Part shown: one piece after another, positions 1 to 64,000 of the stretch | How positions within the stretch are numbered: position 1 is the stretch's first letter | Layout: each line of letters opens with the position of its first letter | Assembly (NCBI RefSeq): GCF_000425405.1 | Contig: NZ_KE384364.1 | Coordinates: forward strand, 172,345-236,344 | Length of the DNA: 64,000 nucleotides | Direction: 5' to 3' | From: Ferrimonas kyonanensis DSM 18153 | GTDB taxonomy: Bacteria; Pseudomonadota; Gammaproteobacteria; Enterobacterales; Shewanellaceae | Program-made: the position numbers and the translations under genes | The notes under the pieces: generated by a model | Database searches by the model: none | Told to the model about the DNA's origin: nothing | What the model saw: the letters and a program-made list of their open reading frames with translations, nothing else

Positions 1-255
1 CGCGATGACTGCATCGGCATCATCAGCGCCATCGTCGAACAGGGAGCCTGGGGCGAGGTGTTTAACGCCAGTGCCTGTGAACACCCCAGTCGCCGCGAGC
101 TGTACAGCCGCTCCTGCGAACTGGCCGGACTGGCACCGCCAATCTTTATCGCCGATCCCCGCCCCTACCGGCTGGTGAACTGCGATAAGGTCAAGCGTCA
201 ACTCGGCTATCTGTTTCGCCACCCCAACCCGGTGGATGCCCTGGGACTGGACTGA
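1..255 (+). CDS. NAD(P)-dependent epimerase/SDR-family protein, C-terminal part (5' end outside window)
   Basis: The reading frame is open from the first base of the window to the TGA at 253-255, so this is the 3' end of a longer gene. The visible 84 residues contain DDCIGIISAIVEQ and GEVFNASACEHPSRRELY followed by a C-terminal FRHPNP segment, which resembles the end of YeeZ-like atypical short-chain dehydrogenase/epimerase proteins that bind a dinucleotide at a Rossmann fold; that fold itself lies outside the window. A strong intrinsic terminator follows 14 bases after the stop. The substrate cannot be told. Family call is moderate because only the tail is visible. Confidence 0.6.
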   Translation, partial: RDDCIGIISAIVEQGAWGEVFNASACEHPSRRELYSRSCELAGLAPPIFIADPRPYRLVNCDKVKRQLGYLFRHPNPVDALGLD

Positions 256-268
256 GTCCCAAACACAA

Positions 269-293
269 ACAGGCTCCCGAGGGAGCCTGTTTT
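269..293. terminator. Intrinsic terminator between the epimerase gene and rnfH
   Basis: A hairpin with arms CAGGCTCC/GGAGCCTG (270-277 and 282-289) is followed by TTTT on the plus strand. It sits between two convergent genes and should end the epimerase transcript; it has a short A-rich side for the minus-strand rnfH transcript as well. Confidence 0.8.
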
Positions 294-311
294 CATGCCA
301 TCGCAGCCAAC

Positions 312-611
312 CTAGCTGGCCTTGGGAGCTTTCGCCTGTTCGGCGCGACGTTTGCGCACCTCTTTAGGATCGGCAATCAGTGGCCGATAGATCTCGATGC
401 GCTCACCGGGTTGTACCTGGTAATCGGCCTTAACCTGACGGCTGAACACCCCAAGCTTGTTCTTGGTTAAGTCGATTTCCGGATGACGAGCCAGCATGCC
501 ACTGTCACGCACTAATTGCTCGGCGCTGTTGTCCGCATGCGCCTGCACCGAAATCACCGTAGCCCCGTCCGGCAAGGCGTACACCACATCCACAGAAAAC
601 CCTTCAGCCAC
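312..611 (-). CDS. rnfH: RnfH family (UPF0125/RatB) protein
   Basis: A small ubiquitin-like-fold protein of the RnfH/RatB family, defined by the N-terminal VDVVYALPDG strand and the C-terminal IEIYRPLIADPKEVRK segment, both plainly visible. Its biochemical role is unsettled; it is usually found beside ratA or in rnf operons. I chose the GTG at 611 because it gives the usual family N-terminus (VAEGFSVDVVYALP) and overlaps the ratA stop codon by eight bases (GTGGCTGA), implying translational coupling. An ATG at 629 in the same frame would add six residues. It is the second gene of a ratA-rnfH operon on the minus strand, next to divergently transcribed smpB, the same arrangement as in enterobacteria. 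Confidence 0.9.
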   Translation of the reverse strand: MAEGFSVDVVYALPDGATVISVQAHADNSAEQLVRDSGMLARHPEIDLTKNKLGVFSRQVKADYQVQPGERIEIYRPLIADPKEVRKRRAEQAKAPKAS

Positions 612-1038
612 GGTAAACCTCCTTGGCACGTTCGGAAAACGCCATCACCATATTTTGAGCCAGGTCGTTAAAGATCTTACCAAAGGCTTTCTGCGCCACC
701 GGATTGGCAAATTCAAACGACAGGCTCAACTCCACTTTGCAGGCGCTGTCGGTCAGCGCCTTAAAGCTCCAGTCGCCCTGCAGACTGCTGAACGGCCCCT
801 CTTTTAACTTCATCGACACCTTTTCATTCAGGGTCAGGCTGTTAATGGTGGTAAAGCTCTGAGCGATGCCCGCTTTTTTCACCGCAACCGTGGCAACCAT
901 CTGCTCGGCTTCGTGGCTGTGTACCTCGCCCCCCACGCAACCGGGAAGAAACTGCGGGTAAGACGCCACGTCGTTGACCAGGTCGTACATCTGCTGCGCA
1001 CTGAATCGAACCAGTGCGCTGCGGTTTATCTGCGGCAT
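604..1038 (-). CDS. ratA: RatA-type START/Coq10-like protein
   Basis: A 144-residue START/polyketide-cyclase fold protein. It shows the family landmarks: N-terminal RSALVRFSAQQMYDLVNDV, YPQFLPGC, and a C-terminal amphipathic helix ending VMAFSERAKEVY. Homologues in mitochondria (Coq10) bind ubiquinone and support respiration; in E. coli RatA was reported to interfere with 50S association. Which role applies here cannot be judged from sequence. It is the first gene of the ratA-rnfH pair, starting 95 bases from the divergently transcribed smpB. Full length, no irregularities. Confidence 0.93.
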   Translation of the reverse strand: MPQINRSALVRFSAQQMYDLVNDVASYPQFLPGCVGGEVHSHEAEQMVATVAVKKAGIAQSFTTINSLTLNEKVSMKLKEGPFSSLQGDWSFKALTDSACKVELSLSFEFANPVAQKAFGKIFNDLAQNMVMAFSERAKEVYRG

Positions 1039-1118
1039 TCACTCAATCTCCCATCAATAATCTGCCGCCATTGTACCAATCCAACGTCTAAGGTCATACC
1101 AAATCTGTCTAAGACGGG

Positions 1119-1124
1119 TATAAT
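1119..1124 (+). promoter_or_regulatory. Perfect TATAAT -10 box directly upstream of smpB
   Basis: TATAAT lies only nine bases before the smpB ATG at 1134. Transcription from it would begin about 1130, leaving almost no leader, and no Shine-Dalgarno sequence is seen before the ATG. A recognisable -35 hexamer is not obvious. Confidence 0.5.
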
Positions 1125-1133
1125 GGTGCGCCT

Positions 1134-1622
1134 ATGGCTAAGAAAAATTCAAAGAAATCCAAGCCCACCTCCTCAACCATCGCCCTGAACAAAAAGGCGC
1201 GACACGAGTACCACATTGAGGAGAAGATTGAGGCGGGTCTGTCCCTGCAGGGATGGGAAGTTAAGTCCCTTCGGATGGGCAAGGTAAACCTGACCGAAGG
1301 CTTCATTCAAATTAAAGATGGCGAGGCTTACCTTCACGCCTGCACCATCACGCCGCTGAACACCGCATCCACCCACGTGGTGGCGGATCCACTGCGCCTG
1401 CGCAAGCTGTTGCTCAAGCGCCGGGAACTGGATCGCCTCATGGGTCTGGTGGAACGTAAAGGCTACAGCATGATCCCGACCGCCATGTACTGGAAGAAGG
1501 CCTGGGTGAAGCTGGAGTTTGGTCTGGGCTTCGGTAAGAAGCAGCACGACAAGCGTGATGACGCCAAACAACGTGACTGGGACCGTGAAAAAGCCCGGGT
1601 CATGAAGGGTTCCAACCGCTAA
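1134..1622 (+). CDS. smpB: SsrA-binding protein SmpB
   Basis: SmpB binds the tRNA-like domain of tmRNA and delivers it to stalled ribosomes for trans-translation. The 162-residue length is typical. Family signatures visible are [20 protein letters not shown], the GWEVKSLR motif that contacts tmRNA, ITPL...[19 protein letters not shown] and the GKKQHDKR tail preceding a basic C-terminus that occupies the decoding centre. The gene directly precedes ssrA, as in many Gammaproteobacteria. A TATAAT box just upstream and absence of a Shine-Dalgarno sequence suggest a very short or leaderless mRNA from this promoter. Confidence 0.98.
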
Positions 1623-1648
1623 CCGCTTAAACCTTGCCCAGCCTGGGC

Positions 1649-1678
1649 TTGGAGCCAGCGCGCTTTCGGTGGTATACT
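1649..1678 (+). promoter_or_regulatory. Putative ssrA promoter
   Basis: A TTGGAG hexamer (1649-1654) and TATACT (1673-1678) are separated by 18 bases and place the start of transcription close to the mature tmRNA 5' end at 1689. Inferred by eye; the -35 matches consensus at four of six positions. Confidence 0.6.
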
Positions 1679-1688
1679 GCAGTTTCCT

Positions 1689-2051
1689 GGGGTCGATTTT
1701 GGATTCGACGGGATTCTTGAAACCCAAGGTGCATGCCGAGGTGCGGTTGGCCTCGTAAAAAAGCCGCATTTAAATAGTCGCAAACGACGAAAACTACGCA
1801 ATCGCCGCCTAAATAGCGGTTAGATCGCCTACCTCCAACCCCCCGCCTATTGGGTGAGGAATCAGGTAGTCAAGCCATATAGGATCGCGTGGCGTCTTCT
1901 CCAGTAGACAAAGCGTTAAAACTAATCTGGATCGCCCTAGCAAAGCCTGCCGCTCGGCGCTGCGAAGGGTTAACTAAAAGAGTCGGCTAAGCATGTAGTA
2001 CCGAGGATGTAGGTTTTTCGGACGGGGGTTCAACTCCCCCCGACTCCACCA
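1689..2051 (+). ncRNA. ssrA: tmRNA (ssrA)
   Basis: Transfer-messenger RNA. The 5' end GGGGTCG (1689-1695) pairs with CGACTCC (2041-2047) to make the acceptor stem, followed by the discriminator A and encoded CCA ending at 2051. The T-arm GGTTCAACTCC precedes it. The resume codon GCA is at 1780 and the tag reading frame 1780-1812 encodes ANDENYAIAA then TAA, close to the ANDENYALAA tag of E. coli and ending in the AA needed for ClpXP/ClpAP recognition. It lies behind smpB, has its own promoter-like sequence, and ends in an intrinsic terminator. Exact 5' processing site is inferred from the acceptor stem. Confidence 0.98.
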
Positions 2052-2063
2052 AACATCTGAAAA

Positions 2064-2090
2064 AGCCCACCGCAAGGTGGGCTTTTTTTA
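2064..2090 (+). terminator. tmRNA intrinsic terminator
   Basis: Arms AGCCCACC (2064-2071) and GGTGGGCT (2076-2083) close a GCAA tetraloop, followed by a run of T. The stop codon of the convergent Fic gene (2088-2090) lies inside the T-run. Confidence 0.92.
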
Positions 2091-3215
2091 TGTCAGATTC
2101 CCCCTATCCTGGCTGCCGTCACAGCGAAACAGCAGTGCATCCATCTCCATCCACGCCGCCAGCACCATCGGGCACTCAAACACCCGCTGCCCCTTTGGGT
2201 GACGCAAGCGGTGTTCGGTCAACAGGCCATAACTCAGTAACTCCTTCAAGGTGCCATCGGCCCGTTCGATGGGCCAGCGCTGCTGGCGCATCAGTTGCTG
2301 GTGAGTGGTGATCGGCTGCTGATACAGGGTAGCAATCAAGGTGGCGGCATCGGCACTGGGCAAGCGCATGGCCAACTGCTGTTGCACCTGACGGTGCGCG
2401 CTCAGCACACAGTCATCGAAACGCGCACTGATGGCCACGCTCCAGTCCAGCGCCCGCTGCCAGAAGGCAAATACCCCTTGCCACTGACCGTCTTCCAGAG
2501 CGGTAGTGGTGTCGAAATAGCCCTTATGACGCTGGCTGAGTCGATACAAAATCGGGCTGACAAACCGGCCCTCACTGGCCATCGACAACCGAAACAGGTG
2601 ATCACACAGCACCCGGTTCACTCGCCCGTTGCCGTCGTTAAACGGGTGCAGGCAAATAAACTGTGTGGTGCAGGCGATGGCCTGACCGATGTTCCAGAGC
2701 GACACCTCTCGCACGTACTGGCACCAGTCCCCCACCAACCGATGTAGAGTTTCTGGCGACGGTGGCACCCAGTTAGCACTGTCCGGTGAATGACCACCAA
2801 TCCAGTTTTGTACCTCACGAATGCGGCCGGAACGTGGGTGATGGGGATCCAGCGTATGGTGCAGCTGACACAGCAAGGTTTGAGAGAACGGCTGCCCCTG
2901 CAATAACTCGATGCCACGAAGGTAAGCCTCGGCCTGCTCATGCACCGATTCCGCCAGCGGATCGGCGGTGGCCAGCCCGGCGGCAATCAACCCCAACCGG
3001 CGTCGGGACACGGTGCGTCCCTGCTTCAGGCACACGCCGCCGCCCAGGTAACGGGCCAGAAAACGGCTGTAATCGAACGCCACCGGTAACGGCGCTTTGG
3101 CAAACATCGGCGCCTGGGGCGCCTGTTGAAACGGAATTCGTTGTTCACTCAATCCCGGCGGAATGAAGCACTGATACTCAGCGTGGGTTGCCGGCCAAAT
3201 CTTGGTTAGGTACAT
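2088..3215 (-). CDS. Fic domain protein (putative AMP-transferase)
   Basis: Fic proteins transfer AMP (or other nucleotide groups) from NTPs to hydroxyl side chains of target proteins. The 375-residue product carries a complete active-site motif HPFNDGNGR with the catalytic His at about residue 190, and the flap/β-hairpin region GRIREVQNWIGG at about 130-141 followed by VPPSPE. The C-terminal part (about 290-350) looks like a winged-helix domain. In class II Fic proteins an inhibitory helix with S/T-x3-E-G/N lies about 20 residues before the segment equivalent to EQAEAYLRGIELL (92-105); here that place reads SRRRLGLIAAG, with no inhibitory glutamate evident. The target is unknown and no antitoxin-like small ORF is seen beside it. 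It sits convergently against tmRNA, whose 3' end is a common integration site, so acquisition by transfer is plausible. Confidence 0.88.
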   Translation of the reverse strand: MYLTKIWPATHAEYQCFIPPGLSEQRIPFQQAPQAPMFAKAPLPVAFDYSRFLARYLGGGVCLKQGRTVSRRRLGLIAAGLATADPLAESVHEQAEAYLRGIELLQGQPFSQTLLCQLHHTLDPHHPRSGRIREVQNWIGGHSPDSANWVPPSPETLHRLVGDWCQYVREVSLWNIGQAIACTTQFICLHPFNDGNGRVNRVLCDHLFRLSMASEGRFVSPILYRLSQRHKGYFDTTTALEDGQWQGVFAFWQRALDWSVAISARFDDCVLSAHRQVQQQLAMRLPSADAATLIATLYQQPITTHQQLMRQQRWPIERADGTLKELLSYGLLTEHRLRHPKGQRVFECPMVLAAWMEMDALLFRCDGSQDRGNLT

Positions 3216-3273
3216 AGTGTCTCAGGGTGCTAAAACGGGGCCGTGGTGGCGACCCCGTAAAGTGGTTATCCAA

Positions 3274-5526
3274 TCACAGCGAGTAGCCCACCAGCCGACT
3301 CTCAAATCCGAACATCTGGTTGAAGGACTCGTAGCGACCGCCGGAGCCCCAACCGCCCTTGCCATACACCTGGGCATCGCTGTTCAGGCAGTAATGGCCG
3401 GCGCTGTTGCGACCCACCGAGTTGCGCACGTAATTCACATTCCAGGCACGATCCACCTCCACCACCATGCCGGCAACCGGCTTGGTGGGGTAGCTGTCGG
3501 TGATCACCTCATTGCGGGAGAAATCCGGTATTACCGTGTCGTTGCTAAAGCAGATCTGAGCACTGCGACTGCGTTTGCACGGGCCGATGGCACAGCCGCC
3601 CCGGGACACATCCAGGCGCACACTCTTGTACCTGGGGCCCTTGTAAGTGATGTGTTCGAGGCGATCCATGCACTGGCCGCCATTGATGCCATCGATGCAG
3701 GCCGAGTCGTTGGGCAGTTGGCACTTGCCCCACTCGCTCTGCTCGGCGCAGTAGCTGCTGTTCATCACCACCAGCGCCTTACCGGCATCGCACATGCCAG
3801 ACTGGGTCTGGTTGTTGTAATAGAACTGCTCTCCCAGGGCATCGGCGGTCATCAGCGCCGGTTCGTCGCCCACGGTCTGGTTGTCCAGCATCCAGCAGCG
3901 TTCGCGAACCTGAGCATCCAGGCGACTCCAGGTGGCCAACTTGTCGCGGTAGACGGGATAATTGGCGAATACGTCGTAATGGCTGTCACCGCTAATGGGC
4001 GCCGGAATCGGGTATTCCCGGTCGGTACTCTTCACCACCACCAAATCGTTGTTGTCCGACTCGGAAAAGCGCTGCAAAACGTCCATCAAGGCGTTGGGGT
4101 GCTTGAGGTGCAAGATGTTGCTGCTGTCACTGCCCCCGAGCTGAGTCACCAGCACTTCGAAGCTGTACTTCTTGTACTCGTTGTTGATGCTGGTGCGCTC
4201 GCTGGTGTCAAAGTTACCGTCGGCGCCATAGGCGCTGAGCTTGGCTTTGAGGCCGGCGGTGGTGGTCTTGGTTTCGCTGTAGGTCTCGCTTTGATTGACG
4301 ATGCGAATGGTCGCCAGCAGCTCCCGCCCAGTGGTAATGGAGTCGATGTAACGGTCACCGCAGCCTTTGCGGAACTCCAGCTTGCGGCCATCCACCAGCT
4401 GCTGCACATTGTGGCTGGCCATGCCCATCACCTGGGCTGGCTCGGCGCTGAATTGATTCTGATGATCGGTAAAGCGAGCCACAATCACCGAGGTTTCGGT
4501 AACCTTCTCGGTTTCCGAATACAGGGCTTTACGGCCTGAGGAACCAAAGCTAAAGCCGCCGAATTTCAGCCCCAGGCCACCGGACTTCTCCAGTCCCAGG
4601 CTGCGCTGCAGCTTCTCGTAGGTATCCACCTGGGTGAAACTGAAGTTCTGCTCATTGATGCGCAGCGGGTAGCCGTTAACCCGAGCGTCCCCCTGAGCCA
4701 CCCAGCAGTTGCTGCTGACAATGGGCTCGCCCTTGAGGGCATCAATGCCCCGCCCCAACATACCTCGGGCCAGCGCCAGCTCACCGCCGCTGTAACCGGT
4801 ACCGTTGGCGCTCTTCAGTCGCGTTTGCCTGGCCGCTATCGAGGCGCTGGCAAGCAATTGTCGGCTCAGCGCCACTGCCGGCAGCGTCTGAGTACTGCCA
4901 CTGACGCTGGGGTTGACCACGTAATAGGGGCTGATCTGATCCCTAGAGCAACCGGCGCTGTTACAGGCTTCCACAATAAACCGCACCGGAGTGTCGCCAT
5001 TCGGCCCCGGGTCACTGGTGCCGGTATCGGTGCTGGTGCTGGTGCTGGTGCTGGTGTCTTCGGCCGCCGCCAGTCGCTGCACCGAGGCAGCGCCCAGATT
5101 ATGGCTAACACTGCCCGCCTGGCTGCGAGTGGCAATCAGTTGGCGCCCGTAGCCTTTGGACTGCTTATAGACTTTGTAGCTAAAGCCGTCACCAATGCCA
5201 ACGCTGTTGGACGCTCCCCAGCTTAACGTCACCAGATCCGAGCTATCGGTCTGAGCCACATAGAGCTTTCGCGGCTCGCTGGGCGGCAGCGGATCCGGGT
5301 CCGGCTCGGGTTCATCACGAGTATCACTGTCGAGGCTGTACAAGCCGGCCTTGGAGGCCGGGCCCGACCAGCCCCAGCCCTGTTCGACGCCTTCGGCCAG
5401 TTGCTGAAAACCAGCCTGATCTTCATAAAAGCCGCTGTCGACGTCGCCGCCGTCGGGCAGCCCGGTTGCCTGAGCGCCGAGGCTGAGCCCCGCCAGAGCC
5501 AGGGCCAGTGCGTTCGTCCTAAACAT
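3274..5526 (-). CDS. Large secreted protein with Fn3-like domain and possible MACPF-like region
   Basis: I start it at the ATG at 5526, which follows AGGACAGGATTT and opens directly into a signal peptide (MFRTNALALALAGLSLGAQA). The 750-residue product then has an acidic Pro-rich linker (DEPEPDPDPLPPSEP), a fibronectin type III-like segment (about 75-195) interrupted by a TS repeat, a Ser/Gly-rich region, and a central stretch CGDRYIDSITTGRELLATI followed by long alternating polar β-strands and VLVTQLGG, a pattern seen in MACPF/CDC-type pore-forming proteins (the YGTHY...GG region). The C-terminal third is Cys-rich, with about 16 Cys likely to be disulfide-bonded outside the cytoplasm. The pore-forming reading is inference by pattern; without it the gene is simply a secreted protein of unknown function. 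It lies alone between the Fic gene and a 560-base gap. Confidence 0.7.
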   Translation of the reverse strand: MFRTNALALALAGLSLGAQATGLPDGGDVDSGFYEDQAGFQQLAEGVEQGWGWSGPASKAGLYSLDSDTRDEPEPDPDPLPPSEPRKLYVAQTDSSDLVTLSWGASNSVGIGDGFSYKVYKQSKGYGRQLIATRSQAGSVSHNLGAASVQRLAAAEDTSTSTSTSTDTGTSDPGPNGDTPVRFIVEACNSAGCSRDQISPYYVVNPSVSGSTQTLPAVALSRQLLASASIAARQTRLKSANGTGYSGGELALARGMLGRGIDALKGEPIVSSNCWVAQGDARVNGYPLRINEQNFSFTQVDTYEKLQRSLGLEKSGGLGLKFGGFSFGSSGRKALYSETEKVTETSVIVARFTDHQNQFSAEPAQVMGMASHNVQQLVDGRKLEFRKGCGDRYIDSITTGRELLATIRIVNQSETYSETKTTTAGLKAKLSAYGADGNFDTSERTSINNEYKKYSFEVLVTQLGGSDSSNILHLKHPNALMDVLQRFSESDNNDLVVVKSTDREYPIPAPISGDSHYDVFANYPVYRDKLATWSRLDAQVRERCWMLDNQTVGDEPALMTADALGEQFYYNNQTQSGMCDAGKALVVMNSSYCAEQSEWGKCQLPNDSACIDGINGGQCMDRLEHITYKGPRYKSVRLDVSRGGCAIGPCKRSRSAQICFSNDTVIPDFSRNEVITDSYPTKPVAGMVVEVDRAWNVNYVRNSVGRNSAGHYCLNSDAQVYGKGGWGSGGRYESFNQMFGFESRLVGYSL
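5029..5057 (-). repeat. Hexanucleotide tandem repeat inside the secreted protein gene
   Basis: Four-plus in-phase copies of GGTGCT (plus strand) encode a (Thr-Ser)n run within the Fn3-like segment. In-phase expansion or loss would change linker length without a frameshift. Confidence 0.85.
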
Positions 5527-6065
5527 AAATCCTGTCCTTGTGGTTGTTAGCGGCAGAAACCGTTCTGCCGACTCCCTTGGCGCACAGCGCCGGGCATTCA
5601 AAGACGAAACTTACCTGAGTGCCAGCGATGGCTGATGACAGCCCAGGCGCAGACCGCGGCCAAACCCAACCCGAATCCAATTCAATCGATACCGAAAGCA
5701 CCGAGCTCCAGCCTCAGGGCAGTGTCTCACGACCACCGAAATAAATGTGGCACCTGGCGGTTAAAGGCAGTAGTTACAACCAGTTACATGCGATGGCGAC
5801 TTTAAAGGTGGGAAAGAGACACAGCCCCTCTGCCAGGGGGCGGGGCACTGACAGTCAGCGATGTGAGCTAAAAACGAAGGTGCGGAACGGAAGATTGCCC
5901 TAGCAACAACGCTGCAATCGCTCCCGCCCAAGACGAAAAATGCCTACAGAATCGATGACCCATCGCTGCCACTGCGACACTGCCGATTCAATGCATCGAA
6001 AATTTCGTACCGACCAACGGCCAAAGAGAATGGAAATGCGGCCCAAAAACCGCAATAATGGATGC
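5527..6065. other. Gene-poor stretch between the secreted protein and the Cys-motif protein
   Basis: About 540 bases with no convincing gene. Short ORFs on both strands lack ribosome-binding sites and look like composition artefacts. It must hold the promoter of the minus-strand secreted protein gene and, at its right end, the promoter of the small protein at 6091. No repeat, tRNA or IS remnant is seen. Confidence 0.6.
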
Positions 6066-6082
6066 AAATGATAACTATTAGC
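6066..6082 (+). promoter_or_regulatory. Fur-box-like site
   Basis: AAATGATAACTATTAGC matches the Fur 7-1-7 pattern (TGATAAT-n-ATTATCA) at about 11 of 14 positions and lies immediately upstream of the ribosome-binding site of the 6091 gene, where Fur would block transcription. A second site of similar quality is at 6961. Identified by eye only. Confidence 0.5.
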
Positions 6083-6090
6083 GGAAGCAA

Positions 6091-6459
6091 ATGTCGTCGT
6101 CGCTGAAAAAGTTGAAGAAGTTGGCCAAAGCCGGCCGCACTGCCACAGCCAAGCCAACTCGCATCTTGCCGGGCCCGTCGCCCCAGGTGCGCAGTGAACT
6201 GCTGGCCATCACCCAGGATGCCGGTCTTTCTGCCGCCCGGGAATTGATGAGCCCGCTAAATCCGCTGTTGTCGTGGTTTAATGAGGGCGGCAACCTCACC
6301 TTTCGACCGATGAACTCAACCGCCCAGGCGCCTCAATCCAGAGCCGTCACCAACAACCTGTCCCTGGCCCGCCTGCCACTGAAATCCCCGCCCTGCAAGC
6401 GCTGTCCAGCCAGGATGGGCGGCATCTGCAACTGCGCCCGTAAAAAATTCGCCCTGTAA
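6091..6459 (+). CDS. Small basic protein with C-terminal four-Cys motif, hypothetical
   Basis: A 122-residue protein starting at ATG 6091 after GGAAG. The N-terminus is strongly basic (KKLKKLAKAGRTATAKP). The C-terminus carries CKRCPARMGGICNCARKKF, a C-x2-C-x7-C-x-C arrangement that could bind zinc, iron or a cluster. I do not recognise the family. A Fur-like box just upstream suggests iron control, and the gene lies next to the putative iron-organelle cluster, so a role in iron handling is possible but inferred from context. No signal peptide or membrane segment is visible. Confidence 0.6.
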   Translation: MSSSLKKLKKLAKAGRTATAKPTRILPGPSPQVRSELLAITQDAGLSAARELMSPLNPLLSWFNEGGNLTFRPMNSTAQAPQSRAVTNNLSLARLPLKSPPCKRCPARMGGICNCARKKFAL

Positions 6460-6586
6460 TCGGAAAATAGCGGTGAGAAAAAGGCATAGGCAGCGCCGGT
6501 CTACTGCCCGTCAATAGGAACAAGATCGACCTTTACGCCCCGGGGGCACAGCGATGCGACACTGAAGGTCGCAGGAAGAGTGACAA

Positions 6587-6946
6587 TCAGGCAAACGCCA
6601 ACGCGCGGACCATGGTGGGACCGATGGCTCGCTTCAGCGCCATCATTGCCACCCCTTTCACCAGGGTCTTAGAACCGTTTTTCACCGCATTTTCGACAAA
6701 GGCGCTGCGCTGCTGGCTGCGTAACCAGCCATGGCTCTCAACGGTCTCCAGTAATGAATCGGCATCGATCTCATTATGATCAAACACAATCGCCACCGAG
6801 CCAGCGTAACGCTTATGGGTTACACTCAGTACCGCGTCAATCTCTTTAAGTTGCTCAATCAGCTCAGCCACTTGCTCAGGGTGATTGAGAATGAACTCGG
6901 ATCGAACCCGCAGGCGACGCTCTGTCTTGTGAATGTAGGTACTCAT
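6587..6946 (-). CDS. HMA2-like small protein of the ferrosome-like cluster
   Basis: I use the ATG at 6946, which has AGGA seven bases upstream; an in-frame ATG at 6976 lies in the Fur-like box and is less likely. The 119-residue product contains an HMA2-like βαββαβ domain (RLRVRSEFI, then helix, IDAVLSVTHKRYAGSVAIVFD, then ESHGWL) without the CxxC metal motif of classical HMA domains, followed by a basic/hydrophobic tail (VKNGSKTLVKGVAMMALKRAIGPTMVRAL) that could lie on a membrane. It is transcribed divergently from the ATPase operon across a 150-base shared promoter. HMA2-type proteins are typical companions of P1B ATPases in ferrosome (fez) clusters. Function is inferred from this context. 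Confidence 0.75.
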   Translation of the reverse strand: MSTYIHKTERRLRVRSEFILNHPEQVAELIEQLKEIDAVLSVTHKRYAGSVAIVFDHNEIDADSLLETVESHGWLRSQQRSAFVENAVKNGSKTLVKGVAMMALKRAIGPTMVRALAFA

Positions 6947-6960
6947 AACAACATCCTGAA

Positions 6961-6975
6961 TGAGATTGATTACCA
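6961..6975. promoter_or_regulatory. Fur-box-like site in the divergent promoter of the ferrosome-like cluster
   Basis: TGAGATTGATTACCA matches the TGATAAT-n-ATTATCA Fur pattern at 11 of 14 positions. It lies between the divergent HMA2-like genes (starts at 6946 and 7097), next to a TATACT hexamer at 6978-6983, so Fur bound here could control both directions. Confidence 0.5.
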
Positions 6976-7096
6976 TTTATACTAGCTTGTTTCTTACAGG
7001 AAAACAACGGAAATTCTTTGATCCAGGACAGGTTTTTGGATGCTTTTTCGTGTGAGAATCCGCTTTATTCTTCCTGCCACTAGTTGATTGATATTT

Positions 7097-7444
7097 ATGA
7101 CCGAATGGACTTCAGAAGTCTTAAAACTGAGACAGTGGGTGCACGTCGCCCACCACATCCCCGGGCGCATAAGACTGAAGTTCAACTCCACGCTGATCAC
7201 CCAGATGGCGCGATTTAAAGCCGAAAAAGCGATGGAGCAGGCCACCCAGTTTCCGCCATTGAAACGCTACCAACTGAACACCAGCAGCAACAGCCTGATC
7301 CTGGAATACGATCACGGTGTGATTTGCCCTGATCTGCTGGATCAGCTGTTTAGCCCATGCGAGCAGCAGGCCAGCAATGCCTGCACCACACTGATCACCA
7401 CCTTAACCCCAATTTATCAAGCCGGAGTCAATCACAATGAGTAA
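7097..7444 (+). CDS. HMA2-domain protein of the ferrosome-like cluster
   Basis: A 115-residue protein starting at ATG 7097 (a TTG at 7088 is in frame but unlikely). Residues about 10-80 form an HMA2 domain whose first strand carries HHIPGRIRLKF, the same motif (HHIPGR-V/I-R) found at the N-terminus of the P-type ATPase at 8704. CxxC is absent, so classical soft-metal binding is not expected. The C-terminal 35 residues contain two Cys in CEQQASNAC. It is the first gene of a five-gene operon whose members overlap each other; its stop overlaps the next start by eight bases. In characterised ferrosome clusters, small proteins with this motif are needed alongside the ATPase; role here inferred. 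Confidence 0.82.
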   Translation: MTEWTSEVLKLRQWVHVAHHIPGRIRLKFNSTLITQMARFKAEKAMEQATQFPPLKRYQLNTSSNSLILEYDHGVICPDLLDQLFSPCEQQASNACTTLITTLTPIYQAGVNHNE

Positions 7445-8129
7445 CAAGGACGAGCAAAACATGGCGTACCCACCTTACGGTTACCCCCATATGCACCCCC
7501 ATTATCAACACCCGGCGATGTACCCCTATCCGCCGCACATGCATCAGCCAATGTACCCACACATGCAGCAGCAGATGCCACCTCAAATGCAGCAGATGCA
7601 CCAACAGATGCATCAGCAGCAGGTGCCCCACGGCCATCACCCCCACTACGCTCAACCGCCGCACCAGGGCCAGCAGCAAGACTCCGGCTTTGATCCACTG
7701 ATGGCTCAAGGTCAGCAGATGCTGGAAGGACTGATGGGCGAACAAGCCGGTATTTTCAAAGACCTGATGCACAAGCTGGGTGTGGACGACAAAGAGTTCT
7801 GGAAAGGGGCGATGATCGGCGCGGCAGCGGCACTGATCCTCAGTAACGACAACGTCCGTGGCAACCTGATGAACCTGGTCAGCGGCGCCGGCGACATGCT
7901 GAAAACCGGTACCGATAAAGTCAAACAGACCGCCACTCAAACCGCCTCCAGCGTCAGCGACAACGTCTCCATGACCAGCGATGTGTTTAAGGATACTTTC
8001 GCCGCCGGTAAGGCCGGGTTCAAAGAATCCGTAGAGCGTCATCGTCAACCCGAGGCCGACAAGGCACCGCAAGCCGCCGCGCCACAGGCCGAGGCCCCGG
8101 TAGCCGAAGCGGACGCCGGTAATGAGTAA
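7437..8129 (+). CDS. His/Met/Tyr/Pro/Gln-rich membrane protein of the ferrosome-like cluster
   Basis: A 230-residue protein in three parts. Residues about 9-85 are a low-complexity region built almost only of H, M, P, Y and Q, with roughly 17 His and over 15 Met, a composition suited to binding metal or to condensation. Residues about 95-145 include a Gly/Ala-rich hydrophobic helix (WKGAMIGAAAALILS) then an amphipathic region. The C-terminus is a YtxH-like helical stretch (LKTGTDKVKQTATQTASS...FKDTFAAGKAGFKESVERH) with an Ala/Glu/Pro tail. It overlaps the genes on both sides by eight bases. No named family is recognised; the single membrane helix and metal-binding-type N-terminus suggest a scaffold or cargo-binding role at the organelle membrane. 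Confidence 0.8.
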   Translation: MSNKDEQNMAYPPYGYPHMHPHYQHPAMYPYPPHMHQPMYPHMQQQMPPQMQQMHQQMHQQQVPHGHHPHYAQPPHQGQQQDSGFDPLMAQGQQMLEGLMGEQAGIFKDLMHKLGVDDKEFWKGAMIGAAAALILSNDNVRGNLMNLVSGAGDMLKTGTDKVKQTATQTASSVSDNVSMTSDVFKDTFAAGKAGFKESVERHRQPEADKAPQAAAPQAEAPVAEADAGNE

Positions 8130-8433
8130 TGGCTCCAACCAACTGAGCCCGGCCAGCCGCACCATGATTGCCAGCGCCTTGCTGGGAGGCACGGCATCGG
8201 CGGTATCACAGTGGTCTCAGTACCAGAATGGCGAACTGGCGGTGAACGACATGACCACCAAGGTGCTCAAGGACGCGGCCAAAGCCGGTCTGGCCGGTGG
8301 CGTGGCCACCGCCGTGGCCGGACAGATGGCCGGCAGGCCGGTGTTGTCTCTGGCCACCGTGCTGTGCGCCGGTGCCGCCAGCCTCTACCTTATTGACGAA
8401 TTAATGGAAAATCGCAATGAACAAGACTCCTAA
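8122..8433 (+). CDS. MamC-like two-helix membrane protein of the ferrosome-like cluster
   Basis: A 103-residue protein with two hydrophobic Gly/Ala-rich helices (about residues 14-28 with ASALLGGTASAV, and about 62-92 with LSLATVLCAGAASLYLI) flanking a polar helix QYQNGELAVNDMTTKVLKDA. The order GG-helix, charged loop with G/K-E-x-x, AGLAGGVATAVAG, then a second helix ending in charged residues follows the layout of the magnetosome protein MamC/Mms13, whose loop contacts magnetite. The likeness is judged from memory of that family. It overlaps its neighbours by 8 and 17 bases in the ATPase operon. An organelle-membrane role is inferred. Confidence 0.75.
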   Translation: MSNGSNQLSPASRTMIASALLGGTASAVSQWSQYQNGELAVNDMTTKVLKDAAKAGLAGGVATAVAGQMAGRPVLSLATVLCAGAASLYLIDELMENRNEQDS

Positions 8434-8704
8434 TCCCTATTACTACCCTTACGCTCAGCAGCCTGTGCAGTCTCAGCCTGCGCCTTACCAGAGCCAGAAC
8501 TCCCGCACCCACCTGCTGACCGGGTTGGTCGCCGGCGCGGCCGTGGCCTACCTGCTGTCCAACAAGAAAGTGCAGCAAGGCGTTGCCAACACCGGCACCA
8601 AGGTGTGGTCAACGGTTCGTGGTGAAGTGGAAGAGCTCAAGGAGCGCCTGGAAGACACCCAGGCCGAACTGGAGTACTACCGCAACCTGCATAAGGAAGA
8701 CTGA
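8417..8704 (+). CDS. YtxH-like small membrane protein of the ferrosome-like cluster
   Basis: A 95-residue protein with a Tyr/Pro/Gln-rich N-terminus (NPYYYPYAQQPVQSQPAPY), one short hydrophobic helix (LLTGLVAGAAVAYLLSNKKV, about 32-50) and a C-terminal coiled-coil-like helix (VRGEVEELKERLEDTQAELE, about 69-88). The layout echoes a shortened version of the 7437 protein, whose N-terminus is also rich in Tyr, Pro and Gln. Its stop codon overlaps the ATPase start (TGATG). No named family beyond the YtxH-like appearance; anchoring or spacing role at a membrane is inferred. Confidence 0.78.
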   Translation: MNKTPNPYYYPYAQQPVQSQPAPYQSQNSRTHLLTGLVAGAAVAYLLSNKKVQQGVANTGTKVWSTVRGEVEELKERLEDTQAELEYYRNLHKED

Positions 8705-10764
8705 TGACTCACGTTGTGGTCAAACACCACATTCCCGGACGCGTTCGCTTCAGGCTCGGGGCTGCCCAGCCCTTAGAGGGTCTGTCGGAGTGGCTGCGAC
8801 TGGGACTGCTGTCGGTGCAAGGCGTGCAATCGGTTCGGGTCAACGAAGCGGCCCAGTCACTGGTTGTGAGCTACGACGCCGACCTGATTCAATACCAGCA
8901 AATCAGCGAACGGCTGCAGCAACTGGACTGGCAACAGGCGGTTCAGGGCGACAGTGAGCACCAGTTTACCCGGGGTGACATTGCGCTCAATACCCTGGGT
9001 CTGCTGGCCGCCTGCTTCATTCCCAAAGGCTACGCCGCCGCCTCCACCCTGACCCTGATCGCACCGACCCTGAACGAAGGGGTCGAGCAGCTCAAGGACA
9101 AAAAGCTGGGCGTGGAGGTGCTGGATGCCATCGCCATTGGCCTGTCGGCCTGGCGCGGCGATTACAAGACCGCCATGCTGACCCAGACCCTGCTGTCCAC
9201 CGGTGAGTACATGGAGCAGGAGACCAGTCGCAACAGCGATAACCTGCTGGCGGAGCTGATGCAGCCGAAGCACAGCACCGTATGGGTAGTCCGTGACGGC
9301 CAGGAGCAACAGATCAGTTCCGAGGCACTGGTGCTCAGCGACGAAGTGTTGCTGGGACCGGGTGACATGGTGCCCGCCGACGGTCACATTGTCGACGGCA
9401 CGGCCCTGGTGAACCAGGCCAGCCTGACCGGTGAATCGGTCCCGGTGCGCCGGGAAGACGGCGCCTACCTCTATTCCGGCACCGCCATCCACGACGGTAA
9501 GGTCAGGATGCGCATCGACAAGGTCGGCAGTGAAACCACCACCGCCCAGATCGCCGCCATCATCGCCCAGTCCCTGGGCGAAAAGAGCCAAACCCAGCTG
9601 GCGACTCAGGAGATGGCCGAACGACGGGTGAAAATCACCCTGGCCATCGGTACCGCAGTCTTCGCCATGACCCGGGATCTGGAGCGACTGGCGTCGGTAT
9701 TCCTGGTGGACTACTCCTGCGCCCTGAAGCTGTCCACACCGGTCACCTTCAAGTCGATGATGTACCGTGCCGCCAAGCAGGGGCTGCTGCTTAAAGGCGG
9801 CCGTGCCATGGAAAACCTGGCTCAGGTCGACACCTGTGTGTTCGATAAGACCGGTACCCTGACCTATGGCGATCTGGAAGTGACCGACGTGATCTGCCTG
9901 CGAGAGCAGGAGAACGCCAAGGAGTTGCTGGCCATGGCCGCCTCGGTGGAGGAGCACTGCAATCACCCGCTGGCCCAGGCCATCGTCAACGCCGCCAAGC
10001 ACCACGCCCTGCCCCATATCGAGCACGGCGAAGTGGATTACGTCATCGCCCATGGACTGAAAAGCTCCATCAATGATCATCCGCTGGTGATTGGCAGCCG
10101 CCACTACCTGGAAGCCCATGAAGGGGTCGACTTCAGCAGCCTGGAGCAAACCATCGGCCAGTTGGAGTCGGAAGGGAAGCATCTGCTGTTCATGGCCAAT
10201 GAACATCAGCCCATCGGGGTGATCGGTCTGCGGGATACCCTGCGCCAGGAGGTGCAGCAAACGCTGCAGCAACTTCGCGACAGTGGCATTCGCAACCTGG
10301 TGCTGCTCACCGGTGACACCGCCTCCAAGGCGCGTCAGTTGACCGAGGAACTGGGTTTCGACCTGTACTTCGCCGAAGCGACTCCGGACAGCAAAGCCGA
10401 AGTGGTGGACAAGCTGCAACAGCAGGGGCACAAGGTGCTGTTTGTCGGCGACGGCGTCAACGACGCCCCGGCCTTGTCTCAAGCGGACGTCGGCCTGGCC
10501 ATGGCCACCGGTACCGACCTGGCCCACCTGGCGGCTGACGTGGTGCTGTTGCAGGACAACCTGTTGGGCATCGCCCAGGCACGGCAACTGGCACAGGAGG
10601 CGATGACGCTGATCAACAGCAACATTCGCCTGACCGAAGTGGTCAACAGCGGCATCATGCTGGCCGCCGCCATGGGCTGGCTCAATCCGGCAGCCAGTGC
10701 GCTGTTGCATAACGGCACCACCCTGGCGGTGCTGACCCGGGCCATGGCAGCCCGCAACGGCTAA
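8704..10764 (+). CDS. fezB: P1B-type metal-transporting ATPase, FezB-like
   Basis: A 686-residue heavy-metal P-type ATPase. An N-terminal HMA2 domain (about 1-75) carries HHIPGRVRFRL instead of a CxxC motif. Core motifs are present: TGES (242-245), SCALK in the sixth membrane helix (338-342) in place of the CPC of copper pumps, the phosphorylation site DKTGT (Asp381), the HP motif in HCNHPLAQA, GDGVNDAP (582-589) and the late HNGTT. The SCA-type membrane motif and HMA2 domain, and the company of small HMA2 and MamC/YtxH-like proteins, match the P1B-6 ATPase FezB that loads iron into ferrosomes. It ends the operon and a strong terminator follows. ATPase class is certain; iron specificity and the fezB name are inferred from motif and context. 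Confidence 0.8.
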   Translation: MTHVVVKHHIPGRVRFRLGAAQPLEGLSEWLRLGLLSVQGVQSVRVNEAAQSLVVSYDADLIQYQQISERLQQLDWQQAVQGDSEHQFTRGDIALNTLGLLAACFIPKGYAAASTLTLIAPTLNEGVEQLKDKKLGVEVLDAIAIGLSAWRGDYKTAMLTQTLLSTGEYMEQETSRNSDNLLAELMQPKHSTVWVVRDGQEQQISSEALVLSDEVLLGPGDMVPADGHIVDGTALVNQASLTGESVPVRREDGAYLYSGTAIHDGKVRMRIDKVGSETTTAQIAAIIAQSLGEKSQTQLATQEMAERRVKITLAIGTAVFAMTRDLERLASVFLVDYSCALKLSTPVTFKSMMYRAAKQGLLLKGGRAMENLAQVDTCVFDKTGTLTYGDLEVTDVICLREQENAKELLAMAASVEEHCNHPLAQAIVNAAKHHALPHIEHGEVDYVIAHGLKSSINDHPLVIGSRHYLEAHEGVDFSSLEQTIGQLESEGKHLLFMANEHQPIGVIGLRDTLRQEVQQTLQQLRDSGIRNLVLLTGDTASKARQLTEELGFDLYFAEATPDSKAEVVDKLQQQGHKVLFVGDGVNDAPALSQADVGLAMATGTDLAHLAADVVLLQDNLLGIAQARQLAQEAMTLINSNIRLTEVVNSGIMLAAAMGWLNPAASALLHNGTTLAVLTRAMAARNG

Positions 10765-10784
10765 CCGAAAACCCGGATTCAAAA

Positions 10785-10811
10785 AGCGGCGCACAAGCGC
10801 CGCTTTTTTTT
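10785..10811 (+). terminator. Terminator of the ferrosome-like operon
   Basis: Arms AGCGGCGC (10785-10792) and GCGCCGCT (10797-10804) with an ACAA loop and eight T. Confidence 0.93.
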
Positions 10812-11184
10812 GCCGATTTTCCCCATCAGAACCGGCGCCGAGAAATTGCGCCATTCGAGCAATTTCCCACCACCCCTTCGGCGATGTGGCAGCGGGTTCT
10901 CGAGACGACTGGTCAGACCGCGAAAAACGCGAAATGTTGTTGCTTGATCATCTTTAAAATCCGGTTGTCGAGCACAAAAAGCCCGCCAAATGTCGCCACC
11001 ATCACACAAACCTATGATTGAGAAGGGTAAAAGCGCTTATTCCTTAACAAATTGGATAAGCCGGCCACACTAATCTTGTAACTTTACAAGTAAAAACTTT
11101 CAATTTGAGTGCCAAAATGTGACATCTCTATCGGAAGTCTGTTCAAGTGTGATTTATCATTTTTCGTCCTATTTCTAACGGTTG
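10812..11184. other. Intergenic region upstream of nqrA
   Basis: About 370 bases without a gene. It contains an inverted repeat GAAATTGC/GCAATTTC (10842-10849 and 10859-10866, nine-base loop) and further down a perfect palindrome listed separately. The stretch 11040-11180 is AT-rich and should hold the nqr promoter, but no unambiguous -35/-10 pair could be picked by eye. Confidence 0.6.
11075..11090. promoter_or_regulatory. Perfect 16-bp palindrome upstream of nqrA (putative operator)
   Basis: CTTGTAA-CT-TTACAAG, seven-base arms with a two-base centre, about 100 bases before nqrA. The regulator is not known; it does not match CRP, FNR or TyrR consensus. Confidence 0.4.
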
Positions 11185-12552
11185 ATGTTTGCGATGGCGA
11201 GTTCCTCAGACCAGGTAAAAACAATAACGAAGGGCCTAGATGTGCCCATTGCCGGCCAGCCCCGGCAACTCATTGAATCCAGCCTGAGCCCATCCCACGT
11301 AGCCCTGCTTGGCGAAGAGTACGCCGGGCTCAAACCCACCATGATGGTGGAGGTGGGTGACGTGGTGAAGAAGGGCCAGCCTTTGTTCGAAGACAAAAAG
11401 AACAAAGGGGTGATCTACACTGCGCCCGCCAGTGGCGTGGTGACCGCCATCCACCGGGGGGCCCGCCGGGTGCTGCAGTCAGTGGTGATTCGCATCGAAG
11501 GCGACGAGGCGATGCAGTTCGATGCCTACGACGACCTGACCTCACTGTCCCGCACCCAGGCACAATCCAACCTGATTCGCAGTGGCCTGTGGACCGCCCT
11601 TCGCACGCGTCCGTTTTCCCGGGCTCCGCAGCCGGGCAGTGCCCCGGCGGGCATCTTTGTCACCGCCATGGACACCAACCCTCTGGCGGCGGATCCCCGA
11701 ATCATCATCGACGAACAGGCACGCGCCTTTGCCGATGGCCTGGCGGTACTGACGGCACTCACCGACCACAGCGTTCATCTATGCCATGACGATCAAGGCA
11801 GCCTGCCTGGGCACGACCTGCCTCGGGTCGAGAGCCATCGTTTCGGTGGCGTCCACCCGGCCGGGCTGGTGGGCACCCACATTCACCATATCCTTCCGGT
11901 GAGCCTGGAGCGCCAGGTGTGGCACATCGGCTACCAGGACGTCATTGCCGTCGGCAAGCTGTTCACCACCGGTGAGCTGTACACCGACCGAGTGGTTTCC
12001 CTGGCCGGACCCAGCGTTGCCCAGCCGCGACTGGTTCGAGTACCTCAGGGGTCAGAGTTAACGCCACTGCTGCAGCAGGAATTGAAGCCGGGATTCTCCC
12101 GAGTGGTGTCCGGCTCACTGCTGTCTGGCCACACCGCCGCCGGCCCACGGGATTTTCTGGGGCGTTACCATAACCAGATTTCCGCCCTGACCGAGGACAC
12201 TCAGCGCCAATTAATGCCCTGGGCCCGTCCCAGCCGTCAGCGGTTCTCCATCGCCCGGGCGGTTACCTCGCTGTTCACCCGCAACAAGAAGTTCGACCTG
12301 ACCACCCACTCCGGCGGCTCCAAACGCGCCATCGTGGCCTATGGCCAGTTCGAAAAGGTGATGCCGCTGGACATTCTGCCGACCCTGCTGCTGCGTGACC
12401 TGATCTGTCAGGACACCGACGAAGCCCAGGCCCTGGGGGCATTGGAGCTGGACGAAGAAGATTTGGCCCTGTGCACCTTTATCTGCCCGAGTAAATACGA
12501 CTTCGGCAAAGAGCTGCGCACCTGCCTGGACATTATTGAGAAGGAAGGGTAA
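11185..12552 (+). CDS. nqrA: Na+-translocating NADH:quinone reductase subunit A
   Basis: NqrA is the peripheral subunit of the NQR complex on the cytoplasmic side of the inner membrane. The family start region (ITKGLDVPIAG), the VALLGEEYAGLKPTM and VGDVVKKGQPLFEDKK motifs, APASGVVTAIHRGARRVLQS and the C-terminal CTFICPSKYDFG are all present. Length about 455 against a usual 445, owing to an extended N-terminus; ATG codons at 11185 and 11194 and a TTG at 11182 are all possible and none has a strong ribosome-binding site. Its last base is the first base of the nqrB start codon (TAATG). First gene of nqrABCDEF. Confidence 0.97.
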   Translation: MFAMASSSDQVKTITKGLDVPIAGQPRQLIESSLSPSHVALLGEEYAGLKPTMMVEVGDVVKKGQPLFEDKKNKGVIYTAPASGVVTAIHRGARRVLQSVVIRIEGDEAMQFDAYDDLTSLSRTQAQSNLIRSGLWTALRTRPFSRAPQPGSAPAGIFVTAMDTNPLAADPRIIIDEQARAFADGLAVLTALTDHSVHLCHDDQGSLPGHDLPRVESHRFGGVHPAGLVGTHIHHILPVSLERQVWHIGYQDVIAVGKLFTTGELYTDRVVSLAGPSVAQPRLVRVPQGSELTPLLQQELKPGFSRVVSGSLLSGHTAAGPRDFLGRYHNQISALTEDTQRQLMPWARPSRQRFSIARAVTSLFTRNKKFDLTTHSGGSKRAIVAYGQFEKVMPLDILPTLLLRDLICQDTDEAQALGALELDEEDLALCTFICPSKYDFGKELRTCLDIIEKEG

Positions 12553-13760
12553 TGACTGATCACAACCAACGTGGCCAGGACGCCTACTACGCCCACGGTA
12601 ACTCCATGAAGGATTACCTGCGCTCGCTGTTCATCACCTATGCCCGGCCGACGTCGGGTAAGGTGCACGTTCGCGATGGCATCGACGTAAAACGCACCAT
12701 GCACGTGGTGATGCTGTGCCTGATGCCAGCGATGCTGTTTGGCATGTACAACCAGGGGCTGCAGGCTCAACTGGCGCTGCAAGCCGGTGCGACCGCCGCC
12801 GATGCCTGGCAACTGGGCGTGTTTAACGCCCTGTTCGGCCCCCTCGGCCAGGACAGCTCCGCCGTGGCACTGTTTGGCTACGGCGCCAGCTTCTACCTGC
12901 CCATCTACGCCACTGCACTTCTGGTTAACCTGTTCTGGGAAGTGGTGTTTGCCCGGGTCCGTAACCAGGAGCTGCACGAAGGCTTCTTCGTCACCTCCAT
13001 GCTGTTCGCCCTGGTGGTGCCAATCTCCACCCCGTTGTGGATGGTCGCCATGGGCATCAGCTTTGGTGTGGTGATGGCCAAAGAGGTGTTTGGTGGCATG
13101 GGCTGCAACTTCCTCAACCCCACTCTGGCCGGCCTGGCGTTCCTGTACTTCGCCTACCCCACTGTCTTTGGTGCCAGCGGTCAACTGGTGGCCGTGGATG
13201 GCTTCAGCGGCGCCACCACTCTGGCCCAGGCGGCAGCGGGCAAAGTCCCCTTTGCCGACTACCCCTGGTATCAGGCTTTCAGTGACGCCGCCTGGTGGGA
13301 TGCCTTCCTCGGCTTCACCCCCGGCGCCGTCGGTGAAACCAGCACCCTGGCCCTGCTGATTGGCGGCAGCCTGTTGATGCTGTCGAGCCTGGCCTCCTGG
13401 CGCATTGTCGGCGGGGTGTTCATCGGCATGGTCGCCACCGCCACCCTGTTCAACCTGATTGGCTCCACCACCAACCCCATGTTCGCCATGCCGTGGACCT
13501 GGCACCTGGTTAGCGGTGGTTTTGCCATCGGCATGCTGTTTATGGCCACCGACCCGGTCACCAGCACTTACACCCGTAAAGGCCGCTGGGCCTACGGTGT
13601 ACTGATCGGGGTGATGGCGGTATTGATTCGGGTTATCAACCCCAAGATGGCCGAAGGCATGATGCTGGCGATCCTGTTCAGCAACCTGTGGGCACCGATT
13701 TTCGATTACCTGGTGGCGCGAGCCAACATCAAACGGAGGCAGGCACGCAATGGCCTTTAA
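12552..13760 (+). CDS. nqrB: Na+-NQR subunit B
   Basis: Membrane subunit of NQR that carries covalent FMN and riboflavin and forms much of the sodium channel. The 402-residue protein has several hydrophobic segments and the flavinylation motif DGFSGATT, with the acceptor Thr at about residue 222. Also typical are GGMGCNFLNPTLAGLAFLYF and MATDPVTSTYTRKGRW. It overlaps nqrA by one base and nqrC by eleven, consistent with coupled translation. The FMN is attached by ApbE, for which no gene is present in this operon. Confidence 0.97.
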   Translation: MTDHNQRGQDAYYAHGNSMKDYLRSLFITYARPTSGKVHVRDGIDVKRTMHVVMLCLMPAMLFGMYNQGLQAQLALQAGATAADAWQLGVFNALFGPLGQDSSAVALFGYGASFYLPIYATALLVNLFWEVVFARVRNQELHEGFFVTSMLFALVVPISTPLWMVAMGISFGVVMAKEVFGGMGCNFLNPTLAGLAFLYFAYPTVFGASGQLVAVDGFSGATTLAQAAAGKVPFADYPWYQAFSDAAWWDAFLGFTPGAVGETSTLALLIGGSLLMLSSLASWRIVGGVFIGMVATATLFNLIGSTTNPMFAMPWTWHLVSGGFAIGMLFMATDPVTSTYTRKGRWAYGVLIGVMAVLIRVINPKMAEGMMLAILFSNLWAPIFDYLVARANIKRRQARNGL

Positions 13761-14511
13761 TAAAGATTCTGTGCTCGGCACCATGACCTTCAGTGTGGTG
13801 TTGTGCCTGCTGTGTTCCTTTATGATTACCGGCACCGCCGAAGTCTTGAAAGAGCGCAAGCTGGTCAAAAAACGCAGTGAGCTGAAGCGCTACGTACTGG
13901 TGGCCGCCAACATTGAGGGCGACGTCGAAGAGATGTTCGACAAGCACGTCACCCCGGTGCTGGTGAACCTGGACAGCGGCAAGGCCGCCGACCTGAGCGA
14001 AAAAGAGATTCTCGACTTCGATGACCGCATGGCAGCCATCAACCCGGATACCTCGATCAAACCCAAAAAAGATCTGGCCCGCATCAAGCGCCGCGCCAAT
14101 CAGGCCCGAGTATTTAAAGTCGTCGACGATAACGGCCAGTTGACCAGCGTGGTAATGCCGATTCACGGCAAAGGGCTGTGGTCTGTGGTGTATGGCTTTG
14201 TGGCGATTCAGCCCGATCTCAACACCATCGAAGGGCTGGTGATCTCCGAGCATGGCGAAACCCCCGGCCTGACCGATTTCCTCAAGGATCCGCAGTGGCT
14301 TAAGGGCTGGCACGACAAGCAGATCTTCGACGACAGCGGCAAGCCGGTACTGGCAGTGGTCAAAGGCGGCGCCAAAGCCGGCGACAGCCACGGCATCGAT
14401 GGCGTCAGTGGCGCCACCAAAACCGGACGCGGTTTGCAAAAAGCCGTGCGCTTCTGGTTCGGCCCCGAAGGCTACCAGACCTTCCTGAACACCTTGAACA
14501 AGGAGGCCTGA
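13750..14511 (+). CDS. nqrC: Na+-NQR subunit C
   Basis: Single-span membrane protein whose periplasmic FMN-binding domain receives FMN from ApbE. The 253-residue product has one N-terminal membrane helix ([15 protein letters not shown]) and the flavinylation motif [10 protein letters not shown], acceptor Thr at about 223. [18 protein letters not shown] and HGETPGL are family signatures. Starts inside nqrB and is followed one base later by the GTG start of nqrD. Confidence 0.97.
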
Positions 14512-14512
14512 G

Positions 14513-15127
14513 GTGAGTAACGCAACCAAACAGGTTCTGACAACCCCGATTTTTGCCAACAACCCGGTCGCCATGCAGGTGCTGGGGGTGTGCTCCGCCC
14601 TGGCGGTCAGTAACTCCATGGAAACCGCCGTGGTAATGACCCTGGCGGTAACCTTTGTACTGGTGTTCTCCAACCTGATTATCTCGCTGATCCGCAAGAT
14701 GATCCCCAACAGCGTGCGCATCATCGCCCAGATGACCGTCATCGCCTCGCTGGTGATTGTGGTCGACATGGTGATGCAGGATGTGGCCTATGAACTGTCG
14801 CAGAAACTGTCGGTGTTTGTTGGTCTGATCATCACCAACTGCATCGTCATGGGGCGGGCGGAAGCCTTCGCCATGAAACACGGCCCACTGATGTCAGTGG
14901 TGGACGCCCTGGGTAACTCCATGGGGTACGGCGTGATCCTGATCGGCGTCGGCTTTGTCCGCGAACTGCTGGGCAGCGGCACCCTGTTCGGCTACGAGGT
15001 GATCACCACCGCCGAAAACGGTGGCCTGTACCTGGCCAACGAGATGTTCAAGATGCCCCCCAGCGCCTTCTTCCTGATCGGACTGATGATCTGGGCCATC
15101 CACGTCATTCAGCGCAAAAAAGGCTAA
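14513..15127 (+). CDS. nqrD: Na+-NQR subunit D
   Basis: Integral membrane subunit (204 residues, about six helices), paralogous to NqrE and homologous to RnfE; the two subunits share an iron site between their half-helices. Visible signatures are [30 protein letters not shown] and [10 protein letters not shown], with the conserved membrane cysteines. The start is GTG at 14513, supported by AGGAGG six bases upstream in the end of nqrC. Confidence 0.97.
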
Positions 15128-15136
15128 GGAATCTCC

Positions 15137-15745
15137 ATGGAACATTACATTAGCCTGTTTATGCAGGCGGTCTTCATCGACAACATGGCGCTGTCGTTCT
15201 TTATGGGCATGTGCACCTTCCTGGCCGTGTCCAAGAAGGTGTCCACCTCCTTTGGCCTTGGCGTCGCAGTCATCGTGGTTATGGCGCTGGCGGTGCCGGT
15301 AAACCAGCTGATCTACGTTAACTTTCTGAAACCAGGCGCCCTGGCCTGGGCCGGCCTGCCCAACCTGGATCTGAGCTACCTGAAGCTGATCACCTTCATC
15401 GGCGTGATTGCCGCCCTGGTGCAGATTCTGGAGATGGTACTGGATAAGTACGCGCCGGCCCTGTACCAGACCCTAGGGATCTTCCTGCCGCTGCTGACGG
15501 TCAACTGCGCCATCTTTGCCGGCGTGATCTTCATGGCCAACCGCGACTACAACATGACCGAATCGGTGGTGTTTGCCCTGGGTTCCGGCACCGGCTGGGC
15601 CATGGCCATTGTGCTGCTGGCGGGCTTGCGCGAGCGGATGAAGTTCTCTGCCATCCCTGAGGGGCTGCAGGGGATTGGCATCACCTTTATTTCCACCGGA
15701 TTGATGGCGCTGGGCTTTATGGCCTTTGCCGGCGTCTCTCTGTAA
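15137..15745 (+). CDS. nqrE: Na+-NQR subunit E
   Basis: Integral membrane subunit (202 residues), inverted-topology partner of NqrD and homologous to RnfA. Signatures: [23 protein letters not shown] with a membrane Cys, and [13 protein letters not shown] with the second. ATG at 15137 follows AAGGAATCTCC. The next gene, nqrF, starts 29 bases on. Confidence 0.97.
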
Positions 15746-15774
15746 CCGAATCACCAGATTAAGAAGGTAACGCA

Positions 15775-16995
15775 ATGGAAATGGCAATCGGCATCAGCAT
15801 GTTCACCGTGGTGGTGTGCCTGCTGGTCGCGGTGATTCTGTTCGCCAAAAGCAAACTGGTCGCCAGTGGCGACGTCACCATCGGCATCAACGACGATCCG
15901 GACAAAACCGTCACCACCCCTGCCGGCGATAAACTGCTGGGCGCCTTGGCGGGCCAGGACATCTTTATCCCCTCCGCCTGTGGCGGCGGCGGTACCTGTG
16001 GTCAATGCCGGGTGCACGTGAAAAGTGGCGGTGGTGAGATTCTGCCCACCGAACGCGATCACATCACCAAGAAAGAGGCCAAAGAGGGCTGTCGTCTCGC
16101 CTGCCAGGTGGCCGTGAAAGGCGACATGGAGCTGGAGCTGGAGGAGGAGATCTTCGGCGTTAAGAAGTGGGAGTGCGAGGTGGTCTCCAACGACAACACC
16201 GCCACCTTCATCAAAGAGCTGCGTCTGAAGATTCCGGAAGGGGAAGAGGTGCCATTTAAAGCCGGTGGCTACATTCAGATTGAAGCCCCGGCGCACCACG
16301 TCAAGTACAGCGATTTCGACATTCCGGATGAGTACCGTGATGACTGGGACAAGTACAACCTGTTCGAGCTGGAGTCTCGGGTCGACGAAGACGTACTGCG
16401 AGCCTACTCCATGGCCAACTACCCGGATGAGAAAGGCCTGATCATGCTCAACGTGCGCATCGCTACGCCGCCGAGCAACGACCTGCCTCCGGGCAAGATG
16501 TCGTCGTTCATCTTTAACCTCAAGGCCGGCGACAAGGTCACCATCTCCGGACCCTTTGGCGAGTTCTTCGTGAAAGAGGACAGCGATGCAGAGATGATCT
16601 TCATCGGCGGCGGCGCCGGTATGGCACCGATGCGCTCGCACATCTTCGATCAACTCAAGGGCAAGCACACCAAGCGCAAAATGAGCTTCTGGTACGGTGC
16701 CCGCTCCACTCGGGAGATCTTCTATCAGGAGGATTTCGATACCCTGGCGGCCGAAAACGACAACTTCGAGTGGCATGTGGCGCTGTCGGATCCGCTGCCG
16801 ACCGATAACTGGGACGGCTACACCGGCTTCATTCATACTGTGCTGCTGGAAAACTACCTGAAGAACCACAAAGCCCCCGAGGATTGTGAATTCTACATGT
16901 GTGGACCGCCAATCATGAACTCCTCGGTGATCACCATGCTTAAAGAGCTGGGTGTCGAGGATGAGAATATCCTGCTGGATGACTTCGGCGATTGA
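15775..16995 (+). CDS. nqrF: Na+-NQR subunit F (NADH dehydrogenase)
   Basis: Electron entry subunit: accepts hydride from NADH to FAD, then passes electrons through a [2Fe-2S] cluster. The 406-residue protein has an N-terminal membrane helix (about 3-24), a plant-ferredoxin-type cluster motif [10 protein letters not shown] with a fourth Cys in GCRLACQ, the FAD motif RAYSMANYP and the NADH-binding [19 protein letters not shown] and CGPPIMN. Full length. A small hairpin lies between it and nqrM. Confidence 0.98.
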
Positions 16996-17002
16996 TCTTC
17001 GT

Positions 17003-17023
17003 GGGCAGCCTTTTCGGCTGCCC
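17003..17023 (+). terminator. Weak hairpin between nqrF and nqrM
   Basis: Arms GGGCAGCC/GGCTGCCC (17003-17010, 17016-17023) with a TTTTC loop, followed only by CTTTG. Likely a partial terminator that lowers nqrM expression relative to nqrF. Confidence 0.5.
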
Positions 17024-17045
17024 CTTTGTCTGTTAAGGAGCAGTT

Positions 17046-17276
17046 ATGACGGCCTTTATTGCCACCTTTTGTCTGATGTTGCTGGTGATTCTGATCATGT
17101 CGGTGGGGTACCTGTTTCGGCGCAAATCCATTGCGGGATCCTGCGGTGGCCTGGCCGGAGTCGGCATCGACAAAGCCTGCGACTGCCCCGAGCCCTGCGA
17201 CAAGCGCAAAGCCAGGATGGCCGCCGAAGCGGAGCAGCAGCGCCGCCAACAGTACCTGCAACAACGAATTTTGTAA
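17046..17276 (+). CDS. nqrM: NqrM, Na+-NQR maturation protein (DUF539)
   Basis: A 76-residue membrane-anchored protein with four Cys needed to deliver iron to the NqrD/NqrE site. The N-terminal helix (about 4-24) is followed by SCGGLAGVGIDKACDCPEPC, the family signature. ATG at 17046 follows AAGGAG. In most relatives apbE lies between nqrF and nqrM; here the two are 50 bases apart with no room for it. Confidence 0.93.
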   Translation: MTAFIATFCLMLLVILIMSVGYLFRRKSIAGSCGGLAGVGIDKACDCPEPCDKRKARMAAEAEQQRRQQYLQQRIL

Positions 17277-17418
17277 CCCCTCGAGGGCTTGCATAAAGAT
17301 TCAGTTAATTCAGCCGCTTGGCCTATACTCCCACGGGCCTTTTTTTGCTAACATTCCGGCCATCTTTGTTCGCTGTTGCTCACCCTGACGTCAACAGCGT
17401 TACCAGCCGGGAGTCGAA

Positions 17419-17787
17419 ATGAAACCCTTGTTTGCCCTGATGCTGGCCGCCCTGGCCGCTCAGGCATCTGCCGCCACCGTTGATCTCAGCATCGAGCTGT
17501 CCCTGCCAGGCAGCGACCCTATGACCCTAAAGGTCAGCCCCGAAACCAACGAGTGGGCCCATTACCCACTGGGCGACTACCAACTCTCCATTCGCCCCAG
17601 TACCGATGCAGAACAGGCCGAAGACATCATTACCGTCGACGCCATCCTGACCCAGGGCGCGGGCAACAACACCAACCAACTGTTAATGCCAGCCATTACC
17701 GTGCTGTCTGGCGACAAGGGCGCCATCGAATTAGGCCAGCCTCCCCGCTCGGTCAATTTTGCCGTCAGCGCCACTCTGGCAGACTGA
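17419..17787 (+). CDS. Putative periplasmic protein, hypothetical
   Basis: A 122-residue protein with a clear Sec signal peptide (MKPLFALMLAALAAQASA, cleavage after ASA) and no membrane helix afterwards. The mature part is predicted β-rich by alternation (VDLSIELSLPG, YQLSIRPS) and lacks Cys. Family not recognised. It precedes the zinc-ribbon protein by 27 bases, but the two need not be related in function. Confidence 0.7.
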   Translation: MKPLFALMLAALAAQASAATVDLSIELSLPGSDPMTLKVSPETNEWAHYPLGDYQLSIRPSTDAEQAEDIITVDAILTQGAGNNTNQLLMPAITVLSGDKGAIELGQPPRSVNFAVSATLAD

Positions 17788-17814
17788 GCCCCCGTCTCTG
17801 TAGGAGCGCCGACC

Positions 17815-18066
17815 ATGGCCAAACCCAACAAAAAGGCCCCGGGTCGCTCGGTCGACGTGGTGTGCAGCAACTGCAACCACAAGCTGTACCGCTACAAAAA
17901 GGGCGGCAATGGTGCCCTGGTAAAGTGCTTTAAAGAGCGCATCAGCGAGGACTACACGGTCACGCCCTGTGTGTGCCCGGGCTGCGGCGCTACTTTTGCC
18001 CGAGACACCCTGATCCGGGGGACCCCGGCGTTTAAGATGATCGGCGGCAAGGTACGAATGAAATAG
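17815..18066 (+). CDS. Small zinc-ribbon protein, hypothetical
   Basis: An 83-residue basic protein with CSNC near residue 20 and CVCPGCGATF near residue 55, two CxxC-type knuckles that should bind one zinc ion. Between them is a Lys-rich loop with a further Cys. ATG 17815 follows TAGGAG. Nucleic-acid or protein binding is possible; no specific function is recognised. Confidence 0.7.
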   Translation: MAKPNKKAPGRSVDVVCSNCNHKLYRYKKGGNGALVKCFKERISEDYTVTPCVCPGCGATFARDTLIRGTPAFKMIGGKVRMK

Positions 18067-18399
18067 GACGGCAAAGACGACTTTGCCATGGCTGAATCTC
18101 ACTCAAGCAACCGCACCCCCTAATAATCACTTCCCCGTCTGCGCTGCCGCCGCCCTTGGCATAAACCATTGCCCCTTAATGACGACTGAGGACAATTCGA
18201 AGACAATGAGAGCCAGATCTCACTTCGCAACAATTGTTTTCATTTTATTACCTGATTGTATTTCTTTTTCTTGTTTACCTTTGCCTAAATGATTCATTGG
18301 TGATAGCGTTTCGCGTCCAATATTAACTTCATGGCGAAACTTTAGAGCCGACTAATTTACAAAAATATAATTGTAATAGGCCTAAAAAAGGTAAACACA
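18067..18399. other. AT-rich intergenic region before the outer-membrane protein gene
   Basis: About 330 bases, more AT-rich than its surroundings. A short ORF (18083-18292) lacks a ribosome-binding site and looks spurious. A TATAAT hexamer at 18366-18371 is a plausible -10 for the 18400 gene. The composition change begins here and suggests the start of a transferred segment. Confidence 0.5.
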
Positions 18400-19239
18400 A
18401 TGAGAACTGGCTTACTTTTAGTCGCTCCCATTTTATGGGCTGCGTCTTTTTTGGTGCATGCCGAAAATATTCAGGACCGGTGGGTTACCCCTGAGAAAAG
18501 CCGCTGGTCTGGCTTTATTAGCTTCGACTACACACAAAACAAATACAGCGCAAACGCATATCTATCTGAGCGGATATATTCTGGAACCGCCATTATTAGA
18601 TACGCGCTTAATAAAGACTCTCGGCTCCAGGCGGTAATCTCCGGCTATCATTCAGACGACGGTGACGACTACGGCAGCCAGGGTGACTTCTGGAATGACA
18701 CCTCCCTGTCATGGTCAGAAAATAATGTATGGAATCCGACAGATAGCGTAACAATGAGCACCGAACTGCGGGCTATATTCCCCACTTCCAGGCTGTCGCA
18801 ACGGCAGGATCTGGAGTTTTCTGTGCGGGGTGGAGTGCGATTCAGTTTCGATCTCAGCGAATACGTAAAGGGGCTTTATATAGGCAACAATATAAGGCTA
18901 AGAAAGAACTTCCATGAATACGAAAGCGCGGGTGGTCAGCCGATGACCGAATATCAACTCAGCGACTTAATCACCATGGATTACTTTTTTGCAAAACGAT
19001 TCAATTTCAGTGCTTACATTATCGTTCGCCAGAGCTGGAATTACGACGGTGGAGATTTCTACCCTGACCTGATTCACGGGGAAGAGTTCGGTTATCAGTT
19101 ATCCGACAACATCGACCTCGCTTTAGGTATGACCAATGGCATTACCTATTACAACCAAGCACGCGGCACGAATCCAATTCACGATCTGATCGACTTGGAC
19201 AAAATGAACTTTTATTTCGTCGCCAACTACCAGTTTTAA
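18400..19239 (+). CDS. Putative outer-membrane β-barrel protein
   Basis: A 279-residue protein with a signal peptide (ending near VHA) and alternating amphipathic β-strands throughout (RWSGFISFDYTQN, SGTAIIRYALNKDSRLQAVIS, LEFSVRGGVRFSF). It ends MNFYFVANYQF, with the C-terminal aromatic residue recognised by the Bam machinery. Roughly 12 strands. No substrate is evident. It is immediately followed, without spacing, by the lipoprotein protease gene, so the two probably form an operon. Codon use is richer in A/T than the rest of the window. Confidence 0.75.
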   Translation: MRTGLLLVAPILWAASFLVHAENIQDRWVTPEKSRWSGFISFDYTQNKYSANAYLSERIYSGTAIIRYALNKDSRLQAVISGYHSDDGDDYGSQGDFWNDTSLSWSENNVWNPTDSVTMSTELRAIFPTSRLSQRQDLEFSVRGGVRFSFDLSEYVKGLYIGNNIRLRKNFHEYESAGGQPMTEYQLSDLITMDYFFAKRFNFSAYIIVRQSWNYDGGDFYPDLIHGEEFGYQLSDNIDLALGMTNGITYYNQARGTNPIHDLIDLDKMNFYFVANYQF

Positions 19240-19257
19240 ATGAACAGGAACTCACTC

Positions 19258-22200
19258 ATGTTTAAAAGGATAGCGATTGCCGTCGCCATCAGTGCCGCAT
19301 TGGCGGGCTGTGGCACCGAAGAGCGGCCCTATGACGTCTATGAACGACCGGCGGAAGAGATCACCACCGCCTCTCTGGATACCGAATCACTGTGGCTGTT
19401 TATGCCCTCCACCGGCGCCGCCCCTCGCTACGCGATGACTCAGCGTGGCTTCTTCCAGGGCGACCCAAAACTGGTCACCCTACGTTTCGATGAAGACAAT
19501 GGTATCTACGCCGAAGAGGTGGATCGCGATAAGCTGACCATGGATGGCAAAAGCCGCTGGGGTGACGACATCAACCTTGCCCCGGTGCTGAAGATTCCCG
19601 GAAAGTTCCGAAGCTATCGCTGTGCCCTCAACGCCTATGATGAGTGCACCAACAAGGAAGAGGTCAACGAGGACGAAAACGTCGAGTGGGACGAAAAAAC
19701 CCACTTCGTTCCAAAATACTCACAAGTTAAGGCTTTAGCCCAGGACAGCCTGACCTGGTACACCTCCAGCAATGTGGAAGAGTCCGCTGACCCGCGCCTG
19801 ATTTCCTACGAATACGATCCAGAAAAAGGCGTTATCAACATTGAAGTTGAGCGTACCTTTACCGCCGATCCTGAAGATCAGTATGAGTTTGGCTACGACT
19901 TAGAAAATCTGTCTTTCAAGACCCGCTTCTTCTACTCCCTGGTGAAGCTGGACAAGCTGATCACCCCGGATTACCAGCCAGTCTACTATCAGGGTCGGGA
20001 TCGCGCCTACTACGGTTTTTTCAACGACGCCAAAGAGCAGCGTACCGACACCGGCGAGACCAATGTTCAGGGCAGCGTTTACAGCTTGCTGAACCGCTTC
20101 GCGCCTAACCAGGACAGCATCGACTACTACCTGAGTGACAACTACCACGAAGAGGGCAACGAGCTGTACAAGCGCGTTACCATGGAGAGCATTACTGACA
20201 TCAATAAGTCGCTGGAAGGTACCGGTGTGCCACCCATCCGCATCGTTAACCCTAACAGCAAGGCTGGTATCCACACAGGCGATCTGCGCTACAACGTGCT
20301 GAACCTGATCACCGACCCGGTGGACAACGGTCTGCTGGGTTACGGCCCATCCGCCACCAACCCGCTGACCGGCGAAATTGTTCACGCCCACGTCAACCAG
20401 TACGCCGGTGTAATCCGCAGTGCCACTCGCTCTGTATGGACCCAGTTGGTGATGCGCTACAACCGCCAGGAGATTGTCCGTCCTGATGAGTACAAGCCAG
20501 AGCCAGAGACTTCAGAGGGCGGAACCGATACCTCAGGGATCACTCCAGAGATCGTAGCGCCTAAGATTGGTGATGACGTAGTGGTGCGCAGTGTTAGCAC
20601 AGATGAGATCGAGCAGCTTCTGAATCGAGGTGATGATCACGGCCTGCACCTGCACGAGCACAAGCATGACTGGAACACTGCCAATCCGGATCTGGCCACT
20701 CAATCCTTTAACAAGCATCAAGAGCGTCTGCAGAAACTCTCCGAGCAAAACGCTTTTGCCGTCGAGTTTATGTGGCTGAGCACCCAACAGAAAGGCCTGA
20801 TCAAGGGCATCAACTACCTGGAAGGTGGCTACTTTGCCAACGAAGAGAACACTCAGCTGAAAGCCTGGGACGATCTGACTTCCGCACAGCAGACCGAAGT
20901 CAGCGACGCCATTGCCGAGCACATGTTCCGCTCCACCCTGGTTCACGAGCTGGGTCACAACCTGGGTCTGCGCCATAACTTTATGGGCTCCGTAGATAAG
21001 GCCAACTTCTACTCTGAAGAGGAAGCCAAGGCCAAGGGCATGGACAAAGTCCCCGCTTACAGCTCCATCATGGACTATGCGGGCTCCGTTTTCGATGAAC
21101 TGCCTACCTATGGTAAGTACGACATCGCAACCCTGCGCTTTGGCTATGGCCGTCAGGTAGAGACTGAACTGGCTACCACTGTCGACAACGAAGAGACCGG
21201 CCTTCCAGAAGTAAAAACTGAGAAGAAATACCTCTCTGTAGCAGACCTGGATGCCAACCTGGCTAAGGACTTCAACGCCTACCCAACCGGTATTGTTCAG
21301 CATATGCGGGACAACTACATGGAAACGGACCAGGTCAAAGATCTGGAGCTCGGCGATAACCAGACTCTGAAACTGGCTCAATTTAACTACTGTACCGACG
21401 AGCACACCACCACCTCAGTGCTGTGTAACCGCTTTGACGAAGGTACAGATATCAATGAGATAACCGAGTTTCGAATCCAGCGTTACCACGACAGCTATGA
21501 CACCATGAACAAGCGTAATGGTCGTCAAAGTTTCCATCAGTTCCACCAGTACAACTATTTCCTCAGCCGCTGGGATCAGTTCCTGCAGATTCGTGATGTT
21601 ATTGAAAACGTAGAAGAGATCGACTATCTGTTTGCACGTTATCTGGGCATCAGTGAAGAGCGTAACTCCCAGGGTCAGTCCATGAAACAGATCTACAACG
21701 CCAGCTGCCGTTGGAAGGACTTCGACACCCTGTCTCCTGGGCTGAAGAACCTCTGCACCACCTATGAGGCGTCTCGAACTGCGGCCCAGTTCTTCATCGA
21801 TGTGATGACTGAAACCGACAAGGTGTGTGAGATCGAAGAGATTGCCACTGGCGTAGAAAACCGGGTGACCTTCCGGACTCTGTCAGATCTGTGGAAGGAC
21901 TACCGTGGCCACCCCGCTGTCTCCAAGAACCGCGACATTCCTACCAGCTGTTTTGATCCTGAACTGGTGACTGCCCTCGAGGGTGAAAGCAACCCCATTA
22001 AGGTGCGCTCCGAAACCAAAGATGGTCGTATTGAAGCCAGCCTGCAGGCCAACAACCCTCACCAGAGCTCTGTGACCTCTGTTGATCTGCTGGGTACCTG
22101 GCCTGACAAGTTGCTGGCCGCCCAGATGCTGGTCCGTCGTGACAGCCCCTATGTGGATACAGAGAACTCCAGCCTGGCACTGCTGGATATCGACTATGAC

Positions 22201-23226
22201 TCCCGTGATTCTTATGCTCAGCTGATCTACAACCACCTGTCTTACCTGACTGGTGCCGAGCAGTTCCATCCACCCAAGTTTATTGATAAAGATGGCAAAA
22301 CCGTTGAAACCGTTCAGCGCTATGTGCCTAAGCTCACCAAGCTGATGGACAACTCGCCCTCCTACCTGTGGCCCATGAAGCGCTTCTTCCGCCTGACCGC
22401 TGGTGATGAGCTGCAACACTGGTTCGACCCATCCATGCCGGATGTACCGACTCCAGCATTCAATGCTCTGCTGAAGAACCTGAGTGACTATGGCCGCATG
22501 CCTGGCCTGGGCATCAACGACAGTGCCGAGCACCTGGTTGAATCCCTGGGCATCTATCAGGCATCTCCTGCCATTGACGACTCCAATACCATCAGCTTCT
22601 CCTGGAAAGCGAAGAAGTACGTGATCATTCCACGTCGTAATGAGCTGGCTAAAGCGATGGCTCGTCGTGCCCTCTATGGTGAACTTGAACCTAAAGAGCA
22701 GTACCTGAATGACGGGCTGCCGTCCGAGCTTGAAACTGCCATGAGAACCATGTTTAAGGACACCCAAAGCACAGCGGAAGCGTCTGTTGTCGCAGTTGGT
22801 GACAGCGACGCCTTGACCGCTTTGAAAGAAGATGGCCTGGACGCAATTGCCGGACGAACTACATGGACTGGTGCCGTAATCACCCCAGCCAGATTCCAGT
22901 CTTACAAGGAAAATGGCAGCACCTGTTACCGGGTCCTGGTTGATGGCGAAAGCGACGAGCAGCGCCTAACTCGCAAGTGCAACACCAATGGTGGTCTACG
23001 CTTGGCCAGTGCCGCCATGGATAACCTAGCAGACGACCGCGTTACTATGCTGTCCCAGTGGTCCGGTGTATATGGAGGCAACCTTGCCTTCTGCCGCGCC
23101 GATGACAAACTGAAGAACTACATCGATGTCTTTGACTACGAGCCCGAGGTTCTTCACTTGTGGGCTACCAAGAAGTACGAAGCTCTGCGCCCCGCATTCT
23201 TGCAGTTGCCAGTGCTTAACCCTTAA
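19258..23226 (+). CDS. Very large lipoprotein zinc metalloprotease (metzincin-type)
   Basis: I use ATG 19258 because AGGA lies eight bases upstream; an ATG at 19240 abuts the preceding stop codon and has no ribosome-binding site. The N-terminus MFKRIAIAVAISAALAGC is a lipoprotein signal with Cys as the lipidated residue, so the roughly 1,320-residue protein is anchored in a membrane, probably the outer one. The active site HELGHNLGLRHN (about 563) is the HExxHxxGxxH metzincin pattern with a likely Met-turn at SIMDYAG about 40 residues on. The long regions on both sides lack recognised domains. Paired with the β-barrel gene just upstream. Substrate unknown. Confidence 0.83.
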   Translation: MFKRIAIAVAISAALAGCGTEERPYDVYERPAEEITTASLDTESLWLFMPSTGAAPRYAMTQRGFFQGDPKLVTLRFDEDNGIYAEEVDRDKLTMDGKSRWGDDINLAPVLKIPGKFRSYRCALNAYDECTNKEEVNEDENVEWDEKTHFVPKYSQVKALAQDSLTWYTSSNVEESADPRLISYEYDPEKGVINIEVERTFTADPEDQYEFGYDLENLSFKTRFFYSLVKLDKLITPDYQPVYYQGRDRAYYGFFNDAKEQRTDTGETNVQGSVYSLLNRFAPNQDSIDYYLSDNYHEEGNELYKRVTMESITDINKSLEGTGVPPIRIVNPNSKAGIHTGDLRYNVLNLITDPVDNGLLGYGPSATNPLTGEIVHAHVNQYAGVIRSATRSVWTQLVMRYNRQEIVRPDEYKPEPETSEGGTDTSGITPEIVAPKIGDDVVVRSVSTDEIEQLLNRGDDHGLHLHEHKHDWNTANPDLATQSFNKHQERLQKLSEQNAFAVEFMWLSTQQKGLIKGINYLEGGYFANEENTQLKAWDDLTSAQQTEVSDAIAEHMFRSTLVHELGHNLGLRHNFMGSVDKANFYSEEEAKAKGMDKVPAYSSIMDYAGSVFDELPTYGKYDIATLRFGYGRQVETELATTVDNEETGLPEVKTEKKYLSVADLDANLAKDFNAYPTGIVQHMRDNYMETDQVKDLELGDNQTLKLAQFNYCTDEHTTTSVLCNRFDEGTDINEITEFRIQRYHDSYDTMNKRNGRQSFHQFHQYNYFLSRWDQFLQIRDVIENVEEIDYLFARYLGISEERNSQGQSMKQIYNASCRWKDFDTLSPGLKNLCTTYEASRTAAQFFIDVMTETDKVCEIEEIATGVENRVTFRTLSDLWKDYRGHPAVSKNRDIPTSCFDPELVTALEGESNPIKVRSETKDGRIEASLQANNPHQSSVTSVDLLGTWPDKLLAAQMLVRRDSPYVDTENSSLALLDIDYDSRDSYAQLIYNHLSYLTGAEQFHPPKFIDKDGKTVETVQRYVPKLTKLMDNSPSYLWPMKRFFRLTAGDELQHWFDPSMPDVPTPAFNALLKNLSDYGRMPGLGINDSAEHLVESLGIYQASPAIDDSNTISFSWKAKKYVIIPRRNELAKAMARRALYGELEPKEQYLNDGLPSELETAMRTMFKDTQSTAEASVVAVGDSDALTALKEDGLDAIAGRTTWTGAVITPARFQSYKENGSTCYRVLVDGESDEQRLTRKCNTNGGLRLASAAMDNLADDRVTMLSQWSGVYGGNLAFCRADDKLKNYIDVFDYEPEVLHLWATKKYEALRPAFLQLPVLNP

Positions 23227-23240
23227 GAGTTAACACTCCA

Positions 23241-23269
23241 AGCCGGCCCCTCTGGGCCGGCTTTTTTTT
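23241..23269 (+). terminator. Terminator after the metalloprotease gene
   Basis: Arms AGCCGGCCC (23241-23249) and GGGCCGGCT (23254-23262), CTCT loop, eight T. Confidence 0.95.
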
Positions 23270-23290
23270 GCTCAATGATCCGCGCTCGAC

Positions 23291-24478
23291 TCAGCCCGAC
23301 TTTGTTGCCCGCACCAATAGGTTTCTTGGGGTCATCTGCCTGTCGCAGAAGGTGCTGATGTCCACCTCATAGCCCTGCTCTTCCAGGAAACAGACCCGAT
23401 CCAACACCAGCCACAGCTCCAGGGGACGGCGGAACAGCTGACGCACCGTCTCCATCTGCTCCAGCACAGGCAGCCGTGACTGCCCCTGGCTCAGATAAGG
23501 CTCGAGCTCAGGCCCCTCCATAGGCAACACCAGCCCTTTGCGCTGCGCCGCCCACTGGCAAAACGCCTCAAACCCCTCTCCGAGCAGCGACTTGGGCACG
23601 TTGGGCAATGGCAGGTATTGGTCCTGGCCCGTCAACTGACGCTGCAGGCAATCAAAGCCGAGGCGATAACTCAGCTCCAGCTGCCGCTGGCGCTTTACAT
23701 GCCCCGGGGCGGTGACGGTTTCCTGCAACGGCATTTTCAGATCCAGCTTACTCAGGTTCAGATCCCGCGCCTGGGCCGCTTGCGATAACGGCCGATAACG
23801 ATCGCTGCGGATCAGGTGATAACAGCAGGGGGAGAAGGAGATGGCTTCGGTTCCGGCCCTGGCTCCGTGGCGCAACAATGCCACATGAAGATCGCCGCAG
23901 GCGTGCAGCGCCACCGCATGCTGGTGTTGCTTAAGATGGTTGGCCGCCGAGTCGTCAAAGGCGTCGCCATTAACGAAGGTCATCGGCAAACCAAACCGGG
24001 TCGCCAGCGCCTGGCCCTCTTCACACAGACCGGCTTGCCACTCCAGGCTGACCACAGGCTGATCGCTGGTGGCGGCCAGGGCGCGGCCAAGATGGCCCTT
24101 GCCGGCACACCACTCCAGCCACGGCCGGTGACGTTCGGCCAAGGCATCGGAAAACGCGGTGATCTGCTGCCACTTGCGACCGGGGATCTGCCAGTCGAGA
24201 CGGGCCGGATAGGCCTGGGCAGCCCCTTGAACCGGGTTGGCCTCAGCCAGCTCGGTCAGTTCCGCCAGCCAGGGTAGCACCGGCGATAGCTGAGCCTGCA
24301 ACTGCGCGGCATCCTGACGCAGCGCCGTTAACTCCGACAACGAGTGCTGCTGCAACCATTGACACAATGCCGGCTCCTGCCAAGGCAGTTCCAGGCAATC
24401 GAAGGGCACAAATTGCCAATAGGGTTTAAGCTCCGCCAGCAGTTGGCTCAGGCGCGTAAAGCGATCAGAGTGAGACAT
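23291..24478 (-). CDS. SAM-dependent methyltransferase (METTL25/GSTCD-like)
   Basis: A 395-residue protein with a class I methyltransferase core in its middle: EWCAGKGHLGRALA (about 140-153) is the SAM-binding motif I, SLEWQ the acidic motif II, and ALHACGDLH and SFSPCCYHL later motifs typical of the family that includes METTL25 and the C-terminal part of GSTCD. The N-terminal 130 residues are helical and Gln/Leu-rich. The substrate is not established for bacterial members. Monocistronic on the minus strand, with a 110-base gap to the glutaredoxin-like gene. Confidence 0.8.
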   Translation of the reverse strand: MSHSDRFTRLSQLLAELKPYWQFVPFDCLELPWQEPALCQWLQQHSLSELTALRQDAAQLQAQLSPVLPWLAELTELAEANPVQGAAQAYPARLDWQIPGRKWQQITAFSDALAERHRPWLEWCAGKGHLGRALAATSDQPVVSLEWQAGLCEEGQALATRFGLPMTFVNGDAFDDSAANHLKQHQHAVALHACGDLHVALLRHGARAGTEAISFSPCCYHLIRSDRYRPLSQAAQARDLNLSKLDLKMPLQETVTAPGHVKRQRQLELSYRLGFDCLQRQLTGQDQYLPLPNVPKSLLGEGFEAFCQWAAQRKGLVLPMEGPELEPYLSQGQSRLPVLEQMETVRQLFRRPLELWLVLDRVCFLEEQGYEVDISTFCDRQMTPRNLLVRATKSG

Positions 24479-24586
24479 ATTCAGGGTTCGGTGACTAAGA
24501 GGGCGACGATTGTAATGGCTTAGGAGGCAAAGATCCCCTGTTACCTTCGCCGGTATTGAGCCGGGTCACCCTCAACCACCGACGGC

Positions 24587-24961
24587 TCAGGCCGCCTGAC
24601 CGTAGCGCTGCTCCAGGTAGGCAATGATGTCACCGGACTCCAGCATCCACTGGCTTCCCTGGGCATCATCGATGCGCAGGCAGGGCACCTTGACCTTACC
24701 GGCGTTTTGCTCCAGCTCCTGACGGAACTGCGGGTGACGATTCACATCCCGGGTTTCGATGGGCAGGTTGAGGCGATGCATGGCCCGGCGCACCTTGATG
24801 CAGAAGGGGCAAGCATAAAACTGATACAGAGACAGCGACCGCAACTCTTCGGCAATTCGGGCCTGCTGCTCCTCGGAGCGTTTCATTTTACTGCCACGGG
24901 TAACGATGTCCCCAAGGGCAATGGCCCGTCCCAATCCTTCGCGTACAATCTTAACCAGCAT
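24587..24961 (-). CDS. Glutaredoxin-like protein (GST N-terminal domain)
   Basis: A 124-residue thioredoxin-fold protein with redox motif CPFC (about residue 51-54) in LYQFYACPFCIKVRRAM, the cis-Pro region KVKVPCLRID, and a C-terminal LESGDIIAYLEQRYG typical of glutathione-binding domains. The first 40 residues form an extra helical extension with no signal peptide. Likely a glutathione-dependent dithiol reductase in the cytoplasm. Start at 24961 is the conventional choice; an internal ATG at residue 26 is possible. Confidence 0.85.
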   Translation of the reverse strand: MLVKIVREGLGRAIALGDIVTRGSKMKRSEEQQARIAEELRSLSLYQFYACPFCIKVRRAMHRLNLPIETRDVNRHPQFRQELEQNAGKVKVPCLRIDDAQGSQWMLESGDIIAYLEQRYGQAA

Positions 24962-25049
24962 GAATGAGTCCTATTCGGGTTTTAACTGGCGCCATTGTAC
25001 CCCGAACCCAAACAAAAGGGCAGAGATCACAAAATCCATAAAAACCAAA

Positions 25050-25070
25050 CGGGGCGCACAAGGCGCCCCG
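25050..25070 (-). terminator. Terminator of the OmpA-like/mscS operon
   Basis: Arms CGGGGCGC and GCGCCCCG around a five-base loop, followed on the minus strand by a T-rich stretch (TTTGGTTTTTA). Confidence 0.8.
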
Positions 25071-25086
25071 ATTCTGATTTCGAACC

Positions 25087-25914
25087 TCACAATGCCGGCG
25101 GCCGCTCCGGCAATTGCTGAACATGCAGATCCATCTGCGGAAAGGGGATGCCGATGCCGGCGTCATCCAGCGCCTGCTTGATGTTGGCCATCAACTGGAA
25201 ATAAGCGTCCCAGTAGTCTTCGCTCTTCACCCAGGGACGAACCACAAAGTTGACACTGGAATCCGCCAACTCAGACACCTCCACTCGATAGGCAGGGTCC
25301 TTGAGCACGTAGTCACTGGCTTCCACCACCTGACTCAGCACCTCTCGAGTCTGACGCAGGTCGGCGTCATAGGCCACCCCAATCACCAGGTCGATGCGGC
25401 GAGTGTCCTTGGCGCTGTAGTTGACGATGACCCCGTTAATCACCGCGGCGTTGGGAGCAATGATCTTCTTGTTGTCCGGAGTAATCAGAGTGGTGGAGAA
25501 GATGGAGATCTCCTCAACCACACCGGCAGCGCCAGCAGCCTCGACGTAATCGCCCGCCCGGCAGGGGCGGAACACCACCAGCAGTACTCCGGCGGCAAAG
25601 TTGGACAACGACCCCTGCAATGCCAGACCGACCGCCAGGCCGGCGGCACCCAATACCGCCACCAGCGACGCGGTCTGCACCCCGAGCTGCGCCAACGCGG
25701 CGATGAAGGTGAAGGCCATGATAATGGTGGACACCAGCGCACCGACAAAGCCAACCGCAGTGGCTTCCACCTTGCGCCTTTCCATCATCTTGCGAACCAT
25801 CGAGGCCACTATTTTGCTGACCCAGCGACCCACCACCAGAATCAGCAGTGCTATCAGGATTCGCATCCCGTAGGCCATCGCCAGTGCCGGCAACTGCTCT
25901 AACCATTGTTCCAT
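25087..25914 (-). CDS. mscS: Small-conductance mechanosensitive channel MscS
   Basis: Inner-membrane channel that opens under membrane tension to release solutes on hypo-osmotic shock. The 275-residue protein has the three-helix MscS core; the pore helix TM3 shows the Gly/Ala packing pattern VLGAAGLAVGLALQGSLSNFAAGV, followed by the β-domain (RAGDYVEAAGAAGVVEEISIFSTTL and PNAAVING). Length matches E. coli MscS (286). Five bases separate its start from the stop of the upstream OmpA-like gene, so they are likely co-transcribed. Confidence 0.95.
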   Translation of the reverse strand: MEQWLEQLPALAMAYGMRILIALLILVVGRWVSKIVASMVRKMMERRKVEATAVGFVGALVSTIIMAFTFIAALAQLGVQTASLVAVLGAAGLAVGLALQGSLSNFAAGVLLVVFRPCRAGDYVEAAGAAGVVEEISIFSTTLITPDNKKIIAPNAAVINGVIVNYSAKDTRRIDLVIGVAYDADLRQTREVLSQVVEASDYVLKDPAYRVEVSELADSSVNFVVRPWVKSEDYWDAYFQLMANIKQALDDAGIGIPFPQMDLHVQQLPERPPAL

Positions 25915-25918
25915 ATCA

Positions 25919-26437
25919 TCACTCTCCTTTGACTAATTGCAGCCGAATTGGCCGTGCCACCACTTCCACGCGGCGGTTCTCGGCCAAACCGGATTCGGTT
26001 TCCAATTGGGATACGGGGTCGGTCTCCCCCAGGGCATGAAGGGTCAGGCGGCGGCGACTGATGCTGTAACGCAGGGCCAGCACATTGGCCACCTCGTCGG
26101 CGCGGGCCTGGGACAGCGCCAGGTTAACCTCGCCACTGCCACGCTCATCGGCGTGGCCCTTGATCAGCAACTCATGGCCTTGCCACTTAGCCAGCCAGGG
26201 CTCCAGCTTTTGCAGCTGAGCGTCCGACAGACGTGCGGACTGGCTGTCGAACAACAGCACCAGGATTCGATCGGCAGACACGGCGTCGGAGGGGCAGCCA
26301 TTGCCGCTGCCCAGAGTCGCAGGCTCACGCGGACAGGCATCCTTACCATCCGGGATGCCATCTTCGTCTCTGTCCGCCGCCCAGGCTCCGGCACTCAATA
26401 CGAGGCCAAAACACAAGTATTTGAAATTGATTGTCAT
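25919..26437 (-). CDS. OmpA-family peptidoglycan-binding protein
   Basis: ATG 26437 is preceded by GGAGGAAAAG and starts a signal peptide ending near AGAWA. The 172-residue product has a short calcium-binding thrombospondin-3-like repeat (DRDEDGIPDGKDACP) and then an OmpA C-terminal domain with LLIKGHADERGSGEVNLALSQ and the RRVEV ending, which bind diaminopimelate in peptidoglycan. An upstream in-frame ATG (26536) would hide the signal peptide and is rejected. First gene of an operon with mscS. Confidence 0.88.
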   Translation of the reverse strand: MTINFKYLCFGLVLSAGAWAADRDEDGIPDGKDACPREPATLGSGNGCPSDAVSADRILVLLFDSQSARLSDAQLQKLEPWLAKWQGHELLIKGHADERGSGEVNLALSQARADEVANVLALRYSISRRRLTLHALGETDPVSQLETESGLAENRRVEVVARPIRLQLVKGE

Positions 26438-26489
26438 CTTTTCCTCCACGTCCCTGCAGAAAAGATAGCTCATGGTAACACTGTTTGGG

Positions 26490-27086
26490 TTAAAACAACC
26501 GCCTTTGAATGGGTTGGCCCTTGGGGTGGTAAGCACTGACCGAGATGGGATCCGCCAGTGGCGGCGGCATCTGCCCCTGCTGCAGCCAGTTGCGGGCGGC
26601 AGCGCCGCGAACCAACACCGGCATTCGATGGTGGTAGGCCTGCAAGGATTCGGTGGCAGCCTGAGTCACCAGCACCAGCGCCCCCTGTGGCCGAGTGGGG
26701 GTCACCGGCCACCACAGTCCGGCAAAACTGAACAGGGGTCGCCCGGTGGCAAAGCGATAGGGCTGCTTGCGGGCCCCTTCGGTTCGCCATTCATACCAAC
26801 CTGAAGCCGGTACCAGGCAACGACGGTGGGCGTAGGCCTCTTTGAACAGCGGCTTCTGTGCCAGAGTTTCACTGCGAGCATTGATCACCGGTCGCGACAA
26901 CGACGGGTGAGACAGGCCCCACTGCAGTTGCCGCAACTGCAGCCGGTCCTGGTCCAGAGTCACGCCTGCCAGCAACTGAGAGGGGCGAATGTCGTCGCGC
27001 GCATCCAGTTGGAAGCTCAGACCATCCATCCCCAACTGTTCGCGGCTGTCAAAGCCGGTGGCCTGACTGAAAAAGCGGCCACACAT
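26490..27086 (-). CDS. SRAP domain protein (YedK/HMCES family)
   Basis: SRAP proteins form a covalent thiazolidine crosslink to abasic sites in single-stranded DNA. The start must be at 27086 because the catalytic Cys has to be residue 2 after Met removal (MCGRFF). Other active-site features are visible: INARSETL (Asn), GWYEW (Glu) and HHRMPV (His). About 198 residues. Four bases separate it from the DUF924 gene upstream, so the two are likely one transcript. Confidence 0.92.
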   Translation of the reverse strand: MCGRFFSQATGFDSREQLGMDGLSFQLDARDDIRPSQLLAGVTLDQDRLQLRQLQWGLSHPSLSRPVINARSETLAQKPLFKEAYAHRRCLVPASGWYEWRTEGARKQPYRFATGRPLFSFAGLWWPVTPTRPQGALVLVTQAATESLQAYHHRMPVLVRGAAARNWLQQGQMPPPLADPISVSAYHPKGQPIQRRLF

Positions 27087-27090
27087 GAGG

Positions 27091-27696
27091 TTACTGACCG
27101 AACCTGGGGCCACCATCGGCCAGGTACAGAGATTCAGCGGCGGTGTTTTGCCGCTTCAGCACCCGGTTTCGATGGGGAAAGCGGCCAAAGCGTTCGATGA
27201 TGTCCCGATGCAATTGCTGAAACTTCAGGGTGCCCTGAGCTTCCTGCAGCGCCACTCCCTCGAGCCCTTCACACATCGCCGTCAGCAGGGCTACGCCATC
27301 GGTTTGGTCCTGCAACGACTCGGAGTGTTGCAATGGCATATAGAAGAACTGTTTCTCGGACAACGCCAGGGCGCGATCCTGCCCGGCCTCGATTCCGCTT
27401 TTACACAGAGCCAACGCCATCTCGTCTCCGGCAAAGGCCAGTGACGAGCCGCGGTACAGGTTTCGGCTGAACTGATCCAGCAGGATGATCAACGCCAGCC
27501 GTCCTCGGGGCTCCTCGGCCCAATGGTCCAGTTCGCCCTGCAGGGCCCGAGCATGCAGATCGCCGAAATGGGTGCGAATCTCTTCGTCAATCACCTCGCC
27601 GGCACCAAACCAAAGCTTGCCTTTCGGCTGCTTCGGCAACCCCGCTTCCAACTCCCCAAACCAAAAAAACAGCACCTGACTGATCTCAGGATTCAT
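27091..27696 (-). CDS. DUF924 family protein
   Basis: A 201-residue all-helical protein of the DUF924 family, identified by the N-terminal VLFFWFGEL, LALIILLDQFSRNLYRG and the C-terminal ERFGRFPHRN motifs. Members adopt a TPR-like fold and have no established biochemical function. It starts the DUF924-SRAP operon. Confidence 0.88.
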   Translation of the reverse strand: MNPEISQVLFFWFGELEAGLPKQPKGKLWFGAGEVIDEEIRTHFGDLHARALQGELDHWAEEPRGRLALIILLDQFSRNLYRGSSLAFAGDEMALALCKSGIEAGQDRALALSEKQFFYMPLQHSESLQDQTDGVALLTAMCEGLEGVALQEAQGTLKFQQLHRDIIERFGRFPHRNRVLKRQNTAAESLYLADGGPRFGQ

Positions 27697-27742
27697 GCGG
27701 CCTCCTTTGTTTGCCGTTCAATACTGCCTACTTTTAAAGCAA

Positions 27743-27770
27743 AAAACGGGCCGATTATCGCGGCCCGTTT
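27743..27770. terminator. Terminator between the DUF4136 and DUF924 genes
   Basis: Ten-base arms AAACGGGCCG/CGGCCCGTTT (27744-27753, 27761-27770) with a seven-base loop. It ends the minus-strand lipoprotein gene. Confidence 0.88.
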
Positions 27771-27776
27771 TCGGAG

Positions 27777-28346
27777 TTACTTGTCTTTGCCCGGTGGGTA
27801 GCCTTCGAGGATCGCCATCACCACTTTGTTGACCTGCTCGGTACGTTTTTCCGGAGTCAGGTTCTTTTTCACCGTATCGGTACCACTGCCACGCCACAGC
27901 AACTGCTTACTCTTGGCGTCGATGATGTCGACGATCAGAGTGCCCTCTTTGTACTCCCGTACCCGAGTATCCGCCTGAACGCCGGTGCCCCAGTAAGAGC
28001 CGCGACCGTGGTAGTAAGGGTAATAGCCGAAGTTGGTGTAGAAGGTATCCACATCGATCTTCTTCTCCACCTGGGTCAGGTAGTTCACCAGCACCTGGGC
28101 ATCACTGACCGCCACCTGCTGCAACCCAACACCACTCAGTTGATCCGCCAACGCCTTGCGAATGCGGCGGTCATTCAGGCCGTCCATCTGGTACTTAGCC
28201 GCACCGGTATCGGCACTGGCTTCCACCCAGGCCCAGCGGGTGTAATCGGCAAAATTCACCTGCTCATCGTAATCGTACTCTGTACTGACCGAGCTACAGC
28301 CCGCCAGAACCACGACCGCCAGCATCGCACTCAGTTTTTTCAGCAT
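27777..28346 (-). CDS. DUF4136 lipoprotein
   Basis: A 189-residue lipoprotein with lipobox LAGC (MLKKLSAMLAVVVLAGCSS). The mature region follows the DUF4136 pattern: FADYTRWAW near its start, AKYQMDGLNDRRIRKALADQL, a Tyr/Gly-rich loop and a final LIVDIIDAKSKQLLWRG. Function unknown; the family is found in the envelope of many Gammaproteobacteria. Transcribed divergently from the SYLF gene. Confidence 0.88.
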   Translation of the reverse strand: MLKKLSAMLAVVVLAGCSSVSTEYDYDEQVNFADYTRWAWVEASADTGAAKYQMDGLNDRRIRKALADQLSGVGLQQVAVSDAQVLVNYLTQVEKKIDVDTFYTNFGYYPYYHGRGSYWGTGVQADTRVREYKEGTLIVDIIDAKSKQLLWRGSGTDTVKKNLTPEKRTEQVNKVVMAILEGYPPGKDK

Positions 28347-28449
28347 ACAGGGCTCCGTTTCATTACTGTCCTATGTAACAGACCTTAACACACTCAATCC
28401 AGTTCCCTAAACCCGTCTCATTCAGCGGCAAGTTCAGGTTCAGCTTATT

Positions 28450-28473
28450 GCAACTACACTAAGCTGTAGTTGC
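28450..28473. promoter_or_regulatory. Inverted repeat upstream of the SYLF gene
   Basis: Perfect nine-base arms GCAACTACA (28450-28458) and TGTAGTTGC (28465-28473) with a six-base centre, 88 bases before the SYLF start codon. Could be an operator or an mRNA hairpin. Confidence 0.4.
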
Positions 28474-28560
28474 TGATACGGCCACAGCAACGATGCCGCC
28501 AAACGGCGCCATTCAGTATGAATTCGATTAGTAATCAACACCATCGTTGGAGAGCCCACC

Positions 28561-29100
28561 ATGACCCGACTCCTGATCTGGCTGACCGCCAGCCTGACTC
28601 TGATCTTCAGCCTGGGCGCCAGCGCCGCCTCCAAGACCGAAATTGACGCCAAGGTCGCCGGCGCCTTGCAACAGCTGTACGCCGACTCACCGGCCGCCAA
28701 GGAGCTGGCCGGCAAAGCCCATGGCATTCTGGTGATGCCAGAGGTATTAAAGGCGGGGTTTGGCATCGGTGGCGAGTATGGGGAAGGGGCGCTGCTGATC
28801 AACGGCAGCACCCACAGTTACTACTCCACCGCTGCCGCATCATTTGGGCTGCAGATTGGCGCCCAGATTAAGAGTCAGGTGGTGATGTTCATGACCGCCG
28901 ATGCCCTGGCCGGCTTTCAGGACAGCAGCGGCTGGAAGGCCGGTGTCGATGGCAGCGTCGCCCTGGCCACCTTAGGAGCCGGGGGCACCTTTGACAGCAA
29001 CACCCTGCGCCAACCGATTATCGGTTTCATCTTTTCCAACAAGGGCCTGATGTACAACCTGACCTTTGAGGGGGCCAAGTTTACCCGGATTGAACGCTAG
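28561..29100 (+). CDS. SYLF-domain (YSC84-like) lipid-binding secreted protein
   Basis: A 179-residue protein with signal peptide (MTRLLIWLTASLTLIFSLGASA). The mature part has the SYLF landmarks AKELAGKAHGILVMPEVLKAGFGIGGEYGEGAL, SFGLQIGAQIKSQVVMFM and GWKAGVDGSVALATLGAGG, domains that bind phosphoinositides in eukaryotes and of unknown ligand in bacteria. Likely periplasmic. Its TAG and the stop of the convergent Spo0M-like gene share the palindrome CTAG (29097-29100). Confidence 0.87.
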   Translation: MTRLLIWLTASLTLIFSLGASAASKTEIDAKVAGALQQLYADSPAAKELAGKAHGILVMPEVLKAGFGIGGEYGEGALLINGSTHSYYSTAAASFGLQIGAQIKSQVVMFMTADALAGFQDSSGWKAGVDGSVALATLGAGGTFDSNTLRQPIIGFIFSNKGLMYNLTFEGAKFTRIER

Positions 29101-29858
29101 TCCAGCAGTAACTGGTTCAGGTGCCTCGGCAGGTTCGCCACCAGCTCCGGCGTCAACAACAGCCGCTCCCGATCACCGCTCTCCGCCAGAATCCGGCTGA
29201 CGGCGGCGGCCATTCCCCGGCCGGTGCGAGTCACCTCCGCGTGCAGGTAAACGCCATCGCTGGCCGGCACCAGGGCCAGCTCCATCTCCTCGATGCGACC
29301 GCTGAACTCGCCGCTGATAGGACGGTAATGAAGCATCTGCAGGTACGGAGCCGAAACCCGGGCCATGGAGGAGACCGCTTCGGTATGAACCAGCGTTTGC
29401 TCAAACCCCAGTTGTTCCACCTTATGCAGTAACTCTGCCGCCAGCGGCTGCGGCACCACCTGCAGGTAATCCCGATCTTTCGGGTCCACCGCCTGTCGAA
29501 TATCCAGCCCGGTGGCCAACCACACCTTGGTCTTTCCCTGAGTCAGCGGAGTGAACTCCGGCAGCACAAACTCAATGGGCAACTCCCACTCTTCACCCGC
29601 CGCCACCTTATAGGCATCCGCCAGTTGAAAGTGAGCCAGTTCCACCTCCAGGGTTTGAGCCTGTCCCTCCTCCACCTGCTCATAACTGCAATGCAGAGAA
29701 AAATAGACACCGTGGATTCGTTGACCGACGTTTCCGGCCTTGATTCGAACCCGGGCGGACACGGTTTCGCCAGGAAAATACTGCGCTTTTTGCAGCAAGG
29801 TATCCACCTCGCAAGAGCCCATTCCAATGGCAGAGAGCAAACGATTGAACAACGACAT
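29097..29858 (-). CDS. Spo0M family (arrestin-like) protein
   Basis: A 253-residue protein of the SpoOM family, recognised by the start (LFNRLLSAIGMGSCEVDTLL), YFPGETVSARVRI and GVYFSLHCSYE. The fold is arrestin-like. In Bacillus it regulates sporulation; in non-sporulating Gammaproteobacteria its role is unknown. Divergent from yciH with 71 bases between them. Confidence 0.88.
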   Translation of the reverse strand: MSLFNRLLSAIGMGSCEVDTLLQKAQYFPGETVSARVRIKAGNVGQRIHGVYFSLHCSYEQVEEGQAQTLEVELAHFQLADAYKVAAGEEWELPIEFVLPEFTPLTQGKTKVWLATGLDIRQAVDPKDRDYLQVVPQPLAAELLHKVEQLGFEQTLVHTEAVSSMARVSAPYLQMLHYRPISGEFSGRIEEMELALVPASDGVYLHAEVTRTGRGMAAAVSRILAESGDRERLLLTPELVANLPRHLNQLLLD

Positions 29859-29929
29859 GGGCGAGGTTTTTCCTTTTTTAGCAATGAATTTGTTAAACTG
29901 GCAGACCCGTAGCTGATAAGCCGCAAGAT

Positions 29930-30259
29930 ATGATCTCTAATCAAGACTCGCAACTGGTATATAGCACCGACATCGGCCGCATCGACCAGGAACAAACCAA
30001 AACCGCCCCACCCGCCGGCGATGGCTGGGTGCGCATTCACCTGGATCGCAAAGGCCGCAAGGGCAAAGGAATGATGATCGTAAAGGGACTAGGCTTAGAG
30101 GATAAAAAACTCAAGAAGCTGGCCGCGACTCTGAAGAAAAAGCTGGGTGTCGGCGGCGCCGTCAAGGAGTTCGATATCGAGATTCAGGGTGATAAACGGG
30201 AACAGTTGAAGCAGCTGCTGGAACAGCAGGGTTTCAAGGTCAAACTGGCCGGAGGTTAA
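29930..30259 (+). CDS. yciH: SUI1/eIF1 family translation factor YciH
   Basis: A 109-residue SUI1-domain protein: VRIHLDRKGRKGKGMMIVKGL, LKKLAATLKKKLGVGGAVK and IEIQGDKREQLKQLLEQQGF are the eIF1 signature. In E. coli YciH influences initiation fidelity and is linked to stress translation control. ATG at 29930. It stands ten bases upstream of the yqgE-like gene, probably in one operon with it and ruvX. Confidence 0.93.
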   Translation: MISNQDSQLVYSTDIGRIDQEQTKTAPPAGDGWVRIHLDRKGRKGKGMMIVKGLGLEDKKLKKLAATLKKKLGVGGAVKEFDIEIQGDKREQLKQLLEQQGFKVKLAGG

Positions 30260-30269
30260 GGAGCAGTCC

Positions 30270-30833
30270 ATGAACAGTCTGAAAAACCACCTGTTGATCG
30301 CCATGCCTTCGCTGCAGGACAAGTATTTTAAGCGCTCGGTCACCTACCTGTGTGAGCACGATGAAGAGGGCGCCATGGGATTGATCATCAATCAGCCCAT
30401 CGGCCTGGATCTGGATGACCTGCTGAAAAAGATGAAGCTGCAACAGGACGATTTCGTGTTGCCCACCAACCTGGCCAATCAGGTGCTGTTGGGGGGACCG
30501 GTCACCCCGGATCGAGGCTTTGTGCTTCACAGTGGCCCCACCCAATATGCCAACAGCCGCCGCATCAACGACCAGCTGACCGTTACCTGCTCCAAGGACG
30601 TCCTCGACAGCTTTGGCAGCGACCAGGCCCCCGAGCAATACCTGGTGGCGCTGGGCTACGCTGGCTGGGAAGCGGGCCAGCTGGAACAGGAGATTCAGCA
30701 AGGTTCGTGGCTGACCATTCCGGCGGAACCCGAATTGCTGTTTGAGGTGCCCCATAAGCAGCGCTGGGAGACCGCCACCAAGCGGCTGGGCATCGACATC
30801 TGGCAGCTGTCCGGGGAGATTGGCCACGCATGA
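30270..30833 (+). CDS. YqgE/AlgH family protein (UPF0301)
   Basis: A 187-residue protein with the family motifs [30 protein letters not shown] and [16 protein letters not shown]. Often called AlgH in Pseudomonas; biochemical role undefined. Conserved partner of ruvX (yqgF), whose ATG overlaps its stop by four bases (ATGA). Confidence 0.93.
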
Positions 30834-31249
30834 ATCAGACCATCCTCGGCTTCGATTTCGGCACCAAGGCCATCGGCCTGGCCATTGGCCAGAGCATTAC
30901 CGGTACCGCCCAACCTCTGTGCGGCATCAAGGCCAACGACGGCATTCCCAACTGGGATGAGATCGGCAAGATCATCAAGGAGTGGCAACCACAGCTGATC
31001 GTGGTCGGCCTGCCGCTGAACATGGACGGCTCCGAGCAGGAGATGACCCTGAGGGCGCGCAAGTTTGCCAACCGCCTCCATGGCCGCTTCGGCATCGAAG
31101 TAGTGACTCAGGATGAACGCCTGACCACCACCGACGCCAAGGCGCACCTGTTTGAGCGTCGTGGCTTTAAAGGGCTGAAAAAAGACAGCATCGATGCCAC
31201 CTCGGCGGCGCTGATCGTCGAAGACTATTTCGAGTCTCAGTACCAGTAA
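30830..31249 (+). CDS. ruvX: RuvX/YqgF, pre-16S rRNA nuclease family
   Basis: A 139-residue RNase H-fold nuclease that trims the 5' end of 16S rRNA; older annotation is putative Holliday junction resolvase. Motifs: [17 protein letters not shown] with the first catalytic Asp, [17 protein letters not shown], and the late [18 protein letters not shown] start overlaps the upstream stop. The operon ends in a shared terminator with thrC. Confidence 0.95.
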
Positions 31250-31260
31250 CCGTCAACAGC

Positions 31261-31282
31261 AAAGGGGCCAAATGGCCCCTTT
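31261..31282. terminator. Bidirectional terminator between ruvX and thrC
   Basis: Arms AAAGGGGCCA and TGGCCCCTTT around AA, with T on the plus-strand side and A on the other. Confidence 0.88.
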
Positions 31283-31301
31283 TCACATCTTAGCCTCAAC
31301 C

Positions 31302-32582
31302 TTACTCGGGCTTGAGCAGATAGCTCCGTAGTTGACCATAGTCTGCCTCCATGGCATCACTCAGCAGCGGCTTCACCGCCGCCTCGGCCAGGGCCTGAGG
31401 CAACGGCAGCTCCAGACCCAGCAACTCGTCCACCGACTCTTTGAACTTGGCCGGATGGGCGGTGCCAAGGAACACGCCCACCTCGTCCCCCTTCAGCGAG
31501 CAAGACAACGCCCGGCTGGCGATGGCCGCGTGGGGCTCAGACAGATAACCCTGCTGATGCAGCGCCTGCAGCTGCAGTTCACACTCGCGCTCGGACACCG
31601 CCGCCCCCTCGATGGTCGCCAGCGGCCAGCTATTGGCGCGGCACAGCGCTTCGACCCGGGGCCAGTTATTGGGTGCCGATACGTCCATGGCGTTGGAGCG
31701 GGTAGCCACGGTGGGGTTCACCTGCCAGTGGCCGGAGCACAGATAGCGAGGCACGGTGTCGTTGCTGTTGGTGGCGGCGATAAAGCGCTTCACCGGCAAG
31801 CCCATGGACTTGGCCAGCAGACCGGCGGTGAGGTTGCCGAAGTTGCCACTGGGCACTGCCACTACCGCCTGGCGTCGTTTGGCGGCGGGCAACTGGGCGA
31901 TGGCCTCGAAGTAGTAACAGATCTGCGCCAGCAACCGAGCGATGTTGATGGAGTTGGCGGAGTTCAGACCGATGGCCTGCTTGAGTTGTTCGTCCTCAAA
32001 CGCCTGCTTCACCAACGCCTGACAATCATCGAAGCTGCCCTGCACCGCCACGGTACGAATGTTGCCACCCAGGGTACAGAACATCTTCTCCTGCAGCGGG
32101 CTGATGCGCCCCTGAGGATAGAGAATCACCACGTCGATGTTGTCCAGGCCGAAGAAGGCATCGGCCACCGCCGCGCCGGTGTCACCGGAGGTGGCGGTTA
32201 AGATGGTCAGTTTCTCATCACCGGCCAGCTGCGACAGCGCCCGGGCCAGGAAACGGGCCCCAAAATCCTTAAACGCCAGGGTCGGACCATGGTACAGCTC
32301 CAGGCAATACTGGTGGTCGCTGGCGGCCACCAGGGGGCAAGCAAAGGTAAAGGCGTCCCGCACCAGCGACTCGACATTCTCCTGGCCCAGTTCGTCCGCC
32401 AGCCAGGCGCTGAGAATGGCGACGCTGCGGTCGACAAAATCCATCTCCAGCACGGCGTCAATGTCATCAAACGCAGGCAACTGAGACGGGAAAAACAGCC
32501 CCCGGTCACGACCCAGCCCCTGGCGCACGGCCTGGGAAAAGCTGACCTTCTGCTGCGGGTGTTTCAGGTTATACAGTTCCAT
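31302..32582 (-). CDS. thrC: Threonine synthase
   Basis: PLP-dependent enzyme converting O-phosphohomoserine to threonine. The usual start MELYNLKHPQQ is at 32582; the longer frame to 32651 would run into thrB. The 426-residue protein carries the PLP lysine in HGPTLAFKDFGAR, the phosphate-binding loop TATSGDTGAAV and VPSGNFGN. Last gene of thrABC, one base from thrB. Confidence 0.97.
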   Translation of the reverse strand: MELYNLKHPQQKVSFSQAVRQGLGRDRGLFFPSQLPAFDDIDAVLEMDFVDRSVAILSAWLADELGQENVESLVRDAFTFACPLVAASDHQYCLELYHGPTLAFKDFGARFLARALSQLAGDEKLTILTATSGDTGAAVADAFFGLDNIDVVILYPQGRISPLQEKMFCTLGGNIRTVAVQGSFDDCQALVKQAFEDEQLKQAIGLNSANSINIARLLAQICYYFEAIAQLPAAKRRQAVVAVPSGNFGNLTAGLLAKSMGLPVKRFIAATNSNDTVPRYLCSGHWQVNPTVATRSNAMDVSAPNNWPRVEALCRANSWPLATIEGAAVSERECELQLQALHQQGYLSEPHAAIASRALSCSLKGDEVGVFLGTAHPAKFKESVDELLGLELPLPQALAEAAVKPLLSDAMEADYGQLRSYLLKPE

Positions 32583-32583
32583 T

Positions 32584-33519
32584 TCAATTCTCGCTTGTGT
32601 AGATGACGCCATCGGATGCCAATCGGCACACATGGGCAAAACCCCGGGCATTGGCCAGGTAGCAGTGATTCAGGTAGTGGTGTGCCCGTTCGGCACTGTG
32701 GCGGTCGCGGCACACCGCGAACAGGGTCGGGCCGGAGCCGGAGATGCCCACCGCCTCGGCGCCCAGATCCGCCAGCGCCGCCTTAGCCGCCAGAAACCCG
32801 GGAATGTGTGGCGCCCGGTAGGGCTCAGCCAGTTCGTCCGTCAGCACCGACAGCGCCTGCTGCTCATCCTGCCGGTAACAGGCATCCACGAAGGCGGCCA
32901 GATTCTGGCCAAAGGCGATGCTGGTGGCCTTGTCGTACTGATCTGGCAGCAACGCCCGCATCTTGGCGGTCGACAGGCTGATGCCGGAGTAGGCCACCAC
33001 CCAATACCAGTTGCTGAATTCCGGCAGCTTGCGAGCGTAGTCCGCCACCATCAGCTGCAGCCCGCCCAGGTAGCTGGGTGCCACGTTGTCGTAGTGCACC
33101 GAGCCGGAGATCTTGCCTTCCAGTTGCCCCATCAGATGCAGCAGCGCCTTGGGCTCGAGGGCATCGTCGAAATAGCGATTGAGGGCGGCACAGGCCGCCA
33201 CCACCGAACTGGCACTGGAACCCAGCCCGCTGCCCACCGGCAGGTTCTTCTCCAGCGTCAGCTTCAGCGGCACCGGTGCCAGGCCACTGGCCTCGAAATA
33301 GGCGGCCATGGCCTGGTAGACGATGTTGTCCCGCTCATCGGCAGGCAAGACATCGGCGTAGGGGCCCCGACATTCCAGGCTGGCCTCCGCGGCCGCCTCG
33401 ACACTGACCCGATCCCCCAGCACGCTGCCGTCCACCGGCAACAGCGCTGCCCCAAGCAGGTCAAAGCCGACGCTGACATTGCCCATGGAAGCCGGCGCGT
33501 ATGCAGTGATTCTGGCCAT
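32584..33519 (-). CDS. thrB: Homoserine kinase
   Basis: GHMP-family kinase that phosphorylates homoserine with ATP. Start at ATG 33519 (MARITAYAPASMGN). The ATP loop LPVGSGLGSSASSVVA and the C-terminal GISGSGPTLFAV are clear. 311 residues, as usual. Lies one base after thrA's stop and one base before thrC, consistent with one mRNA. Confidence 0.97.
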   Translation of the reverse strand: MARITAYAPASMGNVSVGFDLLGAALLPVDGSVLGDRVSVEAAAEASLECRGPYADVLPADERDNIVYQAMAAYFEASGLAPVPLKLTLEKNLPVGSGLGSSASSVVAACAALNRYFDDALEPKALLHLMGQLEGKISGSVHYDNVAPSYLGGLQLMVADYARKLPEFSNWYWVVAYSGISLSTAKMRALLPDQYDKATSIAFGQNLAAFVDACYRQDEQQALSVLTDELAEPYRAPHIPGFLAAKAALADLGAEAVGISGSGPTLFAVCRDRHSAERAHHYLNHCYLANARGFAHVCRLASDGVIYTSEN

Positions 33520-33520
33520 A

Positions 33521-35971
33521 TTACGCCTCCTTCTGCCAAGCTTGAGTGCGCAGGATGTCGGCAAACACCCCTGCGGCGGTCACCGCAGTACCGGCGCCGT
33601 AGCCACGGAGTACGAACGGCAGCGGCTGATAGTAGCGACTGTAGAACGCCAGCGCATTTTCCCCCCCCTTGATGGCATACAGCGGGTGCTCCGGCCCCAC
33701 CGCCTGAACCGAGACCTTGCAGCCGCCGTCATCGTCGATGGCCCCCACGTAGCGCAGCACCTTGCCTTCGGCGCGGGCGGCAGCAACCCGGGCGGCCACA
33801 TCGGCATCGGCCTTGGGCAGGTTAGCCATAAAGGTGTCGGTATCGCCGCTGGCATCGAACGCCGCCGGCAGCACACTGTCCACCTGTATCTGATCCATCT
33901 CCAGCTCAAGGCCGGCTTCCCGGGCCAGGATCAATACCTTTCTGGCCACATCCAGGCCGGAAAGGTCCTCGCGGGGATCCGGCTCGGTAAAGCCCTTGTC
34001 ACGAGCCTGGGCCGTGGCCTGAGACAGGCTGATCCCCTCCTCCAGCAGTCCGAAGATGTAGGACAACGAGCCAGACAGGATGCCGCCGAAGCTGTGCAGC
34101 TGATCACCGGCCCGAATCAACCCCTGCAGGTTGTCGATCACCGGCAGACCGGCACCGACATTGGTTTCATACAGGAACTGGCGCCGCTGCTTGCGGGCCA
34201 CCTGACGCAGTTGCTGGTAATACGCCATGGACGCGGTATTGGCTTTTTTGTTGGGGGTCACCACATGCAGTCCGGCGTTCATGGCATCCAGATAGCGCTC
34301 CGCCAGGGCGTCACTGGCACTGCAGTCCACCAACACCGGGTTAGTGAGTTTGGCGTGATGGGCAAAATCAAACAGCGCCTGCAGCGCCATCGGTTCGTCA
34401 CAGCGACCCAGTTGATCGCGCCAATCCTTCAGATCCAGGCCTCGAGCATTGAGCAACATGGTGCGGGAGTTGGCGATGCCACAGACTCGCAGGGCCACAT
34501 GCTGGTCACTGAGCACCTGCTGCTGTTGCTGAATCTGGCTCAGTAACTCGGCCCCCACCTGACCACAGCCCACCAGCAACACATCCACAAACAACCGGCT
34601 GTCGAAGAAGTTCTGATGACAGATGCGCATGGCAGCCGCCGCATCTTCATTGGCCACCACCGCCGAAATGGCTCGCTCGGAGCTGCCCTGAGCAATGGCG
34701 GCAATGTTGATGCTGGCCTGCGCCAGGGAGCGAAAGAACCGCGCCGCCACCCCTTTGCGGGTCTTCATGCCATCGCCCACCAGGGTAATGATGGCGTGGT
34801 GGGGCATCAGCTCCAGCGGATCGAGCATGTCGCTCTTCAGCTCCAGGGCAAAGGTCTCTTCCAGGGCCTGCACCGCCCGCTCTTGATCCGCCTGCTCGAC
34901 GCAGAAGGAGATGGAATACTCGGATGAGCTCTGAGTGATCAGGCTCACGGACACTCCCGCCAGGCTCATGGCCTCAAACACTCGGGAAGCCATGCCAACC
35001 ATGCCCTTCATCCCCGGGCCGGAGACGCTGATCATGGTCTGATCCGCCAAGTGGCTGACCGCCTTGACCGCATCACTGCCGGCGCCATCCTGATGGATCA
35101 GGGTGCCCGGAGCTTGAGGATTGAGGGTGTTGCGAATGCGACAGGGGATCTGATGTTGAGCGATGGGAGAAATGGTTCGGGGGTGAAGGACCTTGGCGCC
35201 GAAGTAGGACAGCTCCATCGCCTCCTTGTAACTCATTTCGGTGAGCAGGCGGGCATCGGGCACCAAGCGGGGATCGACGCTGTAGACACCGTCGACGTCG
35301 GTCCAGATCTCGCAACTGTCGGCGTGCAAACAGGCCGCCAGTGCCGCCGCAGAGTAATCGGAGCCGTTACGCCCCAGGGTTACGGTCTGCCCCAGCTCGT
35401 TGCAGGCGGTGAAGCCAGGCATCACCCAGAAGCGGTACTCCCCCACCGGCAACGACGCCAGTCGCTGACGGCTGGCTTCGATGTCCACCTGGGCATCCAG
35501 CGCCTCACCGCGGGCCACCAGGTAACGACGGGGCTCCAGCAGGGCACAGCGCTCACCGGCCCCCTCGAGCAGCGCCATCATCAGGTGCACCGACAGGCGT
35601 TCGCCCACCACCATCACCTCGGCGACCACCTCATCCGGGCAGCGACCCAGCAATGACACCCCCTGCAGCTTCTGCGCCACCAGCTCCAACTCCTGTTTCC
35701 ACAGTTGCTGCAGTGCTTCACGGGCATCCAGGCTCAGTTCGGCTCCCTGGCTCAGCTGATTCAGTTTGTCCTCTACCGGTGCCAGCAACTGGTCATCAAA
35801 ACCGGCTACCGCCTGACGAACCGCTTTCTCCAGGGCGTTGGTCACCCCCTGAGGAGCCGACAGCACCAATGCCAGGGAAAACCCTTCGACGCTGTCTCGT
35901 GCCAGTTGTGCCACTTGAGCAAACCGCTCTGCATTGGCCAGGGAGGAACCCCCAAACTTCATCACCTTCAT
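33521..35971 (-). CDS. thrA: Bifunctional aspartokinase I/homoserine dehydrogenase I
   Basis: Catalyses the first and third steps from aspartate to threonine. The 816-residue fusion begins with the aspartokinase domain ([17 protein letters not shown], then [13 protein letters not shown]), has two ACT-type regulatory domains in the middle ([30 protein letters not shown]), and ends with homoserine dehydrogenase ([14 protein letters not shown] for [25 protein letters not shown]). Threonine feedback is expected from the family. First structural gene behind the thrL leader. Confidence 0.98.
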
Positions 35972-36005
35972 CGTGCCTCTCCTGTATGCCCTAACCCTGA
36001 AACGA

Positions 36006-36034
36006 AGAAAGCCCGCTCAGGGAGCGGGCTTTCT
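36006..36034 (-). terminator. thr operon attenuator
   Basis: A 13-base-pair hairpin (36006-36018 with 36022-36034, three-base loop) lies between the leader peptide gene and thrA, ending in a T-rich tract on the minus strand. It fits the transcription-attenuation terminator of thr operons. Confidence 0.9.
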
Positions 36035-36064
36035 AATATTCGGATGGTGTCTATCCAGATACTA

Positions 36065-36139
36065 TCAGCCCGTCCCGCCACCGGTACCGGTGCCAGTAAT
36101 CACAGTAATGGTTGTGATTAGAGCTGCGTGAATTAGCAT
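36065..36139 (-). CDS. thrL: thr operon leader peptide
   Basis: A 24-codon ORF upstream of thrA, too short for usual gene calling. After MLIHAAL it reads ITTITVITGTGTGGGTG, so 7 of 24 residues are Thr and 4 are Ile. Slow translation when charged tRNA-Thr or tRNA-Ile is scarce would prevent formation of the attenuator hairpin at 36006-36034. Same design as E. coli thrL (poly Thr/Ile). No strong ribosome-binding site is obvious apart from a purine-rich stretch upstream. Confidence 0.9.
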   Translation of the reverse strand: MLIHAALITTITVITGTGTGGGTG

Positions 36140-36207
36140 AGTATTCTGAATAAACTCCTAAAACTTGTCCTTTTAACTTGGCTCAGATGGCCCCCTTGAG
36201 TCAAGGG

Positions 36208-36888
36208 TTATTTTTTCAGCGCCTTGTTGATGTCGCCGATCAAGGTGTGGGCCATGGCCACATCCCGTTGATTCGCCAGCCCCAGTGTGTCCTGAAGCCA
36301 CAGCCGCAGTGGATCATCGTCATCGAGACTCAAGTCATTCATCAGGGTTATGGCCCGGCGTTTCAGTGCCGACAGTTGTGGCACTTCCGCCTGCCCCTGC
36401 GGCTCGGGCAGCGCCAGCTGAGAAAATTCATAGGCGTACAACATCGCCGCCTGGGCCAGGTTTAACGACGGATAGGTATTGACCAGCGGAATGGTGGTCA
36501 GGCGATCCGCCAGCGCCAGATCCGCATTGCTGAGGCCGGATTCCTCGCAGCCAAACACCAGCCCGACCCGGGATACTGCCGCTCCCAGTTGCTGCACCTG
36601 AGTGACCGCTTGGGCCGGGGCGTACAACGGCCGCTTATCCCCACGACGACGGGCAGTACTGGCGATCACCAGATCCAGATCCGCCACCGCCTCGGCCAGC
36701 GTTTGGTGCTGGGTGGCATTGCTCAGAATCTCCTGACTGCCATGGGCCACCCAACTGGCCTCGTCACTCAGGTGGGCCTGTGAGGCCACCACTCTCAGGC
36801 GCTCAAAGCCCATGGTTTTCATCGCCCGGGCCACCGCCCCGACGTTTTCGCCCCTGGCGGGCGCCACCAGAATAAAAGTCAGTTCCAC
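36208..36888 (-). CDS. SPOUT tRNA/rRNA methyltransferase, LasT/YjtD (TrmJ-like)
   Basis: Knotted SPOUT-fold 2'-O-methyltransferase. I place the start at GTG 36888, five bases behind AGGAG, giving the family N-terminus VELTFILVAPARGENVGAVARAMKT; the longer frame adds 17 unlikely residues. The SAM-binding knot motifs are GLVFGCEESGLSNADLA and IPLVNTYPSLNLAQA. It sits beside thrL, the same neighbourhood as lasT/yjtD in E. coli, so it is more likely that orthologue than TrmJ itself. Substrate RNA not determined. Confidence 0.87.
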   Translation of the reverse strand: MELTFILVAPARGENVGAVARAMKTMGFERLRVVASQAHLSDEASWVAHGSQEILSNATQHQTLAEAVADLDLVIASTARRRGDKRPLYAPAQAVTQVQQLGAAVSRVGLVFGCEESGLSNADLALADRLTTIPLVNTYPSLNLAQAAMLYAYEFSQLALPEPQGQAEVPQLSALKRRAITLMNDLSLDDDDPLRLWLQDTLGLANQRDVAMAHTLIGDINKALKK

Positions 36889-37077
36889 AATCTCTCCTCG
36901 CGTTTGCCGCCAGAGTAGCGAAATCCTCACCATAGGCAAGCCCTAAGCTCGATGGCATCGCCACAAATACCCATCTGGCGCAGAGTACAGCCGAATAGTC
37001 ATCAACGAATGAATGAGTTAGGTTAAAGAGTGGACGATGGACAGCGCCATCTTTGAGTGGGTTACAGGAGTACCAGC

Positions 37078-38775
37078 ATGGATCAGGGAACGCCCAAACG
37101 GATCGCCTATCGAATTTTAACCGGCTTTGACCAGCATTACCGGCTGTTTTCCCGCATCAACGCCGGGGCACCGGAACGCTTTCTCAATGCCGACTGGCAT
37201 GGGGTTCAGCGGGCTCAGAAAGAGCGAATACGCTACTACAGCCGCCGAGTCTCGGAAACCGTGGCGGTGCTGATGCGGCAGTTGGACAGCCCCACCATCT
37301 CCACCGAATTGTGGCGGGCCACCAAGACCGAATACAGCCAGCTGCTGCAGGGGCACCCACAAGCGGAACTGGCTGAGACCTTCTTTAACTCGGTGTTTGC
37401 CCGGCTGTTCCGGCACCGGGGCCTGGACAACCAACACCTGTATATCCACACCAGTTGCGCCCGCCGTGCCCCCTTCGCCCCCCACCTGCTGTGCTATCGG
37501 TTTGCCCTGCGCCACGACCCCACAGCCGCATTCAGAAAGGCCATTGGCTATGCCCGGCTGCAGCTGAAATTTGCCGATCTGGACGCCGATCTGACTCGAC
37601 TCGAGCGACGGCTGGCGACCCTGCTGCAACGCATCGACGCCCACGACGTCGAGTTTCTGAAACCGGTGTTCTACCGCAACAAGGGCGCCTACCTGATTGG
37701 CCGTCTCATCGGTCGGCGCGGTGAATCGCCGCTGATTCTGCCGATTCGCCATGGCGACGGCGGTCTCAGCATCGATGCCGCCATTACGCGCCAGGACGAC
37801 TGCTCGGTGATTTTCAGCTTCACCCGCGCCTACTTCATGGTCGACACCGATCGACCGGCGGCGCTGCTGCGCTACCTGCGCCACCTGATGCCCAACAAAT
37901 CCTGGGCCGAACTGTACAGTGCCATCGGCCTGCAGAAACACGGCAAGACCGAGTTCTATCGGGACTTCCTCAGCCACCTCAATCACAGCAGTGATCAGTT
38001 TGTCATTGCCCCCGGGATCAAAGGGATGGTGATGAGCGTCTTCACCCTGCCCTCCTACGACGTGGTGTTCAAGCTGATCAAGGATCGGTTTGCCCCACCG
38101 AAGGAGAGCAACAAGGAGGAGGTGCAGCAGAAATACAACCTGGTTAAAGAGCACGACCGGGTCGGTCGCATGGCCGACACTCAGGAGTTTCGCAATTTTG
38201 CCTTTCCCCGCCACCGCTTCAGTCCGGCGCTGCTGGAGGAGTTGCTGGAAGTGGCGCCGTCCGAGGTGGAGCTCGATGGCGACCGGGTGATCATTCGCCA
38301 CCTGTACATCGAGCGACGCATGACCCCTCTCAACCTGTTTCTGGACGGTGCCGAAGACCTGGAGATTCATCACGCCATTGGCGAGTACGGCCACGCCATC
38401 AAGCAACTGGCGGCGGCCAACATCTTTCCCGGTGACATGCTGTTTAAGAATTTCGGTGTCACCCGCCACGGCCGGGTGGTGTTCTACGATTACGATGAAA
38501 TCGATTACATGACCGATTGCAACTTTCGAGTCATCCCCGAACCCCGCTACCCGGAAGATGAGATGGCGGCCGAACCCTGGTATTCCATCGGCCCCAAGGA
38601 CATCTTTCCGGAGGAGTTCGGCCGCTTCCTTCTGGGGCGGCCAGCCATTCGCAAGAGCTTTATGGCCCAACACCGGGATCTGCTGGATGCCCGCTACTGG
38701 CAGACTCTGCAACAACAGATTCGCGACGGCCAATACCCGGAGATCCGCCCCTATCGAGAGTCCTGTCGACTGTAA
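37078..38775 (+). CDS. aceK: Isocitrate dehydrogenase kinase/phosphatase
   Basis: AceK switches isocitrate dehydrogenase off by phosphorylation, diverting carbon to the glyoxylate bypass, and also reverses it. ATG 37078 follows CAGGAG by seven bases. The 565-residue length fits. Visible family motifs are ETFFNSVFARLFRH, the ATP loop APGIKGMVMSVFTLPSYDVVFK, and GDMLFKNFGVTRHGRVVFYDYDEI. Unlike enterobacteria it is not in an operon with aceBA; it stands alone, followed by slyD. Confidence 0.97.
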   Translation: MDQGTPKRIAYRILTGFDQHYRLFSRINAGAPERFLNADWHGVQRAQKERIRYYSRRVSETVAVLMRQLDSPTISTELWRATKTEYSQLLQGHPQAELAETFFNSVFARLFRHRGLDNQHLYIHTSCARRAPFAPHLLCYRFALRHDPTAAFRKAIGYARLQLKFADLDADLTRLERRLATLLQRIDAHDVEFLKPVFYRNKGAYLIGRLIGRRGESPLILPIRHGDGGLSIDAAITRQDDCSVIFSFTRAYFMVDTDRPAALLRYLRHLMPNKSWAELYSAIGLQKHGKTEFYRDFLSHLNHSSDQFVIAPGIKGMVMSVFTLPSYDVVFKLIKDRFAPPKESNKEEVQQKYNLVKEHDRVGRMADTQEFRNFAFPRHRFSPALLEELLEVAPSEVELDGDRVIIRHLYIERRMTPLNLFLDGAEDLEIHHAIGEYGHAIKQLAAANIFPGDMLFKNFGVTRHGRVVFYDYDEIDYMTDCNFRVIPEPRYPEDEMAAEPWYSIGPKDIFPEEFGRFLLGRPAIRKSFMAQHRDLLDARYWQTLQQQIRDGQYPEIRPYRESCRL

Positions 38776-38885
38776 ATGCCAGCCACAGCGGGCTCAAAGG
38801 CAAAAATGTTGGCTCAATCATGGTGCCGGGACGGTGAAATCCGTATGATTTGGGCCTTTCACACCGAATTGTTTTGGAGACCCGG

Positions 38886-39473
38886 ATGAAAATTGCTGCG
38901 AATACCGTAGTAACCATGCACTACCGCCTGCGTGATGGTGACGGTGAACTGATCGAAGATTCCTTTGATGGCCAGCCTATGCAGTACATGCACGGCACCA
39001 ATAACCTGATCCCGGGTTTGGAAGCGGAACTCAACGACAAAGCCGCTGGCGACAAGATGAGCGTTAGCGTCGCCCCTGAACAAGCCTATGGTCCTTACCA
39101 GGACGGCCTGAAGCAGGAAGTGCCTATGGCCGCCTTTGCCGGTGTCGAAGACATCGCTCCTGGCATGCGCTTTATGGCAGAAACCGATCAGGGCCCGACT
39201 CCGGTCACCGTGACCGAAGTCAAGGACGACACCGTTGTGGTTGATGGTAACCACCCTCTGGCTGGCGTTACCCTGAACTTCGATGTCGAAGTGGTTGAGG
39301 TTCGCGCCGCCACCGAAGAGGAGATCGCTCACGGTCACCTGCACGCCGAAGGCGGTTGCTGTGGCGGTGGTTGCTCCGGTGAAGACAAGGGCGACGACCA
39401 CGAATGCTGCGGCGGCACCGGCGAGTGCGGCGGCGAAGGCCATCACGGCAAGGGCGGTTGTGGCTGTCACTAA
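38886..39473 (+). CDS. slyD: FKBP-type peptidyl-prolyl isomerase SlyD
   Basis: Cytoplasmic prolyl isomerase and chaperone that also supplies nickel to hydrogenase maturation. ATG 38886 follows TTGGAGA. The FKBP domain is interrupted by the IF (insert-in-flap) chaperone domain at about 70-125, as usual. The C-terminal tail from about residue 150 is very rich in His, Cys, Asp and Gly (HGHLHAEGGCCGGGC then further CC and HH pairs ending GCGCH), suited to bind Ni, Zn or Cu. 195 residues. Confidence 0.97.
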   Translation: MKIAANTVVTMHYRLRDGDGELIEDSFDGQPMQYMHGTNNLIPGLEAELNDKAAGDKMSVSVAPEQAYGPYQDGLKQEVPMAAFAGVEDIAPGMRFMAETDQGPTPVTVTEVKDDTVVVDGNHPLAGVTLNFDVEVVEVRAATEEEIAHGHLHAEGGCCGGGCSGEDKGDDHECCGGTGECGGEGHHGKGGCGCH

Positions 39474-39490
39474 GCCCAACTGACCTGAAA

Positions 39491-39516
39491 AAAACGGCAG
39501 CCTCGGCTGCCGTTTT
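39491..39516. terminator. Bidirectional terminator between slyD and the usp gene
   Basis: Twelve-base arms AAAACGGCAGCC and GGCTGCCGTTTT with only two bases between, A-rich on one side and TTTTTT on the other. Confidence 0.92.
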
Positions 39517-39537
39517 TTATGGCTGCTTCAGCGTCAT

Positions 39538-40392
39538 TCAGCCCTCGGTACCGGGCACCACCAGCAGATGACTGCGCATGCGGTGCAAAATCGCTTCGGC
39601 GGTATTTCCGATAACAAATCCCAGCAAGCCCCGGCGCTGCCTGGCACCGATGGCAAAATAGCCGACGCCCAGTGTCGCCGCCAACTGCGGCAGACACTCA
39701 CTGGCGTCCCCCACCTGCACATGAATCTGCTCCTTGGGCAATGCCAGGGACTCCAGCAGCAACCCATGCTTGCGATACACCTCCTTGAGCAGGTGGCGAG
39801 TGTCGATGATCTCCAGATCCCGAACCACCCTGGACAGGCGAATCACATAGGCCACGTGCAGTTTGCCGCCAGTCGCCTTAACCAACTCTCTGGCCGCATG
39901 CAATACCTGCTGATTCAGCCGTTGCTTGGCCTCACTCCCGGATCCCAAATCCAACGCCGCCAGCACATCCTGGCCCTGAGCCGGCTGGTGATCGGTCAGC
40001 AGCATCAGCGGCACCCGGGTTCGACGAATCAGGTGCCAATCGGTGGGCAGCAGATGGTCACTTTGCCGGTAGGCCTTCACCACCATGGTAAAGCCGTTGT
40101 TCACCAGCTCACAGATGTCATCGGCGATGCCCTTGGCCCAGCGCACCGTGGTCGGTACGCTCTGCCCCAGGGCGGTCACCCTGTGCCTGAGAGCGGCACT
40201 GCGGCTGGCCATCAATTCAGACTTAATGCCATTGACCACCTCTTCGGGCGTGCCTTCCATGACCGACAAAGGTTCATAGCAATAGCCCACCACCTCGGCC
40301 TTAGCGCTCAGGGCCTGGGCTAGCTCCAGCCCCTTGTTGATGGCATCAAACTGCTGTTCCTTTTCCGGTGCAACAATCAATAACTTCTGCAT
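39538..40392 (-). CDS. UspE-like tandem universal stress protein
   Basis: Starts at ATG 40392 behind GGGGGTCACT; the longer frame to 40488 lacks a ribosome-binding site. The 284-residue product has two USP domains (about 1-140 and 141-284). The second ends IGARQRRGLLGFVIGNTAEAILHRM, a nucleotide-binding GxxGx(9)G(S/N)TAE-type motif. It is like UspE; role in stress survival or motility is inferred from that family. Monocistronic. Confidence 0.88.
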   Translation of the reverse strand: MQKLLIVAPEKEQQFDAINKGLELAQALSAKAEVVGYCYEPLSVMEGTPEEVVNGIKSELMASRSAALRHRVTALGQSVPTTVRWAKGIADDICELVNNGFTMVVKAYRQSDHLLPTDWHLIRRTRVPLMLLTDHQPAQGQDVLAALDLGSGSEAKQRLNQQVLHAARELVKATGGKLHVAYVIRLSRVVRDLEIIDTRHLLKEVYRKHGLLLESLALPKEQIHVQVGDASECLPQLAATLGVGYFAIGARQRRGLLGFVIGNTAEAILHRMRSHLLVVPGTEG

Positions 40393-40527
40393 AGTGACCC
40401 CCCATTGATTCAGACCAAAAGAGCAATTCCCTCTCTTTAGCCTACATGGCTGGGTTTCAACTTGCAGAATTTTTGATGTTTTTTCCACCGAACGAGGTCT
40501 GGCACCAACTCAGAGGAGCATGACAAG

Positions 40528-40548
40528 GCGCCCCCGAAGCGGGGGCGC
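40528..40548 (-). terminator. Hairpin after the 40560 gene
   Basis: GC-rich arms GCGCCCCC/GGGGGCGC without a clear T-run on the minus strand; a weak or processing-type terminator. Confidence 0.5.
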
Positions 40549-40559
40549 GCGCAGACGGC

Positions 40560-40793
40560 TTACTCGCCGCGAAGGGTTTTGGCAACCTTCTGCACCGCCT
40601 CGTGGGCGTGCTGTTCACTGGCTTGCTCACCGGGCTTCAACTCCAGATCGGCGCGCTTGTGCAGGCCGGTCATGTCTTCGGCAATGTGCAGCCAGTCCGG
40701 ATGCCAGTACAGGGTGGTTTTCTCATCCACCTGCCAACGATGAACACCGCTGTCCTTACCCTGATAGTTGATGTTGCCCGGTTCATAATCCAT
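40560..40793 (-). CDS. Small hypothetical protein
   Basis: A 77-residue acidic protein starting MDYEPGNINYQGKDSGV, with an aromatic cluster TTLYWHPDWLH and a helical C-terminus rich in Glu, Ala and His (SEQHAHEAVQKVAKTL). GGAGAGC precedes the ATG. No signal peptide, membrane helix or Cys. I do not recognise the family. It stands alone between the stress protein and the permease genes. Confidence 0.65.
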   Translation of the reverse strand: MDYEPGNINYQGKDSGVHRWQVDEKTTLYWHPDWLHIAEDMTGLHKRADLELKPGEQASEQHAHEAVQKVAKTLRGE

Positions 40794-40910
40794 GGTATTG
40801 CTCTCCGATTAAAAAGACTCGAAATAAGCGTAGCGCCATTTTTCGCCCTTAAGCCAGATCCAGCTCATGAATACCGATACCGCGGTCATCCGTGCACGGC
40901 CATAAAAACG

Positions 40911-40940
40911 ACACAACCCGGCACCAGGGCCGGGTTGTGT
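40911..40940 (-). terminator. Terminator of the trpR-permease operon
   Basis: Twelve-base arms ACACAACCCGGC and GCCGGGTTGTGT with a six-base loop, followed on the minus strand by CGTTTTTA. Confidence 0.92.
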
Positions 40941-40955
40941 GCAGACTCATCGCCG

Positions 40956-42212
40956 TTACGGGAAGGCGGGCAACATCCCCAGCAACGCCAACGATTCGCA
41001 TACCATCACCAGCACCCCGAAGCCCAGTACTCCGTACAGACGGCCGTTGCCGCCTGCCACCCGGAATGACTGACTCTGGCCACGTCGACGCAGCACCAAA
41101 GCAATGGCGCAAGGCAGAATCAATACGAAGATGCTGGCCAGCAGAGAGGCATAGCCAATGGCGACAATAAAGCCATCGGGAATGGCCACCCCAAGAATCA
41201 TTGGCGGCAAAAAGGTGATGGCACCGGCGATGGCGGTATCCCGACGGCTGTCCCCCAGGCCACACTGATCTTTAACGAAATCCAGCAGACCCAGAGCCAC
41301 CCCGAGGAAGGAACTGGCCAGGGCAAACTTGGCGAAGAAACTCAGCAGGGTATCGATGAGGTTGCCATCGACCGCATCGCCCACGGCCGCAATCAGCGCA
41401 CCGACGTTACCGCCATTGGACACCACTTCACCAAAGTCATCCCGGGAGACGGTCCCCAGAATCGCCAACTGCCACACCGCGTAGATGGACAAGGCCAGCA
41501 CACTGCCCACCAGGATGGCAGAACGGGATTTGACGATGTCCTTGTTGTAGTGCTTCACAATGCTCGGCACGGTGCTGTGATAACCAAAGCTGATGGCCAG
41601 CACCGGAATGCCCAGCCAGATGTAGGGCAGAGTGTCTGCCATACCCGCCGCCGGAAACAGCTTGTCGGCGCTGACTTCGGAGGCCAGCATGCCGGTGGAG
41701 GTGATAAAGGCGATGACCATGGCCCCAATCATGATGGTGCTGACCCGGTCTACCGCCCGGGAACCCAGCAACACAATGCCACCGAGCACGATGCCGAAAA
41801 TCAACCCCGCCTGCCAGTTGGCCAGAGACAAGCCAAAGCCGGCGTTGAGGCTGGAGGCCAGAACCGACGATCCGCCGGAGATGTAGGCGTAACAAAGGAT
41901 GTAGCTGACGAACCCCACAGAGCACAGGGAGGCAATCACTCCGGGCTTACCCAGAGTATCCTGAGCCATGGTGGCGTAACTGGCACCACTGCGGTAGTTC
42001 ATATTGGCCTCCGCCAGATACATGGCGGAGCTGTAAGAGCAGAAGCAACAGATGGCCAGGATGATCATCGACCAGCCAAACCACATGCCGGCACTCATCA
42101 CTGGCAGGGACAGCATGCCTGCCCCAATCGCCGTACCGGCAATGATCATCGCCCCACCCAGAACACTGGGTGAAGCCGATTTCGTTGATGTCTCTAATAC
42201 AACTTCTGACAT
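40956..42212 (-). CDS. Aromatic amino acid permease (HAAAP family, Mtr/TyrP/TnaB type)
   Basis: Inner-membrane proton symporter for tryptophan or tyrosine. The 418-residue protein has about 11 membrane helices; the N-terminal motif GGAMIIAGTAIGAGMLSLPV is the family hallmark, and ISFGYHSTVPSIVKHY is also typical. ATG 42212 follows GGAGTAACCG. It lies 23 bases behind trpR on the same strand, so tryptophan is the likeliest substrate and TrpR probably controls it, though sequence does not separate Trp from Tyr transporters. Confidence 0.9.
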   Translation of the reverse strand: MSEVVLETSTKSASPSVLGGAMIIAGTAIGAGMLSLPVMSAGMWFGWSMIILAICCFCSYSSAMYLAEANMNYRSGASYATMAQDTLGKPGVIASLCSVGFVSYILCYAYISGGSSVLASSLNAGFGLSLANWQAGLIFGIVLGGIVLLGSRAVDRVSTIMIGAMVIAFITSTGMLASEVSADKLFPAAGMADTLPYIWLGIPVLAISFGYHSTVPSIVKHYNKDIVKSRSAILVGSVLALSIYAVWQLAILGTVSRDDFGEVVSNGGNVGALIAAVGDAVDGNLIDTLLSFFAKFALASSFLGVALGLLDFVKDQCGLGDSRRDTAIAGAITFLPPMILGVAIPDGFIVAIGYASLLASIFVLILPCAIALVLRRRGQSQSFRVAGGNGRLYGVLGFGVLVMVCESLALLGMLPAFP

Positions 42213-42235
42213 CGGTTACTCCACTTCTTTAATTG

Positions 42236-42523
42236 TTATGGTGCCGAGAGAATCAGGCTTTGCAGCCTATCCCGCTCCGCGTCGGATAAATTTTTTAATG
42301 TGTTTGAGCAACGAGTGATGGTGGCAATGCTGACGTTCAATGTTGCGGCGATCTGACGTTGAGTCAACTCCCCGGCCAGTAATGCCCGGAACACCGCCAA
42401 TCGGGCACCGATGGCTTCACGTTCATCCAGGGTTAACAGCAACAAAAACAACGGCGCCAGAGATTCCTTTCGGCCTTGCTCAGCGATAAGTTCCAGCGCC
42501 TTATCCCAATACTCAGATTCCAT
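42236..42523 (-). CDS. trpR: Trp operon repressor TrpR
   Basis: Dimeric helix-turn-helix repressor that binds DNA when loaded with tryptophan. I use ATG 42523, ten bases behind GGAG, because longer starts (42541, 42577) run into a 20-base palindrome that looks like an operator. The 95-residue protein shows LTLDEREAIGARLAVFRALLAGELTQRQIAATL with the HTH and IATITRCSNTL, the TrpR signature (E. coli ATITRGSN). It leads an operon with the aromatic permease. Confidence 0.93.
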   Translation of the reverse strand: MESEYWDKALELIAEQGRKESLAPLFLLLLTLDEREAIGARLAVFRALLAGELTQRQIAATLNVSIATITRCSNTLKNLSDAERDRLQSLILSAP

Positions 42524-42540
42524 AAAATGTTTACTCCACA

Positions 42541-42560
42541 TGTAATGCCGTAGCATTACA
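42541..42560. promoter_or_regulatory. 20-bp palindrome upstream of trpR (putative TrpR operator)
   Basis: TGTAATGC-CGTA-GCATTACA with perfect eight-base arms, 18 bases before the trpR start. Position suits autoregulation of the trpR-permease operon. It is not the classic CTAGTTAACTAG trp operator core, so the binding protein is uncertain. Confidence 0.5.
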
Positions 42561-42703
42561 CCGTTACAGCAGGACAAAAGCGAACGCCATTCCGAAAATC
42601 TGCGAAGTCGACGACACTTTCAGACACAAACGAGAACTTGGTCACGGGGGCGGTTTGGCGTTATTATTCACAGCGGAACAACATACTTAGGGAAAACATA
42701 ACA

Positions 42704-43162
42704 ATGACAAGATGTTCAATGCTGTTGGCCGCCCTGCTCGTCTCCACCAGTGGCAGCGCCATTGCCGAAGGTGCTTTTAACAGCGCCGACGACGCCATCG
42801 CCTACCGGCAACACGCCTTTGGGCTGATCAAAGAGAACTTTGGTGACATGTACGCCATGGTCAAAGGGAAAAAAGAGATGGACGCCGACGCGTTTCAGCG
42901 CCGGGCTCAGCACCTGTCTCTGTTGAGCCAGATCCCCTTTGAGGCGTTCAAAGTACCGGGATCCAACAAAGGGGATACCGAAGCCCTGGCCTCCGTCTGG
43001 AGCGACAGCGCCAAGTTCGATCAGATCGCCAAAGAGTTCCAGAGCGCGTCTGCCAACCTGGCCAAAGTCAGTGGCAGCGGCGACGCCAAGGCGATCAAAC
43101 AAGCCTTTGGCGCCACCGGCAAGGCCTGTAAAAGCTGCCACGATCAGTTCAAGCAGGACTGA
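42704..43162 (+). CDS. Cytochrome c'
   Basis: Periplasmic four-helix-bundle c-type cytochrome. ATG 42704 opens a signal peptide ending near SAIAE. The 152-residue protein has the heme motif CKSCH close to its C-terminus (GKACKSCHDQFKQD), the diagnostic position for cytochrome c', plus the N-terminal AIAYRQHAFGLIKENFGDM helix. Cytochromes c' bind NO and may protect against nitrosative stress. It faces a b-type cytochrome gene across a shared terminator. Confidence 0.93.
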   Translation: MTRCSMLLAALLVSTSGSAIAEGAFNSADDAIAYRQHAFGLIKENFGDMYAMVKGKKEMDADAFQRRAQHLSLLSQIPFEAFKVPGSNKGDTEALASVWSDSAKFDQIAKEFQSASANLAKVSGSGDAKAIKQAFGATGKACKSCHDQFKQD

Positions 43163-43167
43163 TAACC

Positions 43168-43196
43168 ACAAAGGGCTGCCCATGGCAGCCCTTTGT
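43168..43196. terminator. Bidirectional terminator between cytochrome c' and cytochrome b genes
   Basis: Thirteen-base arms (43168-43180 and 43184-43196) with a CAT loop and short T/A flanks. Confidence 0.8.
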
Positions 43197-43211
43197 CGGT
43201 AAGTGATTGCT

Positions 43212-43859
43212 TCACCATAACGGCAGTATCAGCCAATACAGCACGGTTCCCCCCACCAACACCAAGGGCACCAGCCAACAGATGGGCGCCACCGCATTCG
43301 AGCGTCGACCGCCGGCGGTCATGCCGTAACCGGTGATCATCGCCTCCACCAGATTGACCCCATTGATTCGATAAAACACGATGGCACACAGGTGCATCAG
43401 CACGGTCACCACAATCAGGTCAAAGAACCAGTGATGCAGGCTGGTCATGGTCCCGGCCAACGCGCCACTGACCGATGACGACAACGGCCCCTCCGCCAGA
43501 ATGTCATCGGTGGCGAACAAACCGGTCATCACCTGTGCCATCAGCAACAGCATCATCACCACCACCATATAGCCTCCGGCCGGATTATGACCAAAGTAGG
43601 GGCGTTCATGGGCATGCCAATTAAAGAGGTAGTGCAGAACCGCGCCAGGACGGCGGACGAAATGATTGAATCGGGCAGTGGTGGTACCGATGAATCCCCA
43701 CAACAGGCGCACCATCAACAGCACCATCAGCAGGTATGCACAGGTCATGTGCCACTCCATCATCCCCTGTTCGGCAGTGAACCAACACAGAGGCAGGAGC
43801 GCAACCGAGCCCCAGTGGAACAGCCTAACCATGCCATCCCAGATCTTAACCTTCACCAT
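43212..43859 (-). CDS. Di-heme cytochrome b561-type membrane protein
   Basis: A 215-residue inner-membrane protein with about five hydrophobic helices of the Ni-hydrogenase/cytochrome b561 group. Candidate axial heme His residues are in RLFHWGSV, MMEWHMTCAYLL, SLHHWFFD and VLMHLCAIVFYR. The start WDGMVRLFHW is typical of the family. It probably passes electrons from the quinone pool to a periplasmic c-type partner; the neighbouring cytochrome c' is a plausible partner but on the other strand. Confidence 0.85.
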   Translation of the reverse strand: MVKVKIWDGMVRLFHWGSVALLPLCWFTAEQGMMEWHMTCAYLLMVLLMVRLLWGFIGTTTARFNHFVRRPGAVLHYLFNWHAHERPYFGHNPAGGYMVVVMMLLLMAQVMTGLFATDDILAEGPLSSSVSGALAGTMTSLHHWFFDLIVVTVLMHLCAIVFYRINGVNLVEAMITGYGMTAGGRRSNAVAPICWLVPLVLVGGTVLYWLILPLW

Positions 43860-44042
43860 AAACTCCTTGGAATCCGGTCAGGCAAGGAGATTCAAAAATG
43901 CGGTCAATTAACAGTCAAACCGCGGCACTCCTTCGCCCTAAATCCCACCCATAATGCGCTTGTTTCGGTTATCCCTCAAGCAGAAAAGTGGGTTTTTTTA
44001 ACCTAAGTTGAACCGGTTGGATAAGTTTGCAGCATTCACCAA

Positions 44043-44064
44043 AAAGGTGATCGAGATCACTTTA
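44043..44064 (+). promoter_or_regulatory. Strong CRP-like site upstream of hpf
   Basis: A 22-base site whose core GTGATC-GA-GATCAC is a near-perfect palindrome close to the CRP consensus TGTGATCTAGATCACA, with A/T-rich flanks. It lies 67 bases before the hpf start codon, suggesting cAMP-CRP activation on entry to slow growth. Confidence 0.7.
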
Positions 44065-44130
44065 CCCGCGCCCAGTGGTAGGGGTAGTCTGAAGTTGAAC
44101 CTGATTTTGGGTTAACAGAAGGGGAACTCT

Positions 44131-44481
44131 ATGAGAATTGAAATTACCAGCAAACACCTCACCGTTACCGACCCCATTCGTGAGCGCATCGAGAGCCGGT
44201 TTGAGAAACTGGAGCGTCATGAAGTCAACCTGATTACCCCCCATGTCATCATCACCCAAGAAGGACCCGAGTTTCAGATTGAAGCCTCTATGGGCATTCC
44301 CAGCGGTAAACTGTTTGCCAAAGCGTCTCATGAGAACCTGTACAACGCCATCAACCAGATGGGACAACGCCTGGAACGTCAACTGAATCGACACACTCAC
44401 AAAGACCAGTCCAAGCGTCATATCAAGCCTGCCGCCATCGAAATCGAGGTAGAGGCAGAAGAGGCGGAATCCGCCGCCTGA
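44131..44481 (+). CDS. raiA: Ribosome hibernation factor (HPF/RaiA/YfiA)
   Basis: Binds the 30S decoding region of idle ribosomes. The 116-residue protein has the short-form HPF fold (RIEITSKHLTVTDPIRERIESRFEKLERH, then FQIEASMGIP, LYNAINQMGQRLERQL) and an acidic tail (IEIEVEAEEAES). ATG 44131 follows GAAGGGGAAC. Located upstream of pheL-pheA as raiA is in E. coli; a CRP-like site lies in its promoter. Confidence 0.95.
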   Translation: MRIEITSKHLTVTDPIRERIESRFEKLERHEVNLITPHVIITQEGPEFQIEASMGIPSGKLFAKASHENLYNAINQMGQRLERQLNRHTHKDQSKRHIKPAAIEIEVEAEEAESAA

Positions 44482-44590
44482 ACGACCCCGGGTTGAGGTT
44501 TCGACCCACATAGGAAAGGAGTGGCGCCGGCAAACAGCTGGCGCTTTTGGTTTATTGACAACCGCACCAACAAGCCGCTAGTGTAAGCCC

Positions 44591-44647
44591 ATGCAAACTC
44601 TGCCACAGCACGACCTGTTTATTTTCTTTTTTACACCCCCCAAATAG
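44591..44647 (+). CDS. pheL: pheA leader peptide
   Basis: An 18-codon ORF reading MQTLPQHDLFIFFFTPPK then TAG, with four Phe within five codons. It lies upstream of an intrinsic terminator (44692-44719) and pheA, the layout of the E. coli pheL attenuator, where Phe codons sense charged tRNA-Phe. Too short for normal gene calling. Confidence 0.9.
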   Translation: MQTLPQHDLFIFFFTPPK

Positions 44648-44691
44648 GGAGGCGGGACTCGGGTGTCAAAAAGAAAGTAACCAACCCAAGC

Positions 44692-44719
44692 AAGCCTCCC
44701 CAGCCGGGGAGGCTTTTTT
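44692..44719 (+). terminator. pheA attenuator
   Basis: Arms AAGCCTCCCC (44692-44701) and GGGGAGGCTT (44706-44715) with an AGCC loop and six T. GGGAGGC just after the pheL stop (44648-44654) can pair with the 5' arm as the competing antiterminator. Confidence 0.92.
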
Positions 44720-44758
44720 GTATCAGCCGCGCCATGGGCTCACTAAACCGAGGATGAG

Positions 44759-45904
44759 ATGGACCTAAATAAAATCAGAACCGACATCAACAACGTCGAT
44801 GGCGAACTGCTGTCCCTGTTGGCCAAGCGTCGCCAGCTGACACTGAATGTGGCCCGCAGCAAAGAGATTGACCTGAAACCGGTACGGGATCAGGAGCGGG
44901 AGCAACAACTGCTGGAGAAACTGGTCGCCCTGGGCAAAGAGCAGGGGCTGGACGCCCAGTACGTAGTGCGGCTATTTCAAACCATTATTGAAGACTCGGT
45001 ATTGCGCCAACAAGCCTGGTTGCAGGGACAACAGAACACCTCTCAGGATCTGGTCACCGTCGCCTACCTTGGGGCCAAAGGCAGCTACAGCTACATTGCC
45101 GCCCACGGCTATTTTGCCCGCCGCGACCATTCACTGGTGGAGCTGGGCTGCCCCAACTTTGATGACGTTGTGCAAGCGGTGGAGCGCGGCAATGCGGACT
45201 ACGGCATTCTGCCCATCGAAAACACCTCTTCCGGCTCCATCAACGAGGTCTATGACCTGCTCCAGCAGACCCACCTGCAGATCGTCGGCGAAACCACCGA
45301 AACCATCGGCCACTGTCTGCTGACCCTGCCTGGCGCCGATCTGTCGGCCATCTCCACCATCTATGCCCACCCCCAGGTGATCTCCCAGTGCAGCAATCAC
45401 CTGCGGCAGTATCATGGCGTCAAGCTGGAGTACTGCGCCAGCTCCGCCCACGCCATGGCGCAGGTGAAAGACAGCCAGGACCCCACCCGCGCCGCCATTG
45501 CCAGCAAGGCCGGCGGCGAACTGTATGGCCTGGAACCCCGCCAGGAGAAACTGGCCAACCAGGCGGAAAATGAGAGTCGCTTCATTCTGGTGTCCCGTAA
45601 AGCCAAAGACGTACCGGTTCAGGTACCGGCTAAAACCACCCTGATTATGGCCACCGGCCAGAAAGCCGGTGCCCTGGTGGACGCGCTGCTGGTGCTGAAA
45701 AACAACGGCCTGATCATGAGCAAACTCACCAGCCGGCCGATTCCTGGCAACCCCTGGGAGGAGATGTTCTACCTGGACATTGAGGCCAACATCAACAGCG
45801 ACAATATGAAGCAAGCCCTGGCAGAGCTGGTGCCCATCACCCGCTTCATCAAGATTCTCGGCTGTTATCAGAGCGAGCGCATCATGCCCACCGAGCTGGA
45901 GTGA
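44759..45904 (+). CDS. pheA: Bifunctional chorismate mutase/prephenate dehydratase
   Basis: Makes phenylpyruvate from chorismate through prephenate. The 381-residue fusion has an N-terminal AroQ chorismate mutase (DLNKIRTDINNVDGELLSLL to about 95), a prephenate dehydratase domain (YLGAKGSYSYIAAHGYF, GILPIENTSSGSINEVYDLL, ESRFILVSR) and a C-terminal ACT domain (TTLIMATG, LTSRPIPGNPWEEMFYLD) for phenylalanine feedback. ATG 44759 follows GAGGATG. Expression is controlled by the pheL attenuator. Confidence 0.98.
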   Translation: MDLNKIRTDINNVDGELLSLLAKRRQLTLNVARSKEIDLKPVRDQEREQQLLEKLVALGKEQGLDAQYVVRLFQTIIEDSVLRQQAWLQGQQNTSQDLVTVAYLGAKGSYSYIAAHGYFARRDHSLVELGCPNFDDVVQAVERGNADYGILPIENTSSGSINEVYDLLQQTHLQIVGETTETIGHCLLTLPGADLSAISTIYAHPQVISQCSNHLRQYHGVKLEYCASSAHAMAQVKDSQDPTRAAIASKAGGELYGLEPRQEKLANQAENESRFILVSRKAKDVPVQVPAKTTLIMATGQKAGALVDALLVLKNNGLIMSKLTSRPIPGNPWEEMFYLDIEANINSDNMKQALAELVPITRFIKILGCYQSERIMPTELE

Positions 45905-45922
45905 CTCAGCATGTAAACACAG

Positions 45923-45946
45923 GCCGCCATCTGGCGGCTTTTTTTA
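45923..45946 (+). terminator. pheA terminator
   Basis: Arms GCCGCC/GGCGGC around ATCT, then a run of seven T. Confidence 0.92.
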
Positions 45947-46028
45947 TTCAAAACATTCATTTCAATGAAATAGCCAGCCCAGGTTACCGGTCTATTCAAC
46001 ACTGACAGTTTTCCAAGGACGGCATGCC

Positions 46029-47903
46029 ATGTTTGCTCTGGCCGAGCGCCTGATGGCGCAACTTACCTTTCGATTCAAGATCCTGCTACTGACTCTACTG
46101 CTGCTGCTGCCGTTACTGGCACTGCTGCTGCCCTTTGCCACCCAAAAACTGGCTCAGCTTGAGCACATTCAACAAGCACAGAGCACCCGCCAACAGCTGT
46201 TGGCACTGCAGCCGTACTGGCAGCAGCGGTGGCGGTTCGATGAGGCTCGCCAACTGGCGCGCTTCGGTGACGCCCCTCTGCCCGCCACACCCGCCGCAGC
46301 CGCGTCGATGCCTGAGCCGCTTAACACCGAGCTCAGCAGTGACCAGATCACCGACGTGGACACCGTCGTTCAATGGCTGTCTGGCCAGACCAACCAAGCC
46401 GGCCTCGCCACCTTTATCGACGACCCCATGGCCCTGGCACTGTGGTCCCACGGCCACGTTAGCTGGCAACTGGAGTTGGCGCAGCTGAACGGTCTGATAC
46501 GGGCACTGCAGCAACAGGGGCGCTTTACCCCAGAGCTGTACCTGGCTCTCAGTGCCCAGCTCGAACGCCTGAACCGCAAGTTCAAAGGACTGAACGGCGC
46601 CATGGTGTTCGCCGCCGAGGCCAGGCCCGATCGCTGGCAACACCTGGATCCCTCGGTGCAGATACGCCAATACCTGGACTGGGTGCAACGCCATTTCATC
46701 GATGCCGATGAAGTTGACCCCAGCCTATCGGCGCCGCAACAACAAACGGCGTTACTGCAACGCCTGAGTGCCACCCACGAGCAGCTCGATGGCCTTATCG
46801 CACGGCAATTAACCGACGCCAGAGCTGCCATTCAACACAGCCTGTGGCTGCAATCCGGCCTGCTGGCGCTGTCACTGCTGATGGCGGTATGGCTGATGAC
46901 AGGCTTCTATCGACAGATGACCGCCATGGTGGAGGCCACCCGTGACGCCGCCACCGAGTTCGCCCAGGGCAACCTCAGCGCCCGCATCACGCTGAGCGGT
47001 CGGGATGAACTCAACGAAATTGGCCGTCAGTTTAACGCCCTGGCACAGGCCACCCGAACCCTGGTGACCGACACCCATCACGCCACCGGCGCCGTTCGTC
47101 AGCAGAGTGAGCAGATGCAGCAAGCCGCGACCGATGCCTGTCAGGCTACCGGCCGCCAGGATGCGATGCTGGCCAACATTCAGGATGCCAATGGCCACCT
47201 GGCGCACCACGCCCGGCAGATGGCCGATGAGACTCGTCACGATGTGGATCGAGTCCAGACGTTGAAACATCAGATGCAACAGGGGCTGTCGCTGATGACC
47301 GATGCCCGTCTCGAGGTCGAGGGAGTGAGTGCGCGTATCCATCAGGCTCACAGCATCACCGACCAGCTGGATAAGACCACCGAACAGATCGACTCGGTGG
47401 TCAGTGAGATTGCCCAAATTGCCGAACAAACCAATCTATTGGCCCTCAATGCCGCCATCGAAGCCGCCCGGGCCGGCGAACAGGGGCGAGGATTTGCGGT
47501 GGTCGCCGATGAGGTTCGCACCCTGGCCACTCGCACCGCCGGCTCAACCTCGGAGATTCGGCGGATGATCGAAAACGTCACCTCCACCACTGCCGAGGTG
47601 GTCACCGCCATGGGACTGTCTACCGCTCAGGCCAACAGCGCCGATGAGCGGGTTCGGCGATTGGCCGACGCCCTGCAAAGCCTGGAGCAGGGCCTGACCG
47701 GCATTCTCAACAGCAGCGATCGAGTGGCGGAGCGCTGCCGGAGCCAAGTCAGTCTCACCGAGCAGGTGCAGCAATTGGTGAACGACAGCCAGCAGCAGTT
47801 GCACAGCGCCATCGCCGCCGGTGAGCAAAGCAGTGACAATAGCCGCTCGCTGCAGCAATTGGCCGCGGCGCTGGATCAGCAGCTGCGGCACTACCGGCTG
47901 TAA
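46029..47903 (+). CDS. Methyl-accepting chemotaxis protein
   Basis: Transmembrane chemoreceptor of 624 residues: membrane helix about 17-37, a periplasmic sensing region to about 275 without a recognised ligand domain (helical, Gln- and Leu-rich), second membrane helix about 277-296, HAMP domain, then the cytoplasmic signalling domain. The hairpin tip at about 465-500 carries [20 protein letters not shown] and [15 protein letters not shown], which contact CheA/CheW. The ligand is unknown. It interrupts the pheA/tyrA neighbourhood found in enterobacteria and has its own terminator. Confidence 0.95.
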
Positions 47904-47916
47904 CGGCAGAAACAAA

Positions 47917-47940
47917 AACACCGGGCCAGGGCCCGGTGTT
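47917..47940. terminator. Terminator between the MCP gene and tyrA
   Basis: Eleven-base arms AACACCGGGCC and GGCCCGGTGTT with two bases between; serves the two convergent genes. Confidence 0.75.
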
Positions 47941-47968
47941 GATTCGGTGACTTTGGATCTTTTGGGCC

Positions 47969-49108
47969 TCAGCCCTCGGAGCGGTTGTCGTTGGCGCTGA
48001 GCAACATGTTGCCACTTTCACTCTGAAACTGATTGGCGAAGTCACCAAACCAGTCGGCGATGTCGTTGAACTGAGCCTCAAAGCCGGCTTTATCGCCATG
48101 CTCCAGCATCTTCAACGCCTCCTGATAGCGGTCCATATAGTGCCGGGCCCGGGCCAGGGTATCTGGCTGAGAGAAGATGATGTCGCCATACAGCTTGGCG
48201 TCCTGTGCAAACAAGCGACCGACCATCGCCAGCTCCAGGCGGTAGATCGGCGAACTGAATTGCAACAGCTGATCCAGATCCGCCCGCTCCCGGCGCAGGT
48301 GAGCGCCATACACAAAGGCGGTAAAGTGGCGCATCGCCTGCACCAGTTGCATCGCCTGATCGTGTTCCGCCGCCGACGCTTCATGGATGCGGGCGCCCCA
48401 GATGCGAATCTGCTCCAGCAACCACTGATAGCGGGCTTCGTCGCGGCCATGACAAACCACCACCACCTGTTTGGCCAGGCTGGACAAGTCCGGGCCAAAC
48501 ATCGGGTGTAAGCCGACCACCGGCCCCTGATGCTTACCGAGCATGGCCGCCAGCGGCGCTTGTTTGATGCTGGTGAGATCCAGCAGCACGCACTCCGGTG
48601 GCAATTCAGGCAATTGTGCAATCACCGCATTGGTATGGTGAATCGGCACACTGACCACCACCACTCCGGCACCATCGAGAATGGCATCGGCGTTGGGCCA
48701 GTCGTCCTTATCCAGAATCCGCACTTCGTAGCCGGACAGGCGGAACAGCTGGCTGAACAGGGTTCCCAGCTTACCGGCACCGCCGACGATGACGATGGGG
48801 CCGACATCGGGGTTGATGCATTTAAAGCCGACGTCATTCTCGCTGGCATAAGACTCGCGCATGATGCGCCGCAGCAGATCTTCGATCAACTGCGGAGGCA
48901 CCCCCATCAGGGTGGCCTCCTCACGACGCTTCATCAACATCGCCGCTTCCCGCTTCGGCGCGTAGATGGGCAGGCCCTGCTCGTGCTTGATGCTGCCCAC
49001 CTCGCCCACCAGATCGAGGCGGCGACGCAACAACGTCAGCAGCTCTTTATCGACCTCGTCGATGCGGTCCCGCAACCGGTCCAGTTCCTGACTGCTTCGT
49101 TCTGCCAT
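47969..49108 (-). CDS. tyrA: Bifunctional chorismate mutase/prephenate dehydrogenase
   Basis: Makes 4-hydroxyphenylpyruvate for tyrosine. The start at 49108 ([20 protein letters not shown]) is supported by GGAGG six bases before it and overlaps the aroF stop by one base; an ATG three bases earlier is also possible. The 379-residue fusion has an AroQ mutase domain (about 1-90) and a dehydrogenase domain with NAD motif [23 protein letters not shown] and HPMFGPD. Second gene of aroF-tyrA. Confidence 0.98.
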
Positions 49109-50184
49109 CATTGACCTCCAAAGCGCGTCGGCAAGATTGGCGCCAGTTCCCGGGCCCCTTGGCGCAGCAGCTGCTCGGTGTCGTCCCAATCGATGCAGGC
49201 ATCGGTAATGGATACCCCATATTCCATCTCCTCCTTCGGCAGCTCCGAGGATTGATTGCCCGCCTTCAGGTGGCTCTCCAGCATGATGCCGATGATCGAG
49301 GTATTGCCCTCTTGAATCTGGTTGAAGACGTTTTGTGCCACCAAGGGCTGGCGACGGTGATCTTTGGAAGAGTTACCGTGACTGCAATCCACCATCAGGC
49401 GGGAAGTGAGCCCCGCCTCATGCAGTTGGCGGGTACACAGCTCGACATTGACCGAGTCGTAATTCGGCTGTTTGCCGCCCCGCAGAATCACGTGACCGTC
49501 CGGGTTGCCCTGAGTCTGCATCAATGCCACCTGCCCGGCCTGGTTGATGCCCATAAAACGGTGGCCGCTGGCGGCGGACTGCAACGCATTCATGGCCACG
49601 TCCAGCTTGCCGTCGGTGCCATTTTTAAAGCCCACCGGCATCGACAGCCCCGAGGCCATCTCCCGGTGAGTCTGAGATTCGGTGGTGCGGGCACCAATGG
49701 CCGACCAGGAGAACAACTCCCCCAGGTACTGAGGGCTGATGGGATCCAGGGCTTCGGTGGCCACCGGCAATCCCAGCTCCGCCAGCCAGATCAGCAATTC
49801 ACGAGCATTGCGCAGCCCCTTCTCGACATCGAAGGAGTTGTCCATGTCCGGATCGTTGATCAGCCCTTTCCAACCCACGGTGGTACGCGGCTTTTCGAAA
49901 TACACTCGCATCAGGATGTACATCTGATCGCTGAGCTCGTCGTGCAGGGTCTTCAGCTTCAGGGCGTACTCTTTGGCCGAGGCCACATCGTGAATGGAAC
50001 AGGGGCCGGTTACCACCAGCAGTCGGTTGTCCCGCTTGTGTACGATGTCGGCGACCTTGGCGCGGGCGCCGTTAATATATCGATAAGCCTGCTCGGAGAG
50101 GGGCAGCTGCTGTTTCAACTGCTCAGGGGTAGTCAGGACCTGTTCGGACTGAATGTGGATATTGTAAATACTGTCCTTTTGCAT
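49108..50184 (-). CDS. aroF: 3-deoxy-7-phosphoheptulonate synthase (class I, AroF type)
   Basis: First enzyme of the shikimate pathway, joining phosphoenolpyruvate and erythrose 4-phosphate. The 358-residue protein has [42 protein letters not shown] and [14 protein letters not shown], all active-site or metal-binding regions of class I DAHP synthases. Pairing with tyrA points to the tyrosine-sensitive isoenzyme AroF. No convincing TyrR box was found upstream. Confidence 0.96.
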
Positions 50185-50344
50185 TACTGCTTCTCCAAGT
50201 AGTACCTATCTGTGGCTTATTAACGATAGGTTTGTGAACCCAACCGGTGCTGCCGGCCTGAGTTCAATGTGCCTTGTCTACTGTGAAGATGCAAGTAAAT
50301 GCTCATCTGTGAGCAAATTCGTGTTCAAAGGGTTATAAAACGAA

Positions 50345-50371
50345 AAAAGCCCGCCATAAAGGCGGGCTTTT
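50345..50371 (-). terminator. Terminator of the rpsP-rimM-trmD-rplS operon
   Basis: Arms AAAAGCCCGCC and GGCGGGCTTTT with a five-base loop; minus-strand product ends in TTTTTT. Confidence 0.92.
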
Positions 50372-50394
50372 CCTGCTTCGAGACTAAATAAAAT

Positions 50395-50742
50395 TTAGCC
50401 CAGACGCTCGCGGATACGAGCCGCCTTACCAGTACGTGTACGCAAGTAGTACAGTTTGGCACGACGAACGCGACCACGACGCTCCAGTTTGATGCTTTCT
50501 ACCAGCGGAGAGTGAGTCTGGAACGCACGCTCTACGCCTTCACCATTAGAGATTTTGCGAACTGTGAACGCAGAGTGCAGGCCACGGTTACGCTTAGCGA
50601 TAACTACGCCCTGGAAAGCCTGAAGACGGGTTTTGTTACCTTCGGTTACGCGAACCTGTACGGTAACGGTGTCACCAGGGCCAAATGCAGGTACGTCCTG
50701 CTTCATCTGCTCTTGTTCAAGCTGCTTGATGATATTGCTCAT
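50395..50742 (-). CDS. rplS: 50S ribosomal protein L19
   Basis: A 115-residue ribosomal protein at the 30S-50S interface. Start [14 protein letters not shown] and core [38 protein letters not shown] and [19 protein letters not shown] are family-identical. Last gene of the rpsP operon, 32 bases after trmD. Confidence 0.99.
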
Positions 50743-50774
50743 AATGTCTCTCTTCCTAGATTAAACTGAAAACT

Positions 50775-51542
50775 CTAACGCTCGTCCTGCCCCTGTTGGG
50801 CGGCAAACTCTGCAAGCAACTGGGCTTGCTCGTCAGTCAGAGCTAGGTTGTCAAGTAACTCGGGTCGTCGCTGCCAAGTGCGTCCAAGGGACTGCTGCAG
50901 GCGCCAACGCCGAATTGATTCATGATTGCCGCTTAATAACACTTGCGGAACCTGCTGACCGTCCAGAACTTCCGGACGGGTGTAATGAGGGCAATCCAGC
51001 AGACCTTCCGAAAAAGAGTCCTGCTCTGCCGAAGCTTGCTTGCCCAACACCCCAGGCACCAGCCTGGATACGGCGTCGATCAAGTTCATCGCCGGCAGCT
51101 CACCACCACTGAGAACGTAGTCACCAACGGACCACTCCTCATCAACTTCCGATTGGATGATGCGTTCATCGACACCTTCGTATCGACCACACACCAGCAC
51201 CAGACGTTTGTTGCCGGCCAACTCCTCTACACCCGACTGGGTAAGGGGGCGACCCTGAGGCGACAGGTAGATCACCTTGGCCTCATCACCCGCTTCGGCT
51301 TTCGCCGCACGGATGGCATCACGCAGGGGCTGCACCATCATCAACATCCCAGGACCACCGCCGTAAGGCCGGTCATCCACAGTGCGATGTTTATCATGGG
51401 TGAAATCGCGAGGATTCCACGTCTGCACTCCAAGCAAGCCGTTTTTCACGGCGCGACCAGTAACACCAAACTCGGTTACGGCACGAAACATCTCGGGAAA
51501 CAGGGTCACGACCCCTAACCACAGTGCGTTCGGTTGTGCCAT
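50775..51542 (-). CDS. trmD: tRNA (guanine-N1)-methyltransferase
   Basis: SPOUT enzyme that methylates G37 next to the anticodon, preventing frameshifts. The 255-residue protein has [30 protein letters not shown], the knot region [24 protein letters not shown] and [12 protein letters not shown]. Its ATG shares a base with the rimM stop. Confidence 0.98.
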
Positions 51543-52069
51543 TAAAAGTTGGGATCCCAGTCAACGGTAATGTGTTTTTCGGATGTGTTCACCTCAATGA
51601 TGAACTGTTCCGGGACAAAGGGGACCATACGTTCCCGTTTGCCAAAGGCGTCTTTTGCGTTCGCCTTGATCTCCAGCACGTCATTGGCGCCGGTTTCCAG
51701 AATGCCGGAAACGGTTCCCATGTCGTAGCCTTGCTGGTTAACAACTTTACAGCCAATCAGATCGCGCCAGTAGAACTCGTCTTCCGGCAGCTCAGCCAAT
51801 TGGTGAGCGAAGATAGAGACGTCGTTGTTGGTGTACAACGCGGCCGCATCGCGGTCTTCAATCCCTTCCAAGCGGACAATCAGGCCGTTATTCTGACGAC
51901 GCCAATCCACCACTTTTACTTCTTGTTGTTGACCACCATGGTTGATCAACCAAGGACGGTACTCAAAGATACCCTCTTTATCATCGGTAAAGGAGGTGAT
52001 CTTCAACCAGCCCCGAATGCCATGAGGTGCGCCAAGGCGCCCGACTAACATTAGTTCTTGCTGACTCAT
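51542..52069 (-). CDS. rimM: 16S rRNA processing protein RimM
   Basis: Assists maturation of the 30S head. 175 residues; ATG 52069 ([20 protein letters not shown]), since the codon before is TTG. Later motifs: [21 protein letters not shown] and the PRC-barrel end [14 protein letters not shown]. Sits between rpsP and trmD as usual. Confidence 0.97.
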
Positions 52070-52091
52070 CAACTTACCCTACCAATACCCA

Positions 52092-52343
52092 TTAAGCCGC
52101 AGCTTTACGGGCGTCCTTAACCAGAGTAGCAACACGGTCAGACAGAGACGCGCCCTGTGCAACCCAGTGATCTACACGGGCCAGGTCCAGACGCAGCTTT
52201 TCAGCTTGGCCGGTTGCAACTGGGTTGAAGAAACCAACTTTCTCGATGAAGCGGCCATCGCGCTTCATACGGCTGTCGGCAACAACCACTTGGTAAAACG
52301 GACGCTTTTTGGCGCCGCCACGAGCTAAACGAATGGTTACCAT
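52092..52343 (-). CDS. rpsP: 30S ribosomal protein S16
   Basis: An 83-residue ribosomal protein with family-identical [39 protein letters not shown] and a C-terminal Ala/Lys-rich helix. First gene of rpsP-rimM-trmD-rplS. Confidence 0.99.
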
Positions 52344-52379
52344 ACGGTAATTCCTCTAATGGTGTTTATAGCAATAGAA

Positions 52380-52400
52380 TTGGGGCCGCAGGGGCCCCAA
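52380..52400. terminator. Hairpin between ffh and rpsP
   Basis: Arms TTGGGGCC and GGCCCCAA with a five-base loop. No strong T-run on the minus strand; may be an attenuator or partial terminator. Confidence 0.45.
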
Positions 52401-52504
52401 GGTAGAAAGCCCGCCGATTTTACCTGAATGCATCCGCAATGCAACCATTTCGACGGGTTTGTAGCCACCACACTGGAGTGTAGCAGCTGTTAAGACGGCA
52501 ATTA

Positions 52505-53872
52505 TCAGCGAGGCATCTTCATTCCAGGGGGCAACATGCCGCCCATACCGCGCATCATCTTCTTCAGGCCGCCGCCTTTCATCTTCTTCATCATCTTCTG
52601 CATCTGGGTAAACTGCTTCAGCAACCGGTTGACGTCCTGCAACTGAGTGCCAGAGCCGGCGGCGATGCGACGCTTACGGGATCCCTTGATGATATCGGGG
52701 CGAGCGCGCTCCCCCGGCGTCATGGAGTTGATGATCGCCTCCATCCGCTTGGTCATCTTGTCGTCCTGCACCTGAGACAGGGCTTCGGTAGGCAGTTGGC
52801 CGACACCGGGCATCTTCTCGAGCATGCCCATCATGCCACCCATGTTGTGCATCTGGCGCAGTTGATCACGAAAATCAGTCAGGTCAAAACCCTCCCCTTT
52901 CTTGATCTTCTTGGCCAGTTTTTCTGCCTGGGATTTATCAACCTTACGCTCCACCTCTTCGATCAGAGACAGCACGTCCCCCATCCCCAAGATGCGCGAA
53001 GCCACCCGGTCCGGGTGGAAAGGTTCCAGAGCGTCGGTCTTTTCACCCACCCCGAGGAATTTAATCGGCTTGCCGGTAATGTGGCGAATGGACAAGGCCG
53101 CACCGCCACGGGCGTCACCGTCCACCTTGGTGAGGATCACCCCGGTCAACGGCAGCGCTTCATCAAACGCCTTGGCAGTGTTGGCCGCATCCTGACCGGT
53201 CATGGAATCAACCGTAAACAGGGTCTCCACCGGATCGATGGCAGCATGCAACGCCTTGATCTCGTCCATCATGTCGGCATCGACGTGCAGACGACCAGCG
53301 GTATCGACGATCACCACGTCGATGAATTTCTTACGGGCGTGATCCACCGCGGCATTGGCGATGGCGACCGGCTTCTGGCTGACGTCGGACGGGAAGAATT
53401 CCACCCCGATGTCGGTGGCCAGAGTCTCCAACTGTTTGATCGCCGCCGGACGATAGACGTCGGCACTGACCACCAGTACCGATTTCTTTTCCCGCTCTTT
53501 CAGCAGCTTGGCCAGTTTACCCACGCTGGTGGTTTTACCGGCACCCTGCAGGCCTGCCATCATTACCACCGCCGGTGGCTGACTGGCCAGGTTGAGGGCT
53601 TCGTTGGACTGGCCCATGGCCGCTTCCAGTTCACCCTGAACAATTTTAATGAAAGCCTGGCCTGGACTCAGGCTCTTGGACACCTCGGTGCCCACGGCCC
53701 GTTCGCGCACCTTGGCAACGAAATCGCGGACCACGGGCAGGGCCACGTCGGCCTCCAGCAACGCCATGCGCACTTCGCGCAGGGTGTCTTTAATGTTGTC
53801 TTCGGTAAGACGACCACGGCCGCTGATATTTTTCAGCGTCTGGCCTAAGCGTTCGGATAGATTCTGGAACAT
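52505..53872 (-). CDS. ffh: Signal recognition particle protein Ffh
   Basis: SRP54 homologue that binds 4.5S RNA and signal sequences. Start MFQNLSERLGQTLKNI at 53872; an ATG four codons earlier is in frame but unusual. 455 residues: N domain, GTPase G domain (GLQGAGKTTSVGKLA, DTAGRLHVDA, LTKVDGDARGG) and methionine-rich M domain with SGSGTQLQDVN and a Met/Lys-rich tail (MQKMMKKMKGGGLKKMMR). Confidence 0.98.
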   Translation of the reverse strand: MFQNLSERLGQTLKNISGRGRLTEDNIKDTLREVRMALLEADVALPVVRDFVAKVRERAVGTEVSKSLSPGQAFIKIVQGELEAAMGQSNEALNLASQPPAVVMMAGLQGAGKTTSVGKLAKLLKEREKKSVLVVSADVYRPAAIKQLETLATDIGVEFFPSDVSQKPVAIANAAVDHARKKFIDVVIVDTAGRLHVDADMMDEIKALHAAIDPVETLFTVDSMTGQDAANTAKAFDEALPLTGVILTKVDGDARGGAALSIRHITGKPIKFLGVGEKTDALEPFHPDRVASRILGMGDVLSLIEEVERKVDKSQAEKLAKKIKKGEGFDLTDFRDQLRQMHNMGGMMGMLEKMPGVGQLPTEALSQVQDDKMTKRMEAIINSMTPGERARPDIIKGSRKRRIAAGSGTQLQDVNRLLKQFTQMQKMMKKMKGGGLKKMMRGMGGMLPPGMKMPR

Positions 53873-54126
53873 CGCCTGCTGCATCGGTTAATGGGGAGTC
53901 ACCGCATTATAACGGCGTGCCGATTACAAACACAAACCCACCCCGGCGCACGGGTCTACCACTCACCGAGGTCAGGGCCGAGTTTGATCCGGGCCAAACA
54001 AAATGCAATTCAGCACCGAAAATGCGATTTCAACCGCTGCCCAAACTTAATAGTGCATGATAAGCTTGAGAAAATAGGGTAATTACCCACTGAATTAACG
54101 ATGCAATAGGTGAGGAACAAGGCATT

Positions 54127-54912
54127 ATGGAGTTTTTTGCCATCAGCGCGATTTTGGGTTACGGCGTGGCCTTTTATCTGGTTGCCAGCAAGCTGCTGCA
54201 CTCAGACGGCCCCAACCGTAAGCTGGCAACCATTGCCGGCGCCGTCGGGGTCCTCAGTCATGGCGCCGCCCTGACGCCCATGATTCTCGAGAGCGGCGGC
54301 CAACACTACAGCTTGGTGAACACCGCCTCTCTGGTGATGCTGATGATCACAACCGCCATTACCCTGATGCTGCCACGCATCAAGGTGATTGTGGTGGTGC
54401 CTGCAGTATACATCTGTGGCATTTTCGGGGCCGCCGGCATGGTGCTGCTGCCGCAAAATGAAGGCTACCTGTTTAACGATCCGGCGCTGTTCACTCACGT
54501 GGGCACCTCGTTGTTGTCCTACGCGGTGTTCTTCATCGCCGCCCTGTACGCCATTCAGCTGGCCAGCATCAACCGCCGCCTCAAGGATCGTAAGCTGATG
54601 CTGGAGTCACCACTGCCGCCGCTAATGACGGTAGAGAAGCAGCTGTATCACCTGATCATGATCGGCTTTGCCTTGCTGACCTTCGCCCTGGCCACCGGGT
54701 TTATCTTCCTGGAGGGGTTCTTCGGCAGCGGTCAGGCCCACAAAGCGGTGTTCGCCTCGGCGGCCTGGCTGGTGTACGGCACCATGCTGTATCGCCACCG
54801 TACCCGCGGCATGCGCATCCGTAGCGCCATCATCTACAGCATGACCGGCGTGGTCCTGCTGACCCTGGCCTACTTCGGCAACCGCCTGGTGCGAGAACTG
54901 CTCATCGGTTAA
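54127..54912 (+). CDS. ypjD: Cytochrome c assembly-like inner-membrane protein YpjD
   Basis: A 261-residue protein with about eight membrane helices of the CcsA/HemX type. The conserved FTHVGTSLLSYAVFFIAALYAIQL, EKQLYHLIMIGFALLT and GFIFLEGFFGSGQAHKAVFAS are the family signatures, with conserved His in the heme-handling region. Function in this group is not established. Divergent from ffh and followed by the CorC-like gene, as in E. coli. Confidence 0.92.
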   Translation: MEFFAISAILGYGVAFYLVASKLLHSDGPNRKLATIAGAVGVLSHGAALTPMILESGGQHYSLVNTASLVMLMITTAITLMLPRIKVIVVVPAVYICGIFGAAGMVLLPQNEGYLFNDPALFTHVGTSLLSYAVFFIAALYAIQLASINRRLKDRKLMLESPLPPLMTVEKQLYHLIMIGFALLTFALATGFIFLEGFFGSGQAHKAVFASAAWLVYGTMLYRHRTRGMRIRSAIIYSMTGVVLLTLAYFGNRLVRELLIG

Positions 54913-54989
54913 TGCCCGCGGCCGCCCTTGACACGGGGCGGCCATTTCCTAATTCTAGGACCTTAACCGACATAAAGGATTGCCACCTC

Positions 54990-56252
54990 TTGGACGACAT
55001 ATCCACCGACAGCCTGCTGATAGTGCTGGCTGTCCTACTCTTCCTCTCCGCCTTCTTCTCGGGCACCGAAACGGCGATGATGTCGCTGAATCGGTACCGG
55101 CTGCGACACCTGAGCCAACAGGGGCACAAGGGAGCCCGACGGGCAGAACGTCTACTGGAAAGGCCGGATCGACTCATCGGCCTGATCCTGATCGGCAACA
55201 ACATCGTCAACCTGGCCGCGGCCTCGCTGGCCACCATCGTATGTCAGCGCTGGTTCGGTGCCTGGGGCCCAGCGGTCGCCACCGGGGCCCTGACCTTCAT
55301 CGTACTGATCTTCGCCGAAGTCACCCCCAAGACCCTGGCAGCCCTGTACCCGGAAAAACTGGCCTACCCCAACAGTGTGATACTGCGGCCATTGATGACC
55401 CTGTTCTACCCTCTGGTGTGGTTGGTGAACAGCATCAGCAATGCCCTGCTCTCCGTCGCCGGGGTCCGCACCCTGCGTGGCGATGGCGACGACCTGTCTG
55501 CCGACGAGTTGCGCTCGGTCCTCAATGAAGCCAGCGCCATGATCCCACGCCGCCACCGGGAGATGCTGGTGTCGATTCTGGATCTGGAAAAAGTCACCGT
55601 CGAGGATGTGATGGTGCCGCGCAATGAGCTGTATGCCATCGACATCAACGATGACTTTAAGACCATGATGAAGCAACTGACCCACAGCCCCCACAGCAAG
55701 GTGTTGCTGTATCGGGATAACATCGACGATGTGGTCGGGTTCCTGCATCTGTCCGATCTGTTGCGACTGATGGCCAGGGAGCAGGGGGTAACGGACAAGG
55801 CCACCCTGCTGCGAGAAGTACGAGAGATCTATTACGTCCCCGAAGGTACGCCGCTGAATGTACAACTGCTGAAGTTTCAGCGTGCCAAGGAGCGACTGGG
55901 GCTGGTGGTGGATGAGTACGGTGACATTCAGGGGCTGGTATCGCTGGAGGACATTCTCGAAGAGATCGTCGGTGACTTCACCACCGGTCTGCAGCCCGCC
56001 ATCAGCGATGAGATCAGCAAACAGGACGACGGCAGCTACCAGGTGGACGCCAGCATCAACATTCGTGACATGAACCGGGAAATGAACTGGCACTTCCCTA
56101 CCGATGGCCCTAAGACCCTCAATGGCCTGGTGCTGGAAGCACTGGAAGACATCCCTAAAGAGCACACCAGCCTGTCCATCGGCCCCTACCAAATCGAGGT
56201 ACTGGAGGCCAACGAGAGTATGGTCACCACAGTCCGAATAGAACCTAAATAG
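54990..56252 (+). CDS. CNNM/CorC-type transporter-associated protein (YfjD-like)
   Basis: I take TTG 54990 as start, which gives the family N-terminus (LDDISTDSLLIVLAVLLF) and has AAAGGA upstream; an ATG at 54912 gives 26 non-conserved residues. The 420-residue protein has a DUF21 membrane domain (FFSGTETAMMSLNRYRL, GNNIVNLAAAS, FAEVTPKTLAALYPE), two CBS domains (VMVPRNELYAID, VVDEYGDIQGLVSLEDILEE) and a C-terminal CorC-HlyC domain. The family is linked to Mg2+ or Co2+ efflux. Confidence 0.93.
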   Translation: MDDISTDSLLIVLAVLLFLSAFFSGTETAMMSLNRYRLRHLSQQGHKGARRAERLLERPDRLIGLILIGNNIVNLAAASLATIVCQRWFGAWGPAVATGALTFIVLIFAEVTPKTLAALYPEKLAYPNSVILRPLMTLFYPLVWLVNSISNALLSVAGVRTLRGDGDDLSADELRSVLNEASAMIPRRHREMLVSILDLEKVTVEDVMVPRNELYAIDINDDFKTMMKQLTHSPHSKVLLYRDNIDDVVGFLHLSDLLRLMAREQGVTDKATLLREVREIYYVPEGTPLNVQLLKFQRAKERLGLVVDEYGDIQGLVSLEDILEEIVGDFTTGLQPAISDEISKQDDGSYQVDASINIRDMNREMNWHFPTDGPKTLNGLVLEALEDIPKEHTSLSIGPYQIEVLEANESMVTTVRIEPK

Positions 56253-56289
56253 CCATTAGGGCAAGACCCTCAAAAATCTGAACTATACT

Positions 56290-56323
56290 AAAAGGCCGGC
56301 GTCCCGAAAGACGCCGGCCTTTT
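56290..56323 (+). terminator. Terminator after the CorC-like gene
   Basis: Fourteen-base arms starting AAAAGGCCGGCGTC, six-base loop, ending in TTTT. Confidence 0.9.
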
Positions 56324-56344
56324 GACTGTCAGGGAGGATAGGCG

Positions 56345-56710
56345 ATGCAAGGGTGTTTATGGTTGGGCCGCTGTGGCCTGCTCGGGCTGGCACTGATGAC
56401 AGCACCGCTGCACGCCGACAGCCAATGGGTCACGGCGCCGACCCTGGCCTACCAGGATCCCAATTTCACTCAAATTCCCCTGACTCTTGAGCAGCGCTGG
56501 GGCGGCGGGCCCTGGTATACCCAAACCTCGGTCAGCCTGACCGAATCCCACCTGCCCCAACTGAATCAGCCCACCGAAAACGGCCTCGGCGCTCGCATCG
56601 GCGGCGGCCTCAAACTGGGACCCGTCAACATCTCTGTCGACCTTCAGTACCAGCAACAACGGCAGCAAAGCCTGACCGTATTGGGGTTTCGAACCGAAGT
56701 GAATTTCTAA
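56345..56710 (+). CDS. Small secreted, probably outer-membrane, hypothetical protein
   Basis: A 121-residue protein with signal peptide (ending near PLHA) and a good ribosome-binding site (GGGAGGAT). Mature region has repeated short amphipathic β-strands (YTQTSVSLTES, GARIGGGLKLGPVNISVDLQYQQQ) and ends in GFRTEVNF with a C-terminal Phe, as in outer-membrane barrels, but is too short for a full 8-strand barrel on usual spacing. Family not recognised. Confidence 0.7.
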   Translation: MQGCLWLGRCGLLGLALMTAPLHADSQWVTAPTLAYQDPNFTQIPLTLEQRWGGGPWYTQTSVSLTESHLPQLNQPTENGLGARIGGGLKLGPVNISVDLQYQQQRQQSLTVLGFRTEVNF

Positions 56711-56722
56711 CCCGCGCCCCGG

Positions 56723-57100
56723 CTAACTGAGCACCACCGTTGCCACCGCATAGCGGCGCTCATCCGCCAGGCTGATGTGGGCATCGGTCGCCCCCAACGC
56801 CTGCATCCGAGCCAGGGCACCGCCGCTCAGGTGCAGCTTTGGCGCACCATCGTCGTTGTGTCCCAGCTCGATGTGCTGAAACGATACGCCTCGTCCAATG
56901 CCGGTACCCAGCGCCTTACCCACCGCTTCCTTGACCGCAAAGCGTTTGGCCAACAACCGAGCCGGCGCCTTGCTGGCCGCCAGTTCGCCCCGCTCGTTGG
57001 CGGTAAGAATGCGATCGGCAAAACGCTGACCGAGGCGCTGAAATTGCGCCTCGACCCGCTCGATTTCGACAATGTCGGTGCCCAGCCCCTTAATGGTCAT
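56723..57100 (-). CDS. acpS: Holo-[acyl-carrier-protein] synthase
   Basis: Transfers phosphopantetheine from CoA to ACP. 125 residues with GLGTDIVEIERVE (Mg-binding Asp) and LLAKRFAVKEAVGKALG. Overlaps pdxJ by one base, the widespread pdxJ-acpS pair. Confidence 0.98.
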   Translation of the reverse strand: MTIKGLGTDIVEIERVEAQFQRLGQRFADRILTANERGELAASKAPARLLAKRFAVKEAVGKALGTGIGRGVSFQHIELGHNDDGAPKLHLSGGALARMQALGATDAHISLADERRYAVATVVLS

Positions 57101-57834
57101 CAGATCCCCTGACGGCCTTCAAGCATCAACCGGCGCATGTCTCGCACCGCGATCTCCAGGCCGTCGATGGCCGCCCGGGCGATGATGGCATGGCCGATAT
57201 TCAGCTCATAGATCTCGGCAATGGCGGCGATCGGCTTCACATTGTGGTAGTTCAGGCCATGACCGGCGTTCACCACCAGCCCCTGGGCGGCGGCATAGCG
57301 GGCGCCTTCGGCAATGCGGGCCAGTTCCTGCTGCTGGGCCTCTTCGCTTTCTGCATCGGCATAGGCGCCGGTATGAATCTCAATGTAAGGCGCCCCCACC
57401 TTAACCGCCGCATCGATCTGCGCTTTGTCGGCATCGATGAACAGCGACACCTTGATGCCCGCGGCTTTAAGACGCGATACCGCGTCCAGCATCTTATCCA
57501 GCTGACCGGCCACATCCAGGCCACCTTCGGTGGTCAGCTCTTCCCGTTTCTCTGGCACCAGGCACACGTAGACCGGCTGTACACCGATGGCGATGTCCAG
57601 CATCTCCTCGGTCACCGCCATCTCCAGATTCATGCGGGTCTTCAGGGTCTGAGCCAACACCTGCACATCGCGATCGACAATGTGACGGCGGTCTTCTCGA
57701 AGATGGATGGTGATGCCGTCGGCACCGGCGTGCTCCGCCACCGCCGCCGCATGCACAGGATCGGGGTAGTCGGTGCCCCGAGCCTGACGCAGAGTCGCAA
57801 TGTGGTCGATATTGACACCCAGTAAAATGCTCAT
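57100..57834 (-). CDS. pdxJ: Pyridoxine 5'-phosphate synthase
   Basis: TIM-barrel enzyme closing the vitamin B6 ring. 244 residues; [52 protein letters not shown] and [12 protein letters not shown] are family hallmarks. Its ATG overlaps the recO stop by four bases. Confidence 0.98.
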
Positions 57835-58541
57835 GATGTGCTTGTCCTTGGTCTGGTTTTTCTTTGAAACAATTCCCGGCTGCGCAGTGGTTTGTTGCCC
57901 AGCAGTGGCTTCAGCAGGGTACGCGCCAGATGCTTGGCTTGGTGCAGGTGCTGGGAATCACTCAGTTGCTGCTGCTGCAGTGCCAGCAACATCGCCCCCA
58001 AATAGCCGCGGTCGCCCGCCACCGGCATAAAGCCGTGCTCAGCCACCAGGCTGTAGCGACCTTCGGCCTGCAGCGGCTCGCCACAGGCATCCTGGCTCAG
58101 CAAGGGAGCCACCCCGAGGTAGTCCAGTAGCATCCATTCAAAATACCGCAGCACCGCTTCGTTGCTGTCGGTGGTGGCCAGAGTTAACAGGCTCTGATGG
58201 TAACCTTGGTACAACGACGGGCACGCTTGTAACTCAGACAGTAACCGGACTGTCAGCTCGTTACAATACAAGCCGCAAAACAACTTCTGCCCCTGCAGTG
58301 GTACAGGCAGGCTCAGGGTTTCGACACTTTTAAGAGTTTTCAGTGACCCGGTGCCGGAAAGAAGAATTTTGAGAGGTTGAAACGGTTGCAGGGCGGCTTT
58401 GGTCAGGCCGCCCTGTTTTCCGCTGCTGCGAGCCACCGCCGCCACCTTGCCATCCTGCTCGGTCAGCAAGGTGATCAGCTGGCTGCGCTCACGATAAGGG
58501 CGGGCGTGCAGCAGATAGGCAGACTGCCAACCCGCGTCCAA
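57831..58541 (-). CDS. recO: DNA repair protein RecO
   Basis: Helps load RecA on SSB-coated gaps. 236 residues; N-terminal OB-fold ([21 protein letters not shown] and [10 protein letters not shown]), then [17 protein letters not shown] zinc-finger Cys set is not complete here. Directly abuts the era stop. Confidence 0.95.
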
Positions 58542-59450
58542 TCAGTCGTCCCCGTACCCCAGGCTGCGCAGCGCCCGTTCGTCGTCCGCCCAACCGGATT
58601 TCACCTTGACCCAGGTCTCCAGGTACACCTTGGTCTCGAACATGTTTTCCATCTCGATCCGCGCTTCGCGGCCGATGGTACGCAGCTTGTCGCCCTTGTT
58701 GCCGATCACCATCCGTTTCTGGCCTTCCCGCTCCACCAGAATCAACGCGTGAATGTGGAAGGTGCCCTTTTCGTCGACCTTGAACTGCTCGATCTCCACC
58801 GTGGCGGCATAGGGCAGTTCATCGCCAAGGAATCGCATCAGCTTTTCACGCAGAATCTCCGAGGCCATAAAGCGCTGGCTGCGATCGGTGACGTAATCTT
58901 CAGGGAAGTAATGAATCGACTCCTGGATGCTGTCCAGAGACAGCGCCATGATCGGATCCACATTACCGCCCTTGCCGGCGGCCACCGGGAACACCGCATC
59001 AAAGTCAAACTTGCTCTGCAACTCCTGCAGGTGCGGCAACAGCTCCTCTTTGTCTTTGATCTGATCAACCTTGTTGATCACCAGGGCCACTTTGCGCCCC
59101 TCGTTGCCTTCCCGGCCAAGCTTCTTCAGCACCATCTCGTCGTCCGGGGTCCACTTGGTGCCCTCGACCACAAACAGCACCAACTCGACGTCGGCCAGCG
59201 AGGTGGCCGCCGCCCGGTTCATCAACCGGTTGATGGTGCGCTTCTCTTCGATGTGCAGCCCGGGGGTGTCCACAAAGATCACCTGGCGAGGGCCTTCGGT
59301 GTGAATGCCCATGATTCGGTGCCGGGTGGTCTGCGGCTTACGGGAGGTAATGCTGATCTTCTGCTTCAGCAGACGATTCAGCAGGGTCGACTTGCCCACA
59401 TTGGGGCGGCCGACGATGGCAACGAAACCGCAGTAGGTGGTATCGGTCAT
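58542..59450 (-). CDS. era: GTPase Era
   Basis: Assembly GTPase for the 30S subunit. 302 residues; G1 [17 protein letters not shown]3 [10 protein letters not shown]4 NKVD, and a C-terminal KH domain ([32 protein letters not shown]). Overlaps rnc by four bases. Confidence 0.99.
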
Positions 59451-60118
59451 ACTTTCAATAACTCCAGGACCTTACCGGCTGCGTCCTGCTCCGCCTTGCG
59501 TCGCGAGCTGCCTTTGCCCAGTACCGGGTCGGTCACCTCGCTTACCAGGCAATGCACGGTAAACTGTTGGTTGTGGGCATCACCGGTTACGGTGACCACT
59601 TCGTAGTTAGGCAGCGGCTTCTTACGCGCCTGCAGCCACTCCTGCAATCGGGTCTTAGGATCTTTCTGCCCGGCACCGGGCACAATGGTATCCAGTCGCT
59701 GCTTCCACAGGCTCAGCAGCAGCGGCTTGCACACCTCAATGCCGTCGTCGAGGAACACCGCCCCGAGAATGGCCTCCACTGCGTCGGCCAGGATAGAATC
59801 CCGACGGAATCCGCCGGATTTCAGTTCACCGGCACCGAGGCGAATGTAATCGCCCAGGTTCAGCTCACGGGCGATTTCGGCCAGGGTTACCCCCCGTACC
59901 AGCGTAGCCCGCATGCGGGTCATGTCGCCTTCCGCCGCTTGCGGAAAACGATGGTACAACTCCTCGGCAATCACCATGGACAGCACGGCATCACCCAGGT
60001 ACTCCAGTCGTTCATTATGACGACTGCCGGCGCTACGATGCGTCAGAGCCTGTTGCAACAATTGAGGCTGCTTGAACTCATAGCCAAGCAGTCTCTGTAA
60101 ACGATTTAAATCAGCCAC
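59447..60118 (-). CDS. rnc: Ribonuclease III
   Basis: Double-strand RNA endonuclease. 223 residues; signature [13 protein letters not shown] with catalytic acids, [15 protein letters not shown], and a dsRBD ([25 protein letters not shown]). Between lepB and era as usual. Confidence 0.99.
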
Positions 60119-60127
60119 AGCTAACCT

Positions 60128-61048
60128 TTATTGTAATCCGCCGATGCGATTAAAGCGCACGCCGGTAGGCACCCATCCGGGCAGGACACTGCTGCTATCG
60201 CGGTCAAACTCAAAGGAGATCCAGATTCCGGTGGCCTGGCCAACCAGGTTTTCCTCGGGCACAAAGCCCCAGAAACGGCCATCGGTACTGTTGTCTCGGT
60301 TATCACCCATCACAAAGTAGTGGCCTTCAGGCACTACCCACTCGCCGGTGCGGCGACCCTGCTGCTGATAATAGTAGCGCAGCGGTTCCGGCCGGCGGGG
60401 ATTGATCAGAGTATCGTGGGTAATGCCCATCAGATCTTCTTTCAGGCGCAGCAACGGCGTGCCGTTTTGCGAAAACTCACCACTGTTGACCTTGGCACTA
60501 TTGATGGCGGTCAACTCGGGACAAGGAGACACCCCAGCCTCACATTTAGGCTGGACGAACAACTGCTTGTTGCGATACACCACCTTGTCGCCCGGCAAGC
60601 CGATCACCCGCTTGATGTAATCAATGCGAGTGTCTTTCGGGTATTTGAACACCACAATGTCGCCGCGTTGCGGCTCATTGTTGTCCCAGAACTTGTAGCG
60701 GAAAACCGGATCGCGCAGACCGTATTCGTGCTTGTTCACCAGAATGAAGTCCCCCACCAGCAGCGTCGGCATCATCGAGCCGGACGGAATCTGGAAGGGT
60801 TCCCACAGGAACGAACGCAAAATCAGCACGAAGGCGATAACCGGGAAAATGGACTTGGAAGTTTCCACCAACCAAGGTTCCTGGACCAGCTTTTCCTGGG
60901 CGTCCTCCGGCAGTTCGCCAGAAGTTTGCTGGCTGGCAAAAGCCAGTTTTTCCTGGCGCTTTGGCGCCAGGTAAAAATGATCGAGTAGCCAAACCAGACC
61001 AGACCCGAGGGTGATCAACACCAGGATCAGTGAAAACATTGCCGCCAT
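60128..61048 (-). CDS. lepB: Signal peptidase I
   Basis: Membrane endopeptidase that removes signal peptides. 306 residues; two N-terminal membrane helices (about 3-24 and 64-82), catalytic Ser in PSGSMMPTLLVGDF, catalytic Lys in RIDYIKRVIGLPGDKV, and HYFVMGDNRDNSTDGR. Confidence 0.98.
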   Translation of the reverse strand: MAAMFSLILVLITLGSGLVWLLDHFYLAPKRQEKLAFASQQTSGELPEDAQEKLVQEPWLVETSKSIFPVIAFVLILRSFLWEPFQIPSGSMMPTLLVGDFILVNKHEYGLRDPVFRYKFWDNNEPQRGDIVVFKYPKDTRIDYIKRVIGLPGDKVVYRNKQLFVQPKCEAGVSPCPELTAINSAKVNSGEFSQNGTPLLRLKEDLMGITHDTLINPRRPEPLRYYYQQQGRRTGEWVVPEGHYFVMGDNRDNSTDGRFWGFVPEENLVGQATGIWISFEFDRDSSSVLPGWVPTGVRFNRIGGLQ

Positions 61049-61054
61049 CTGCGC

Positions 61055-62845
61055 TTATTCTCCTACTTTCAGTACGGCCAGGAAGGCCTCCTGGGGAACC
61101 TCTACGTTACCCAGTTGCTTCATCCGCTTCTTGCCCTCTTTCTGCTTCTGCAGCAGCTTCTTCTTACGGCTCACGTCACCGCCATAACACTTGGCGGTCA
61201 CGTCTTTGCGCAGCGCTTTCACGTTGCTGCGAGCCACAATCATGCTGCCGATGGAAGCCTGAATGGCAATGTCGAACATCTGCCGCGGAATCAGTTCCCG
61301 CATCTTTTCCACCAGCTGGCGGCCGCGGAACTGGGCGTTCTCTTTATGGGTGATCATCGCCAACGCATCGATACGCTCGCCGTTGATCATCACATCCAGA
61401 CGCACCATCTCCTCTTCCTGGAAGCGGGTGAAGTTGTAATCCAGCGAGGCAAAGCCACGGCTGGTGGACTTGAGTCGATCGAAGAAGTCCAATACCACTT
61501 CCGCCATCGGCAGTTCATAGGTCACTGCCACCTGGTTACCGTGGTAGGCCATCTTAGTCTGAACCCCGCGCTTTTCGATACACAGGGTTATCACATTACC
61601 GAGATATTCCTGTGGAACCAGAATGTTGGCTTCGACAATCGGCTCGGCAATGGTTTCAATGTTGTTCAGTGGTGGCAACTCAGAGGGGTTATCCACCAAC
61701 AGGGTTTCTCCCTTGGTGGTCGTCACCTTGTACACCACCGTCGGCGCGGTGGTGATCAGATCCAGGTTGTACTCCCGCTCCAGCCGCTCCTGAATGATCT
61801 CCATGTGCAGCATACCCAGGAAGCCGACCCGGAAGCCGAAGCCCAGTGCCGATGAAGTTTCTGGCTCGAAGAACAGCGATGCGTCATTCAGTGACAGCTT
61901 GTTCAGGGCGTCACGGAAAGACTCATAATCCTCACTGGAGATCGGAAACAGACCGGCGTACACCTGCGGTTTCACTTTCTGGAAGCCCGGCAACACCTCT
62001 TCGGTGCCGTGCTTGGCGGTGGTCAAGGTATCGCCCACCGGCGCACCGTGAATCTCTTTGATGCCACACACCACCCAGCCTACCTCGCCGGTATTGAGGA
62101 CGGTGGTGTCTTTCTGCTTCGGGGTAAAGATGCCGAGACGATCGACGCCCCACACCTGGCCGGTACTCATCACCTTGATCTTGTCGTTCTTCTTCAGAAC
62201 GCCATTTTTAATCCGCACCAGCGACACCACCCCCAGGTAGTTGTCGAACCAGGAGTCGATGATCAGCGCCTGCAGCGGCGCCTCCGGATCCCCTTCCGGT
62301 GGTGGAATCTTGTCGACGATGCACTCGAGCACCTCATCGACACCGATGCCGGTCTTGGCCGAACAGCGCACCGCTTCGATGGCGTCGATGCCGACGATGT
62401 CTTCAATCTCTTCCGCGACCCGCTCCGGATCCGCCTGCGGCAGATCGATCTTGTTGAGGATCGGCTGCACCTCAAGATCCATCTCGATGGCGGTGTAGCA
62501 GTTCGCCAGAGTCTGGGCTTCTACCCCCTGACCGGCGTCCACCACCAGCAGGGCGCCTTCACAAGCCGCCAGCGACCGCGATACTTCATAGCTGAAGTCC
62601 ACGTGCCCGGGAGTGTCGATGAAGTTCAGCTGATAGGTTTCACCGTCCTTCGCCGTGTAATCCAGAGTCACACTCTGTGCTTTAATGGTAATGCCGCGCT
62701 CACGCTCAATGTCCATGGAATCGAGCACCTGGGCTGCCATCTCACGCTCTGACAAACCACCGCAAACCTGGATCAATCGATCGGAAAGGGTCGATTTACC
62801 GTGGTCGATGTGGGCGATGATACTGAAATTTCGAATATGCTTCAT
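61055..62845 (-). CDS. lepA: Elongation factor 4
   Basis: Translational GTPase that can back-translocate ribosomes. 596 residues; [43 protein letters not shown], and the LepA-specific C-terminus ([20 protein letters not shown]). Six bases from lepB. Confidence 0.99.
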
Positions 62846-62996
62846 CTAGTCCGCTTCTTGCAAAAACTACAGGAATAAATTATCTACGATAGCTATAGGG
62901 GGGGGATTTTAACGGATTTTGTGCCCGGCGGCTATGCATCCGGGCATTGCAGGCACAGCGCAGCGGAAAAACCGTCACCGAGCACGGGGTCGCAGA

Positions 62997-63434
62997 CTAA
63001 CCGGGCGTTGTCGACACCCCCAGCACCCTGAGAATCCGCGGGGTCGGCGTGAAACGATGCGACAATCCCCGGGCCAGCAAAAAGCCTCCGATGGCCAGTC
63101 CGATCCCGGCTAACAGCGACAGCCACTCAGGCCCGCCCCACACGGCCCCCAACCCGGCCCCTAACAATAAGCCTAGCAGGGGCAGCAGATACACCAAGGC
63201 GGCGGCCGTAATCAGTTGCTGCTCAGGAATACCGAGGCTGACCTGAGTGCCCACCGACAGCGGTTTGCCGTACGTCAGGGTCAGGCGCTGGGCTTTCGCG
63301 GCCACCGCTTTGGCCACCACACCGGAGCCACAGGTGTCCGCTTCGTGGCAGTGGCCACAGGCACTCTGACTCTGCCAACTGACGGTTACCCGGCCATCGG
63401 CACAGGCTTCCACCCGGGCCAGAGCCTCGATCAT
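62997..63434 (-). CDS. rseC: RseC/MucC family protein (SoxR-reducing complex)
   Basis: A 145-residue inner-membrane protein with an N-terminal Cys-rich region (SACGHCHEADTC) and two membrane helices (about 78-98 and 105-125). Works with RseAB in σE control and in the SoxR-reducing system. Its ATG overlaps the rseB stop. Confidence 0.93.
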   Translation of the reverse strand: MIEALARVEACADGRVTVSWQSQSACGHCHEADTCGSGVVAKAVAAKAQRLTLTYGKPLSVGTQVSLGIPEQQLITAAALVYLLPLLGLLLGAGLGAVWGGPEWLSLLAGIGLAIGGFLLARGLSHRFTPTPRILRVLGVSTTPG

Positions 63435-64000
63435 TGCTCCCCCTTGGCGGGGTAGATGGAGTTGGCCACGTTACTGAGGCTTTCCACCGGTAGCTTGCCC
63501 ACCGCCACCACTTCAACCTCACCATGACGGGCCGACGCCAGGGATAAGCCGCTGCCGGTCGACAGGTTTTCCGGCATCTCAATCTGGCCGGCCAGGCCGA
63601 TGTACACCGACATTTCAGTCAGACCATCGCTGAGGGACAAGTATTGAACCGGATCATTGACGCCAAACAGCCGGTGCTGATCCACATGGGTGACTTCGAA
63701 ACCTTGAGGCAACCAACCGAAACGCCACTGGGGTGCGTCTGTCGCCGATGCCGATGCCAGTACTGGTGGCCACACCTGTCCCGCCAGCTCCGACAAAATC
63801 GGCGGTGGCTCACTGAAGGTCACCAGTTCGATCACCAGATACTGCTCCAGCAACTGGCCGTCGGCATTGATGGTGTCGATACGCAGTGGCAGACCGGATT
63901 TCACATCCAGCCACAATTGATAGCTGTAACGAAAACGGTCGGTAGAAACAATCCGAATCACCTGAGAGGTGCGACCGGCAATGCGATCACGACCGCCCAT
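63431..64000 (-). CDS. rseB: σE regulatory protein RseB, C-terminal part (5' end outside window)
   Basis: The frame is open to the window edge, so the N-terminal third and signal peptide are missing; the apparent ATG at the edge is coincidental. The 189 visible residues include FRYSYQLWLDVKSGLPLRID and the C-terminal domain (WLPQGFEVTHVDQHRL, LSDGLTEMSVYIG) that touches RseA. RseB senses off-pathway lipopolysaccharide in the periplasm. Its neighbour rseC confirms the call. Confidence 0.93.
   Translation of the reverse strand: MGGRDRIAGRTSQVIRIVSTDRFRYSYQLWLDVKSGLPLRIDTINADGQLLEQYLVIELVTFSEPPPILSELAGQVWPPVLASASATDAPQWRFGWLPQGFEVTHVDQHRLFGVNDPVQYLSLSDGLTEMSVYIGLAGQIEMPENLSTGSGLSLASARHGEVEVVAVGKLPVESLSNVANSIYPAKGEQ

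What the first reader, a model, noticed from the sequence alone, without database searches (positions are those of the whole stretch)
6587..10764. Candidate ferrosome (fez-like) organelle cluster
Seen: a P1B-type ATPase with an HMA2 N-terminus (HHIPGR, no CxxC) and SCALK in place of CPC, in a five-gene run in which every gene overlaps the next, plus a divergent third HMA2-like gene. The small partners are membrane proteins with Gly/Ala-rich helices. Known: ferrosomes, membrane-bound iron stores described in Desulfovibrio, Shewanella and Clostridioides, depend on fez clusters with a P1B-6 ATPase (FezB) and small HMA2-type proteins. Inference: this cluster makes an iron compartment in this organism.
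Basis: partly seen in the sequence, partly recalled or inferred. Interest (0 to 1): 0.88.

Follow-up and report, generated by a model that had tools for sequence, protein, structure and literature searches.

The report
Iron-organelle gene cluster with magnetosome relative
A seven-gene, probably iron-controlled bacterial module looks able to build a membrane-bound iron store (a ferrosome), and one of its proteins is related to MamC, a protein that magnetic bacteria use to shape magnetite crystals, which hints that two bacterial iron organelles share a part.

Summary
The ATPase (8704-10764) groups with SCA(L/I)K-type HMA2 P1B ATPases of Proteobacteria, Clostridia, Desulfovibrionaceae and Methanobacteria, apart from CPC, SPC and CPG pumps. 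(1) The unit has seven genes: a Lys-rich, four-Cys protein (6091-6459) accompanies it in 17 of 17 related clusters though flanks mostly differ; in 247 genomes of the order its full-length form and the MamC-like gene occur in the same 10, all FezB-positive. (2) The 103-aa protein (8122-8433) is a distant homologue of magnetosome MamC (hhalign 98.3%, E 1.2e-14; in 398 genomes of the phylum the MamC model hits 13 above its cut-off and, below it, only three, all fez clusters). (3) A Fur-like box lies in the divergent promoter. FezC was not found. FezB-type pumps have unusually weakly hydrophobic membrane segments. I file it as a new member of a known kind, with a MamC link that I met in no held paper; the primary ferrosome papers are not held.

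The parts
6069..6083 (.). Fur-like site just upstream of the Cys-protein gene (11 of 14 consensus positions)
   Evidence: shuffle p 0.004 here; p below 0.02 in 6 of 14 loci scored (3 of 17 loci not scored), no convincing site in L052 and L222
6091..6459 (+).
   Evidence: present in 17 of 17 related clusters
6587..6946 (-). Divergent small HMA2-domain protein (hmaR, my label); ORF opens at 6976, conserved start at 6946
6961..6975 (.). Fur-like box between the divergent genes (11 of 14 consensus positions here, 14 of 14 in the relative G496)
7097..7444 (+). Small HMA2-domain protein (hma1, my label), HHIPGR, no CxxC
7437..8129 (+). His/Met/Pro/Gln-rich 120-residue N-terminal part plus a Gly/Ala-rich helix beginning FWKG (PHM, my label)
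8122..8433 (+). 103-aa homologue of magnetosome protein MamC
8417..8704 (+). YtxH-like small protein with Tyr/Pro/Gln-rich N-terminus, Gly/Ala-rich helix and charged tail (YtxH match below the Pfam cut-off)
8704..10764 (+). FezB-type P1B ATPase: N-terminal HMA2, SCALK metal site, eight membrane helices in the predicted model

Best explanation
This is a fez-type locus that builds a ferrosome, a membrane-bounded store for iron. Proposed working: (1) in iron starvation Fur leaves the divergent promoter and the unit is made [Fur-like site shown; regulation inferred]; (2) three Gly/Ala-rich small proteins (PHM, the MamC homologue, the YtxH-like protein) assemble and shape a vesicle membrane that takes up FezB [inferred]; (3) when iron returns, FezB uses ATP to pump ferrous iron into the lumen, through a site that contains the invariant D336, C339, N648, H669 and N670 [invariance shown; metal and direction inferred]; (4) the three HMA2 domains dock at the pump or hand over the metal [inferred]; (5) PHM's His/Met-rich arm and the MamC-like protein bind iron or nucleate the mineral [inferred from the ferritin-like domain that takes PHM's place in other clusters and from what MamC does in magnetosomes]; (6) the four-Cys protein, which has no hydrophobic segment, acts as a soluble iron or redox sensor or a release factor [guess].
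For: ATPase clade of 40 SC(A/G)xK-type rows, SH-aLRT 96, proteobacterial subclade of 22 rows 100, window inside; the 47 CPC, 5 SPC and 4 CPG rows of that tree all lie outside the clade. All seven genes in 17 of 17 clusters, 15 of 17 contiguous in the same order. Among 247 genomes of the order: 12 with FezB (524 bits or more), 10 with the MamC-like gene, and the same 10 with the full-length Cys protein. MamC homology by five routes (38; 41; 56; 93). Fur-like box; the only other exact match of the pattern TGAGANTGATTNNCAT in the genome precedes a DUF3450 gene. Iron genes beside relatives: FeoA and TonB receptors, FeoB, DUF2202 ferritin-like domain inside the cluster. Literature, passages only: FezA and FezB are needed for C. 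difficile ferrosomes and are Fur-repressed (PMC12574912); R. palustris CGA009 makes ferrosomes from six fez genes (PMC12016538).
Against: No proven fez sequence (D. magneticus, S. putrefaciens, R. palustris, C. difficile) could be aligned, so 'FezB' rests on motif, clade and gene content. A FezC-like gene was not found in this genome or in nine other genomes with the unit, nor in a Vibrio replicon (weak test, see report). The ATPase passes NCBIfam's cadmium-family cut-off (357.9 against 313.5 bits). Metal specificity is untested. The Fur-box statistics come from related sequences and mononucleotide shuffles; 7 of 16 promoters have p above 0.1.
Confidence: 0.82

Rival explanations
1. An iron (or other metal) exporter or detoxification locus: the ATPase pumps Fe(II) or another divalent metal out of the cell across the inner membrane, and the small proteins are accessory subunits; no organelle forms.
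For: P1B ATPases generally are efflux pumps (general knowledge); NCBIfam places the ATPase above its generic heavy-metal and cadmium-family cut-offs; no direct evidence of an organelle.
Against: Clade separate from CPC, SPC and CPG pumps; three Gly/Ala-rich accessory proteins, one of the MamC family; Fur-like control suggests expression in starvation, which suits storage on refeeding better than efflux. That this clade contains the proven ferrosome pumps is likely but was not tested.
Confidence: 0.12
2. A magnetosome-like or other mineral-forming vesicle: the MamC homologue signals ordered mineral rather than an amorphous iron store.
For: MamC homology; the ferritin-like domain in sister clusters.
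Against: The MamC-like score (35-36 bits) is far below the MamC equivalog cut-off of 100. Of the six proteins scanned against NCBIfam only this one hit a magnetosome family; no search for other magnetosome genes in the genome was made.
Confidence: 0.04
3. The MamC resemblance is convergent, caused by two Gly/Ala-rich helices, and tells nothing about function.
For: Gly/Ala helices can give false matches; 3 of 13 tested fez MamC-like proteins do not hit NF038051 and the same three are missed by the MamC-only profile.
Against: 14 real proteins score 20.8-44 bits against a MamC-only profile, while 14,000 composition-matched shuffles reach at most 15.2; among 398 genomes the only hits below the cut-off at E<=1e-5 are three fez clusters; the window's loop aligns to that of MamC without a gap in four of five MamC rows.
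Confidence: 0.1

Closest known systems
fez clusters / ferrosomes (D. magneticus, S. putrefaciens, R. palustris, C. difficile)
   Same: HMA2-bearing SCA-type P1B ATPase with small accessory proteins in an overlapping operon; Fur-like control; similar gene number to the six fez genes of R. palustris (PMC12016538, passages)
   Different: No FezC-like cytochrome found; a four-Cys protein and a MamC homologue are constant members; whether the S. putrefaciens and R. palustris operons have them could not be checked
MamC (Mms13), magnetosome membrane protein
   Same: Gly/Ala-rich helices joined by a loop of nearly the same length, 94 aligned profile columns
   Different: 35-36 bits against a cut-off of 100; lacks the KYAWD stretch near the end of the MamC core
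CopA/ZntA-type P1B ATPases (solved: 4bbj, 7r0g, 4umw)
   Same: Overall P1B fold
   Different: SCALK in place of CPC, HMA2 without CxxC, far fewer strongly hydrophobic segments

Membership tests
fez / ferrosome cluster | P1B-6 type ATPase FezB (SCA as the P1B-6 motif is recalled) in a clade of its own | tested here: met
   caveat: no proven FezB sequence in the tree
fez / ferrosome cluster | Adjacent small HMA2 and Gly/Ala-rich accessory proteins in a compact operon | tested here: met
fez / ferrosome cluster | FezC, DUF4405-like cytochrome (in D. magneticus; PMC11334425 passages) | tested here: inconclusive
   Not found, but my FezC-like profile has three rows and only one independent genome hit it strongly; DUF4405 hits elsewhere in the genome lie in frames of 215-505 aa. 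Not a universal feature: only FezA and FezB are named for C. difficile
fez / ferrosome cluster | Fur control | tested here: inconclusive
   Fur-like box: 9 of 16 scored promoters with shuffle p below 0.05, best site at the same place in 14 of 16; binding not shown
fez / ferrosome cluster | Orthology to the published S. putrefaciens or R. palustris fez genes | not testable with these tools
   the 2022 and 2023 ferrosome papers are not held and these genomes did not come back
fez / ferrosome cluster | Membrane-bound iron granules after iron refeeding | not testable with these tools
   needs electron microscopy with elemental analysis
MamC (NF038051 equivalog) | Score at or above the curated cut-off of 100 bits | tested here: not met
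   36.2 bits, E 5.5e-9
MamC superfamily (homology) | Significant reciprocal profile similarity over the core | tested here: met

The most novel reading that the evidence does not exclude
Ferrosomes and magnetosomes share an inherited organelle part: the MamC family arose, or was first used, in fez clusters as a vesicle-shaping and mineral-contacting protein and was later recruited by magnetotactic bacteria (or the reverse). In addition, the ferrosome envelope is not an ordinary bilayer: FezB and its partners have weak, partly short membrane helices suited to a thin or protein-rich membrane. In the window's variant a new four-Cys protein may take over the redox step that FezC serves elsewhere.
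Probability: 0.3. Interest if true: 0.85.

Novelty: new member of a known kind. Interest (0 to 1): 0.62.

Why it matters
Ferrosomes are a recently described class of bacterial iron organelle whose assembly is little understood. A conserved seven-gene unit with strict co-occurrence gives a defined parts list. The MamC homologue connects ferrosomes to magnetosomes and makes the question of a shared origin testable; a laboratory organism with a related cluster is Rhodobacter capsulatus, whose MamC-like gene is recognised by the iterated fez profile but not by the MamC profiles.

Tried and rejected

Results against my reading: 3 of 13 tested fez MamC-like proteins miss NF038051 (L066, of which I gave a stretch starting too far upstream; L144; L145). 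Two of 12 FezB genomes of the order (G514, G554) lack the MamC-like and Cys genes by my profiles. In clusters L058-L062, some of them cut by contig ends, the MamC-like gene was not found, so only 3 of the 8 FezB-bearing genomes hit MamC. The Cys profile also gives 12 weak hits (25-42 bits), 9 of them to the C-terminal motif only, including a second gene in this genome. Before the tree 17 near-duplicate or redundant ATPase rows of 120 were dropped; four CPC rows are the next neighbours of the FezB-like group, and one SC-type row (L080) falls just outside the 40-row clade. One search's and one search's loci were fetched mostly for P1B ATPases or MamC, so specificity rests on the whole-genome searches. 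One notebook line says 8 of 13 congeners; the count is 7 of 13. The first look of the ATPase searches scored only 2 or 4 candidates a genome.

Literature: I read passages only of PMC11334425, PMC12574912, PMC12748827, PMC12016538, PMC12713370, PMC12199438 and PMC6206293; other papers were seen in search listings only. Statements on the abstract of Grant et al. 2022 (six-gene operon in S. putrefaciens) are recalled.
Full report
What is there. At 6587-10764 there are five + strand genes that overlap by 8, 8, 17 and 1 bases, and one divergent gene. Three of the six carry HMA_2 (PF19991) above the cut-off, the only three in the genome. The last gene is a P1B ATPase with HHIPGRVR in the N-terminal domain, no CxxC there, and DYSCALK at the metal site.

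Comparing flanks among the window, nine other genome loci and a Vibrio replicon, one more gene was shared by all eleven: 6091-6459, convergent with the divergent HMA2 gene, although most flanking genes differ from locus to locus. Six more loci from the order-wide search also have it. In total 17 of 17 clusters with a FezB at least 59% identical carry all seven genes; in 15 they are contiguous in the same order. In L054 the Cys gene lies beyond two further ORFs, and in L217 a distant MamC-like gene sits after fezB. The Cys protein has a Lys-rich N-terminus (SSLKKLKKL) and a strongly conserved ending, PLKSPPCKRCPA..GG.CKCA.KKF in the consensus, and matches no Pfam or NCBIfam family.

Distribution. 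Among 40 genomes (the window's own and 39 relatives) the orthologous ATPase occurs in the own genome, 7 of 13 congeners and one genome of another family, and the MamC-like gene in exactly the same nine. Among 398 genomes of the phylum, own included, 8 have such an ATPase at E<=1e-90. Among 247 genomes of the order, 12 have FezB, 10 the MamC-like gene, and the same 10 the full-length Cys protein (82 bits or more); the two FezB genomes without them have the most distant FezB, 41% identical. Patchy distribution and changing flanks suggest transfer or relocation as a unit (inference). One copy lies on a 1.7-Mb Vibrio replicon and a more distant relative on a conjugative Cereibacter plasmid.

The ATPase. 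A tree of 103 of 120 P1B ATPases puts the window protein in a 40-row clade of SC(A/G)xK-type enzymes (SH-aLRT 96; a few rows have AC or CC in place of SC), within a 22-row proteobacterial and campylobacterial subclade (100). The other subclade (100, 18 rows) holds Clostridia, Mailhella (Desulfovibrionaceae), a deltaproteobacterial MAG and Methanobacteria. All CPC, SPC and CPG pumps of the tree lie outside the clade. Across 24 aligned members D336, C339, N640, N648, H669 and N670 are invariant. The predicted model (mean pLDDT 82.5) has an HMA-like N-terminal domain and, as I read it, eight membrane helices, two of them only 14 residues long (90-103 and 137-150), with a helix break at 334-336 before SCALK. 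Its nearest solved folds are Cu, Cd and Zn P1B ATPases. By NCBIfam it passes the generic heavy-metal and the cadmium-family cut-offs.

An unexpected property. FezB-type pumps have few strongly hydrophobic segments: mean 2.1 (n=43) at Kyte-Doolittle 1.4 or more, against 7.3 in CPC pumps (n=57) and 6.1 in SPC pumps (n=7). An octanol scale gives 4.4 against 8.2 for CPC; Mann-Whitney p 3.5e-15 against CPC, SPC and CPG together, the rows being related. The partners are also weakly hydrophobic. This may point to an unusual ferrosome membrane or a special insertion route (inference).

The MamC link. The 103-aa protein's only NCBIfam match at E 0.1 or better is magnetosome MamC, E 5.5e-9 over positions 14-94 of 97. 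Of 13 such proteins tested, 10 hit MamC at E 6e-5 or better, from organisms as far apart as Sulfurospirillum, Arcobacter, Rhodomicrobium and Hahella. Of 398 genomes searched with the MamC model, 16 hit at E<=1e-5: 13 above the cut-off (118 bits or more, taken to be magnetosome MamC; their surroundings were not examined) and three others, all fez clusters. Reciprocally, the fez profile finds all 13 MamC proteins (E 2e-11 to 2e-17 in that small set). Profile-profile comparison gives 98.3% and E 1.2e-14 over 94 columns. A MamC-only profile gives 14 fez proteins 20.8-44 bits against a maximum of 15.2 in 14,000 shuffles; in 7,835 ORFs from the loci held, some of them repeats of one place, it hits only MamC and fez MamC-like genes at E<=0.1 and misses those of L066, L144 and L145. 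The protein is therefore a homologue but not a MamC equivalog. In magnetosomes the loop between the two MamC helices is held to face the lumen and MamC mainly modulates magnetite size and shape (PMC6206293, passages); the window's loop has nearly the same length.

The other small proteins. PHM has a 120-residue N-terminal part with 12.5% His, 12.5% Met, 14.2% Pro and 19.2% Gln; over the 17 orthologues His ranges over 4-16% and Met over 7-17%. In Arcobacter and a gammaproteobacterial MAG the gene at this position encodes a DUF2202/rubrerythrin-like domain with a C-terminal helix instead (Pfam DUF2202 E 1.1e-6 above cut-off in the MAG, 0.0024 below cut-off in Arcobacter); the likeness of the helix itself to PHM is weak (E 0.0015-0.0046). 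A ferritin-like module in the same slot suggests that PHM's arm also handles iron (inference). FezC: I took three small two-His proteins from other clusters (L058, L059, L146; only the last has a DUF4405 match, E 0.0079, below cut-off) as FezC-like. That profile finds its three sources, the genome of L075 strongly and that of the Hahella MAG weakly, and nothing in 18 of 23 genomes or records, among them the window's genome, nine others with the seven-gene unit and the Vibrio replicon. G496, G444, G541, G470, G547 and G553 were not tested for FezC. The absence is therefore likely but not secure.

Control. In the divergent promoter the best Fur-like 15-mer lies 11-19 bases from the conserved start of the divergent gene in 14 of 16 loci scored (one of 17 was not scored because my pattern missed its start). 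The window has TGAGATTGATTACCA (11 of 14); the relative G496 has the perfect palindrome TGATAATCATTATCA. Nine of 16 promoters have shuffle p below 0.05, the other seven 0.1 or above; the loci are related, so the p values are not independent. The pattern TGAGANTGATTNNCAT occurs twice in the genome and its reversed control not at all; the other copy precedes a DUF3450 gene, which I recall as part of TonB-type iron-uptake operons.

Known or new. Four searches of the held library joined MamC with fez-related words. No title or abstract shown names a MamC-fez link. Four papers hold both 'MamC' and 'ferrosome'; of two I read passages, which make no such link, the other two I saw only in the listing. 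The two primary ferrosome papers are not held, so I cannot say that the link is unpublished. The cluster is a new member of a known kind, with constant parts that I have not found described.

Noticed in passing
L205 (G000:C12:125506-125802) and loci L194-L204: A wider family of small Lys-rich proteins ending like PxKSxPCKxCPAxxxGxCxCAxKK exists in genomes without a FezB hit, and this genome has a second such gene; two members tested had no family match in NCBIfam above cut-off.
   Followed up: partly
[not shown]
   Followed up: partly
L146:4336-5019, L075:6883-7629: DUF2202/rubrerythrin-like domain with a C-terminal helix in the slot that PHM fills in the window.
   Followed up: partly
window 18400-23226: A 279-aa and a 1328-aa (met-zincin-like) gene pair lies next to the fez unit in L050 and L051 but is separated from it by the nqr genes here, a sign of local rearrangement.
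   Followed up: no
window 11182-16995: Na+-NQR genes directly downstream of the unit; nqrA was found near the unit only in G005 among the relatives compared, so probably unrelated.
   Followed up: partly
window 2088-3215: Fic/DOC-domain protein (PF02661, E 1.8e-13), next to a 775-aa ORF without Pfam match.
   Followed up: no
L048 / L062 (G323): The FezB-like ATPase of this relative has an in-frame TAG inside the match; possible pseudogene or assembly error.
   Followed up: no
L087, L090, L093: A neighbouring branch of ATPases in two cyanobacteria and a Chloroflexi MAG with D(F/L)xxGIR in place of the Cys motif at the metal site.
   Followed up: no
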